Position numbers and translations under genes: made by a program
DNA from: Saccoglossus kowalevskii
Lineage: Eukaryota > Hemichordata > Enteropneusta > Harrimaniidae
Length of the DNA stretch: 64,000 nucleotides
Direction of reading: 5' to 3'
NCBI RefSeq assembly: GCF_000003605.2
Contig: NW_003129869.1
Location: 81,925-145,924 of the forward strand
Part shown: in pieces, positions 1 through 64,000 of the stretch
How the letters are laid out: each line of letters opens with the position of its first letter
How positions within the stretch are numbered: the stretch's first letter is position 1
The notes under the pieces: generated by a model
What the model was told of the DNA's origin: nothing
Databases searched by the model: none
What the model saw: only the letters and a program-made list of their open reading frames with translations

Positions 1-564
1 ACCAGGACTAGTCCAGTACCTCTATGCCAGTACCAGGACTAGTCCAGTACATCTATGCCAGTACCAGGACTAGTCCAGTACCTCTATGCCAGTACCAGAA
101 CTAGTCTAGTACCTCTATACCAGTACCAGGACTAGTCCAGTATTTTAATACCAGAACCAGGATTAGTCCAGTACCTCTATGCCAGTACCAGGACAAGTCC
201 AGTACCTCTATACCAGTACCAGGACTAGTCCAGTACCTCTATGCCAGTACCAGGACTAGTCCAGTACCTCTATGCCAGTACCAGGACTAGTCCAGTACCT
301 CTATACCAGTACCAGGACTAGTCTAGTACCTCTATGCCAGTACCAGGGCCAGTCTAGTACCTCTATGCCAGAACCAGGACTAGTCTAGTACCTCTATACC
401 AGTACCAGGACTAGTCCAGTACCTCTATACCAGTACCAGGACTAGTCCAGTACCTCTACGCCAGTACCAGGACTAGTCCAGTACCTCTACGCCAGTACCA
501 GGACTAGTCCAGTACCTCTACGCCAGTACCAGGACTAGTCTAGTACCTCTACGCCAGTACCAGG
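1..564. repeat. 31-bp minisatellite, about 18 copies
   Basis: Tandem array with unit accaggactagtccagtacc followed by tctatgccagt, 31 bp, most copies differing at a few bases (tatgcc/tatacc/tacgcc). The array is cut by the left edge, so its true length is unknown. It lies in eya intron 12. Confidence 0.95.
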
Positions 565-2503
565 CATTCTATTTCCAGATCAAAAGCTCATCTTTTACAT
601 TTATTCAAAAGAAATTTTAAACAAGATACATGTTTTAAAAAGTTCTTATTATATCAAAATATACAGCAAAGGGGAAAGTAATCTAATTATACTCAGGAAA
701 TCAAAGCATACTTTGCCATAGATTTCTATGAGAGTGTGAACTGATTGGTTTACCCTCTGCTCATGACAAAACTATTACTAAAACTGTCATCATAATACTA
801 ATTTATAAATAGGAAAACCATTTTTTTTTTTACTACACAGATATGATGTCGGATAAAATCTGGTTGCCTTACAAATTTAGTCACTATGATAATTTTCCAT
901 ACAGAAATTAGAACCAGACTAATGTTAAAATCAATGTAAAATCTGAATTTGTTTGCAATGCAACTTAGTACACAACAAACACATTTAAATTGGAAGTAAT
1001 TTTATTAAACGTGGCTAACGGTAACTGAGGCTTAAAGGCCAGCTTATGTCAGGCATTCCAGTCACTAGATAATCTTTGTATATTAGGGTGAGTGCGACCT
1101 TTCAAAGACAAAATCTCCACAGTTTATCAGCACTGATGTAATACTCATAGTTGCCTGTGTACATTAAATTGTGAGTAAGGATACATTATTTTTTGCGACT
1201 GGCAGGGAAGAACAAACTTACAAAGGGAGAGAAGGATAAGAGAGGCGACTACTGTTTTTCTCATGGATTGCTACAAATATTTTATTTTATGTGGAATAGG
1301 TCTGTCCCTTTCAGTGATGCTAGATTCGATGTTTGTTCCTCAGAGACGAGAATCCGTCATTCCCTGTTAGACATTAATGCTTACTAAAACAAACAGAACA
1401 AGTTACAAAACCATTTCTACTCGGTAACTGTTTATTATTTCACATACAATTAATCTGTCAAAAGTCCTCTGTTTATTGATCTTTAATTAATTTAGCATAG
1501 ATCACCATCAATGCTAAGTCATATAGTCATTTAAACTGTTAGTTCCATTATCAGTATTAGTTTTACACTTTTTGAAATTATAACAAGAACTATTATTTTG
1601 AACAATTTTAATACCACAATGGATTCAAGATGGTGGAACATACTTTGAGGCATGGCATTATGAACAGAAATACACCCGGAATTGAACAAAGAAAATTTTG
1701 ATGTAAACCAGATGAGAAATAAATTGGTGAGTGGGGGTAGGTCACATTATAAAATGTGCTTTAAAAGTATTCATAAAAAATAATAAATTGCGAGATTTAG
1801 AGTATTATTAAGGAAACCTGGTATATTCATACCAGCCTTGCTGCTACAATGGACAGATCACTGGGTCCTAACTAACCCTTGTCAAATCGATCATAACAAA
1901 ATTTGGAATAACATGACCTGTCTCGGACTGTAGTCCTGGCCTGGAGGGCTGTCAGGCTATCAAACCACACAGACATTTCCAAAACTTTATTTCATGACAT
2001 GTGAAACCCTGCCATGGACCTTTGCTAAGTCGGCCAGAGCACATCTGCTGCTGGTTTTCTGGGTCATTAGTCTTTCCACTTAACATGTTTGCATTTTTCA
2101 TGATTCACCTCACAATTAGGGATTATGAACCAAACTCGGTATATTACAAAATCTATTTTCAATGAGCAGATTAGGAAATAATTCCTATTAATAACCATCG
2201 TCAGCTGCATTTTTCATATTGTAAAGATTATGCTAAGAGATTCTCTGATAGGCTTTTTTTTTATTTCTTACGATAATTCTATTTGAACAAAGTACACAGC
2301 CGTTTCCTGTGAATTACAACATATATTTGTGTAAATAGCTTCTAGCCTGCAACTGCAAAATATTCTAGCTTTTTGAATTGCAAAATATCTAAACCTGTAT
2401 TTGCTAAATATTTGATAACTTTTACCTTCTAAGCATACTCTCTTTCAACTACTACTGTGAGTATTTTCTAGCTTTTCACTGCTAGGTTCTTTGCAGCTAT
2501 GGG
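565..2503. other. Intron 12 sequence, no gene seen
   Basis: AT-rich, non-repetitive for the most part. About 1820-2130 is more complex, with motifs resembling Runx (AACCACA), nuclear-receptor (TGACCT) and Otx-like (GGATTA) sites. No exon matching the next Eya domain block was found on the minus strand. Confidence 0.5.
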
Positions 2504-2715
2504 TACTGTGGAATACTTTATTTTCGCTGGAATTAATTTTCGCTGAAAAGGCTTTTTGAGCGTTTTGTATGGAATTTATTTTCACTGATTTTTGACGAGT
2601 TTAATGTTAAATATAGGGAAAAAAGTATATTCGCTGGATTTTATTTTCACGTAATCATCCCTTCAGCGAAAATAGCGAAAATAAATTCCAAGCGAAAATA
2701 AAGTATTCTACAGTA
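2504..2715. mobile_element. TA-flanked MITE, family A, copy 1
   Basis: About 212 bp including TA at both ends. Terminal inverted repeats CTGTGGAATACTTTATTTTC and its near complement ending ...AGTATTCTACAG, with further inverted GGAATTAATTTTCGCT blocks inside. The TA duplication suggests a Tc1/mariner-type non-autonomous element. No coding capacity. Other copies are at 34221-34422, 45007-45218 and 59486-59680. Confidence 0.82.
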
Positions 2716-2751
2716 ACTAGTAAGTAGTTTGTAGCTTGCTCAACTGCTGAG

Positions 2752-2952
2752 TACTGTAAAAGGATTAATTATTCACTGGGTTTTAATTTTGCTGACTGTA
2801 AAATGCGCTAAATTAAAACCCAGTGAATATGTAAAATTTAGCATAGAGCACATTATCTAAATGATAAAACCGTGAATTTAAAACCCACTGAATATGCCTG
2901 AAATGGTAAATCAGCAAAATTTAAACCTAGTGAAAATTAGTCATTTTACAGT
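2752..2952. mobile_element. TA-type MITE, family B
   Basis: About 200 bp with inverted ends CTGTAAAAGGATTAATTATT and the complement of CTGTAAAATGACTAATTTTC. It also has internal inverted TCACTGGGTTTTAATTTTGC blocks. The ends share CTGTAAAA with family A but the interior differs, so it looks like a sister family. It sits only 36 bp from the family A copy. TA precedes the left end; the right end is followed by TG, so the duplication is imperfect. Confidence 0.7.
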
Positions 2953-4800
2953 GTTGTCTAAATTGCTGAATTACAAAAACAACATTATTCTCACTGACAG
3001 TAAAACCACTCAACTAGTCAATATTACATGTATGTCATACAGGGCAACAACTGTTGCTATAAATTGGAATGCAAAGAGATAATTGTTGGCTCTAACCTGA
3101 AGGGATATTGTTAAAACTCCAATTCAGCTCATGAATATTCATGAGACACCCTCATTTTGAGATGAAAGTCTACAAGATGAATTTTCAAGTGTTCCCCATC
3201 TTCTTATCGTTATAAAAAAACACTACTACTGCAAATGAGACATCAGTTAATAATCCCGGTACAATGTTGAACTTTCACCTCTCATAAATATTATGCCCCC
3301 AAGTTTGTTAACAAGTTGCAAAGAAATGACAATATTTGGGAATTAAAGCGGTCGTAAACGTGCATATGGCTTACAGATGTCTGGAGGAAAACCCGTCTAA
3401 GAATCTCATACAGAGTCATTCTTTTCAAATAATACTTAAAAAGAATGTTTATAAACACTGCACTCAATTTAGTTGAATGCCGTAGGCAAAGGAGAGGTCA
3501 AGACCCCTCTCCAGCTCATTTGGGCATTTTACTCTTTGACATTTTCTGAAGGTTGTTATTTTTTTTTTCAAATTGGCAAATTTTTTTGAGGGATTTGGAA
3601 TGTTTATTCAGCCTTGTATTGTGATTATAGCCACTACTACAATTTGTTATTTTAATGAAAGTTAGAACAGATTAAAACCATTCCAATGATTTCATCAGAA
3701 TTTTGATACTTTATATTAGGGGTCAACTAATCTAATTGATTGCTTCTAAAAACCAACGGGTTTCATAACATAATTTATTTTCCATATTTGTTCAAAAGTT
3801 TTGTCTGGAAAATTATGTCCATTTCGTCCAAAAATGTGTTTAGCAGGAATAAAGTTGAGAGTCAACACCCTCAATATTGTGAGTTGCATGTGTTCATTTT
3901 AATCTCTGTAATACATAAGACTTCAATATGAGGAAACAGTTTTTTGTCAAATAGAGTACCATAAAGTAAATTAAACTTTGTTTTGAAATTCTAGACAATG
4001 AAAGAACACCGCAATTAAAGTACAACAATGACTTCCAGCCCAGCCAGACTTTTTTACACCAATATTTTGAAGTAATTTTTCGCCAAGTAATATATGTATT
4101 TCTTTCTTTTATATATTCCTCAAATCAATGGAGCAAAGAGCACCAAATTACAGATCTGAAAGTCTCTTACTGATATGAAAGAAAGGAGCCAATTATTCCA
4201 TGGAAATCCACTACTCATTGCGGTAAGGGTTCATTAGCATAAATTGGAACAAGAACAGTATACATGACTGAGAGTTTCTTTCACTCTTCATCTATGCCGA
4301 AAGTACTGCATGCACTATGATAAGCGCTCAAGCTACTTGTATTTATATCGCTGAATGAATAGTCAGCTGAGAGGATCAAAAATACAGCTTCCCTGACGCA
4401 AAGCGAACCTGCCAATTGCTACACTACGTGCTTATGTAAAAATCACAGATGCAAGCTTCTATATATAAGTGTAACTGCTTCCCGGAGAACTTTGTGATTC
4501 TATAGAATTTTTACATGACACACATTTGCGAGCATCAGTGTAATTATAAAATTCGCTGTATTTTGTGAGCAGACAGTAATTTATTCATAACAAAAGCAGT
4601 TCTCCAAATTTCTAGCTATCAATCCATTTGGTGGGGCCATGTACAAAACTGCAGACAAGTTTGTAGTCATTTGGCAGCACAAGAACAAGGGTGTTGTAAA
4701 CCAACATTTAAAAGTGCCAGCCTTTATGGTTTATTATATAACCTTGGAGGAGGGTGGGAGGAGGTTGGGAGAAGGCAGGTTTATAAAGATAATTACTCAC
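2953..4800. other. Intron 12 sequence next to exon 12, no gene seen
   Basis: AT-rich sequence with no recognised exon or repeat. Roughly 4190-4460 is more complex and could be regulatory, but no specific signal stands out. Confidence 0.45.
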
Positions 4801-4884
4801 CTTTCCAAACCGTGTTGCGTAGGACCCTGTTAAGAGTGAATGGAATATGATGATAGTTTCATCTAAATCCCAGACAAATACTCT
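4801..4884 (-). CDS. eya: eya exon 12: start of Eya phosphatase domain
   Basis: 84 nt, phase 0 to 0, residues 395-422. It opens [14 protein letters not shown] and ends SYATRFGK, nearly identical to human EYA proteins. The DLDET at 400-404 is HAD motif I: the first Asp is the phosphatase nucleophile and the second the general acid, both intact. The acceptor is a pyrimidine tract ending cag after 4884, and the donor is AAG|gtgagt at 4800. No exon encoding the next conserved block (vertebrate DPPTSV...LRMEEMIFNLADTHLFF) was found in 1-4800, so intron 12 is longer than 4.8 kb. Confidence 0.97.
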
Positions 4885-7800
4885 CTGAAAAAGAAAACAA
4901 TATTTGTTAGTTTTGCTTCTTATGATACACTTCATCACACATTTTTTCCTCTAAATTTTGCATACCAGTAAAGTATGGTAGAATGAGGGAATGTTTGTTT
5001 TCTGTTTGAGAGTATGTTCTGTTTTGATTTAATCCGCATAACCATAAAATTGTTTTCATTTATCTAGGCAAAAAATAAAAAAAATTTCTCTTTAACACTC
5101 ATGTGACAGATATGATACAATGAGGAGCCAGTTTATTTATGTGATTCCTTCCATTATTCCCATGCACAAAAATGACAGTCAGCCATCTTGAATCAGATTC
5201 TGAAACAGATGCATTGTGCAAATGAGTTACATGATGTATGTGTAAAATTGCTCAATTTTGATGAATTTTTAGCACTAAAATGGCTGCCATTCAGCCATCT
5301 TTAATTGGGTCAGGAAATTGCATGTGCATATGTATGATATGATGTGCAATGTGTGTGTAAAGTGTGTCTGAGATGCATGGGGGTAAAAAGTCCCTGTTTT
5401 TAGACTACAAATCCATTTTACTTTACTTCAAAGGAATCAATTATTTTCAAAAACAAAAAGACTGTACCTCTAAATCATTTTCCGGCGGGGGAGAAGGATT
5501 GTTCCGCCTTCCCCTCGCAGCAGGCCTTCGATTATTTCCACCTCGATTCCTCGACGCCCTCCCATTTTCTTCTGACTTGACGATAGTATCAGCTGGAATC
5601 GTGGCCATTTGAGGATCAACTGAGGAAAAAACCAACCGAATAAACAGTTAATAATAATAATAATAATAATAATACAAGCACATTATCCATTTTCTGAAGA
5701 GACTGGTCATGCATCTCCACAGACAACAATCTAAAACAAAATGTGATAAATAATTTTTCTTTAATGTAGATAATTACGAAAGCCCTAATAATTAACAAAC
5801 GACTAATTTTAGCATCCTTACATTTATGACCTTTTCCAAAATGATGAAAATCAATTACGGAGACTTTAACATCCCGATTGGTAGCCGACTATGAGAGTTG
5901 AACCAAAATTGTTAGAAGACCACGAGAGTTGAACCCTAATTAGTAGCCGACCATGAGAATTGAACCTAAATCAGTAGCCGAGCATGAGAGTTGAACCCTA
6001 AAATCTCTCTGTTGCTAAGAATGTTACTATTTCAAAACCACATCATTTCACGCTAGGATTTTCATCAGTTCTTACCTTCATTTGGCAAAGGAGCGAGTTG
6101 ATATGTTGTCGTTGTTGCCGGCAATACTGTTCCTGTATTATTGAGAGCGGTACTGTTACCTGGCATGTATGGACTGTATCCTTGTGAGCTGTAGTATTGG
6201 TAGCCAGGCTGGGTATAGGCTGTTCCATACGCTGTACCATAGTCCACACCCTAAAATGTACAAGCAAACTTAGACCTCAAACACAAAGAAATATCATAGT
6301 CTCTGTATTGTATAGCAACTGTCACGATTAGGAGATATTACTAAAAATAGAAACTGATGTAACCATATAATGCTGTTCAGCACATTAAACAGATAACATG
6401 CACAGACAGAAACAACAATTTCCACACTAACTGCTTTAATAATTCACAGTAACTTTTTAAGGAAGTCTATTATAAGCCTGAACAAAGCCAAAAAGTTATA
6501 AATATGCATGTCACTATTTCATTGTTACTTAAAGCGAGAGGGTTGTCACCTGCACACGCAGGTACATATACATATAGTGAAATTGAGTCCCAAGCGACGA
6601 TAACAACACACGCTAAAAAAAGATCACGGGTATACGCTTGTTTGTAAACAATGACACGCTACGGCCATCTGACGCATGCGCAGGTGACGACTCCCCCGCT
6701 TTAATAAGTCAAATGAAAAAAATGCTGATTAGCTGAATTGACATTTGAGGACACAAAAGAAGGAAGAATTGTGAAAGAGGCTTGCAAACTAGTAAGGCCA
6801 GGAAAATAAATTCTCTGTTTCTCGTTTCATGGAAATATTTAAATGAGGCGAGGTGATTTTTTTTTTTTTTTGAATACTGAGCTAAAATGGGGTGAATTTG
6901 AGACAAATGCGAGTACAAGCTCATTTTGGAAGGAAAAAAAAGTTTGAGGCGTACCAATATCAAAAGTGTTGAGTATTAAGGACATTAGAAAAAACAAAAA
7001 TGCCTGCCAGTTTGCTATTTGAGATTTGAAAAGGTTGACGACGCGATACGTTTCATTTATTCCAAATTTCCATTATTGGACAACATTCGAACAGGAACTA
7101 AAAATCATTTGAAATTAATTTCAGACCAAACTGGGCATAAGTTATGAAAACACTGGGTCTGTGGAAAGTGACAAGACATGATGTTGACATTCAAGGGATT
7201 GAAAAACCAAAGTACGTGATTACAGTTACAGTTTACAATCAAGATAAATATAGTGACAGACATACGTTTGATTCACTCACCGATCCAACTTGCGGCGTTG
7301 TATTATACGAGTGCGCAGTGGGAGTACTTGAATTTGTTGCCGTGGGATAAGTGTATCCACTTGTTGTGTAACTACTGCCTGAAAGTGTGAGGAGGAAAGA
7401 AATTACAAACATACTGCAACATCTAAGAAGTCACAATCACCAGAGAACCAGAAATACACCAACAGTTACAGAAAGTTTTTAACACCCCTAATCCTACACC
7501 TCCTTTTTAAAAAATGAAACCTTCCAAAAAAGTCCCTCCTTTTATGGAATAATGGAATATTCCATTCTTTATAGGGGTGGACCGTTTTTGTTATGTGCAG
7601 AGGGATAGGAAAAGACATAGAAGAGTTTTACAAGTGACTACATGATGATCCATGATTCTGACCTTGCACTTGATACAGAGCATTTTGTCCACTTTGGGTA
7701 TAGGACGGCAGATAATTACTTTGCCCTTGGTGTGTTAATGTGTTATTCTTTATTGCCATGGTGCCTCTACCTGGAAGAGCAATTAGTGATAATGAAGTCA

Positions 7801-10800
7801 TGACGACCACCGACAGACAGTACAGTTCGTCATCTTGGATATTCGATGATTCAAAATGGCCCGGTTGCATACCTGCATTGTGATTGGTTGACTGACTAAA
7901 TGGTGGATGGTGTAAGCATCATTGGCAACAACGGTAAGCTCTTATTGCAATTGGTTGTTAGATGGATGGACACCCTGACTTTAAAATTGTCCGATGTAGA
8001 CAAAAATAAAAAGCTCAAATTATTAAAATCCATATCGAGGGCATAAAGTAGAAAAAAGTAGCGCCATAACAACTGTTAGTTAGTGTTTGGTCAGTGGTCG
8101 GCATGATTACGAGAAACCCTAAACAAAGTTAATTTTGTATGCAAGGTTTTTTTTCAAATGATCAGATATTTAATAACATCGGAAACAGGAAACAAGTAGG
8201 GAGGAAGAAGTATGGCATAGGTATGCATGTTGCTGTGGAGGCATCGCATTTATGATCGACTGATTCTAGCTCTACATTTTGTGCAGGTTACAACATTGTC
8301 ATGTGAAAATACATAATATTTAGTGATGTCATACAAGAGTTTTGCATATTTTGATGTATTTTTCTATTATTTCATTGTTGATTAGCAAAAACTCCCACAT
8401 AGGGCAGCAACTTCCATATTAGGGCAGCAACTTCCATATTAGGGCAGTGACTCCCATATATGGACAATGACTCCCATATTTGGGCAGTAACACCCATATT
8501 AGGGCAGTGACTCCCATATTTCGGCAGTGACTCCCATGTTTGGGCAATAACACCCATATTTGGGCAGTGACTCCCATATTTGGGCAGTGACTCCCATATT
8601 TGGGCAGCACACCCACACTTATACCATTCACTCATTGCTTCTAAAATAAAGCTATGTGTATGAGAACTATAAACATGCTTCATAAAAAGATACAAAATCT
8701 AGATGTACAAAAACAGTGAAAGTCAGCTAGATTAAGCTTATTATACCATGTTGTCAGAATAACTACTAGTTTAACATGGTATTCAAGTTACTGAAAATTA
8801 AATTAAATAACTGGTCTTGAATTTAATGAACATAAATTCAAAATTGCAGTTATTATATCATGGATCATACTTAATATACAAGTTATTTTGACCGAAGACA
8901 TTTCTGTCTTTTACACAAGAGCATTTTCTACAAATAAAGCAAATGCATTCGTGTAAATATCTTCAATATGGAAGTGCTATGTACCAATGTGATGTTCAAA
9001 TCTTCTCACTTTTGAAATATAAATCATTTTGGGCATGCCACACAATGATTGACAAATAATTATTGAAATTCATTCTTTTTATGACTGTGCATAAGTCAGT
9101 TTCAGATTTTTTTTACTGGACGTTTTTATCCCTGCCTGGACAAGATACTGCATGAATCACATTGCCGTATGATCGGTTGGAATCCGAAAAGATTTGTCAG
9201 CCATCACATCGCTTGCTCAGGAGTTTCACAAATGCATTTAATAACACAACTAGCTGGGAACAAGGATGAACAAGATGGTGGATTTGATGACTTACTGAGA
9301 CAACTAGGTGGGAACAAGATGGTGGATGTAACAACAGGCAAAAAAATAAATAAAAAGGCTTTAGGCAGTGCGAACCGCTGCAGCGAGACCGGCGTAGGCG
9401 GTCAGGGCAACGAGTAGGCAGCCAATTTTGGATTGTAGCAGGCCATACGGCCGGCGGCCTGCTTTTAACGATACCCCTGCTGGCTGATGTCAGTTTCCCC
9501 CATTCATTTACATTGTAGCTGTCTGTGAAGGCTTTCAGCAGGAGACATTAAAATTTAAAATTCATGCCTCGCTGTTATGCAAACCTTGTGACCTTTAACT
9601 TATAAGTCATAAGCAAGTTTATCATCATTAAGAATCTAACTGTCATACTGACATCTACAGTGTCCACTGTTGTCATGGCGAAAAAAGAAATTGCTATGTG
9701 CGTTTTGTATGGATGGCAATACATTACAGTGTTTGTTAGCATCTAGAAACAATCTCCGCACAATACTTGTCCAGGCAGGATGCTCTTGGTCTGAATATTG
9801 AACATGTGATTTTCTGTTCACTGCGAGATCTTGCGTAATGCGTGAAAGGTGCAGATAGACCGAATGCCGTAAAAACAACATGATTTGATTTTAAACACCA
9901 ATCTTTGAGGAAGTGAAACTTGACCATCATCCCCATCATATTAATAAGTGTGGATATACCTTTTATATGATGATGTTTTAATGCCACTACAACACTATTA
10001 TCTTTGTTTGCCTGTTTTTATTTATCATTTCATGCACAAAGTAGGATCTCGTAGTGAACGGAAAATGACCTGATCCATACTCCACAAATCATTTTGATTG
10101 TGTGATTTTAGTAAGATCTTCAATTATGTCAATTACACTCCCTTATCTCCTCTTAGATACCAAGCCACAATTCTCTGACACAGATACAATCCAACCAACC
10201 AACCAACATAGTCTTCCATTTCCTCCAATTTAAAAAATCAACTTACCCGGTGCTCCATAGGGCCCTGGCTGTGTCAGCCCGTACGACGCTGCCTGTCCTG
10301 TTGTTTGCCCCGTTGCATAAGGATAAGTTGTTGTGTTGGCTGGCATGTATGCCGCCGTTCCCTGGTTCTGAGTTGTCTGGTAGTTCAGCGTATTACTACC
10401 TTGCGCCGACGGAGTCGGGATTATATGGGGGTAGGAATGGCTGGAAAATAAAAATATGAATAGATTAAGAATTTGAATAAGAATAGGCCACCAGTCAGCC
10501 ATTTGAATTTAATTCTGAAAAAATATGTTGCCCATATGTGTGCCTTCATATACTGTACTTGTGCCTAGTTTCAAAGAAATCAGTATGAGTAATTCAAAGA
10601 ATGGTGTTGAACCTGACACAGACATTGACAGGGAAGGAATGTTTATTTCCTTTTCCATCAGACTGTACAGCACTTTGCCCATAGTTACGTACACAGGTGA
10701 ACACATGCAGAGTTTCCATAAAAAATGCCAATATGGGTAGCACATTGACCAGTCACAGTGGAACAGTAACACACCAAGCAGTAGAACATATCGAACATGG

Positions 10801-13800
10801 TGGAACACAAACATTTTCCCCCTCACATATCCTTCATCTTGCATTTGTCACAGATGAAGAACAAAAACCAATAGCACCAAAAGATGATAAACATTCACAA
10901 AGACTGTCGGAGTGTATGATATGAAAAGTTTTTGAAAAGCTTACCTCAGATACATTTCGTTCTCGATACAGTAAAAGTATAGAAAGACGATTTGAAACAG
11001 ACTGACAGTAACCAACAGTCTGATCAGTTTTTGATCCTGCAAGAACACCTTGACTTATGACACTATTAAAGTCACATGACATATCACTACAATCTTTCAA
11101 TTTGATTGGATGGTTCTTACCTTGGAAAATATTGTGACGAATATTCTGATTTGGAGTGTCTGGAGTAACTCATATCCTGTTGCGTGTTTTGACTGCCAGA
11201 CCCTGAAAGGTGACGACATGAAGAAGTGATAACCCGAAAACCTAATATGTAGTTCACGAAAAAGTGACGACTATAAATTGGGTTTATCAGAGTCCAGCTA
11301 CCGATAATTAGACATTTATGAACGTGGTTGTGTGTGAGAACTGTGTCAAATGTCTCCTATGACATCATCATGCAATAAGCCAATGACGTCGGCTTTGAAC
11401 TGATGACAGTTGTACTAGAGGTAACAGGTGAGAGTGAGCAAAGGGTTTCTAAAGATAACAACACAGGCACTTGTAAGAAAAATGCATGATTTACCATCAA
11501 AAATTACATGTGGAAAAAAAAGAAGAAAATTTGAAATGATATTGTACAGTCTTGATAACAATGAATTTTTCTTAACAAACTGTAATAGCTAGAATAAATG
11601 GTACAATATTCATTTTCATCCTTTTGTCACCAGATACTTCCCCCCAAAGAAGTATAGTTGTGGCTACATTTTCTATAACTAGTCCAGACAGATAGAACAC
11701 GACTTTGCTGAAAATTTTGGAGAGCCATAAAAATCATATTTTTACCAAAATGCTTTTCAGTAAAGATGCACGAATTTCAAATATTTCGTGAAAAACAATA
11801 CAATTCTACAATATAAATGGTTCATTGTGATTAGAAACAAATTTTCTGGTCAGTATCATGTAGTTGGAGACACGTAAAGAAATGAACAAGAGATGCAATG
11901 ACAGCAACAAACTTTTGATTGCCAAGGACGACTTTTGTTACCTTTCACAAAATAAACCAATAGAAAAATAAGTTCATTTGTACAAAATTACAAAAATGTT
12001 AAAGAAAAATACACAAAAATGGGCAAAATATTAAGAAGAAATAAGTTTATTTTTTTATTCCATGAGTTGTATATTATGAATGTCTATGCTACAAAATTCA
12101 CAGCTATTAAAAGATATTATTTTGTATTGTTGGTGTTGGTAGTGACTGTATTAACCCCTGTTTATTTTCTTCCTTCAGAGATACCACTGTCATCAAATGT
12201 AATACATTTTGGACTTACTACATCACCCATTCTTTCAGAAAAGCTATCTTCCTCACATATAAAACTTTATGGTGATTCTAAAGTACCGGGATGATAGCTA
12301 CCGTACTCGACCACGTTAGCGCCCAGGGTCCTCAACTCATAAAATCAGGATTTTTTTAGGGGTGGGTGCTTTGCTGAATGTGACCCCGAATATAAAAATT
12401 GCGCAAAAGTGGGGGTGGGCGCTTGACCGGGCATGGGCGCTAACGCGGTCGAGGACGCTATTAGGTTGGTATTAATTAACTTACCTGAATAAATCTCTAT
12501 CGTGGTATTAGACCCACTGTAGTTAGTGTCAGTTGACACTGTATCATTCACTATTGGTTCTGTTTTTACTGTTGAAGAAGAGAAATAAAAAAAGGTTAGC
12601 TTTTAGGTTCAATCACTATTCATCAATACCAGACTGGATTCCAGAATACCAAGATGCTTCAACATCAAACACCACTGTACTGCAAATTATCTCCCCATGC
12701 ACTTACAATCCCACATCATGATTGGCCCAAAACTAAAGAATTCATTAGCTTTTAAAAACAACAGATCAAAACATAAACAATACAGATTTGCTTAAAGTCA
12801 TAGTTGCTATGGCAATGGGCAAGGGAAGAATGCCCTGTCACCACTTGTCCAACAAACAAAGTGGTCAGTCATTGTTTTTAATACGTAATTACAGATTACA
12901 CATTCAATATGTTGTCATTTGTAAAGATTCCAATCTTTAATCTGTTTTTAAGGGCTTAGAATGTCACAGATGTCATACTGTCACTCTTTAGATAAATCAC
13001 ACAGCTGTATTATTTTTACATAAGTTCAGTGGATCATATGCATGACCCCAAAATGTCACACATTATGGTACTTCTGGGGGTACAAAAATCTACTTTTACA
13101 GACATTACTCACATTATTACTTTCCCCATCAAAAGACTATAAGGGCATAGCACTCTTAATCACTCGCATCGCTTGCTGTGTTCATGAGAGCCATTTTTTT
13201 TTTTAGCTCCAAGGCCATTTTTCAATCGACAAGCCCGACTATAATTGAGAATTTCTCGTTTCAACAATCTGACATTGCAGAAATTGAGGTATAATACTGG
13301 AAACTATTGCTATTATCGGCCATCAATACTCCTAGTAAGTACCAGGATGTGTGACCTTTAGATACCATGAATAAAGTACCAGGATGTGTGACCTTTAGGG
13401 GTCATGAATACAGTACCAGGATGTGTGACCTTTAGGGGTCATGAATAAAGTACCAGGATGTGTGACCTTTAGAAACCATGAATAAAGTACCAGGATGTGT
13501 GACCTTTAGAAACCATGAATAAGACATATTTGTCAAAGCTGATCCAGAAACCAGGGGTAGCAGTTTTGGTGGACATGGTCTCTTTCAACAAGTATTTATG
13601 GTAATTACTTAAAGGGACATTAGCTGTATTCTTGATAAATAAATAAAAAAAATTTGCTTATGTCTAGAAGTAGAAGATGTTTGCATATGCATTGCATGAA
13701 CATTCTAGCATTTTATCCCCTGTATGAATCTATAGTAAAATGCAAACTAAAAATCTAGCATGTGATCTAAATGAGAAACTAAAGTTTCACTAAAATGATT

Positions 13801-16800
13801 TATAACTTATAGCGCCAAAGACATCGCATGGCACATATTAAAATTTGGTCCAAACACAGCTTTTTAGAAGGGTTGTCACATGGAATGGTTTCAGTGCTCA
13901 TACAAACCTTAGTAACTGAATTTATTTAGGTCAATAGTGATACCATAGCAAATGTACTAGAAATTCAATATAAAGAGGCAAATTGCAGTTGCGTTTGTAA
14001 AACGATGATGCAGATTATGTTGCCATGGAATAATAATATCTCAACCCTTTCCTTGCATTAGTCTGGTTTAAAAGTTAAAACCTATTAAAAATTCATGAAC
14101 AAATAAAATTGGGAGTAAATTTCACATTATTAATGGATCAAAAGCAAAAGACAAGGACATGCTGCAGCAAATTTACCACTTTGAGTAGGAAGATAAAAAA
14201 TAGTTGAAAGCTTTATCTGACGGGCAATATTCAATGCCGCTGAATCGTTAACCTGCGGCTACTATTGTATACAATGCACCAAGATATTGTAGACATCCGG
14301 ATAAGGTCCCAGAGGCATACTGCTTCGGCTTCCACATCTCTCTACCACAAAAAGAGCGATGCTTAATAAAAACCAGTGAACTTAGCGAAGATAATTGTAG
14401 CAGGACAGATTATGCAAATAAGAAATGGTTACATTTAAACGGGAGGTGGAAGGGTTGAAACTTCTTGGATGTTCTTTTGCAGGGAATGGTACATTTTGGG
14501 GTGAGGTGGGTGTGAGGTTGGTAGGAGGATTGGAACTTGATAGATGTTATATGCAGACATTGTTGATGAATGTAATTATAATATAAAGAAAGAAAGAATG
14601 AATTTGGCGGGGAGGGGGTTTAGAGATAGAACAGCTACATTCTACACACGAATAAGAACAGGTCAACAAAGATGCTGGCTTTTCTCTTCATTGGGACACT
14701 ACATTCTTATATATTTTTCTAGAAGTTTTTTTGTTAATTTTGGTCAAAATACTTATAATTCTACTTTGCCTACATGTTTTAAAAAATTTTTTGGGAAAAA
14801 AAGAAAAATAATGTGGATTTAATTTTTTGAACAGTGACAAACATGGACTATGGCACTCATACATTAAACTTACTTGAAGCAGTGGTCTGTACTGAGGCCC
14901 AGGCGTCAGGATTGCTAAGTATTGAATTATCTTCGGAGGTTGACATAGGACCCCTGTTACCTAGGTAACCAGAAAGTGAAGATTTTTTGAGCTATTGATA
15001 TTAAGACGCCAATTCCAATCAATCAGGGAATTTTTAATAAAACAAGATATCAGAACCATCCAATCACCAGAAATATGCAAATGAGAAATGCTAATTTTTG
15101 GGCAATCTAATCATCTGAGATATGCAAATGAGAAATGCTAATTTTAGGGCAATCCAATCATCTGAGATATGCAAATGAGAAATGCTAATTTTAGGGCAAT
15201 CCATTCATCTGAAATATGCAAATGAAACTGCTAATTTTAGGGCAATCCAATCATCTGAGATATGCAAATGAGAAATGCTAATTTTAGGGCAATCCATTCA
15301 TCTGAAATATGCAAATGAAACTGCTAATTTTAGGGCAATCCAATCATCTGAGATATGCAAATGAGAACTGCTAATTTTAGGACAACCAATCATCTGCAAA
15401 TAAAAAATGCTAATTTGAAGACTTTCTAATCACATGCAAAATGTAAATTAAAATGAGATCTAATTTGATGACAATGAAGTCACTTTTAATAGATATGCAT
15501 AATTTGCAGTTGAGTCAAAGCATATATGCAAAACAGAGTTGATACAAGCTGCTCTCTGATTGGTCAGACTGTTAGCAATTTGGGTTGGGTAGCCAATCAG
15601 ACACAATCTTATAGCTTCAGAGAGAAACATCCTACACATTATTATAAATCATGTTGATTTTTCTGGCAATAATAAATAAACTGCATGTACCTTCAGTGCC
15701 ATTGATGCATGACGTATTATCTGTGTTTTCTCGTTGTATTGGTGAATTTCCGTTCCCGCTATGGGGAGACTGAATTTCCATAGACCTATAAAAAAAAACA
15801 CCAAATTAAGTACACAAAAGTTTGACTGTCAACAAAAAGCATATTTAAACATTGCAAGAAATTATTACAGCAACAAAAAACGGAGGTACTGAAATACAAA
15901 TTTGAGGAACATGGTACATAACTGAACTGATACAGTTACCTAAACGATTTTAAAATACTTATACAAATAGGTTGCGAAAGATAATAACACGCAATAGAAT
16001 GAGAAAATGGGGTATGCTCAAAACAGTTGAGGCAATCCATGATGTTTTCAAGGACCTCAGATGAAAAGACGTCTGTAACAACCCCGAAGTGATAATTGCA
16101 TAATTGATGAACTACTGAACAAAATTCCCCAAGACACGGTAGACACAGTCATTTCTTTTCACTGGATATGTAAATCAATTATGAGTTATCGGTAGTACTA
16201 AATGAAGCGAATAAACATGTTATTCATTTTCAATACATTTTTTCTTCTTCAATAAAATAACAGAAAAAAAAAGATGTGTAATTTCAGGTACTTGCATCCA
16301 GCTCCTGCCTCTCTTTTGATTAAAGCTGAAAAGTCTGTATGTAATGTCTAAACTTGATATGAAATAATGATTTTGTGAGTCTTACTAAAAAAACAAAACA
16401 AAGAAAACGATGTGCTAAGATGTGATTCAAACATGGGATTATACCCATATAAGGTATGCACATATGGTCACATGATTTGTTTAATCCAATGAGGATGTCT
16501 GATACTGTATGATGACTTGTTTATTTGTGTGTGAATAACAACCTTCTGTTAGGAAATAATTAGTTATAATGCAGCCAATTAACTGCAGCTGGTTCTAGGC
16601 ATGCAAGGTCAAAATTCAGGAAAAGAAGGTGGAAAGTGGACATTGAGAGGATTTAAGATACAAAGACAAAAATTCTTAAGAGAAAATATAAAAAGATGAA
16701 AAACTCATGTTGTTTTCTAACTTTATGTATTTGTGTTCATTTTAGACATTATAGAATAAATTTGCCAAATTCTCTAAAGATCACAGAAGATTTATGTTTT

Positions 16801-19800
16801 TCAAGTTTTCTAACAATTTATTTTAGACAAAATCTATTTAAATTGTACAGAATAATGTGAATCAAAATTGAGAAGAATAACATAGACAGCTTTAATTTTT
16901 GTGAGAGATTTTCATAAGTCTGTGAAAATTGGGACATTTTGTAGCAGTGAACGATTGTTGCAAAATTTTACATTTATCATGAAATCACAAATAATAAGTA
17001 GCGATTTTAATACAATAATTTACAAATAAAGGATTGTCAAGTCAAAGTTCTTTTCACAATGTTCCCAAGTTGAGATTAATTATTTATTAACAGGATATGA
17101 CAGGGAGGGGAAGGATCACTAGGGGATTCCAAAACCATCTGTCAGTTTAAAAAACGAAAACAACTCCAGTCAGCCACCTGTTTGGCGGAACAGAGAACAA
17201 CGAACCATGTAAAAAAAATCTGGAATTCACAGTCGCTGTGAAGAAAAAATGATTTGGCTTGGTCTACTTCATTAAGTAGAATATTTGCTCTTGTTTGTTC
17301 TAGTATATGGAGCATGTCTAAGTCATCAATGCATGTTATACTTTGTCTTTTTCCTCCGGATTGACATTTTTTTGAAAAAGCTACATATTTGTCCTGTTTT
17401 TTTTTTCTGTTTTTTTTTTGTTGAGAGCAGCTGCATATACTGAATTTGCTTTTGAAACTGGACCACACAGACAGTCATATTTTGTGGACTGATGACAACA
17501 TTCTTTTGTGTTCAAGCAGAAGGCACAAAGTAAAGACCAGTCAGCACTCAACAAAGAAAATTCTGACAAGATACTTTAAATACCTACCATATGAATGTTT
17601 GTCAGTGGGTTTTTGTGAAAGGCAACAAACACGTGTATTTCCCGTGGATAAACTTAGTTTTCATGTCACCAAGATCAGATCAAGCAAAATTTTGTTGTTT
17701 AAAGCAAGTTTTCAGAAACAAATCAAAAGCATGCATATAAACAAATGTTGAATTGATCGCCAACACTTGGGTTTGATGAAAAACTTTGAAATACAAATTT
17801 TGAGGGAACATTTCCCACAAATTTTATAAAGAATTGTAGGACATAATGTCAGAGATACTTCTTGTAATATCACATGGACATTTAAGAGTTATGACTTCTA
17901 AATTGCAAAGGGGCAAGACTACATGTAGTTTCAGTTTCAGGCTCTTATGAGTAATTGCAAAGTCGTATCACCACCAAACTTCCTCCTGCCCCTCAAAGTC
18001 ATATCACTGCCAAACTTCCTCTTGCCCCTCAAAGTCATATCACCAAGCGTCCTCCTGCCCCTCAAGTCATATCACTACCAAGTGTTCTCCTGCCCCTCAA
18101 AGTCATATCACTGCCTAACAACCTCCTGCCCCTCAAAATCATATCACTACCAAGTGTCCTCCTGCCCCTCAAAATCATATCACCAAGCATCTTCCTGCCC
18201 CTTAAGTCATATCACTACCAAGTGTCCCCCATGTCCCTCAAATTCATATCACCAAGCGTCCTCCTGCCCCTCAAAGTCATATCACCAAGCGTCCTCCTGC
18301 CCCTCAAAGTCATATCACTTAGCGTCCTCCTGCCCCTTAAAGTCATATCACCAAGCGTTCTCCTTCCCCTTAAAGTCATATCACCAAGCGTTCTCCTTCT
18401 CCTTAAAGTCATATCACCAAGCGTCCACCTGCTCCTCAAAGTCCAGCCAGCTAGCTTGGATTACTAATATTGCAACCTTTATCCCTTCATCAACAAGCAC
18501 TGACAAAATTAATATTGAAAACCAAAATGACATGCAAAATGATTCCCCAAAATCTAACTGAATTAGAAACTTAACATTTCTTCAAATATGCCTGATAAAC
18601 AGTTGTCAAAAAGAAAAAAAAAACACATGAAAGGAATTCATTAATGTCAAGCTGAGATTGGAATGGATGGTTCCCAAGGCCTGATAATTTAAAAGAGATG
18701 CATCAATTTAAAAGGATCACCGAAGCAAAACAATTAGATGACATCTCTTAGCAAGGTGAACTATTTGTTTACAGAGTGTTGGAAGTAACACCTAATTTAA
18801 CAAAACTTGTAACTAAAACAAAAACAAAAATTTTCAATTCTTGGAAGAAGAAGAACAAAGTTGTTAAGATGCTCAAAAGAGGCCACTTTTGAAATCACAG
18901 AGATGGAAAACCTTTATGTTCTTTAAGTGAGACATAACAGAAAAATCAAGCCTGAAAGCTCAATGGAAAAGCAATTTGGACACTTTTTCAAAATGAGAAA
19001 AACTGGACACCTGACTGACCACTGATTGAAAAGAAAAAGTTTGTTTTGTTAATGTTTTGGGATGTATTGTTGGTTTTATCTTGTCAATAGAGTCTTTTCA
19101 GCAGCTGCTGAGAAGTCAATTTTTTGTCTGTCCTAGGCACAAAGCCATGTCACCTGAGAAGCGCTATACCACACCTTAATACAATCGTCAATCTTGCCCA
19201 ATCAGACAGCTTCGGTAACACTTGGCTACCTCTCTATACAGATCTTATCGCAGGCTATTAACCAATACACAATGATGCTCCCCTGCCCCCGGAGAACATG
19301 GCGGTCACTTTAGAAATGATCCTTTTTCATTATTTTCACCAAATTACACCTCCGATAAGTGTACAATGATGTTGTTTACACCTTCAAGTGGTAAAGCACT
19401 TTGCAAGATAACCTGACAAATTGTATTTAAGGTGTATCTCGATTGACTGTATTCTTCATGCCCGCTGCACCGATTACCAATCCGGTGATATTATCGTCTG
19501 CCGCATCTAATCGCACATGACTGAATTGTCACAACTAAATATTCATGCTTTATTCATACCCAATGAAAGTTCATGTACATTTCGGAAAGAGTTTTGCAGA
19601 TAGTACTGTCCATGTGGATGGTGAACAAAATGGATCGTATCTGTATGTAGTGCAAACTGCTTTGCTTCAATTGAATAGAATTCTATTCCCAATTGCTTTC
19701 AAGAATTGTTCAAAAGAAATGAAAGAGAATATCATACAGTTTATGGACTGGGAGAACTCTCACTTTTGTATTCCAAAGATCCAAATATGGCATTCATTTT

Positions 19801-22800
19801 CATTTTAATTAACTTTATTAAATTCATATCTAAGCCATGCATGACCTCAACTTAAATAATTACTTATAGTTTTATTTGTAACAGATCTAAATTTTATGAT
19901 TGCTCATTAGAGGGTTTAGATTAACGAGGCATGCAACAACTTACAAAAGACATGAACAGTGTGCTTGAAAATGATCCTGAAAATGCAGTTGTACGACAGT
20001 ACATAGCTTCGTTGCATTGTATTCGATATGCGACATATACAACGCATTTAAAATACATTGTTTATTTACGTGAAATCCAAACACACACTGCACTATGACT
20101 GTAGTGATTTACATTTAGCTAGCTCCCAAAACTGCCACATATCTTAATTGTTGATGACAATGACGCTCTCCTTAAAAATAATATTAGTGAGCTTGGAAGT
20201 TAAGTTACTCTCAGACTGTACATGTATGGTAAAATACTGGACAAGCCATATTTTTGTAATATTTTGAAACAGAACAGTCATAAAGTCAACTAAACAGATC
20301 TTTGCTTATTATAAAATAAAATAAAACAAGAACACCACAATAATTCCTGGGAGTCACAAAATTTGTATCAGTGATAAGTTCGTAGGGGTTCAAAAGACGA
20401 CTTTCCTAAAAAAAACTTCATGAGCACCGTTAAATCATCAAGTCATGACAATTTCTAGGAGTGAGAATAAAATGGTTAGAATACAGTATGTTTTATGTAC
20501 TGTTCACAATAAATAGACATGTCACTTCTATCATTAATCATTGTAACAAATGCCAAAGCAGTCATTTAAGGTTCATTTATATTGTGTCAGGTGTTATTTT
20601 TATAAAATACAACATGTACATACTATTTAGGGGCATCAAGTGTTATTATGATGTGTGATAGGTCACAGAACATATAGACTCAAAATTTCACCACAAATTT
20701 GACTAAGTGACTGCTCAATTTTCCAGGATGTTGTGAAGCAAGGCCTGGTAAGATGAAAATAAATTGGGAGGAATATTTCAGTTATTATAGCACAACTAGC
20801 GGCGAACTAGAATTTGATGATATACTGAGACAACTAGCTGGGAACAAGGATGAACAAGATGGTGGATTTGATGACTTACTGAGACAACTAGCTGGGAACA
20901 AGGATGAACAAGATGTTGGATCTGATGACTTACTGAGACAACTAGCTGGGAACAAGGATGAACAAGATGTTGGATCTGATGACTTACTGAGACAACTAGG
21001 TGGGAACAAGACGGTGGATCTGATGACTTACTGAGACAACTAGCTGGGAACAAGATGGTGGATCTGATGACTTACTGAGACAACTAGGTGGGAACAAGAT
21101 GGTGGATCTGATGACTTACTGTGTCAACTAGCTGGGAACAAGGATGAACAAGATGGTGGATTTGATGACTTACTGAGATAACTAGCTGGGAACAAGGATG
21201 AACAAGATGGTGGATCTGATGACTTACTGCGACAACTAGCTATGAACAAGGATGAATAATATGGGCTTTTCAAGCATAGTGGCCACTGCTTGAATTTGTG
21301 GGAAACAAAATGATCAATTAATACACCTTGCATGTGCAAAGTAGCCCTCGCCAAGATTGTATTACAGAGCACTTTCTCAATGTTGTTTCATTTTTATTTT
21401 TTACACATTTTTTACCTTGTAACTCCACTGCTATGATTATCTGAAACTGCCTCACTCTCGTGTCTTGCTCTTTTTATCTGTAAAAAAATAAACAAATACA
21501 AACATAAATTAAAAAAAAAAATGGAAATTTCACTTTGATCTGTGAAAAGTAGTACAGACAACAATTTGAACAAAATTCATGAAGTTTTAGGTTGTTAATT
21601 TAGTTTCATTTTGAAGAGAAACAAAGTACATTGTTTTCAAAAATGTGTGTATTACAAAAAATAATGTCATTTGCTTCTGGCCAAAAATTCAAGTTGAAAA
21701 AAAGTTAAGTATATAGCATACATGTACATGTATGTAGAAGTAAGTGAAGTCAGAATAAAAAAGAAATCAATTTACATGCATGTATAACAAGTCTTAAATC
21801 TAATCTTCACAAATGCATCTATCGACTTGGCAAAAAAACAAAAAAAAACAATTTAATAGAAACTAACAATGGAACAAACTGTGTTGTTATAAGATTCACA
21901 AAATAATGATTGAAAATTATTAAAATTCAGTGACACCGGCAAAAAAATAATGTTACGCTGTTGAAGGGTATCCAGCTGTGCATAGTTCCCACAGTAGTTT
22001 GGTACACATGACTAACAAAGAGAAATTGATTTCTTTCTTTTATTTGCTACAATGAGCAGCATGTTACCTATATATTTATGTGATGGACCCACGCTGTGGC
22101 CACATCACCCTAAAAATGGAAACAACACTCTCAAAGCTAAATAGTGAGAAGCCATTGGACGCAAAAAAAGAACCGGAAACGACAACAACGTAAGTGCAGG
22201 CAGATCAATACTTGTAACTGACCAATCAGGAGGACTTATTTTTTTGTTAGCTAATCGGAATTGGAGAAGATTTTGATGGTTGCATAATAGAATTATGCGA
22301 AGAAATGTGCAATAAATTTACTGTTTCTTTGTGTCCTGGGGAGGGGGAGGGGAGGGGAAGGGCAGTTTCATCCCACAAAACACATGATAAATCAAAAATA
22401 AACCAAGTCAATTTACATGCTAATAGTGATATTACGCTCAAAGGAAGTGTGTCAGAAACATAGATGTCGTCCCTATTAAATACAACTAAACAGACAACAT
22501 GACATTTGTACCCAAGTACCTGCACATTTCAATTTTCTACAAAATGTATTGACGAAACTATTAGAAAAAAACTATTTTGTTGGAACAGAATAAATAAACA
22601 TTTTATATGATATCGGTTCATCTGGGAGAAGCTGAGCATACACAACATATGTGTATGTTTGGTTAAAGGTAAATAGAGAAATACGGGTGTGCAATTTTCA
22701 AGTATTCCACTGAAAACGACAACACTGAAAACTTGCATAAAGGTATGGAATTCATATTGTCCAAATGTGACGTTTAATTTGAAATATAATTTATTACTTT

Positions 22801-25800
22801 GATACCACCATTTTAGATTGAATAACAACAATTACTCAATTGGCACAATTACACTAACTCGTAATAATATCAACTAAAACTTATTCCCGAAAGATTGATA
22901 GGGTAATATTTCAGCCATTTATCCATGACTGTAACTGCAAACTGTAAACTGTAAATCAACCAACATGCTTAGATGTCATGCTTTATTGGCATAAATTAGC
23001 ATATGATCGCAATAATTGTTCTGTAATTGTTTGGCACACAGAGTTGGTCATGTGATACTTATTCACTCAATTTTAGTTTGTGAGTACGGGTAATACTTAT
23101 AACCCATGCCGTCACTCGTATAATAACCTCATTGAACATGCACATCCTACATCTTCATCAATCATACTTGTTTTGACCTGCATATACCAAGACAACCTGT
23201 GAATACCATGGCAACCTGAGTACTAGTATACCATGGTAACCTGCATATATCAAAACAACCTGTGTATACCATGGTAACCTGCGTATACCAAGACAACCTG
23301 TGAATACTATGGTAACCTGAGTATAACATGGTAACCTGCATATACCAAGACAACCCGAGTATAACATGGCAACCTGTGTATGTCATGTACCATGGTAACC
23401 TGCATATACCAAAACAACCTGTGAATACTATGGTAACCTGCGTATACCAAGACAACCTGCGAATACTATGGTAACCTGCGTATACCATGGTAACCTGTGT
23501 ATACCAAGACAACCTAACCTGTGAATACTATGACAACCTGAGTATACCATGGTAACATGCATAAACCAAGACAACCTGTGAATACTATGGTAACCTGCGT
23601 ATACCATGGTAACCTGCGAAAACCATGGTAACCTGCATATACCAAGACAACCTGAGTATACCATGGTAACCTGCATATACTTAGACAACCTGTGAATACT
23701 ATGGCAACCTGAGTATACCATGGTATCCTGTGAATACCATGGTATCCTGTGAATACCATGGTAACCTGTGTATACTGTGAAAACTACGTTAAACAAACAA
23801 ACATGGATTACTAGAGAAATTGTTTATTGTTTTCTTTGAATATTTTCAGTTACTGGCATAACATCTAATGAGGTAGTGTGAAATGTGTTATTATATTGTG
23901 ATGAAAATCAAATTACCATTAAAATATTGCCAATCATCTGAAATAAATCTTTTAAATAATCTGTATTACAAAATTATCCTGCTTTGAAATCTAAATTCTA
24001 CAAAATGCATGCATTTTAAGTTTTTAGCAAGAGAGGAGCAGAAAGAACAGTACAACATTTAACACTAATCTAGGTTAGAGTGACAGCAATTTTTAATATG
24101 CTTTTATGTACTTGAAAAACTAGCACAACAACAATATATCGCAAGATTTCAATACAAAACCTACTGCTAAACTAGGGCGATGAAACGACTGGCATAACCC
24201 TCCTTCATCATGAAAAAAAATGTAATTATTGATGGCCATGCGTTGATTCACACGGAACACAAAAGAAATTACACAACTATCAATCATCAAACGCAATTAT
24301 TGTATTTCATAAGCATCGATAAAACATCTTTTGTTGGGATCTCTCTCACATCAGAATTTATTTGCAGTTCTCGATCACCTTGGTTAGCACATTTAAACAA
24401 GGAGTGTACTCTAGAACACTTTTCCTGTAATAATGGTAGTTATACTGTCAGGATGTAAGCTTCCCGTACTGTTTGTCTACCTGCGGGGCACGAAAATCCA
24501 CAGTATGAGACATTTGTGATGTTGATGTTACTAGCTGCCTATCCATAGCCTTAAACAAACCATCACAATATTGGTCAAACAACCTAATGTAGACCAACTT
24601 AGCAGACAATCCTTTGTAGTGTTATGTTTTTTTATTTGATTTTTTTATATCAGGATAATTTAAAATTGGTATTTATATGCACACATTTTGGGCTACCCCC
24701 CGGTAGTTACTGTTATTTGCTGCCTGAAAAATATATACAGCTGTATTCAAAACATCAATTTGTGGGGGGATGCAGTTTTTACAGTCAACAAAATGACCAA
24801 ATTGGTGAGCCTGTGATGAGAAAAACCAGGCAAATTGTACCGTAAGCATTCTAATAAAGTGCGTGTCCAAAAATATTGTACACTGGATTATTAAAATAAG
24901 ACCATACACTCATGTCAGCTATTTACGTAATTTAGACAGATAAGCGCATGTGTAAGTAATAAAGCAATTACGATACTTTTAATAGTGTGTGCTATTTCAC
25001 TATTAATTGAAATATGAGTTTTGGATACTTTACTTTTTGGGCTGAAAAAGTTAGAAATTGTTATTGATATTTTAATCCTAATAATGCATGTAGTTAAATA
25101 CGTTTTTTACAAAATAAACCTTCATAATTTTACCAATACTTGTCGTCCAAAATCTTGATTCGAATCTACCATATTTGCTCCATTAGAAGTGCATGTAAAC
25201 CAGCAGTTGCATTTCTTGTACTTTAAAAACTGTAAACCGCTTCAATTTCAGGAAGCAAATTTGCGAGTCAGTGAAAATTTGGAAATTTAGTAGTTGAGTC
25301 ATACAACATGGAGTCTCATTGACTTCAATGTCTTCACGAGTGCCACACCATTCTGAAATCACGAACATTTCTGGTAGTGAAAATTGAATGGCAAACAGTC
25401 TGCACATGTGTTACTAATATTAAAACAAGTAAGGTACAGACAAAAGAAAATATAGAGGTGGGCAAAATATTGGTGGTACAATATTCAATAGTTTAAAGCT
25501 GGTGAATAATAAAAAGTAAAAATCTTACAATGTGCCTAAGCATGAAATACTCGCCTTTTAACAAACAGAAATTTTAAACAGCAAAAAAAAACATAATATC
25601 TGAAAAAATATACAGAAAAGAACAACAAACCTTAAGTTTGTGCATTTGTTGATATTTGCAGAAGCCATAAGGATACAATAAAAGCTTGGTAACATGGAAT
25701 CCAAATTGATACTACCGACAAAACCCGCACTCTGTTTAACAGGACTGAGCGAAGCAAGATTTCAATGTGGATCCTATATATCATATCACACATCCAAACA

Positions 25801-28800
25801 TGTTGTGTTGCAGCAAAATAAAAATGTGTTTATATACACAAGCAAACCAGCCTGTATTCTAACCCTCCTTCTAAATACTACATCCCATAGTTAGAAAAAG
25901 AACCAATATTTGGTTTGGGAATAGACTGCCCAGGGGGCATCGACTTATCCTAGCCATTGTACAAGCGCATACAATAGACTGAGGTCAGCTCTCAGTATAC
26001 GTACTGATGGCTGCTTCTCTTATAGACATCTGTTCATACCATCCCCCCATTGCCAAATGTCTTGCTTATACATGAATATTTCCAAATAGCTTTTGTGCAT
26101 TAAATATTTTCATTAAATGCAATTTCACCATTAATTTATGAAATTTTTTTAATTCCTAAAGTTCATTATCAGTCTCCAATATTGCTGTACATGGATTATT
26201 TCATTGTGAAGCTTTATATGATTTTTTATAACACTCATTCCAAAAATCATAAAGTCTCAAATATAAATGCTACACAGTGCTTGTCCCAAAATGGAATTTA
26301 ACTGTTTTTGTGTCATCCAATATATCAAGACAGTTTCAGTCTCCCCCTAGTTTTACACAGCTTCTGGCACCCCCATTGAAATGTTACCACCTATAAAGCT
26401 TGGTCGCCTACAGCCCATTTTCTTTGGCTGATTTTTTAATATTATTCACTTCCATTCCTCATCAATAATGAATACAGGCGGGGTGGGTGTTCAAAGTCTC
26501 TGACTGTTTACTCAGATGAATGAATCCGCGCCCCAAGATACATCCAGCATAGTGGCTGCTTAGAAACCAGTTATAACATAATTACACTACAAACAACAAT
26601 TGCAGCGCCCTATGAAAGTCATTCCTACCCACCAACTCCCTAGGAGTTACATTTTTCAAAAGTTTGTAGATTTTTTTATGATTTCTTTGTTAATTTTGGA
26701 CCCAAATGGCCCTAAACACCTAGCATTGCATACACTACACATCTTGATTTTTTTTTTTAGAAAAAAAGAAGAAAAAAATATGTAGGTTTATTTTGTGAAA
26801 GATTGCAAACAGTTAAAAAGTAAAGTGGAAAGATAAGCAAAAACAACATAAACTTGTCTGTTCTGAGATTCAATCAAAAAACAACAAATACCATGTAAAA
26901 ATGCTATTAGCAAGATTTAGACCATGGAGGTAAAAATATTTTATATAAATATTTTTACCTCCATGTTTAGACAAACTACAAGGCTCTGCATTTATACACA
27001 TGTCAACAAAAACGTGCATAATCTCCCACCCCTGTAAACGGCTAACCACTACAGTAATTTCACAATGATTCACAGATTTCTATTTTTTATAATTTGATGA
27101 CAGTGAATTATAGACACAACCATTCCACGCTACTTGGCTTCCTGTTTATGTCTTTCGCAGTTCAGAGAACGAATCAGCAAAAAGTTTCACATAATAGAAA
27201 AGCCAAATATGGGGTGAACTAAGACAGGAAGCAAGTGCTTTAACCGGATTTTAAGAAAAGGCAAAAAGCGCCTTAAATCAAACAAAGTACCATTCTTCAG
27301 GTTTTGGTACAGCATACCTTGGGTAAAAAGAACGGGCATTTTTGTTTGGATTACTACGGCATTGACAGCTTCTAACCCATCACCAAGATACAAATACTAA
27401 CCAATGAAAAGGGATAATTGCGAACGAGCAGTGAAGCCAATCCCAACATACACATTGCTATGTATTCAAATTAGAATAACAACGGCCGTGGTGCATAGGG
27501 GTCAACCCTATTAACTTCACCAATAGACCATAGTGTACTCAACATAATACGCACCATCTTAGCCATGCCACAAGTTACCAATGTGGGAGGTCTTCTAAAC
27601 CCATGAACAAAATTTAAAAAAAAAATAATAACAATTTTACTTCACATTCTTGACAATCAAAATTCAAATGTAGATCACCATCTCAAAGACCAGAAATGTA
27701 TTTGGTGCGGAAATCAGGTTACTTACAATATGCAAATCAAGTCAGGATTATAGAGACAAAAAACTAATTTATTTTATCCCCCATCACCAAACAAAAGTTC
27801 AAGGACTGAACAGAGGAGAGTTTTAATTTTATAAGTCAAACTGTAGTCAGCCTTGAATCCTAATTAAATGTGCAAGTTAATGAAATAGAAAAATAGAAGA
27901 AAGAAGAAAAAAACAGTTAATTAATGCAAGCAATTTGACCAAAACCATTGTAAGTACTGATGTCTTTGAAACCAGTATTAATTGGATAAAGATGCTCACT
28001 CAGACAGGCAACAATAGAGAAGTGAGTTCATATAAAACCACATATACTGTGTACTCAAATGACCAGACAAAAGGTTGTTTTTTAAATCACGGTGTTCTGA
28101 TACTGATGCAACAACTTTGTTCAATTTCACCTGAACAAAACCGACATAGCCTTGAATTAAGGATATCTATATCAAGCACTGTTATGAATCCTGTCCTTGT
28201 CTAACAAGCACAGGGGATATAGTAATGAGTTGCAAGTTAGAAAATAAGATGCTCCATGATAGTGCCGCAGACACACCGGTAATAACACATTCCTGGCTAT
28301 AAACACAATAGTCACAAAAGAGCAACCACAATAATGCAGTGATGAATTACCGGTAGGCATTAAAAACAAATCTCCTTTTCCTCCTCCTATCGCATATTTG
28401 AAAACTGTGGGTTGAATAATTACTTTATCTTTTTAACAACAATTTAGATAAAAAAAAACATTGGAACGTGTATTAAAACTAAAATATGTAATACACAAAA
28501 TATATGTCACAAGAATAAACCAATATAGTTTGTTTAAAAATCATCAAAAAGTATGTACAGAAAAGAGCATATTTTGAAAAATGAGAATGCAGCAAATCTT
28601 ACCGAAGCATATGCAATAGTTATATTCGGACTGTCATATTTACATTGCCGAGTGTTTATCGAAGGATTCCGCCAAGAGTCACAATCCGTACTCCATCTAG
28701 ATTTATAATCGCAACTGTAATCACACGACGATGATAAAAACATGCTTTCAGCTCGGGTGTTGATACTTTCCATAAACATAAAAATGCCTTGTTTTCCCTT

Positions 28801-31800
28801 TTTTTTCCAGATTACAAGTATTTACGCGTTATGGCGACAGCCCTCAACAGGTTGTTCCATATTGACAAAAGCGATGTCAGAGACATTACCATCAGGAAGA
28901 CACCAATATATACAACCACCCTGTGCTTGGTACATCAGACTGAAGATGATTTACGTCACTACCGATAAATTATGTGCATTAACAAAAGCTTGATATGTGG
29001 ATTTCTAAGCACCGTAACTTAATGTCCATTTGTGTTCTTCAGTAGGTGGTGGGTGGATCAGAATATTCTCGCAGGGAAATGAAGTCTTTTCAAATCAAAG
29101 GTAACATACACAACAGTATCACAGGCAACCAATGGCAGTTCTTCCTGCAATGACAGGCCCAGAGGGAACGCACTCCCCTGATAAACAAATCTTTAACAAA
29201 TGCTTTCGGCCTTCGGGGTTCAGTACCACAGTGTTATGAGTGGGCAGGCACAGACAACATCACTATTGGGGGTCCCTCAAATCAACTACAAGGTGAAATT
29301 CACCAATCGGCTTAAATTAAGTTCAAAATGACGTAAAAAAATATATATACAAAATAACACCACAAATACTGTACTGACTAGTGTGGAAAAAACACATGAA
29401 CAGACTAAAGCAAGGGAGAATTTTCAGCAACCAATCTGCAGAAGATAGTCTCCTTTGTTTGACGCATATAATGTAACCAGATGGTGGAAACAAAGCATGA
29501 ATTGAACACGCACAAAAATACATAGATAAAACAAATGAGAACCAAATAAAGATATACATATACGTTGTGACTATGTAACATAATTTGACTGGGATAAAAC
29601 ACAGTAGGTATATATGACTCCGCCTGCCTGCCTGCCTGCCTGTCTAGATAGCTAGTCATGGGTAATTGGTTACACACAAGGTGAGCATAAACACCTTATT
29701 ATTAATCGTCTGATTTTATTAGAGAATATAAATCAATCAAGATTGAGCAGAAAAACAATAGTAAAAATGTCAAGGAATGAGATGCAGCATCATTTTAGCA
29801 CTGTTCCTTTACTATTGAGAATTGACCACTGAAATTCTGAATACTGTATTAATTAATTAACCTCTATCAGAGCCAGTTAATTTTTGTCATAATTCACCAA
29901 AATATTTATTTTCTTATATTTTAGACAAAATCTGTAGCCATGATACTGATGAACACCGCTAAGGTGAAAATTTCGTCCCAATTAACAATAAAAATCATAA
30001 CAAATGCTGCAAAAAAGTTTTGGCAAGAAAAGTAGTTCGGTTTAAAAGAAAGAGAATACTAAAGATGTGGTTCCTGTACATTGCATTTTATCTTTTTAAA
30101 AGTCCTGCGGGCATAACCATAGGAAGAATATTCAAATAGACCTAAGCTGTCTTTGTCTCCGAGGCAACACTCAGAATTTTTAAGCTCCAATGTTTTCAAT
30201 GAGTAGAAGATTTCACCACTGTATTAATTTCAAAAAATTCAAAATTGCTAAACACAGTAATTAAAGTAATAACTGGAGAGAGTAAAAAAAAAAAAAAATC
30301 AGTTTGTCTATTTTACAAGAATTTAAGAATAAATGATCAACATGAAATGTTTAATTGAAAATCTATAAAAAATAAAAAAAGTATTTAAAAATTAAGAAAG
30401 AGCATTCTGAGAAGGCAATAATGGACTTGGAAGTTGGGGTGGAAAAGTGGAAAAGCGCTAAATTCCACTCTGGTTTTGTCTCTCTGGTATGTGATAGACT
30501 GAGACAAGGTATCCAAGGATTGTATTTTCTTTGTTTTCATTCAGTACCAACATCAACCATAAACAAAGCCATTACTGTTGATCTAGCTGTCCCAAGTATG
30601 CCACCAACTAGAAAAATATTCGACGTTTTTTGGCCATGACAAAAATGAATTTAATTTAGATTGGTAAATTCTCGAGAGAAAAAAAAAAGGACGGGCAATA
30701 ACGCATGACCTGTATACTAAGTGTGGTGCATGCATGATCTCTCACAGGACAACACTCAACTCTGAATCAAGTAATGCTTTCAAGCACAAATGAAAGAGTA
30801 TTTCTGTTCATTCACTTCCGGAAAACTTATTTTCAGGCATCACAAATGTCATTTCTGCTTGAAGAAATAAACACAGGTATCGTATTATTGCCCCCTCCCC
30901 CAATTCCCTTTCACCCAATTATTTATTTATTTGTTTATGTGTTTGCAATTATTTCCTCTTCCTCTTGCTTGTTTTCAGGGTTTGTTTTTCCTTTTTGGGC
31001 GGAATCTTCAGAAAAGGTTCATTGATCATGTTGATAACAGAACAGTCGCATACATAATGTAAATGTCATATATATCAGAGATGGGTTATTTCACAATAAT
31101 AATTCATATAATAAAGGCATTATTTTCAATTGAAATCAACTATTGCACAATTTAACATTTGTTTGAATTTTGATTTGGGGTTAATATACTACCAAAAGGG
31201 TTACATTACTTGTATTTTACTCAAAATGCCAAAATTTATCAATTGAAGACAGTCACCGAAGATTACAGAATATTTTAAAAAGATAAATGAGTGAGAAGGA
31301 GGATGGGGTCATGCAGAAACTAATTTTAATTTAAAAAAAAATACTTGATGACGATAAAATTCTGGGTTCAGCTATTAAGGGCACATGTTATTCAATTTAT
31401 TATTGTTTGTATTAAGCAACATAAATGATTGCCAGAAATCAGCTTTATGTTTGTTTTATTAATACAACTCAAAATAAAATTCTCTTTTTAACATCTACTA
31501 TTAGAGAGTTTAAGATTTGCGTACGTAACGGGAACGTAACGTGATGTTCTAATTGCGTTTGCGTTACGTTCTTGGGTGTCAGAAAACGATTAAGTACAAG
31601 CGCCCACAACGGGAACGTAACTGAAACCAGAACCATGTCAATCCGTCTCTCATTGGGCAAAATAACTACCTAATAAAATTTGTTATGTCATTTCACGTCC
31701 GGAGTCAGAATTAGTAGTTAGTTCACAGACATTTGACATAGCTACCACTATTTCCATCCACTCTGCTGAGATCCTAGGCCTGTTTGCCGAATCCTCTTTC

Positions 31801-34800
31801 AGCAGATCAATGTCATGCGTTTTCAGTGGTTATAAATATCAGCTAAAATGCATCCAATATTTCTTATTTCATCATAAATATTCAAAAACACTCTAATATA
31901 AAACGTTTTATCAATGTCAGTGAAAATTATTCAAAATTNNNNNNNNNNNNNNNNNNNNNNNNNNNNNNNNNNNNNNNNNNNNNNNNNNNNNNNNNNNNNN
32001 NNNNNNNNNNNNNNNCAATGTCAGTGAAAATTATTCAAAATTGACAACGAGAAAAGCTCTCGGAAATCAACTACGAGTCAGTCACCTTGACCACGTTCAA
32101 AACGACTGCCGAACAACCGGGCAACCGCGGACGTCATTGGTTCGTGCGGAGGTCATGCACAAAGCAGTGACGTGTCCGTTCTTGTTCCGTTCTCGTATGC
32201 GCATCTTAATGTCTCTATCTACTACTTGTTCTCTACAAGCACTCAAAAAAACTGTTGCATCTCAGCAAGACTATAATTGCCCTGGCAACGATGACGACGT
32301 TGAGCTGCAGGGCAAAGAGATTCTCCCAAAGCTGCAACAAAAGTTTCACCTATTTGTTGATAATTTAATAAGACTAAAAATAGGATTGAGCACTGGGTTG
32401 CCTGACCCTCCATCCCGTTTTATAATAAAAACCCAGGGCCCAGACAAACTTTAACTCAATTTCATTCATTGGGTCTGCAAGCTACAATGCTTTCAGACAT
32501 AATCTTCCCTGAATGGATATATACCTGACAAATCGGAGTTTAGGACAACCTAGAATTGGTTTATAATTTGTTGTAATACCCCAACTGCAGGCTAATGCAG
32601 ACAAAAAAAGAAGTAAATTGGCGCTGGGGGGCGGAAGGGCCTACTGAGTAAGGAGGTTATTAAGGTTCATATCCATGGGCCATTAACCTTTGATTTAGTC
32701 TCTTTGACCACATATCCGCTGTGACTTAGTTTAAATTTCATAATTCAGTTTTCAAACTGAATGATGCCCAAACAACTTTGGTGGGAGAATAGATGGTGTG
32801 ATAAACCAATGACATCCATAATTGCGGTTTTGCACAACACAATGTTACCATGGAAAAGATTCAAATTGGTAGATCTTTATATATTTGTCAGACAAAATAA
32901 AACACTTGTGGAAAACTCAATCATTTCACAAGATTGAACATTTTGGGGCTCAGTGATATGCAGAACGGGAATAACGATAAAGAATCTCACAGCTCGCTAA
33001 TGAATTTGGGTTAAACTTTAAACGAAAATATTTGAGGTGTAGGATAAAGTTAAATTGAACGGTAGTCTGTTGAAAAGTACATATAAAATATCCAAACAAT
33101 CGAGCTGGTGGTTTCCAAAAGATGTCAAAAATAGTTTTCTACCACAAATATTGACAAAAATTAGATAATTGAAGTTATAACAAAATGAACAGGTCTGAGA
33201 GAGAGAGAACGACCAAATCAACATTACTAGTGTGTAAAAACACATACAGCTGATAGTCGTTAAGTAGAAGCTAAATGACGATGACGGACTACCAGTAAAG
33301 TGAATAGCTCTGTTCTTTCAACAGTAGAGCAAAAAAAAAAGTTGCACCTTAAAAACTGGGCTGACTCACCCACAGAAATAATAGATTTTTCCAATATTCC
33401 GCAGGTCAACAGATCAAAATCATATAATGCACAGTGTGGTATGACAGATTTTTAATAAACAGTTGGCAATTTTTAACATAATATTCAGTAACTGTTGCAA
33501 ATTAATAATATTTTCAGGCTAAAAGATTTTATGAACATAACTTTCTTTCATAAAATTTATAGTCATACCGGGTAGTTTTTTTTTATATATATATATTTCT
33601 TGATTTTTTTTTAACAAAATTATTGTAAATTAACAAAATTAACAAATTAATAAAATTATTGGAAATTTTGTTAACAAGAAATGTAATTACATTAGAATAA
33701 TTTTATTTCTTGATTTTTAAGATAAATTTTAACCTTCTCAAAAGACACAGAATGGTCTTGGTGATGCAAACTGAGGACATCAGCAACATAGCCACAAAAC
33801 ATGAAATAGACATCATTGACGGAAAAAAATATTTACCACTTTTCGACAAAAATGTTTAATAAACAAAATCATTAATCATTTGATAAGTATTGAAAAAGTT
33901 CACAAATTTACATGCCAGTGCAACACATTTATAAATTATTTGTCTGGATATTATTTTTGTGGTATGCTTGGCGGCACTAGTGAACAATGTTGGCCATTCG
34001 CATATCGACCCAGGGTACACTCAAACACATATTTTCTTGTTTGCACTACATGACTAGCATGAATATCTCTCACGGTCGTCAAACTAAAGGCAATATCAAA
34101 GTGGGTAAAAAAAAAACCGGCATAACATTCATAACAGTTCTTTGTTCGATGTTGACACATGTATAAACAGACGGCGTGTGTATGGCTGCCATATTGATCT
34201 CACAAACCATTTCATGCAAGTACTGTGAAATACTTTAATTTCGCTGGAATTAATTTTCGCTAAAAAGGCTTTTTGTATGGAATTTATTTTCACTGATTTT
34301 TGATGAGTTTAATGTAAAGTATAGGAAAAAAGTATATTCACTGGATTTTATTTTCACGGAGTCTTCCCTTCAGCGGAAATAGCGAAAATAAATTCCAAGC
34401 GAAAATAAAGTATTCTACAGTACATGCCCTCTTGTCATTATTCACATTTGAGAATATTTTAAAATATCACCAAATTTGTTTCAACTTCTTAAAAATATAG
34501 AAATAGAATTTTTGTTCTAGGTCTATAATTCTCAATATAATTTCAAACTACATTTATGCATGAAAAAATAAAAAAAAATTGTTTAAACTTTGCACAGAAG
34601 GTGCACCCATTGGCAAACATCACCAGCATATAACAAACATTTTGATAAGTACACCTCTTCAAAATACCGATATGAAGGCAAAAGGTAGCATCAGTCTAAA
34701 AACAATTATATATAATACCACAAATCATATAATTTGAAAATGAAATTTTTTTGACTACGACACATAAATTTCAGAATATTAATATTATGAATCAAATGAG

Positions 34801-37800
34801 GAATGATCTGTGATAATTTCTGTTCCACAAGTCAGGCATGCGCAATGCATTATGGAATTTCATGACAAATGCATGTACTTGAGATTGAGATTGAGATCAA
34901 AAATTATAATTAGGTGCAAATTTTAAATACAATCAGTAGACTAATTTAATTAAACACTAAATAAATAATTTCCAAAAAGCACTTTAAAATGAACATCTAC
35001 ATGAATGTACTAATTTATAGAATCAATTTTTATGCTGGATCATTGAAATATTTTGACTGTAACATAAACACTGTTGTTGCACTACTAATAGAGTTAATGT
35101 GGTACTCCGGAGTATGGGATACCGTAATGTGGTAGACTCTAAAAAGTATGGCAAGTGTCAGATGATTACCTGATAGGACAAAAAGAAAATGAAGACATCT
35201 ACAAACACAATAATATGAGATACTCAATACATTGTAAATTTTCTAAAATTTTGATATGAGACACCATCAACTGATAACACAACACCACTAACACTTATCA
35301 CAAGCAGATGCAGGAAAAACGAAATTTCTCGGAGGTGAGACAAACATTTTAACAAAACTGGACAAGCCCGATTTGTCATATATTAAGGTGTAAAAGACTT
35401 CATAGAATATCAAACCTTTGTCACGTCAACTGATCTTATTTCAGGTATGTCACTTTCTCTATTGTACAAGGTTACTAAAAGTGGATTTGTTTCCCTCCAA
35501 GCAGTGAAATGATCATCCTGGTCTCGGAGACTCATCAATCAATCATTGTAAACTTCTGACCAATGACTGAACACCAAAATAATTGAAGATTAACCCAAAA
35601 GCATCATCAACAAAATGCAACCAATCAGCAGAGGTACAGGGTGTCACCTGACTACTACATGTAAGAGACCTCACCACCATATCTACAATGGCATGGCACA
35701 ACCAAACACACCACATCCCACAATTTTCACACTTCTTTTATTTGGGATTTGAAATGGAAACTAATAGGGCTGACACACAATCCCCTAAAAGTCATATTTT
35801 TCTTACAATTTAGAGTGATATTTTTTTTTTTTTAGATTTTGAAGATAAAACATTTTTGGAAAAATTATTTCTCGTCAATACACTTTAACAGTGATGTAGA
35901 AATGTTCTCATTCTTGAACTTGAATAATTATCTCCTATTATAAAACCATAACATTATTGTGTCATTCTAAATATGCACTTTAAATTTTTCATCACTATTA
36001 AAAACTTGACATTCTCTATTAACTGCTGATTTACATTCTCAATTTGACGATTTCTCTATTAACTGCAGGTTAACTGCCGATTTTTCCAGTTGTATAAATG
36101 CATGTATACACATACATTTGAAATCATATCTAACAATCAAGCAGATGACCCCATAAATGCTCTAATTATGTATTAAAATAACACAAAAAAGAACTTAACA
36201 TTTCATTTCACAATAAATAATAAACTAATATATCAAAACTACCATATTTGTTCTATAAGAGGCGCATCTTCAATAAGAGCATTTTCGCACACATATAATC
36301 TGTAGTTTTTGGTATTTTTAGTATACAGTTAAATCAGTGCTAATATAATCTGGCGTCTCATACCTACATGACTAAAGTAGACATAAATCCAGCTGAAATA
36401 AAGTAATCAACAGTAAGTTCTAAACCATCAGTAATTCACCAGAAACCAGTACTGGTACATCATGTTTTTTTTTTTTATTTCTAAATATTGAAAAACATTT
36501 ATCATAAGTTGTCAGGTAATGTAAACTTAGTAGTAGTGAACTTTTGTGTGCCAGATATTTTTGCTGCCCAAAATTCAGCACAAATATTTTCACATTTTGT
36601 GAAAAAGTCACTAAATTTCGTCATCATGTTGGACTGTACAAATAGTTTCAAATATTACTTTTAGTTTTCTTTTCAGAATCATTTCGCAGATGGTGACAAA
36701 AGTTGACAAGATGCTCAAAGGCCTAAAAGCCACTCAAATGTTAGTAAATTGCTACAAAATTATAGAAATTTTCTTCAAATTAATGAAAATGTGTCTCTCA
36801 TAAAATAATATTACAGTAAAATTGAGATATATGATGAATGTGAAAGGAAACTGTGATGATTTCTGTGCATATCATGCAGCGGTTGTCTAGTGGGGAAACA
36901 ACTCTGAAAAACTGGTTGTCAATGTAAAAAAAGCCTTTCTCAAAATATACCTGAATTGGTGACAGTTTTGCAAGAATCTAGATTTTCAAAAAACTGTGAA
37001 TAATGCACATCTTAAGAAGAGAAAGCACTTACAATGTCAGCTTCATTTAGATCCTAAATAAAGTTACAGTTATAACAAGCAGTCATGAAGTTGATATCGG
37101 TGAGAGTCTTGGCACATTACAGTCAGGTAGTCTGCCAGTCGGCAGCATTTCAATGAAATGTTGTCGCAGTTCAAATGCAAACACTCCGAGGGGTATTGAC
37201 ACAATAAGGTCAAACCCGTTTTTTTTTTTCCCTCTTGTTGCTCTCTTGCTGTTAGTCAAGCAAAGCACACAGTGTCCGGCGCACTTTTTTTTTAACCCGA
37301 CGCTTCGCAAAGCTGCCTTTTTAACAGGGCAACAACCATTCACTTTCTGATGGAGTAATATTGACACTACGGATCTAAGAGCGACAAATTTGTTGTCTGA
37401 CAAAACAATTCAGAGAGAGGTGCCCCAACTGAGCGGGCATTTTGAAAGGGTTGTTATGTTATGACTAGTGAGTGAGTGGCTGGGAAAAGTCGCTACCGAG
37501 GAGCAAACCTTGAATAATAGGGTCAAAGGAACGCTAGCGGAGAGGCTTACGTATGGCTGATTGATACATTTAGATTGGATGGAGTGTAATGGGCAAGATA
37601 TTTTCCACAGTAGCCCAAGACCACACTCATCTCAACGCAATATAATACACTCAACGTCCATTCAAGTAGACAGATCAAGAATGCTTGAAAAAATAGCGTC
37701 ACTTTGTTTACAAAACTTAAAATTCAGGTTTCAGCGGCAACCGCTTTCATATAATCTATAAGTGTTAATAGACTAGCCTTGTGAACAGCACTTAAGCAAA

Positions 37801-40800
37801 AAAAAAAGAAAGAAAAAAAAATGTGCATTTTGCAAAAACAAATTACAGAAATGTTTGCAAAGACATAATTTTTTTTTTTTTTTTTTTTTACCAAGCAAAA
37901 TTGTTTTTTTTGAGAGCCTTGATTTTTTTCAACAATATTTTAAGATTTTTTTGGCTTATATTGCTAAATGTTTTTTCTAGTTTCTGCAAAAACATTGTTT
38001 TTAAAAAAAAATAACACCTCAGGACAAGAAACAATCCTACTTTTAAACTTCGTGAATTTTTAGAAATAAAAAGCATGATTAAATGATGTAAAAAGTTAAC
38101 ATGATGAATTTTCATTTTAAAAAAATATCAAAAAATATAGAAAGCACAACTTAATTACAAAAACCATACATAATAAGATGAACACAATGTGTAATACTGA
38201 TTGATGGTAAGAAAAAATAATGAAGATTTGAACATTAATTGGATGCCGATCCCCATCAGCCTCCAAGTCATTCCTCCATGATCCTAACAATAAGTCGTAT
38301 TTCCTGTTGATTTTAAAAGGTTAATTTTCGAAATTGACACATAAAAAATTTAATATCATTTTTTGTCTTCTCATTTTGGACTAGAATTAAGACTTTACTA
38401 GTAAATTCAATATAAAAATTTGTAATTATTTTTTTTTTGTCTCCAATGTATTGAATAATATCAATTCACCATTTTTACCATCAGACTTGCTTGCCCGAAT
38501 ATTTCTACTCTTTTTTTCTAATATTATTTCTGGAAATGAAGCCTAATTTTGGAGCCAACAGACAAAATTTGAGTCAATTTTCAGTTTTTACTCAAAAAAA
38601 TTAGTTATTTTTGTCCCAATCTTCTGAAGGAAAGTGCAGACTAACGGTATAAACAGGACTATTTTGTGAATTTGTGATGAAAAGAAGGAATTCATCATGA
38701 AAAGGTTAAAATGTGCAAAATGTTGAATGGGAGCTATAGCCAATGGAAAAGTAGTACCGAAAGGTTGAAAATTAACAGAGAAATTGCACAAAAACACATG
38801 AAAAAAATGAAAAATGATGGTGTTGAATGGGTTAATGTTATTAGTTTTCATGAATAAGAACATTTTTTTATATTTTCATGAAACCAAACTTGATGCCCAG
38901 AAAGTTCACAATCAAATCTACCAGTACTGTAATATCTGTATTACCGGGTAGAAGCCGCATCCCTGATAGAAGTCGCACCCATTCTTTTTGAACAATTTGT
39001 AACCAAAAATTCATCATTTCTCATATGTGTGAATGTTCTAATAGAAGCCACATCCCCTCTGATGCATTGTACAATTTCAATAGAAGTCGTGGCTTTTAAT
39101 ACAGATTTTACAATACATATAATTTGTTCCAAATTTTAAAAAAAAATTCATATGAACAAATTTTCAAAATTTTTGTTATAGCTCACAGATTGTACAAATT
39201 AGTTTTCAATTGGGAGAAAAAATTGGGTAAACAAATTGGAATTTAGGGTGGCCATAGTTTAAAATTGAGGTTATGCATTTACTGTAATTTGTTCACATTA
39301 TATTGCAATGGATTATTAAAAATTACAGAATTCTATTTTATTCCACTACCATACTGAAATTAATTTTTGTTGTGACTTCAGTCCAAACTATTTTTTTTTT
39401 AATTTAAAAAAAGGCATATTTTTGATATGGTCTGACATGAACTTAAGTTTATCCCAATTTTGTTATTCACGTTTAACACCTTTTATCATCAATAAAGAAG
39501 AAGAAAAAAATCATCTCAACAAAAGAATGTTTCCTGTAATAGGCTGTGAAGAGAATGCCTGTGATTGCTGCAAGGGACAGAACGAGGCAGGAAGGCAAAA
39601 GAATGGAAACATTTCCAGATTGAATGAAAAGAGCCACATATGCCACACAGAAAAGGATGGCAAGCAGCGAAATAACTCGCCTTTAAACACAACAGGCAAA
39701 GGTACTGAATACAGGCACAATTGCAAACGTAAACTCGCATACAATGAGGAAATTACAAAAAAACTCACGGCGGACATAGAAAGCCTCAGCTGTGGTTCCC
39801 CACATCTGAAAGTCACCAAATTAGATTAATTTCAAGGACCCAACTGTGTCCATTCCACGGAGTTGCCTTCGGGTCTATCGCTTTTACGAAAGACAAGAGA
39901 TGTCAGTATTGCAACGAAAGAGTAATATGTAAAGTAAAAGCCAGTTCATCATTTGGAAATTTTTGAGTGGCCTACGACAGGCCACTTGTATTTGATATTC
40001 AGGATTTCCTGAAGTCCAACAAAATAATCCAGTTTTTAAATAATCTCCATCGGACCCCGTGAAAAAATTGACTGCCTCCAAGACATATGAATTTAGTTAA
40101 GATGAAGAACAGAGTTAATTTCAATAACAGAGTGGAGCCGCTATCAAAAGATCATGAACATATTCAACAACTGCTCGGAAATGAACCATCTAGCCTAAAA
40201 ATAAAACAACATCTGCTAATACCGGTTTACTGTTATTCTGATGGAAAGAAAAAACTAACAAGTTCAAAATCGTGCATCAGAGAAATGACGCGTGAAAACC
40301 AAGGCCCTAAATGGGTAACGAAGCACGAGATATGCACTTTAAAGTGAAGCCGCTTATAACTACTACCCATGTCACCTTTGTTAAGCCATGCACACACTGA
40401 CACCACAAGGGTGATTTTCCTTTCTCCCAGTGGAGCAAAAACTGTTGACAACCGTGGGTGCCCTTAAATAACCTCATCCACAAACAGCATGTGCAAATGC
40501 ATCCAAATCTATTTCTCGTTCCCATCAATGCAAAAAAAAACATTTTCAAAACAACATATTCCATAGTTGCCTCAAATGTTATCCAACCTAAACTGCAAAA
40601 TTTTTAACTGAACTGAACCACCTTGACAACATTTTTTTTAACTAGCTGTAACTGCTGAGCACAGACACAACATTGAATTATAATAAAGTGATAAATTTAA
40701 CTGAAACAACACCACAATCAAATTTATGTGATAAACAAAAATATGAAACATACGTTTTAGTTTTTTATATTCCCATCTTTGTGGGGGACATCTAACCAAT

Positions 40801-43800
40801 GACACATTTATGATTATTAATCATCCTATTCACATCCATCATGCACCTCACAATATCTATGACTAATACTGTTTTTTTTTTACAAAAATTAAACAATTAT
40901 AAAAAATAAAAACTTTGTACTAATGGAAAGATATTCATTGGCCATCGAAAGGACTCATGTTCGATATTTGATAAAATTTAACTGAGAAACAACTGGCTGT
41001 ATTTCTGATTAAAATGAAGTGTTTGTATAGTCTGTGCAATGTTTGGAGACAAGAAAAAGAAAAAAAGAAAAAAAAAAAAAAAAAAAATTGGAGTTTACTG
41101 TGCATTGCGGCCAACAGTGTTAACCCGGCAGCCTGGAAGGCTCTCTCCGAGTTGAAACAGTATTCAGTTGCAGGACACTATTTTTAACATCTTAATTTAG
41201 GCAATTTACCTTTGCACTTTTCAACTTCATAGTATTCTTGAACAGTTACATTGGAGAATGGTGAAATCAACCCTTCATACGATCACAAATTGGTTTTTTA
41301 TCATCCCCTGCTTTCAACATTGTACGACAACTTCAAAATATTGCACACACTTTATCAGCGTAATACATATTTTTTCGCAATTGTGTAACACGATAAAGCC
41401 CACATTACAGGGGTTGCTAAGATACAGTAATGAAGCATGTGATGAGATAGGTTTAAACATAGAGGTAATTACCATTAAATGCGAGAACAAAAACGCAATG
41501 ATAACTCCACTAATAAGCATAGGTATTATGCCCGAATGTATTAATTTCAAATAAAAGTATTTATGCACAAGCGTAGAAATATCTTCTTGCTACATACATT
41601 ATTTGTTAAATCAGACATCAAAAAAAAGAAAAAGAATCATGACTGTAAAAATATGAACATCAATTTACCTTAGTGTTAAATGAAATAAAAAAAATTGCTT
41701 CTAGTTATTTCAACTTAGCACCTACCATGGACAAATTACCCGAACAATGTCGGGAACAATGTATAATCAATTTCAATTTTTATTGCTATTCAATTTACAA
41801 TAATTGGGAGGTTAAAATATGGGATAAATTGAAATAGACAAATTAGATGCGGGAAATATTATTTTGTTCAGTACTGCACCATACCAGAATTTAATGCATG
41901 ATATTTAAATTTGCTATTTTTATATATGTATCAGTGTACATGTTACGCAAAAATAAAAAAAAAAGAATATCTTAAAAAAAGCATATATATATGGTCAGTA
42001 TCATGAGAGTTCAAATTCATTGAAAAACTAAATGCTGATAATTTACATCAAAATCGATGATGGTTTTATGTTTACAAAATAACAACATATCTAGCACCTA
42101 ATGGTTTCACAGCAACATAACAATTGGCGCTTCAAAAATAAGTATTGCCTGTTTATATTTAAAAAAAATATTTGTCTAGAAATAAACAGCTAGAGTAGAT
42201 GAAAATAATTGATATGTTAGAGAATGAAAGATATGTTATGTACAATTTTGTTGTGTTACCAGCACACTGACCGTTGAGGCTCACAGACGGTGTTCAACAA
42301 GCGTATACTATACATGTGTTCGGCATGAGAAAACTCATGGCAAAGAAATCGAGCATGGATTACCATAGACAAACAAAGAAGCAGGTTTTACCTTGTAAAA
42401 CATGCAGTCCATACCAATCAACATGGATCCAGAAAGTTACAGTTCCTCGCTTATAGAGCAACAACAATATGCGGTTAAAGTGGAAGACAAATCCACTACT
42501 GTGCACTCCTAGCTGTGCTCATGTGTTTACGGTACAGCACCAAGCACAGGCTGTGCTCACCGCTCGGTGCAGCTGCGGTGTTCGCTGACTACTTGTGGTG
42601 GCATCAGTGCTATGAAATCAACAGGGGAAAAGTGGCCACACGACGTGCCAAATCGACCAGACTATACCAACATGGCAACACAATGCACAGTTCAAACTTT
42701 CGGACAACACATTATCACAGTCAATTCACCGGTACAATGAAAATCAGACAAAAGCAGGGGCTGTAGAACTTGCTATCAGCCAAGCTACGTTGACTCGTGT
42801 TTCTGCAGCATTACATGAGGTTTGCCCTAGTCACATACATACATACATGTACATGGGAGCTCGACTGGCCAATCAATGAGCTTGCACAACTCCAATTACC
42901 AGCCAGTGTTTTGATAATGAGACTCGCTGGCAAGAGCGAAGATCAAGCCACTTTCTTTGAAGGGCAGTTGGTCGCATAGAAGGAGAACATCACAAACAGT
43001 CAGCGGCCAGTGAGTAGAGATAAGGGGATGGCAGCTTGATAATAATCAAACTAGCCCCCCCTGTCTGTGCGGAATAAATAAGAGATACACATACACAGTG
43101 TATATACACAGCTATAAACAGGATTTTCAAAGGCACTGGGCCTGGCTCGAATAAATTCAAACACAAAGCATTTTCATCTAACTTAAGGCTATAGTTCAAA
43201 CATTACTGACCACATGTATTGGAACTATTCTTCAAAATCCACAAAAAGATTTTTTCGTTGTTATGTGAAAAGAACCGTTCTCTGGACAATGAAAGAATAT
43301 AAAAGTAAAATCGGCTGAATCAATTCTGTCTAAAAACACCACTTGGAATTGACCTGGGGCTTATTAACACATGTCCCATTGTAGGGAGAAGCAATTAATT
43401 ATTAATGAGGCGGTAATGAGTTCAAATTGAGAATTATTTGACAGAAGGTTGGATTAGTGGCAGCTCCAAAACTAAGGGGCGCTAAGCCAGGGACAAAAGC
43501 AGAGAGAATTGCCCAGCAAAACTACACAGTCGGCACATCACAAAGCAGCTATGTGCAAACAGCTCCGTGGCTGCTATTTTTCCTTTGCTTTCTTCAGCCT
43601 GGTCTCCTGGGGTTATCCAAATCCCGCAGAGAACAGGGAGCCAAAGACAGAAGAGCCTTGCTATATTTATTTATTTGTAGAGTTGCTTATGTGTATTCCT
43701 ACAGCTGCCTTACTCCATCTGCACAACAGAAATAGAAAAACTCGAAGCACGCTCAGTTTTGTTACTTGTTGCAATTTCATCTGCCTCACCCCGTGGTTCC

Positions 43801-46800
43801 TACATCTCTAGCTCAATTTAAACTGGAGCCTATTAGAACATTAGCTCTTCAATTCTCAGGGCTTTTACGTTTTTACTACATAATGGGCATACAGGTCACA
43901 ACGTGGATGACAGAGTCTCTAAGGAGAAGAGAGAGAGGAAGAAAGAGCGAGCTCTTTATAAGAATTCAACCGTTTATTTCTTCCAACGAGGCACTTCATA
44001 GATGCACTGTGGAAAAGATAATTTCTAAAACGCAATAAATAAATTTATCAAAATGTCTAACTTGTACAATGCCTACATTTTTCGGTTTATTTTTTTTCCG
44101 CATATTTGCCTAAAGTAAAGTTGTTTGTGATCTCTAAAGAAAAACAAATCCTGTCCTTGATTGGACAAAAAGAAAACTTACCAAAAAAAACAGTTACAAA
44201 TAGAATATGGCTCAATTACTTGGCTATTTATTTGTCAATGACGCCCACCATCAGTCAGACAAACAGCCCTGATTCATTTCTATTGATTCATTATTTTTAC
44301 CCTATTCATTGACAAGACAGTTAGTCAGATTTGCAGCACGGCTTACAAACAATTGAAACGTTTTTTCATTCGGTCAACCGACAAATGTGGGTACTTTGCA
44401 TATTCAAGTGTTTAGATCAGAATTAATAATCTTTCCTTCTCCATGGCAATCAATTTAATTGTATCCCCCCCCCCCCAAATAAAAAAACAACAACTTTAAA
44501 TGAGAGCATCATGAGGCATACTGCCCTCTGGAGATGTAATTTGACAGAAATGCCAAAGAACTGTTTTTTTTTTTTTTAAATATGTGCTTTTCTTGACACC
44601 ACACATTGTATGTAAGAGTACTAGTACTACTTTTGTTTGTAAATCTGAACATTTTTGCATGAGCAAAAAAAAAATGAAATTATCTAGCTCAAGAGCATGA
44701 GAATTCAAAAATTACCTAAACCATAATCACATTGAACGAACAGACTGAAATTAACTACAGTAATCAGTTTAGTAGTTCTTGCTAGGGACTTTCACAATTA
44801 GATGATTTAATGAACAAAAATTTTCAAAAGTGACTACAGCGCTACGTCTTAAATCTCCAATGAAATGTTGACCACTAGAAAAATGGCTGTGGCTTCTTTG
44901 TCTACAAAACTGTTTGCAACACAACAAAATTGTGTAGTTTTCAACCAAAAAATACCCTCAAAAAAAAAATTCTCATGAAAATGAAGCAGTTACAGTTTTC
45001 TCAAAATACTGTAAAATTCTTTATTTTCACTTAGAATTAATTTTAACTATTTTCGCTGAAGGAATAATTCAGTGAAAATAAAATCAAGTGAATATTCTTT
45101 TTTTCCTATATTTCACATTTAACTCATCAAAAAACAGTGAAAATATAATCCAAAGAAAACACCCAAAAAGTCTTCCCAGCTAAAATTAATTCCAGCTAAA
45201 ATAAAGTATTTCTCAGTATATGATACACGCACAGTTCCCCAAATCATGTTTATTTAGATATATGCTGACCATAATAAACTCAATACTGTATCTTACCTCT
45301 GTGCCATCAGCGCACAACGTGGTATGAAGGTCGGACAATACAAAACACATTCCAGGGTAGAATCGGTAACGTAATTACAAGAACATAGACAATTACAAAT
45401 TAGGAAAGACACAGTTATCCATTATAGTCAAAGTAACTACATGGGGAAAAACACATAGATTTTCATTAAAGCAGATAGAAAATTGTTTTAGCATAAATTG
45501 CCCTGTAAACTCACCTAATAAAATTACCTAGGCATCCCAAGTGACTGAAGCTTCAACAATGATGAACCTCCAATGAAATTGACTAGACAATCAAGCCAAG
45601 GAGGAGTTCCATGGCGATTTAATGCTCTGCTGCATAACAGTGATGATAGCTATCTTACATGCATTTAATCTCTGCCCGACTAGGTGATGTGTTTGTGACA
45701 TGCACTGTAACATATCAATTTATTGTAGCTGTAGCACTCCTAGGAATCCCTAGTTTAGATTGCTTGTCTTTACAACAATTAAAGTTGTACTCTTGAGATC
45801 ATTCCTATAGCTGTATTGTAGTATTGGGGATATTACGTGAAATATTTGATGGAATGAGTATGAATTTCTCCCTGAATTCTGAATTTAGAGTAGAGTATAT
45901 GTGAATTTATACTGTGTTGGAAAATAACATTTAAAAATACAACCAAATTGATATAACTAAAATCGAACATAAAAACAGTCAAACAAAAGTCATAGCGTTG
46001 CAGTATGAAAAAATTCCCACAATGCATATGAAAGTAATCCCACAATGCAGTATGAAAAATCCCCATGAAGCAGTAAGAAAAAATCCCCACAAAGCAGTAT
46101 GAAGTATAAAAAAATCCCCACAAAGCAGTACAAGAAGTATTACCACAAAGCAGTATGAAAAAATTCCCACAATGCAGTATGAAAAAATTCCCACAATGCA
46201 GTATGAAAAAATTCCCACAATGCAGTATGAAAGTATTCCCACAATGCAGTATGAAAAGTATTCCCACAATGCAGTATGAAAAGTATTCCCACAATGCAGT
46301 ATGAAAAGTATTCCCACAAGGCAGTATGAAAGTGTTCCCACAATGCAGTATGAAAAGTTTTCCCACAAAGCAGTATGAAAAATACCCACAAAGCAGTATG
46401 AAAGTATGAAAGTACGGGTATTCCAACAAAGCAGTATGAAAAAATCCCCACAAAACTGTATGAAGTATGAAAGTATTCCCACAAAGCAGTATGAAAAATC
46501 CCCACGAAGCAGTATGAACAAGCCATGCATGGCACAGTCCCCGTTAGTTATCGAATTTAAGATATATAGTTTTGTTTATAGTAATATAGCTGGAATATAA
46601 CCATGTGAGGAATATGATTATGATGATTGTTTAATGATTGACATTTGTATCTGATAATCAAACAATTACTTGTCCATATTGAGAGATATTGCTCTGGAAC
46701 AGCATTAGTTAAAACAAAATCAGCCATTTTGAATACATGTATATATCTATAACATGATGTATAAAGAATAAATAAAATTTGAATATAATCAGTCAAAGCA

Positions 46801-49800
46801 TGTCAGAGATATGGCTCTAAAAGTTCAATCATTAAAACAAAATGGCCGCCAGTCAGCCATTTTGAATCTGATCTGAAAAATAAAATGACGTGCATCAGGA
46901 ACCCACAATGTCTAATGTATGTACCAAGTTTGAACGAAATCCATCCATAAATGCCAGAAATGCTTGATATTTGATGATTTTTTAGCAAATAAATGGCCAC
47001 CATTCGGCCATTTTGAATAGGATTGTCAAACTAATATATTTGAATATCTATGACATGATGTATAATGAATATTTCAAATTTAAACATAATCAGTCAAAGC
47101 GAGTCAGAGATATGGGTCTAGAAGCCCATTCATTAAAACAAAATGGCCACCAGTCAGCCATTTTGAATCCGATCTGAAAAATAAGATTATTTGCATCAAT
47201 ATCATAATGTCTAATGTATATAACCAAGTTTGAACAAAATCCATCTGTAAACAGCCAAGAAATGCTTGATTTCGATGATTTGTTTATCACAAAAATGACC
47301 GCCATTCGGCCATCTTGAATCAGATCGTGAAACAAATTGATGTGCATATGTATAATATCATGTATGATGTATGTGTGAAGTATGATTATGATTGACCCAG
47401 GCATTTCAGGTCGGGATACGAACGGAGGCACGGACGCACAAGGGTCAAACATAAGTCCCCGTTCGGACGCAGTATGAACAAATCCCCACAAAGCAGTATG
47501 AAAGCATTCCCCACAAAGAAGTACTAGTATGAAAGTATTCCCACAATGCAGTATGAGGATATTCCCCCAATGTAGTATGAAAATAATTCCACATAGCAGT
47601 ATGAGAAAATTCCCACAATGCAATGAGAACATTCCCACAATGCAATAAGAAAATTTCTACAATGCAGTACAAGAATATACCCCAAATGCACTATGAGAAA
47701 ATTATTTAAATTCTTATTGGAAACACGTCTAAAAAAAATACATTTAATTCAATAACAATTGTTAAAGTATACCAGTGTTTTCTACTAATAATATAATGAA
47801 AGAAATTTTCACAAACAAAAGTACATCTACCGAACTATGGTTGGTTAATCAAAACAAAATCCTGCAATGCATTCTTTTAATGGCTCTCATTTTTCAAATA
47901 AAGAGGATACTCTCCCAAATTCTACCTCATCAGTATAACACTTTAAATATAACTTAATCCTGTAATCAACCATTTATCTTAATAAACAATAGACTAGTTT
48001 TAAGTTACGCCATTACCTTAGCTGATATAAAAATGTTCCAATTTTGTGGGGTTAATTTCACCACGTAAATGCTCATGAGAAAATCAGAACACTTGGAACC
48101 AAGGAAATCATTCTTGCATGTTAACTGACTATAACTCAAAACTTGTTTATGCAACATTCTTGTTGTTATTTTGCATGCACATAAAACAATTTGTTTTAAA
48201 GAAATATTTAGCAAATATCTTGCATCATGCGTGATGGACAGTGGAGGAAACATCAATAAACACGACACTAACAAACCTTGGAGCAGTGTGATAACATACA
48301 ATAATGATGTACAATGCACTCCATAGCTGCACATATTTCTATTATAAAGCATACCATTTGGCCTTTTAACCATTAAGAGTGATTTTTTTGTTTGCACACA
48401 TAAAGCCTTGAAAAACACGTAGCCAATTTGTGTGTGGATTTTTTTTTTTTTTTTTAAATGTGTCTTCTTTTTGCCTCGGTCACATGAACAAGATATTTGC
48501 AACAGAATTGCAAACTTTTCATTAAAAATATTGCTTTGTCTACTTGGACTAATTCTGGAATACATCACTAAAAAAATGTGTTTTTTTTGTGACATGCGGT
48601 CATTATCTCAGTGATAGTTCAGTCTTTAATTTACGCTTCAGTTAGTGAATGTTGAATATAAGGCGGAAAATTGGTTAGTGCCTTACAAGTTGGTCATTAC
48701 GGGTATATATGCATTGAGAGTGAAATTTGATGCCAGTTAGCAACAGCAACTCCATAACAATGCCGTGTGGGAGCAGAAGACAGCTAGTCGAAACATAATT
48801 GACATCAGAACATCAACGAGCTCAGATAATCCCGGACTGATCTCGACACTGAATCGTTCAGGAGCCACTACTCACCAAATCCGATTTCATGCAAAATTCA
48901 TACACTATATTACTATTTCAATGGGGGACTCAATAGACAAGGAAATCCCTACGGCCACTAATTATTTTTTAAAGACTCCGCCATTTACGTGTTTCATTTG
49001 TGCAGCAAGATTATGGTACGACTCGATGGGAGTTACCAATGGGATTTAACTTGGTGACGTGAACACCCAATACTATCAAATGATAATAACAAGCGAAATG
49101 CAGAGCATTAACGAAATATCAAACACATACAGTGAAAACAAATTTACCACTCGGTGATGAACCATACCATTTGCACCAAATCAAAGAGGAATTGTGTCAA
49201 AACATAAATAAATTAAAACAAATTATTTGGATATTAGTAAATTTATTTCTTCAAAAATCCAGTAGCAAAAATGTGGTCTCAAACCCTAAGAATGCAATAT
49301 ATTTTATTTCCAAAATGTTGGTGCAATATTGTGCAGATTTTTATGCATTTTTTTATAATTTCTTGTTAATTTTGAACATAGTTTCCAATCGGCTACATGT
49401 CTTAATCTATCTATGCTTATTTTATATTATTAAGATGTTCTAAGACCTAACTCTTTTGAAAAAGCACACAAATATTGGAATCTTACTAATAATATATTGA
49501 GTTAGATATTTCAATTGACCAAAAATTAAATCTGCTGTGAAAATTACTTTTACATAGAACAGTAATTATCACATCTTTGTCATAGTCATTTGTATCGGGC
49601 CAACATGTACATGAATAAATACAAGAGTGATATCAGTGATGTCATCAGACGGAGATGAAAGACAAATCCACATAAACCAATTTTCTGCTATAATCTTACT
49701 TAATTTTCTTGAAATCTCGTAGGGCTAGAATAAAAAAATCTGATACGGGTGTTGTGAACATTTCAATTTTCATTTTGACAAATTACATGAATATTAATAT

Positions 49801-52800
49801 TCTCTGTGCCACCAAGGTGAAACTCATCGTTTCTTATCTCTCCAGTCTAGATGCCTCTGTACCTTATGGTTGTGTTTCACAGAAATTTTCTTTGTTATCA
49901 ACTAAAAGCAGCATAATTACCATGAGTACAAAAAAATATACGAAAAATACATGCACTACGGCGATTCCATCATTCAATTTCACCCAACTAAATTAAATTT
50001 TTGTCTTTACAAGCAAAACGAGAAATAGAATTGGTCTATTTGACAATTTTCTTAAGAATTTCGGTGAATTCAATGAAAGATGTTCATTCTACTGAGGTTA
50101 AAAGCTCCAATTTGTAGCGGTTCTCCTCAATTTTGTGGCAATCATCATAGTAAGCCATCATTCCTGCGGGCAAAAAGTAATTTTTAACACTTCCACATCG
50201 GAATTGCAATCTCGCAATTTTTCTGAATACTGGAAGTCGTCAGCGATAGAGGTGTATAACGCAACAACATAAATTCCTGAACGTCACTGAAACTCCAAAT
50301 GGAACAAAATATACTTGAAAAAAAAAATTGTCATACTACTGAAAATATGTCACTCACAAAATTGCACAGTGAGAAGTGAATATTGAGTTGGGTATAAATT
50401 TAGTAGATGTAGTTTAACCATCTAAATACCAGAATTTTTGTTTTAAAAATTTGAATTTACTATTCTACACATATGCATGCATTCGTCTATATTCTTAATC
50501 AATTTTGAACCAAAGTGCATAATTTCGTGTTCTTATAATTATCTCGTTACCATGGTTTTTGTGTAGAAATTGTACTCTTTTGATGGGATTATTTTATGTA
50601 TTTATATATGTGGTTGACGTAAAAAAAAAAAATAGTGCATAATTTCCTATTGTCTTATGGTCTTGATCTACAATTTTCGCTTTGTGAAATGCAACTTTTC
50701 TGCATTCGATGTGTTCGACCCCTTGCATTGCAAACAGAATGGTTTATAAAAGTCATAAACCATTCAATACAAAATTTGTGTTCAGAAATCAAAGTAGATT
50801 TTGAATTAAACAGGATTTTGAAGTTTGAGCCAAATCTGATTTTTTTTTATGCTAACAAACGTATTGCAAAGTGGACTATTTTGTGGAAGGAGAAAATTTG
50901 AGAAAGGTGGTGAAAGGGTCATCAGGTAGTAATAGTAATAAAAATATTCTGTTTTATTTGTTCTCCAAAATCAATTTTGTCACCTTTCACAGAATAAACT
51001 AACATCCTTGTTTTTCAATATATTTCTTTTAAAATTGTTAATAAGACCTGTGGGGGAAAATGTTTATTTGGTCAAAAATTGGGAGAAATTACAGAAAAAT
51101 CCATAAAAGTATGCATAATTGTGCACTAAAAAATTGGCGGGAAAAGTTATGGTGTTCAAATAGAATTGTTTTTAAGTAATATTTACCAGTAACCAACTAA
51201 ATGTTAGCAAAAATAGAGCAGAATGGTTTTATTGACCTCCGGGTAAAATCAAACAGAGTAAAATGTGACTGCTGCAGACCAATGATTGAACAAATCTCCA
51301 AAATCATTCTGCTTTGCTGGAATTACTAATGCAGTAAGTCCTCCAGAATTAATAAAAAGCAACCAATAAGCTTGGCAGAACGTTACTTTAATAAGCATCA
51401 AAAGCCCTAACTGATTTTCAGAATCTTAAAGCATTCAGAACGGTGGAATCACATTACACTGTCGCGTCAATCCTACATGATGTTTCGCTAACGGAAAAAA
51501 ATCTGTGTCTTTTTTCAATTTGACAAAAAACCCCTGACATCTGCCGATGCGAACAACTGACGAGGTTTGACACTACTGCATCATACATAATTCGTTAATT
51601 ACGAACTACTAATGAAATGAAAGCGTTGCCTTAAATCAGATAAACAAACCTGTAAAGCGACAAAGCCACTACTTGCAGCCTTGTCGATTAGGTTTCAACT
51701 TTCACTGTCCACAGCATTTGTATGCATTGCATGTAAAAACGCAAAATTTGCTCATTTTCTTGCCTAATATTTTGGTTTAACATTCTGCAACATTTATATT
51801 TGTTTTTATAATTTTGTAGTAAAGTTTTGGACTAAATATACACAATTTGCTATACCTTACAGGCATTCAAATTTTCAGAAAAACATTTCAAAAAACTTGA
51901 GTTCATTTTGCAAAACTGAAAGTTAATTTCGGCAATAACGGAAACAAAAACTAAAACTTCAAAAAAGGTGATAATTTATAAAGAATCTGAAAACATCAAT
52001 CAATCGTTTAAAACCTTAGAGTTCTAGGAAATATAACTATCATTCTTTCTTGATTTATTTCAAAGAAATAAAGGATTTATAATTAAAAAAAACAATATAC
52101 AAAAAATGTTCCCCAAAACATTTTCATCATAATCCCCCCCCCCCCCCCCGAAAAAAAGGTACTTACTAATTCATCAGGATATAATAAATCGGATAAAAAA
52201 AAATATCCCCCTTTTCCCTCTAGGGATCAGGATTTATAAACTCAAAGAAGCTTTCCTTCATGGGAAAAGTTTTAAAAATTTACTATTGCCCCCTGAAACG
52301 ATCGAACACTCCATGTTTTTGAAACTAAACATGTGATTAGGAAGTGGAAGGAGTAGAAATTATTGATGAATGCTTACTGCGATAGGAGGTTATAAAGAGT
52401 GTGAAAATCTTATCTTTCTGCACAATCCTTAATGCGACGATGTGTCGTCTTGAAGAGCTTTATACTTAACCCAATCTCAAGTAGTCACTAAAGTTGTTTG
52501 GCTTTCTTTATCTCTTTCGTTGCTAGCACTTTTTTTTTTAAATATTAAACATTGGGTTCAAGATTAATTCCCTTGTGACAGCTTTTAAAAGGTCAGGAAT
52601 GGTATTAAGAAAAAGCTGAATTTACACCACAAGCTAGAATTTTTCGGAATTTTATCACTTTTAAGTTGGTCCTATCTTTTGTTACGTTTTGTTTTTCAAA
52701 AAAACAAACATATTTATTGAAAATCTTTCGAATTATTTGATTCAAAACATGTATGCAATTTTGATTGGATGAAAGGAGTTTAAAAGAAATGTATGTATCA

Positions 52801-55800
52801 TTAAATAGAAGGGAAACCCTGTACAAGACGAGCCAAGCTTGAATTTGGAAATTTGAGAAAACTGTAGGGCAAACATTGCTTGGTTGGATTCAAACCCTAC
52901 CAGAAACAAATGATGTAAACATGTGACTAGCCAGCCCAAGAGAAAGAGTAAACGTAATTCAAACATAACAGGTGGTAAAGTATACAGTCTTACTCAATCG
53001 CCGTGGAAACATATACAGTGTACTGAAGAGGAGAAAAAGCCACCAACAAGTAATGATACCTAACAATGATGGAGCTAGAAGTTTGTGATTTATACTATTC
53101 ATTTACAATGCTTCAAATTTGAGCGAGAGCGTTTGGATTGCAATCTGTTCGATGAAACGTGTATATCACCTTTGATTGCAAGAACAGTTAGGGAGATCGT
53201 TATCACAAACGCAGCACATCGGGTCTAGGTGTTATGATTGGAAGTAGTCAAATTGGACACGATTCACAGGCCTGTTTGATCGACGAAAAAATTGGGATAA
53301 TGTTCCACATCTGATTTTGAGACATGTATGTGTAACATACTTTTGGTAAGCATAGACAAACATGTGTAATACACCACACATATCACAAACTATTTAACAG
53401 TAACAAAACCAGCGATCATGATGAAATATGGGACTTGCGGGGTAACAGAGACCAGACATATAGCTATCTAACCCTACGGATACAGCCGAAAATCTATCCA
53501 CCCAAAACCTGACTGATCCCGGTCTACTTACTCCGCAGAAACACTGGATACATTTTCAAAACATTCAGTTGTAGTGAGATAATATTGTAAGCACAACGTT
53601 ATCAAGCGTGCAACTGCAAATCATAGTAATTACGGTAAGCGAGAACATTTGCACACCTTTTTTTCACCCACCTAAAAATTCCTGAAAATCATTTTCTCAC
53701 TAACCTGTGGCTTTTTTGTCACCTATGAGGCACGAGTCCGAGCTGAAAGCGAATAACTTGGCGTGTGTCTAATGCTGGTCTCAAAGTCAGCGTCACAAAT
53801 GCGTGACGAGCTGATGTTTTTATTGGCTCAGGTAATCACCATTGTGTAGCATGAACAGGCTTGGCACACAAAGACTGTATATTCAGTCACACCATTGTCC
53901 TACCTATCGCACTAACACACTAATTAAAGAAAATAGCAGCTTTTTTTTTTACTTCATTGATCGCTCATTTATACCATACAAAATAATTAACACGCTAATT
54001 GATTTCTTATCCGATTACTCATATCTATGTTAGTAAAACTAAATGTACCTTGAGACTAAACGAACCACATTCATACAAATGGTCTTTAATATAATCTAAG
54101 AAATCAACGCTTATGAAAAAAGGCCTAAATAAGCTAATACAGTGTTGAGTTTACAGGGGGAAAAGGTTTGAGAAATTCTGTGTTAATTTTTTTTTTTTTA
54201 AATGTTTTGATAAGCAAAATGTGCGACAGTCGAGGCTATTCAGGACACTACTTGAACAAGTCTAGAAAGAAATTTAATATTACCTCTTAGGACGACTTAT
54301 AAATTGTAACTTTTTATTGAAATGCAGTGAAGGGAGAGGCACAACAAAAACTCTGTCTTCTAGATTTTCAGAGTGCATTCAACATCCAAGAAAGAAACAA
54401 GTACCGAGAGCAGAAGTGGTATTGATTGGTTAAGTTATGACTACCACACAGACCAGCTCATATCACCCCTACAAACACACATCGTCCATAGTCATATACA
54501 CGGCAATATAGCCAAGCACAAAGGCCGACGAAATTCGAACACTGAGTGTGAAATGATACAAGCCGATTTGTAAACTACCATGAAAGAGGCCTATCATTGA
54601 TTGTATTTGAAAGAATAGAAATCAGATCGTATCATTGTGGCACATTAATTGGCACTGTTTGCGCAGCCAAAGGATAAAACAATCAGCATACCCTTTCCGA
54701 GGTGTAAAGGTGTCCTATTCGGAGTCCTTACTATAGCTTCTTGGTTACACTTCTCGACACTGATACTACACGTCTAGCTTTCCTAAGCTAGAAACGTATA
54801 CAATACAACTTGAAACAGTTGCAGTTTCCATCAGTGGGACAACGAGTATGACCACCAGACTAATTTTGTTGCTGAATCGACATGATAATATGCACTGATT
54901 AAACACATAGTAAGATGACAAGAGAAAAAGAAAATAACAAAAAAAAAAGGAAATTACCTGGAAAAATGGTGAGTTGTAAAAGCACTGCATGTTGGAAAAA
55001 ACGTGCGAGCGAAAGTTTTGCACTCCATACGAGTGAGAAGCAAAGCAGTCAGTGGCCACAGCAGGGGCCTGTATATTGAAGACAGACATGTAGAGTGGCT
55101 GACTTATGTCAGTACTGGACTATTAAAAACCCGTACAGTCTTCTATGCAAGTATTTTATACTGGCAGGCCCCTAGAGGCACGATAACAATTAACCATATA
55201 ATCAACGAAGAAAAAAAAAAGGCTCAGGTGTGCCCAGCATTTTCCTCTTTTATCAGTGAAAAAAAAACTCTACTCCTCCGTTGCTTAGCAAGCTTTCAGC
55301 TCATTATTCAGCCCGTCGTTACGGAGACAAGACGGCTCGCATCATCTCGTACAAAAGATATATAATGTAGCCATACAAATACATTAAACCAATGTTATTT
55401 CCTGTTTGCCTCAGAACCATCTTCTCATTGGTCCTTACCTATACATACTAATTAAGAAACTGCTATGTTGCTTTCATATCCCACTGTCAATAATCGGTGG
55501 TTACAATGTAGCAGCGACAGAAATAGAACAAAGGAGGCTGACATGTTTCTGACAGTCATCTTACATAGGGGGACACATCTGTTTTTGTTTTGTTGTCTCC
55601 AACAAAGCCTGCAAATTATACACCAATTATCACCTATCATCATCATTATGTACCAGATTATGACAAATCTGAGTCTGGGAAAAGAGATTTTATCTTTTGC
55701 TTTATAACAAATAGATAATTATAATTTTTTTTATATTTTGGACAAATTAGTAGCCATGAAATTAAGAGTGATTTATAAAGTCTAATTAATAATAAGAGAG

Positions 55801-56351
55801 AAAAACCCATACAAAAAAAAAAATAGGTGCAGTTAACAAGCATAATATTAAAATTAATATATACATTGTCATAGATTCTCTTCTAAAGACATTGAAATAT
55901 TGTCAAAATTATAAATAAATACTTTCTCTTTTAACATTATTAACCCTCTTAATGCCACATTTGTAATTTTTCACACACACACACACACACACAAAAACGC
56001 AATTATTTCCTGATTTTTTTCAAAACTGTTGTTAAGACCTGTAGGCAATGGGAAATTATGTTGATTTAGTTCAAAACTAAACAAAAAAATTAATATATAA
56101 AAATGTTGCACCAAAAATTTTGGTGGGAAAAATAATGGCTTTTAAATCAGTACTGTAATGCGTGCAATCATTTTTTAAAAACAAATTATGAGGCAATGAT
56201 ATATTAAATATCCATATTTCCATGGAGAAATTTGTGAAATCACAAAACTCTTAGAACAGTGGGTCTGGGTTTTACGTCTCTTGGGAACTAATTTCTTATG
56301 TCCCACCTGGTTAGGAGCAGAATCCTCTGAACCACTTCCTGGCGTTTCCAT
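4801..56351 (-). CDS. eya: eyes absent (eya) gene, 5' part, 12 exons
   Basis: Span of the gene as assembled here; the coding parts are the twelve exon entries. Eya is a transcriptional co-activator and HAD-family phosphatase that works with Six and Pax/Dachshund proteins in the nucleus. The joined exons give 422 codons with no stop, and every splice junction agrees in phase. Residues about 1-394 are the low-complexity Tyr/Ser/Thr/Pro-rich activation region; residues 395-422 start the Eya domain. Landmarks shared with vertebrate EYA1/EYA4 (from memory) are MEIQ/MEMQ at residue 38, KTEP at 98-101, YPHIIPTPS at 155-163, QGSSYTTS near 252-259, [11 protein letters not shown] in exon 11 and [10 protein letters not shown] from 399. 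The remaining phosphatase exons are off the left edge. The 5' UTR extent and the promoter are not resolved. Confidence 0.95.
5120..5375. repeat. Dispersed repeat related to the 46.6-47.4 kb element
   Basis: Contains GTCAGCCATCTTGAATCAGA, then ATGGCTGCCATTCAGCCATC, with ATGATGTATGTGTAA-type spacers. The same modules recur at 46600-47455 and, more diverged, at 10480-10650. It lies in intron 11 with no open frame. Class unknown. Confidence 0.6.
5468..5619 (-). CDS. eya: eya exon 11: basic linker before the Eya domain
   Basis: 152 nt, residues 344 (split Val)-394. It encodes a Gln/Thr stretch, a VKSEENG motif (357-363; the first four residues fit the sumoylation consensus, hydrophobic-K-x-E), then an Arg/Asn-rich segment ending [17 protein letters not shown]. 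Vertebrate EYAs have RGRGRRNNNPSPPPDSDLE in the same place just before the catalytic domain. The Arg clusters could act as a nuclear-localisation signal (inference). The acceptor is ttttttcctcag; the donor is GAG|gtacag. Confidence 0.96.
5649..5673. repeat. (TAA)n microsatellite
   Basis: About eight uninterrupted TAA units in intron 10, 30 bp upstream of the exon 11 acceptor. Confidence 0.9.
5881..6003. repeat. 31-bp minisatellite, 4 copies
   Basis: Units such as gtagccgaccatgagaattg followed by aacctaaatca, about 31 bp, in intron 10 just downstream of exon 10. Confidence 0.85.
6076..6250 (-). CDS. eya: eya exon 10: Tyr-rich activation region
   Basis: 175 nt, residues 286-344. It starts in phase 0 with [12 protein letters not shown] and ends one base into the Val codon completed by exon 11. 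Tyr recurs every few residues ([14 protein letters not shown]), followed by TTTTYQL. This matches the vertebrate segment with QYAQYYNSS and TNATYQLQEPP. The acceptor is a short acattttag; the donor is AAG|gtaaga. Tyr-rich low complexity is typical of the Eya transactivation region, to which a threonine-phosphatase activity has also been assigned in the literature. Confidence 0.94.
6533..6700. mobile_element. TTAA-flanked MITE
   Basis: 168 bp bounded by TTAA at 6529-6532 and 6701-6704. Inverted ends AGCGAGAGGGTTGTCACCTG and the complement of AGCGGGGGAGTCGTCACCTG. The TTAA duplication is typical of piggyBac- and Kolobok-type elements. No coding capacity. It lies in intron 9. Confidence 0.8.
7281..7378 (-). 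CDS. eya: eya exon 9: Ser/Thr/Tyr-rich activation region
   Basis: 98 nt, residues 253 (split Gly)-285. It begins [18 protein letters not shown], aligning with vertebrate QGSSFTTSSGIYTGNN, and ends TTPQVGS. The acceptor is tcacactttcag; the donor is TCG|gtgagt. No stop in the frame, and the phase agrees with both neighbours. Intron 8 (7379-7662) is the shortest intron found in the gene. Confidence 0.92.
7663..7770 (-). CDS. eya: eya exon 8: Gln/Ser/Tyr-rich segment, symmetric
   Basis: 108 nt (36 codons), phase 1 to 1, residues 217 (split Gly)-253. It encodes [14 protein letters not shown], then [17 protein letters not shown], which lines up with vertebrate GIKTEGGLSQ...FLSYG...APYSYQMQ. The Glu of the vertebrate IKTE sumoylation-type motif is not present here (IKNN). 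The donor, CAAG|gtcaga, is weaker than its neighbours'; with a symmetric phase this exon could be skipped without a frameshift (inference). Confidence 0.88.
8390..8610. repeat. 20-bp minisatellite carrying CArG boxes, 11 units
   Basis: Unit gggcagtgactcccatattt, 20 bp. At each unit join the sequence CCATATTAGG, CCATATTTGG or CCATATATGG forms a perfect CC(A/T)6GG serum-response-factor box. Perfect copies start at 8414, 8434, 8454, 8474, 8494, 8554, 8574 and 8594; those at 8514 and 8534 are broken. Because 20 is not divisible by 3, minus-strand frames through the array are open but periodic and are not genes. Intron 7. Confidence 0.95.
9246..9330. repeat. Short copy of the 54-bp minisatellite
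   Basis: About one and a half units of acaactagctgggaacaagg followed by atgaacaagatggtggattt and gatgacttactgag. This is the same unit as the larger array at 20816-21260. Intron 7. Confidence 0.88.
9360..9500. other. GC-rich island with a short hairpin in intron 7
   Basis: Local composition is much richer in GC than the surroundings (cgagaccggcgtaggcggtc). Positions 9438-9462 can pair as GCAGGCC...GGCCTGC. No gene or RNA family recognised. It abuts the partial minisatellite at 9246-9330. Confidence 0.4.
10247..10440 (-). CDS. eya: eya exon 7: YPHIIPTPS motif and Tyr/Gln/Thr-rich region
   Basis: 194 nt, residues 152 (split Ser)-217. It opens [13 protein letters not shown], the counterpart of the vertebrate PYPHILPTPSSQ block, the most conserved piece of the Eya N-terminal region. 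A Gln/Thr/Ala/Tyr-rich run follows ([36 protein letters not shown]), comparable to vertebrate AYATYPQPGQPYG. The acceptor is atttttattttccag; the donor is CCGG|gtaagt. It is noticeably richer in GC than the surrounding introns. Confidence 0.96.
10480..10650. repeat. Diverged dispersed repeat in intron 6
   Basis: Begins GGCCACCAGTCAGCCATTTG, shared with the elements at 46800-47200, followed by a CTAGTTTCAAAGAAATCAGT stretch resembling their CCAAGTTTGAACGAAATCCA block. Ends are uncertain. Confidence 0.5.
11121..11202 (-). CDS. eya: eya exon 6: Ser-rich N-terminal region
   Basis: 82 nt, residues 125 (split Gly)-152. It encodes [20 protein letters not shown] followed by SSQYFP and a split Ser. 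It precedes the YPHIIPTPS motif and aligns with vertebrate SFSPRPTHQFSPPQIYPSN. The acceptor is gtcacctttcag; the donor is CCAAG|gtaaga. Phase runs 1 to 2, so exon 6 cannot be skipped alone without shifting the frame. Confidence 0.92.
12298..12467. mobile_element. Foldback/MITE-like element beside exon 5
   Basis: About 170 bp. The left end, CTCGACCACGTTAGCGCCC, and the right end, GGGCGCTAACGCGGTCGAGG, are inverted copies. The GC-rich ends are unlike the flanking DNA. It lies within 20 bp of the exon 5 donor. A matching fragment in the opposite orientation is at 62565-62650. The target duplication is unclear. Confidence 0.7.
12485..12568 (-). CDS. eya: eya exon 5: IKTEP motif, symmetric
   Basis: 84 nt, phase 1 to 1, residues 97-125. 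Its first two bases complete an Ile codon after exon 4, giving IKTEP. They would complete a Val codon after exon 3, giving VKTEP as in vertebrate EYA1. The K-T-E core fits the sumoylation consensus. The rest, [22 protein letters not shown], is a little longer than but comparable to vertebrate MSSSETASTTADGS. The acceptor is ttctcttcttcaacag; the donor is TCAG|gtaagt. Confidence 0.92.
12569..13338. other. Intron 4, first part, no feature seen
   Basis: AT-rich unique sequence without a recognised exon or repeat. Confidence 0.5.
13339..13523. repeat. 37-bp minisatellite, 5 copies
   Basis: Unit gtaccaggatgtgtgacctt followed by taggggtcatgaataaa, starting at 13339, 13376, 13413, 13450 and 13487. 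Intron 4. Confidence 0.92.
14215..14440. promoter_or_regulatory. Candidate enhancer in intron 4
   Basis: Complex non-repetitive sequence in an AT-rich intron. It contains a perfect 12-bp palindrome, ATTGTATACAAT (14264-14275), resembling two opposed Sox sites, plus GATAAG and an ATGCAAAT octamer near 14414. Motif content only; activity is inference. Confidence 0.3.
14874..14960 (-). CDS. eya: eya exon 4: probable cassette exon
   Basis: 87 nt (29 codons), phase 1 to 1, residues 68-97. It encodes [14 protein letters not shown], then [15 protein letters not shown] know no equivalent in the vertebrate EYA proteins I can recall, where NGTE is followed directly by VKTEP. The acceptor is a tag after 14960, behind cttcactttctggttacc. 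A second AG lies 7 nt further in (exon would end at 14953), but using it would break the frame. The donor is TCAA|gtaagt. Confidence 0.82.
15073..15420. repeat. 47-bp minisatellite carrying POU octamers
   Basis: Unit atatgcaaatgagaaatgct followed by aattttagggcaatccaatc and atctgag. Perfect ATGCAAAT octamers start at 15075, 15122, 15169, 15216, 15262, 15309 and 15355, and a degenerate eighth unit follows. Two unit variants (47 and 46 bp) alternate in the middle, suggesting duplication of a pair. Each unit also has CTAATTTT, and most have CCAATCA. Intron 3. Confidence 0.95.
15691..15785 (-). CDS. eya: eya exon 3: conserved MEIQ...SPHS start block
   Basis: 95 nt, residues 36-68. After a split Arg codon and Ser, it encodes [13 protein letters not shown] and ends SCINGTE plus one base. 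Vertebrate EYA1 begins MEMQDLTSPHSRLSGSS and continues to NGTEVKTEP, so the block is clearly homologous. The internal ATG (15781-15779) could also serve as a start for a shorter isoform, as in EYA1 (inference). The acceptor is a pyrimidine run ending tatag; the donor is GAAG|gtacat. Confidence 0.94.
15786..17960. other. Intron 2, first part, no gene seen
   Basis: AT-rich unique sequence. Apparent open frames near 17142-17569 run through homopolymers, have no family resemblance and lack splice context. Confidence 0.5.
17961..18444. repeat. 33-36-bp minisatellite, about 14 copies
   Basis: Unit agtcatatcaccaagcgtcc followed by tcctgcccctcaa, with 33-bp and longer variants. Because many units are 33 bp, a plus-strand frame stays open for about 200 codons; this is a by-product of the repeat. 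Intron 2. Confidence 0.93.
19085..19545. promoter_or_regulatory. Candidate enhancer in intron 2
   Basis: About 450 bp of complex, non-repetitive sequence standing out from AT-rich surroundings. It includes the palindromic E-box AGCAGCTGCT (19100-19109), T-box-like ACACCTT twice, the NK2-like TCAAGTGG, CCGATAAG and several GATTA/TAATC sites. It looks like a cis-regulatory module; conservation is untested. Confidence 0.35.
20816..21260. repeat. 54-bp minisatellite with shorter variants
   Basis: Unit gatgacttactgagacaact followed by agctgggaacaaggatgaac and aagatggtggatct, with 44-bp variants. The 54-bp units keep a plus-strand frame ([18 protein letters not shown]) open; no start context, splice signals or family support it as a protein. 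The array ends about 155 bp downstream of exon 2 in intron 2. Confidence 0.93.
21416..21477 (-). CDS. eya: eya exon 2: N-terminal extension
   Basis: 62 nt, residues 16-36. The acceptor is gtttatttttttacag and the donor is ACAAG|gtaaaa. Read in the frame that continues into MEIQ, it is fully open: [20 protein letters not shown] plus a split Arg. Human EYA4 has VKKTCTESDVSQSQNSRS directly before MEMQ, with the same basic start, ESE/ESD core and Ser ending. That similarity is the evidence that this exon is coding rather than 5' UTR. Confidence 0.87.
22338..22362 (+). other. G-quadruplex-type G runs
   Basis: Five runs of three to five G separated by one or two bases (GGGGAGGGGGAGGGGAGGGG then AAGGG). 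This fits the standard four-run quadruplex pattern on the plus strand, the template strand for eya. Intron 1. Confidence 0.7.
23176..23770. repeat. 19-bp minisatellite, about 30 copies
   Basis: Units such as aacctgcgtataccatggt and aacctgtgaatactatggt, 19 bp, with accaagac variants. Many copies contain TACCATGGTAAC, the last 12 bases of the RFX X-box consensus GTTACCATGGTAAC. Apparent minus-strand frames of 80-120 codons are repeat artefacts. Intron 1. Confidence 0.94.
23771..26922. other. Intron 1 segment, mostly unique
   Basis: AT-rich. 24190-24480 is listed separately as a candidate enhancer. 25900-26060 is also unusually complex. Near 25170 a CTACCATATTTGCTCCATTA stretch recurs as CTACCATATTTGTTCTATAA at 36240, probably fragments of one old element. 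Confidence 0.4.
24190..24480. promoter_or_regulatory. Candidate enhancer in intron 1 with homeodomain-type sites
   Basis: Complex sequence with clustered homeodomain/TALE-like motifs: TAATTATTGATGG, GTTGATTCAC, CTATCAATCATCAAACG and CAATTATTG within about 100 bp. Such clustering suggests Hox/Pbx-type input; no conservation data are available here. Confidence 0.35.
26923..26965. repeat. Perfect 19-bp inverted repeat
   Basis: Arms catggaggtaaaaatattt and its exact complement, separated by five bases (tatat). It can form a hairpin or cruciform. Both sides carry a direct TTTAGAC. Intron 1. Confidence 0.93.
26966..31501. other. Intron 1 segment with complex islands
   Basis: Mostly AT-rich. Islands at about 27110-27600 and 29040-29330 are non-repetitive and mixed in composition. 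A (CCTG)n microsatellite is at about 29620-29641. The stretch 28588-28916 is noted under findings as a possible alternative first exon. Confidence 0.4.
31502..32217. mobile_element. hAT-like non-autonomous DNA transposon
   Basis: Ends TAGAGAGTTTAAGATTTGCG and the complement of TAGAGACATTAAGATGCGCA are inverted copies and fit the hAT start pattern (YARNG). Flanks are TCTACTAT (31494-31501) and TCTACTAC (32218-32225), an 8-bp target duplication with one mismatch, as expected for hAT. The inside has an assembly gap and no recognised transposase. A 137-codon plus-strand frame (32041-32454) crosses the right end of the element and resembles nothing known to me. Confidence 0.78.
31939..32015. other. 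Assembly gap, 77 N
   Basis: Run of N inside the hAT-like element. The 27 bases before it (31912-31938) are identical to the 27 bases after it (32016-32042). Confidence 0.99.
32226..34220. other. Intron 1 segment, no gene seen
   Basis: AT-rich, with homopolymer and TA runs near 33580-33700. About 33950-34200 is more complex (CATATCGACCCAGGGTACAC, AATATCTCTCACGGTCGTC) and may be regulatory. Confidence 0.4.
34221..34422. mobile_element. TA-flanked MITE, family A, copy 2
   Basis: Same orientation and order as copy 1 at 2504, with nearly identical ends (CTGTGAAATACTTTAATTTC ... GTATTCTACAG). High similarity suggests fairly recent spread of these two copies. Intron 1. Confidence 0.85.
34423..45006. 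other. Intron 1 segment with several complex islands
   Basis: Long AT-rich stretch. Mixed-composition, non-repetitive islands lie at about 37080-37760, 39520-40450, 42250-43050 and 43380-44030. The 43395-43425 part (ATTAATTATTAATGAGGCGG) has clustered homeodomain TAAT cores. Open frames here, such as 39422-39829 plus strand (135 codons), lack splice signals and family resemblance. Poly-A and poly-C runs are at about 41068 and 44466. Confidence 0.4.
38463..38706. repeat. About 240-bp dispersed element, copy 1
   Basis: Matches 58417-58655 along its length (AGACTTGCTTGCCCGAATAT, CTAATTTTGGAGCC, TCTTCTGAAGGAAAGTGCAG). The second copy shows inverted ends, so this is probably a degraded DNA element. 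Confidence 0.78.
45007..45218. mobile_element. TA-flanked MITE, family A, copy 3
   Basis: Opposite orientation to copies 1 and 2 and more diverged. Ends CTGTAAAATTCTTTATTTTC and ...AAATAAAGTATTTCTCAG are flanked by TA. Intron 1. Confidence 0.75.
45998..46527. repeat. 24-25-bp minisatellite, block 1
   Basis: About 21 units such as cccacaatgcagtatgaaaa followed by agtatt or aatt, with cacaaagcag variants. Minus-strand frames of up to 206 codons ([14 protein letters not shown]-like) are produced by the repeat. Intron 1. Confidence 0.93.
46590..47455. repeat. About 300-bp tandem module between minisatellite blocks
   Basis: Two full copies and one partial copy of a roughly 300-bp module. Each contains AATGGCCACCAGTCAGCCAT, ACCAAGTTTGAAC and a second GCCATTCGGCCAT block. 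The last copy ends in ATACGAACGGAGGCACGGAC. Diverged single copies lie at 5120-5375 and 10480-10650. Element class unknown. Confidence 0.75.
47465..47695. repeat. 24-25-bp minisatellite, block 2
   Basis: The same unit family as block 1 (cagtatgaacaaatccccac, aaagcagtatgaaagcattc), resuming after the 300-bp module. Together they look like one array interrupted by the module. Confidence 0.88.
51030..51170. repeat. Old dispersed repeat, copy 1
   Basis: Shares TTAATAAGACCTGTGGG, GTCAAAAATTGGGAG, GCACTAAAAAATTGGCGGG and TATGGTGTTCAAAT blocks with 56028-56155 and, more weakly, with 56700-56850. Heavily diverged; class unknown. Confidence 0.5.
53050..53330. promoter_or_regulatory. Candidate enhancer in intron 1
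   Basis: Complex non-repetitive sequence with a TCF-like site in ATCACCTTTGATTGCAAG, GATTGCAATC, and GATAATG. Motif-based only. Confidence 0.28.
56028..56155. repeat. Old dispersed repeat, copy 2
   Basis: Diverged copy of the 51030-51170 repeat, in the same orientation, just downstream of exon 1 in intron 1. Confidence 0.5.
56307..56351 (-). CDS. eya: eya exon 1: putative first coding exon
   Basis: 45 nt of coding sequence, residues 1-15: [15 protein letters not shown]. The ATG sits in a good start context (cagcgccATGG). An in-frame TGA lies 15 nt upstream on the genomic strand, so this is the first usable start if that stretch is in the mRNA. The exon ends in phase 0 at CAG|gtggga and joins exon 2 to give ...NQIKRARHE, comparable to EYA4 MEDSQDLNEQSVKK and EYA3 MEEEQDLPEQPVKK. 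The intron to exon 2 is about 34.8 kb. The match is short and the 5' UTR boundary is unknown, so this is less certain than the other exons. Confidence 0.68.
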
Positions 56352-56430
56352 GGCGCTGTCTTTCTTTCAGAGAACAATTTTTTCTAGGTATCCTTCAAAA
56401 CCTGGCCTCATGATTACAAAAACTAAAAAA
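56352..56430 (-). promoter_or_regulatory. eya 5' leader region with a possible short uORF
   Basis: The minus-strand sequence upstream of the putative start contains an ATG about 60 nt upstream that opens a 14-codon frame ending at TGA just before the main ATG. Candidate acceptors (cttttttag near 56425, gatacctag near 56386) leave it unclear whether this is a first exon or a 5' UTR exon joined to one further upstream. No TATA box was recognised here. Confidence 0.3.
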
Positions 56431-59400
56431 GTTATATTTTTAACATAATTAAATAATAATTACTTGCCTCTTGGGGAATTACAACAAAGAAGGGGCCATT
56501 TAAATAATATTTGGTACATTATACAAACAAGGTTTTAACCAAATGCATCAGAAAGCATTTACATGATAATGTAATTTCTACGGTTTACTGATGTTTACAA
56601 TGTATAGTACATTCAAATAGGTATTATCATCTGCAGAAACAACAACATTGTTACCATCTGAACGCCAAAGTTTAAATACCCTTCACAAAACCTGCAAGTC
56701 TTTTTCTATTTTTGACCAAAAATGTGATCAACACTTGCATGTGACGGAAAGGGATGTCCATTCAATTCGAAATAAAAAATTATAGAAAAATACCAAAAAA
56801 AAATGGACAAATGTTGAAAAAATGAGGGGAAAATTATGATGTTCAAAAAATGAATATGGCGATTCCATTACCCGCTTTCTTATCGTCTGACAAAAAAAAA
56901 GATTCATTTTATTTCACTCTGTATTGTTATTACAGACATCAACTTCACAACATTGCTTCTTTTCCCATGAACATTATTTAACCACCATTTCATTCAAAAT
57001 TTGACAATTCTCACAGAATCTTATCAATATTTTGGGTGACCGGACTATTTTGTAAAATGCTCGAAAAGTTAAGAACAGTGTTAACAGCGGGGTTGATTGA
57101 TACAGTTCCAATAAGTTTTATCATTTCATCAATCCATTTTTATGCAGAACATTTTTTTTTTTTTTTTTTGAAATCGTGGGCTTCCCATCTGTCTGCCCTA
57201 ATAGATTTCCATTAGGCGTACTACATGATGACATCATTGCAGATTAGCTGGTCTCCAAGGGGAGGTAATACTTTCCACACTATCAAACATCTATAGGCCC
57301 TAGTAATAGGAATTTAATGAGCCTTACAATAGCTGCTGCGGACACTGACTATTCATACAAAAAACGAGATGGGAGTTTGATTGTAACTGGGTCACTGAGC
57401 ACGGAATGTTTAGTTGAAAGTACAGAAGACGCAGAAGTGACGAAAACGAGATAATAATTTGACGAAAATAGATCTGAGGAGAGAAAGTTCAGTAGTTAAA
57501 TCACCCGATCGTGTATGCACTTTGTGTATATACTTGATTTTTTTTTTCAGTCTTTTTATTGATAATAATTTTTCTAACAATTGAGACAATGCAGCATTTT
57601 AATTTATCTCATGTACAGATTATACAAAACACTGTTTGTGTGGTGTTTTGGGGTATCTCCACATTAGCAACTACAGACATATAATCGGTTTATGAAGATT
57701 ATGGGGTGGCCACATCAAATAATGTATATCATCAAAATAATATTTTGGTTTTTTTCCTGGAAAAGCATCAACTTTGTTGGCATCAGTAAATCACAATGAT
57801 AATACACTTATAAAGTTTAGGGGTTGGCCAATAAAATTGGGGGGGGGGATGTAGGTTTTGGGGAAAAAAATTTACAAGTAAAAAAAATATATATATCTAT
57901 ATTATATCTCTATATTTATATCAATAATTTATATCAATAATTTATATCATTGTGAAAAAAATAGCTTATAACGAAGTAAAGGAAAAGTTTGCATAGACGT
58001 TCTACTATCAACTCCTACCAAGTTTCTACTTGTCAACCCCTTAAGTGATTAAACCCCCCCCCCCCTCCTTATATCAACAGCTTGTATGCTATAGCTTACT
58101 AGTATATACAGGTCTAAACAGGATTTCAACTTGATGACGACATCTCTTTCTTTCACATAACTTTTGCATTGTAAGTATAGTAGAATCAGACATCTTCACT
58201 GTTTGTTTTTTTTTCATTTTAGCAGATTTAAGGTTGTGCGGATATTTAGAAGGTTTTTAATTTGCTGGTTTGTGATGGAAACTATACATTCTATTGTTAT
58301 AATTGAATATTTACTGAATTTCAATTAAGTGCATTCAGAAATCAGTAAAATTAGCATAAATAATACCTGGCTACTAGTTAAGTCACAGTCCCTTTATCAC
58401 ATAGAGTGACTGTGGTTAACTTTTTCACCACCAGACTTACTTGCCCAAATTTTTCTGTACTTTTTTCTTATATACTACAATATTTCTGGTAATGAACCCT
58501 AATTTTGGAGCCAAATAAAAATAAAATTTTAGTCAATATTCAGTTTTCACTCAAAAAATTTAGCTATTTTTGTCCAAATCTTCTGAAGGAAAGTTCAGAC
58601 TATAAACAGGACTATATTGTGATGAAAAGAGGGAACTGTTGGTGAAAAGGTTAAATCCTATACAATACTACAAGTGAATATATGGAATCATCCCAAATTT
58701 GTGACAATAATTTATTTGATTTCTTGAATTAAGCAGTTATTGCTGGGGGGGGGGGAGACCAAATCATGGAATATATCATGCAAGACAAATTTATTGAAAG
58801 TTTTAAGCAGTGAACATTTAACTAGAGTTCTTTAGACAAGAAGTCCTGTCAACTTTCAAAAAGATTCTTAATGAATCATCCAATGGCAAAAGTTCAAGAA
58901 GCAAAAATCAGGTCAAGATTGTTATATGTGAAGCCGTTTTCTTTGTTCAGTATATTCTCATAAACAGTTTGATGACAATGACACAGTCATTTTAACAGTT
59001 GTGTTACGCTTTGTAATACGCAAACTTTCTGCGCATGTTTTTTCACACCAAAATAATTATGCACCAATTTTTTTTTCCTAGTATTCTTGGATTGCTGCCC
59101 ATTTTTTTTACCCAGATGAAATTAGAAATTCCACAATATTTTTTTAACAAAAGTTTTCTTCTTTACCACAAACATATTTTAAATCTCATGTTAATTTTAC
59201 TTTTGAAACAGAAGAATTCAATTTTAATGAAATTGCAGAATGTTTTTTTGAAGCAAAAACTATCTGCTAGAATTATAGGTTAGGCAGCAAGTTCTCTTGG
59301 GGTCAGAGGTCATCACCTTGACAGAAGCCTGACAAATTCAAGAAAATCAATCCAATTATATAATTTACATACACTATGCATAATAATTGAAATCACATGC

Positions 59401-59485
59401 ATTTAGAGATCGATTTTTTTTTTTTTTTTTTTTTTTACAAGACTTTTAAGTAAAATCATTCAGTCATGGCCAAAGACGAAGAAAA
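56431..59485. other. Sequence upstream of eya exon 1, no gene seen
   Basis: AT-rich with long homopolymers and a TA-rich run (57880-57950). 57170-57530 is complex and non-repetitive (GATGACATCATTGCAG, CCGCAGCAGC on the minus strand) and is a candidate upstream exon or promoter/enhancer. Nothing is specific enough to call. Confidence 0.4.
58417..58655. mobile_element. About 240-bp inverted-ended element, copy 2
   Basis: Ends TTAACTTTTTCACCACCAG and CTGTTGGTGAAAAGGTTAA are inverted copies. The interior matches 38463-38706. Short and non-coding, so MITE-like. Confidence 0.72.
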
Positions 59486-59680
59486 TACTCGTAATATTTT
59501 ATTTTATTTTCACTTGGAATTTATTTTTGCTGAAGAATGATTTAGTGAAAATAAAATCCAGCAAATATACTTTTTTTTCTACATTTTACAGTCAATAAGT
59601 GTAAAATAAACTTATACAAAACACGCAAAAAGCCTTTTCAGCAAAAATTAAATTCAGCTAAAATGAAGTATTTTACAGTA
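59486..59680. mobile_element. TA-flanked MITE, family A, copy 4
   Basis: Diverged copy in the same orientation as copy 3. It contains CTTGGAATTTATTTTTGCTG, ends AGTATTTTACAG-TA and starts TACTCGTAATA. Confidence 0.72.
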
Positions 59681-59855
59681 TCAGAAAAAATGTGGAAAAG
59701 AGCCACCTGTCAAATATATCAGACATTAACTGAAAAACTAAAAAATTTACACACATTTTTGCTAATCTGAGTATTAAAGGCAAAAACAAAAATATTATCA
59801 TTTCATAATCAAATCTTGTAAAGGATAATGCAACAAGATCTACTGATTTACAGTG

Positions 59856-60130
59856 TCAGCCAATCAAAACTGCATACTACATCAGCCAATCAAAGACCAC
59901 ATAAAATATCAGCCAATCATAGACTTTATACTACATCACCAAACGAAAAACCACACACCGTACTACATCACCAAACGAAAAGCCGCATACTACATCACCA
60001 AACGAAAAACTGCATACTACATCACCAAACAAAAAAACTGCATACTACATCACCAAACGAAAAACTGCATACTACATCACCAAACGAAAAACCGCATATT
60101 ACATCAGCCAATTACAGACTGCATACTACA
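59856..60130. repeat. 26-27-bp minisatellite, about 10 copies
   Basis: Unit actgcatactacatcaccaa followed by acgaaaa. The first and last units instead carry ATCAGCCAATCA, a CCAAT-box-like core. Overlapping plus-strand frames are repeat artefacts. Upstream of exon 1. Confidence 0.92.
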
Positions 60131-60479
60131 TGTATATCATAATCTGAACAAAATTCTCGAAGTGTTAGTTGTCAGAGCTCTGTCTTCGCAATGAAACTAT
60201 TTTCAGTTCCATCAAGATCTGGAAATAACTGTTTGATTGTTGTCAAGTTTTAATCTATAGCAGGGTATTATATTTCAACGCAGCACCAAAGCAGATTAAA
60301 AATCCCCAATTCCATGCAAACTCAATTTCTGCCCTTGTGACTCCTTAACAAACCTGATTTCGCAGAATAAAAGCATTAATTTGACTTGCCATGTGCTCAA
60401 GACCTAAATGGAAGGCTGTTAAAGAGATAACATATTTTTTAGAAATAACAAAAAAACACCAATCAAGCTTCGTGAAGAG

Positions 60480-61215
60480 ATTTCACCACATTGTAATGGC
60501 GTCTTTATTAATTCGCATTTAAACTGTCGTAAATTTTCAATAAAGATCCAACTTAAATGTAATCAAAAGGTGAGATGGGCTGTTGGTTACAAAACAGATT
60601 ATTAAAAGTGCTTCAGCTATAAAGCTTAATAATGTGGATAAAAAATTAACAACAGGGTCTCAAGGATTGCGCATAAGCCTGGAATTAAAAAAAAAAAGGT
60701 ATTGCTCTGTTTCTCCAAGGGCAATATGACACCGAAATTGATGAATCATTTTCGGCGATGTTTTGGCCAACAACATCACTAAAGATGTTTTAAAGCCAGT
60801 ATCAGTAATGCCGCTGGGGACTTTGCATTCATATTGTACGCACACAATGGCCAGCTCTTTAAGCAAAGACAGGCCTGATTCAAAAGTGAGGCCCCTTCAT
60901 ACGGGAGTGAACTTAATGAAAAGGCAGACTCTTGTTCCTTTTATTAAGATACTTTCCCAATTTCTACACACGATCGTTGATGACATGATTGAAGCGCATG
61001 CTGTCATTTTGGACCCATTGGCTTTCCTTTTCATCCATCAGCTGTTGATATCGATAACTATTAAAACTCAACAAAAATACCATTTTCAATTTGCGCCAAT
61101 AATGGCAGCTTGCTTCTACAGCGATGCCGCCATTGCGGCACTTAGAAGTAACAGTTCCCAGTTAAAGCCATGCCGCATTATCACTCCGGCTTTTCAATAG
61201 CCACAAATATTCATT
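60480..61215. promoter_or_regulatory. Candidate distal conserved non-coding element
   Basis: About 700 bp of complex sequence with TEAD-like CATTCC near 61212, CATCAGCTGTTGATATC (E-box), TGATGAATCATTTTC and GCAAAGACAGGCC. It stands out from homopolymer-rich flanks. Regulatory identity is inference. Confidence 0.33.
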
Positions 61216-62564
61216 CCAAAAAGCACTTTCAAGGAACAAATTTGACAAATCTGACTGACTTTCAGGCCACTTCAACATCAGAAATTTGTAATTTGATCCT
61301 GATACAACTCCATTCCCTTAAAGATACTAATTTTTTTGCTTAATGAATACTTTTGGTTTTTCACTCTGTGTATCTTGTACACATACATGTAGGTTTTGAC
61401 AGAAAACAAATTATCTGTAAACACAAAAGTGAAGGAGAGCCTCATTGAACAGACTGTTCTGCCATTCTTGCACAATGCCAAACTTTAAAAACTTTTTTTT
61501 CATTTTTTTCTTAAATGGAGGTATTTCGGTGTTTAAAGACACCTATTCCCAATAATAAGAGCTCAAATACATATCAACCAAATTTTGACGCATTAAGAAA
61601 CATCTTAATCTTTAGGATCATTTTAAAAATTTTTGTGGTGTTGTAAAAGACAGTACATGTATAAATCCATTGGAAGCTACATGTAACAGTCAGTAACAGT
61701 GATAGAGCCAACTCCTAAAAGCATTTTATTTGAATAAGAAGATTTCTGTATATGGGCTGACTGACAGGCAGGCTTAACTATGTATTGTGAGATTTGTCAG
61801 AAGTATGGGGCACTCGCATGACCACCCCCCCCCTCCCCTAGGGGATGAAATGGAAGTTAACTATTAATTATTGCCTGTTGTAGAATACACAGACTGTGCC
61901 ACTACACCACAACCACAGTCTGATATTCATTGATGATATTACTCAAAATAGAATTGACATAAAATTAAATGAGGCCATGTACAGAGATGATGATAAAGAC
62001 ATTTTTAACCCTAAATGCATCACTTTGCTGTGACTTTTCAATGGTTTGCTGCGAATTTCAAAATAAATTTATCACCTGAGAAATTATTTCAATATCACAA
62101 AAGTTATAAATACATCATTTGTTTGTCCAAATCAAGTGTCTGCATGAATAATTAATCATTTGACGTTTTGCTTAGTGACATCATTTTGAGAAGAAAAAAA
62201 ACCGCTATTGGCTTAGTTTCATTAGAGATGAAATGAATTTTGGAAAATCATGAACTTTGTGGCAATGAACTTGGGGTCATGAAATCTCACCCTTAAAATA
62301 TAAAATCATAGATATGTTGAGTGATGAAAATAGCTTTTGTCAAAATTTTGTCAAAAAGTAACCAAGTAAATTATACTGTAACCATCAAATCTCATCATTT
62401 GTCTGGCAACATTCTGTAAATTTTACTTTTTCTTCATTGTAAAATTCAATGACGACGCAACTAATTTTGTAATTTTATTTTCCCCTAAAGTTGTAATATC
62501 CACCTCAATCTATCACATGGTGAATTGAAATTGTCATTTGCACTCTTTTTCCGAGGGGGGGGGG

Positions 62565-62650
62565 GTGCTCGGGTAAACGGTCAACCTTTAAAAAAATCAC
62601 AATTTTCTGCATTGAGGACACTGGGCGGTAATGCGGTCAAGTACGGTATG
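62565..62650 (-). mobile_element. Fragment of the 12298 element
   Basis: The minus strand reads TACCGTACTTGACCGCATTA then CCGCCCAGTGTCCTCAA, matching the left half of the element at 12298-12467 with several substitutions. The other inverted end is not evident. Confidence 0.65.
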
Positions 62651-63063
62651 TATGTCATGCATGCTTTTTGGTCTTAAGTCAATTCTCGTGCAATGATAAA
62701 GTAGGTTACTGGTAGTTATGGTTGTTTATGTTTACAACTGCTTATAGCCGAACAGAGAACAGAAAAACGCAAAGTAGAATGTGTATGCATGTACTACTTT
62801 GAATAATGATATAAAAAAAATTACTAGTGGTGAAAAATTATCCTTTCAAAAAAGTAAAATCTGCCTACTTTTCATAAAATATTTTAAGATTTATAGTACT
62901 ACCGGTAGTATTTGGAAAATGTTATCCATTTGGTCATCTGAATTACCTAGGTTACCTGTAAATAAAATGCAACAGATTTCTATAAATTGATTACTATCAA
63001 TATGTAAATAAAAAAAATCAAATGCATAGCTTTGACAACAGTGTTGACTCACAAGTATGAAAT

Positions 63064-63296
63064 TCAGCAAAAGTCACTGTGACCTTCTCGGACCCCAAGC
63101 AAAAGATAGTCCCTCCCTAGGACCTCAGCAAAAGTCATTGCGACTCCCCAAGACACCAGTAAATGACAGTCATCCTCTGGAACCCCAGTAAAGGTCACTG
63201 TGACTACATGGAACCCAAGCAAAAGTCATTATGACACTCTAGGAGATCGGTGAAAGTCAATGCGGCTCCCTAGGACCCAGCAAAAAACACTGTCTC
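63064..63296. repeat. About 31-bp minisatellite, 7-8 diverged copies
   Basis: Unit agcaaaagtcattgcgactc followed by cctaggacccc, with many substitutions. Upstream of exon 1. Confidence 0.85.
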
Positions 63297-64000
63297 AATT
63301 TTTGATTAAAGGGGGGTACAAGCACAGATTAACAAAGATGGCAATTTTCTTTTGCAGATCAACACCTACAAAAAAAAGAGACACTACAAAGCTTTACCCA
63401 TATACCCTAAAAAGATTTTTGATCTATGATTTTACCTAATTCTTGGAATGATTGGAATGCATCAAGAAGAACTCAAAATAGTCAAAGTCGGTATTTAGTA
63501 CACATCAAGGCTCGATGAAAAGTCACATACATGTTTGCCACTGAAAGAGAGCGTTAGATTTGTCAACATGAATCTCACACATGCCATTACCACTAACCTT
63601 CAAGGATTCAAGTGAAATATTACAAAATTGTCAAGTTCACCTAAATTACCAGAACCCAACAGAAAACAAAAAATAGAATCTGAGAAGTATTGGACCAGGA
63701 AGATTATTTGCAAAATATTTGACACCTCAACATGCTAGATTGCGTGCATGAAAATACAAATTCATTGTAAACTTTCTCAAGCTCAAATCAAATAAACCTA
63801 TTTGTTGCTTTTGAAGTTTTATATATCAACATACTGTTTAATGTTTAAAAACTGCAAAAATATCCACTATAAAAATATTTGAAGCCAGAGAGTTACGAAT
63901 GCCCTTAAATCTTAAAAATTCTGAGCAGTGAAAAGTGGCTTACGTTTCATCAGCAAGGTTGAAATTGTGTTAGAAATTAACACTAGGAAGAGAATCATTT

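Follow-up and report, generated by a model that had tools for sequence, protein, structure and literature searches.

A probable extra exon before the KTEP SUMO-type site of a Saccoglossus kowalevskii eya gene and its proposed counterpart, human EYA4 exon 5

Introduction

The closest described systems for the junction considered here are the human EYA1 and EYA4 genes. The human EYA letters used agree with 47 of 47 residues taken from variant tables; we take EYA1 to read NGTEVKTEP at this place and its K43 to be the K of VKTEP. The position of the junction itself is backed by printed variant numbering, which together with these letters puts EYA1 intron 3, between c.124 and c.125, at the NGTE-V-KTEP junction. 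PMC3696009 lists c.125-169T>C in EYA1 intron 3, and an exon therefore opens with the second base of codon 42. The SUMOylated lysine of human EYA1 is K43 according to excerpts of PMC11155398.

In human EYA4, reported variants show exon 4 ending at c.208 in phase 1 (c.208+1del). They place c.222 in exon 5, whereas c.278 belongs to exon 6; these two positions differ by 56 bases in the coding sequence and by 8,432 bases in the genome. At the corresponding phase-1 junction, after NGT[E/G] and before the KTEP exon, EYA4 has an exon of its own, exon 5. Further literature, represented by excerpts, comprises PMC9109401, PMC9495667, PMC7148344, PMC11211180, PMC8634836 and PMC8152502.

An eya gene with a probable additional exon

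The DNA analysed, a window of 64 kb, carries on its minus strand what is, as read from predicted exons, an eya gene of the EYA1/EYA4-like type. Exon 3 (15785-15691, 95 nt, phase 2 in and 1 out) encodes SMEIQ...NGTE and is followed by the extra exon, exon 4 (14960-14874, 87 nt, phase 1-1), exon 5 (12568-12485, 84 nt, phase 1-1), exon 5b (11202-11121, 82 nt, phase 1 in and 2 out), exon 6 (10247..10440, 194 nt, ending GAPG), exon 7 (7663..7770, 108 nt, ending YQVQ), exon 8 (7281..7378, 98 nt), exon 9 (6076..6250, 175 nt), exon 10 (5468..5619, 152 nt, with a second SUMO-type motif, VKSE) and exon 11 (4801..4884, 84 nt), in which the EYA domain begins. The modelled exons are 3 to 11 plus 5b; exons 1 and 2 and part of the EYA domain were not located. 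Exon 5b, absent from the earlier sequence-only reading, was added between exons 5 and 6 by frame requirement: of the candidates listed, it alone joins the two in frame and has a score of 1 or more at each site, and the end of its product aligns with human EYA3 (SSNDYTSQMYSAKPYAHIL).

The C-terminal EYA domain and its DxDxT motif (WDLDETI) were recognised by exon-wise matches to TIGR01658 and PDB chains. Exon 11 matches both TIGR01658 (E 1.2e-11) and the PDB chains of EYA2 and EYA3, and two further EYA-domain exons 10-20 kb past the low end of the window match the profile at E 8.9e-36 and 2e-9; the single exons score 44.9, 124.1 and 37.6 bits, each short of the 195.3 bits set as cut-off for the whole protein. 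The N-terminal region is PST/Tyr-rich, and its product aligns with human EYA3 from residue 98 onward. It also has the exon structure of an EYA gene, since five intron positions of human EYA4 taken from partially available papers (c.84, c.208, c.580, c.804 and c.1107) agree with this gene in phase and place.

Exon 4 and the SUMO-type motif

The 3′ end of exon 3 reads AATGGCACTGAAG (AAT GGC ACT GAA G) before a GTACAT donor. Exon 4 is entered through TTACCTAG, starts with GTAACAGGGG and ends in GCTTCAA before GTAAGT, while exon 5 follows CAACAG, starts with TAAAAACAGAACC (first bases TA AAA ACA GAA) and ends in TTCAG before GTAAGT. The minus-strand sequence confirmed the coordinates and borders of exons 3 to 5, the length of 87 nt and the 1-1 phase proposed in the sequence-only reading. 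Translation of the two joins likewise yielded the products it had described, NGTE-V-KTEP without exon 4 and NGTEG...ASI-KTEP with it. The geometry is of the cassette type: the length of exon 4 is divisible by 3, its phases are equal, and exons 3 and 5 join in frame. Once exon 5b is included, the reading frame is open into the EYA domain with or without exon 4. An alternative AG seven bases inside exon 4 would leave 80 nt and a broken frame, and it scored 0.1 compared to 4.6 for the AG used.

Exon 4 is very probably a genuine coding exon because it is the sole open phase 1-1 candidate of such strength in its intron. With a splice-site matrix that was hand-written rather than trained, exon 4 was the only open phase 1-1 candidate of 45-200 nt in the 3.1-kb intron with a score of at least 6, and the same search provided no mutually exclusive partner. 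When both strands of the 64 kb were scanned at a threshold just under exon 4's own score (9.3), two candidates were returned, exons 4 and 5. The intron was also simulated 300 times with a first-order Markov model; an equally good candidate appeared in 7 of these copies, and both sites were as good in 2. Of 907 intronic windows of 87 nt, 3.5% reach the GC content of exon 4, 0.48. In the genome of 572 Mb, a single place matched a 29-residue query that spans most of exon 4 (window 14967-14881) at E ≤ 0.001.

The predicted exon adds 29 Ser/Thr-rich residues immediately N-terminal of the KTEP SUMO site. Since exon 5 begins with TA, the codon before the K is always NTA and encodes V, I or L (here V by GTA or I by ATA), so the motif is predicted to stay intact whatever exon precedes it. 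The psi-K-x-E consensus of the predicted SUMO site is present in both predicted forms, as IKTE on inclusion and as VKTE on skipping, and the earlier proposal that K-T-E survives either way thus holds. We infer that exon 4 affects the activation region: it would lengthen this N-terminal region right before the SUMO site, and its inclusion or exclusion would leave the site itself intact.

Comparison with human EYA1 and EYA4

Exon 4 resembles EYA4 exon 5 in being an exon of its own that follows a phase-1 junction directly after NGT[E/G] and precedes the exon with VKTEP. The surrounding gene structure agrees as well. The phase-2 start of exon 3 before SMEIQ corresponds to human EYA4 c.84, before SMEMQ. 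In the stretch from c.208 to c.580 there are four EYA4 exons (5-8), and this gene reaches the same number (4, 5, 5b and 6) only with exon 4 included; the blocks that follow between common introns also agree, two exons and two. If exon 4 is included, the ten modelled exons line up in sequence with EYA4 exons 4-13, a count that leans on the frame-derived exon 5b.

There are differences between the two exons. EYA4 exon 5 is 15-69 nt long (its end lies between c.223 and c.277, and the length is 69 nt if it is c.277), whereas exon 4 has 87 nt. EYA4 exon 6 starts at least 5 codons ahead of VKTEP, whereas exon 5 here starts at that very codon. In addition, the sequence likeness is not significant: 600-716 of 5000 shuffles scored as well against a 28-residue EYA4 stretch (four settings) and 297-489 of 5000 against 23 residues (three settings). 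This test is weak because exon 5 without KTEP was also non-significant (893 of 5000 shuffles).

With exon 4 skipped, the product would have the nine residues of human EYA1 and the phase-1 split codon of the EYA1 exon 3-exon 4 join. In contrast to this gene, EYA1 has no exon at the junction in the numbering printed in the available part of PMC3696009. The sequence-only reading had called NGTEVKTEP the vertebrate junction. The match to the phase-1 junction of EYA1 stands; however, variant tables show EYA4 to be interrupted there by a separate exon, as here, so what had been called the vertebrate junction is that of EYA1. The same exon weakens the other earlier suggestion, a lineage-specific cassette at an ancient phase-1 intron, in its "lineage-specific" part, while the phase-1 junction is indeed common with EYA1.

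We therefore favor, with moderate confidence, the view that exon 4 is genuine, belongs to an eya gene of the EYA1/EYA4-like type and is the positional counterpart of EYA4 exon 5, probably predating the split of the lineages. Common descent of the two exons is likely, and exon 4 seems to be an old component of the EYA family rather than a novelty. Such an exon, at an ancient phase-1 intron, would predate the split of this lineage from vertebrates; it would have been retained here and in EYA4, and the EYA1 form on which the literature bases its numbering would lack it. Literature searches on Eya isoforms with amphioxus and on Eya intron positions with Lophotrochozoa found nothing on an exon at this junction, and one with six EYA peptides found no paper. 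A single scan of each of viral_contigs and genome_contigs, neither of them an animal collection, yielded no confirmed relative of eya. A novel mouse Eya4 exon, tNE-26, also has 87 nt, but we did not equate it with exon 4: according to PMC4111849 its predicted effect is a shorter protein, and the exons it adjoins are given there as having a different 5′ UTR.

Possible skipping of exon 4

Whichever history applies, it is less likely than not that exon 4 is a regulated cassette; its skipping by tissue or stage would give the NGTEVKTEP form besides the longer one, the two differing in SUMO or cofactor action on the activation region. Its 1-1 phase would keep the frame on skipping, but exons 5, 7 and 11 are equally symmetrical. 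Its acceptor is the second weakest of ten (4.6, range 1.5-7.4), although both of its splice sites lie inside the range of the gene's other exons. Of eight regulator motifs counted within 300 nt of exon 4, only the PTB-like TCTT downstream stood out, with 6 occurrences against 2.4 expected; CELF-type motifs numbered 2 against 0.9, Nova and MBNL counts were near expectation, and Rbfox and QKI motifs were absent. Splice-site scores and these eight motifs within 300 nt gave no indication in the DNA that exon 4 is skipped. For the human counterpart, the available portion of PMC7046659 states that EYA4 truncating variants, bar one in exon 19, fall in exons of all isoforms; the exon 5 variant is therefore among them, which speaks against exon 5 skipping. 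Literature searches on EYA4 exon 5 or on N-terminal splicing found no report of such skipping. EYA genes do undergo alternative splicing, as in the mutually exclusive duplicated exons of the EYA4 phosphatase domain (PMC13429693 and PMC13196872, as excerpted). Those exons, however, lie in another protein region and arose by tandem duplication, whereas exon 4 resembles neither exon 3 nor exon 5, with local scores equalled by 473 and 474 of 1000 shuffles, respectively.

Origin of exon 4

Two independent gains, by exonisation in the ancient phase-1 intron here and separately for EYA4 exon 5 in vertebrates, are somewhat unlikely. The non-significant sequence likeness, the shorter EYA4 exon 5 (at most 69 nt) and the printed EYA1 numbering without an exon there are consistent with such gains, and the coincidence would be mild because phase 1-1 exons can be added harmlessly. 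On the other hand, the two exons occupy the same junction among the nine modelled, and the exon counts between common introns agree only when exon 4 is counted. Moreover, when exon 4 and short flanking stretches were compared with the window by blastn, only the exon itself, its own 14-bp palindrome and matches of 10-16 bp came back. The lack of repeat copies in the window and the single genomic place therefore do not point to recent exonisation of a repeat, and a repeat-derived exon 4 was rejected. If the exon is common with EYA4, the EYA1-type NGTEVKTEP would not be the norm for vertebrates but one of two old states, and a simple exon loss beside a known regulatory lysine would set EYA1 apart from EYA4. 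If it was gained independently, exon 4 would be an ordinary exon in a variable N-terminal region.

A more speculative proposal, to which we assign a low probability, is that eya has had a regulated module at this junction since early bilaterians, in the form of this exon, and that it tunes SUMO-dependent repression of the activation region. A short Ser/Thr-rich, acidic segment would be inserted immediately before the K43-type SUMO site, the TA start of exon 5 would keep the motif under either splice choice, and vertebrate paralogues would later have divided the states, EYA1 without the exon and EYA4 with it.

It is very improbable that exon 4 is a chance pseudo-exon, never spliced in, in a gene that joins exon 3 to exon 5 like EYA1: NGTEVKTEP is restored exactly without it and an open frame of 87 nt, taken alone, is not rare, but few simulated introns held as good a candidate or pair of sites, the one other candidate at that threshold in the whole window is the true exon 5, the GC content of exon 4 is exon-like and an exon occupies this position in human EYA4 too.

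Local DNA features

A perfect 14-bp palindrome, GTTACCTAGGTAAC (14956..14969, no strand), spans the acceptor of exon 4; the window contains 13 perfect 14-bp palindromes. An RNA hairpin at the acceptor was rejected: the palindrome could form a 5-bp stem, but the fold has a z of 0.65 and 147 of 200 shuffles were at least as stable. The palindrome can also be read as an RFX X-box, a single place counted on both strands with 0.14 matches expected, and 2 of 100 shuffles reached two matches. We did not build on this reading because of the number of such palindromes in the window. The intron before exon 4 also holds a tandem repeat of about 7 copies of 47 bp (15058..15396, no strand).

Exon structure of the eya gene

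On its minus strand the window holds an eya gene, of which it covers the 5' portion. Exons 3-11 were reconstructed from reading frame and splice sites. Exon 11 encodes the beginning of the EYA domain (TIGR01658; PDB matches to EYA2 and EYA3), and two further EYA-domain exons lie in L003, a stretch 10-20 kb past the window's low end. The frame demands an exon between exons 5 and 6 that the sequence-only reading had not mentioned. With the required phases of 1 in and 2 out, a scan listed a single candidate, exon 5b (11202-11121, minus strand, 82 nt), which keeps the frame between its neighbors and whose product continues into the exon 6 peptide in an EYA3-like manner when aligned. In L002, another stretch past the low end, a minisatellite (2725-3849; ISITKDGRH unit, 374 codons open) separates exon 11 from the EYA-domain exons found next, and L003 has a long N run (about 4100-5730) inside the eya gene region.

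Exon 4 and its junctions

Exon 3 (15785-15691) breaks off after base 1 of a codon, reading NGTE G|. Exon 4 (14960-14874) is 87 nt long with phase 1 at both borders, and exon 5 starts TA AAA ACA GAA. The EYA domain is reached in an open frame in either case; the modelled exons encode 386 residues when exon 4 is kept and 357 when it is left out. Junction and phases are as the sequence-only reading had claimed, and skipping exon 4 would restore NGTEVKTEP in frame.

By a hand-written, untrained splice-site matrix, exon 4 scored 4.6 (acceptor) and 4.8 (donor), and the other nine exons 1.5 to 7.4 and 0.9 to 8.8, respectively. No other open phase 1-1 candidate in its 3.1-kb intron has site scores that sum to 6 or more. 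At a threshold of 9.3, chosen just below exon 4's own score, both strands of the window yielded two candidates, exons 4 and 5. When the intron was simulated 300 times with a first-order Markov model, 7 copies contained an equally good candidate and 2 contained one whose two sites were both as good. The GC content of exon 4 is exon-like, and a query spanning most of its length had one match in the 572 Mb genome. Exon 4 is very probably a real exon.

Comparison with human EYA4 and EYA1

The EYA4 residues used here match all 47 residues drawn from published variant tables and passages, a selection from the variants printed there. The passages assign EYA4 c.84-2A>G to intron 3 and c.222_223del to exon 5 (PMC9109401), report c.208+1del (PMC9495667), place c.278T>C in exon 6, with c.222 at genomic position 133769262 and c.278 at 133777694 (PMC7046659), put c.580+1 in intron 8 (PMC9109401, PMC7046659) and end exons 10 and 12 at c.804 and c.1107 (PMC7148344). 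Introns of S. kowalevskii eya coincide in place and phase with c.84, c.208, c.580, c.804 and c.1107 (phases 2, 1, 1, 0 and 0). EYA4 exons 5-8, between c.208 and c.580, face exons 4, 5, 5b and 6, followed by EYA4 exons 9-10 against exons 7-8 and 11-12 against 9-10. Since the blocks between common introns are equal, ten exons line up one by one with EYA4 exons 4-13, provided that exons 4 and 5b are both counted.

By these sources, EYA4 has an exon at this junction, as does S. kowalevskii eya. EYA1, unlike S. kowalevskii eya, is empty there as numbered in PMC3696009: a passage that does not give the transcript used puts c.125-169T>C in intron 3, so by this numbering the two exons that form NGTE-V-KTEP are direct neighbors.

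Exon 4 and EYA4 exon 5 probably share common descent, in which case one loss in EYA1 would account for the pattern. Alternatively, they may be two separate gains. Counting against common descent, the cited passages make EYA4 exon 5 at most 69 nt, versus 87 nt for exon 4, and start EYA4 exon 6 at least five codons before VKTEP, whereas S. kowalevskii exon 5 starts within the codon before K. The exon 4 score against EYA4 exon 5 was reached by 600-716 of 5000 shuffles over 28 residues and 297-489 over 23, in a test that exon 3 (0/5000), exon 5 with KTEP (1/5000) and exon 5b (21/5000) passed and that also missed exon 5 without KTEP (893/5000). As judged from these alignments, sequence likeness cannot decide between common descent and two gains. 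The sequence-only interpretation is supported in part: the restored EYA1-type junction is real, the proposal of a lineage-specific cassette is weakened by the occupied EYA4 junction, and exon 4 may be alternatively spliced. Exon 4 is ordinary in kind and poses one neat, quickly testable evolutionary question.

Splicing signals

Exons 5, 7 and 11 are symmetrical too, so symmetry alone says little about skipping of exon 4. Within 300 nt of exon 4, no Rbfox or QKI motifs were found, and Nova and MBNL motif counts were near expectation. Downstream, TCTT occurs 6 times (2.4 expected) and a CELF-type motif twice (0.9 expected). Passages of PMC7046659 place that paper's EYA4 truncating variants in exons included in all isoforms, one exon 19 variant excepted, which hints that exon 5 of EYA4 is no well-known cassette.

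The adjacent SUMO motif

The K-T-E motif survives as [I/V]KTE in both products, as had been expected. The TA at the start of exon 5 makes the codon before K an NTA codon regardless of the exon upstream, and NTA codons always encode I, L or V. Exon 5 and the genetic code are enough to explain why the motif survives, and no selection on exon 4 need be assumed. Two psi-K-x-E sites occur in the modelled product: [I/V]KTE and, in exon 10, VKSE. The K of VKTEP is K43 in EYA1, and AIKNN in exon 7 (7663-7770, minus strand; reads MAIKNN) occupies the K146 motif position of vertebrate EYA1; the second SUMO-type motif is absent there, with VKSE in exon 10 instead. According to a review passage (PMC11155398), EYA1 carries SUMO1 on K43 and K146, and its transcriptional activity is then hampered. 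Exon 5 (12568-12485, minus strand) is symmetrical (84 nt, 1-1), and its skipping would delete the KTEP SUMO site in frame.

Repeats and palindromes

The intron directly before exon 4 contains a 47-bp tandem repeat of about 7 copies (15058-15396), which includes 7 of the 10 ATGCAAAT octamers of the window. A perfect 14-bp palindrome, GTTACCTAGGTAAC, one of 13 in the window, lies across the exon 4 acceptor (14956-14969). It fits an RFX X-box-like pattern, which matched at this one place in the window (0.14 expected). Minisatellite arrays occupy 1-564, 13337-13522, 17958-18443, 20815-21264, 23226-23775, 45999-46518 and 59866-60131 of the window, and several of the window's arrays have long open stretches in at least one frame.
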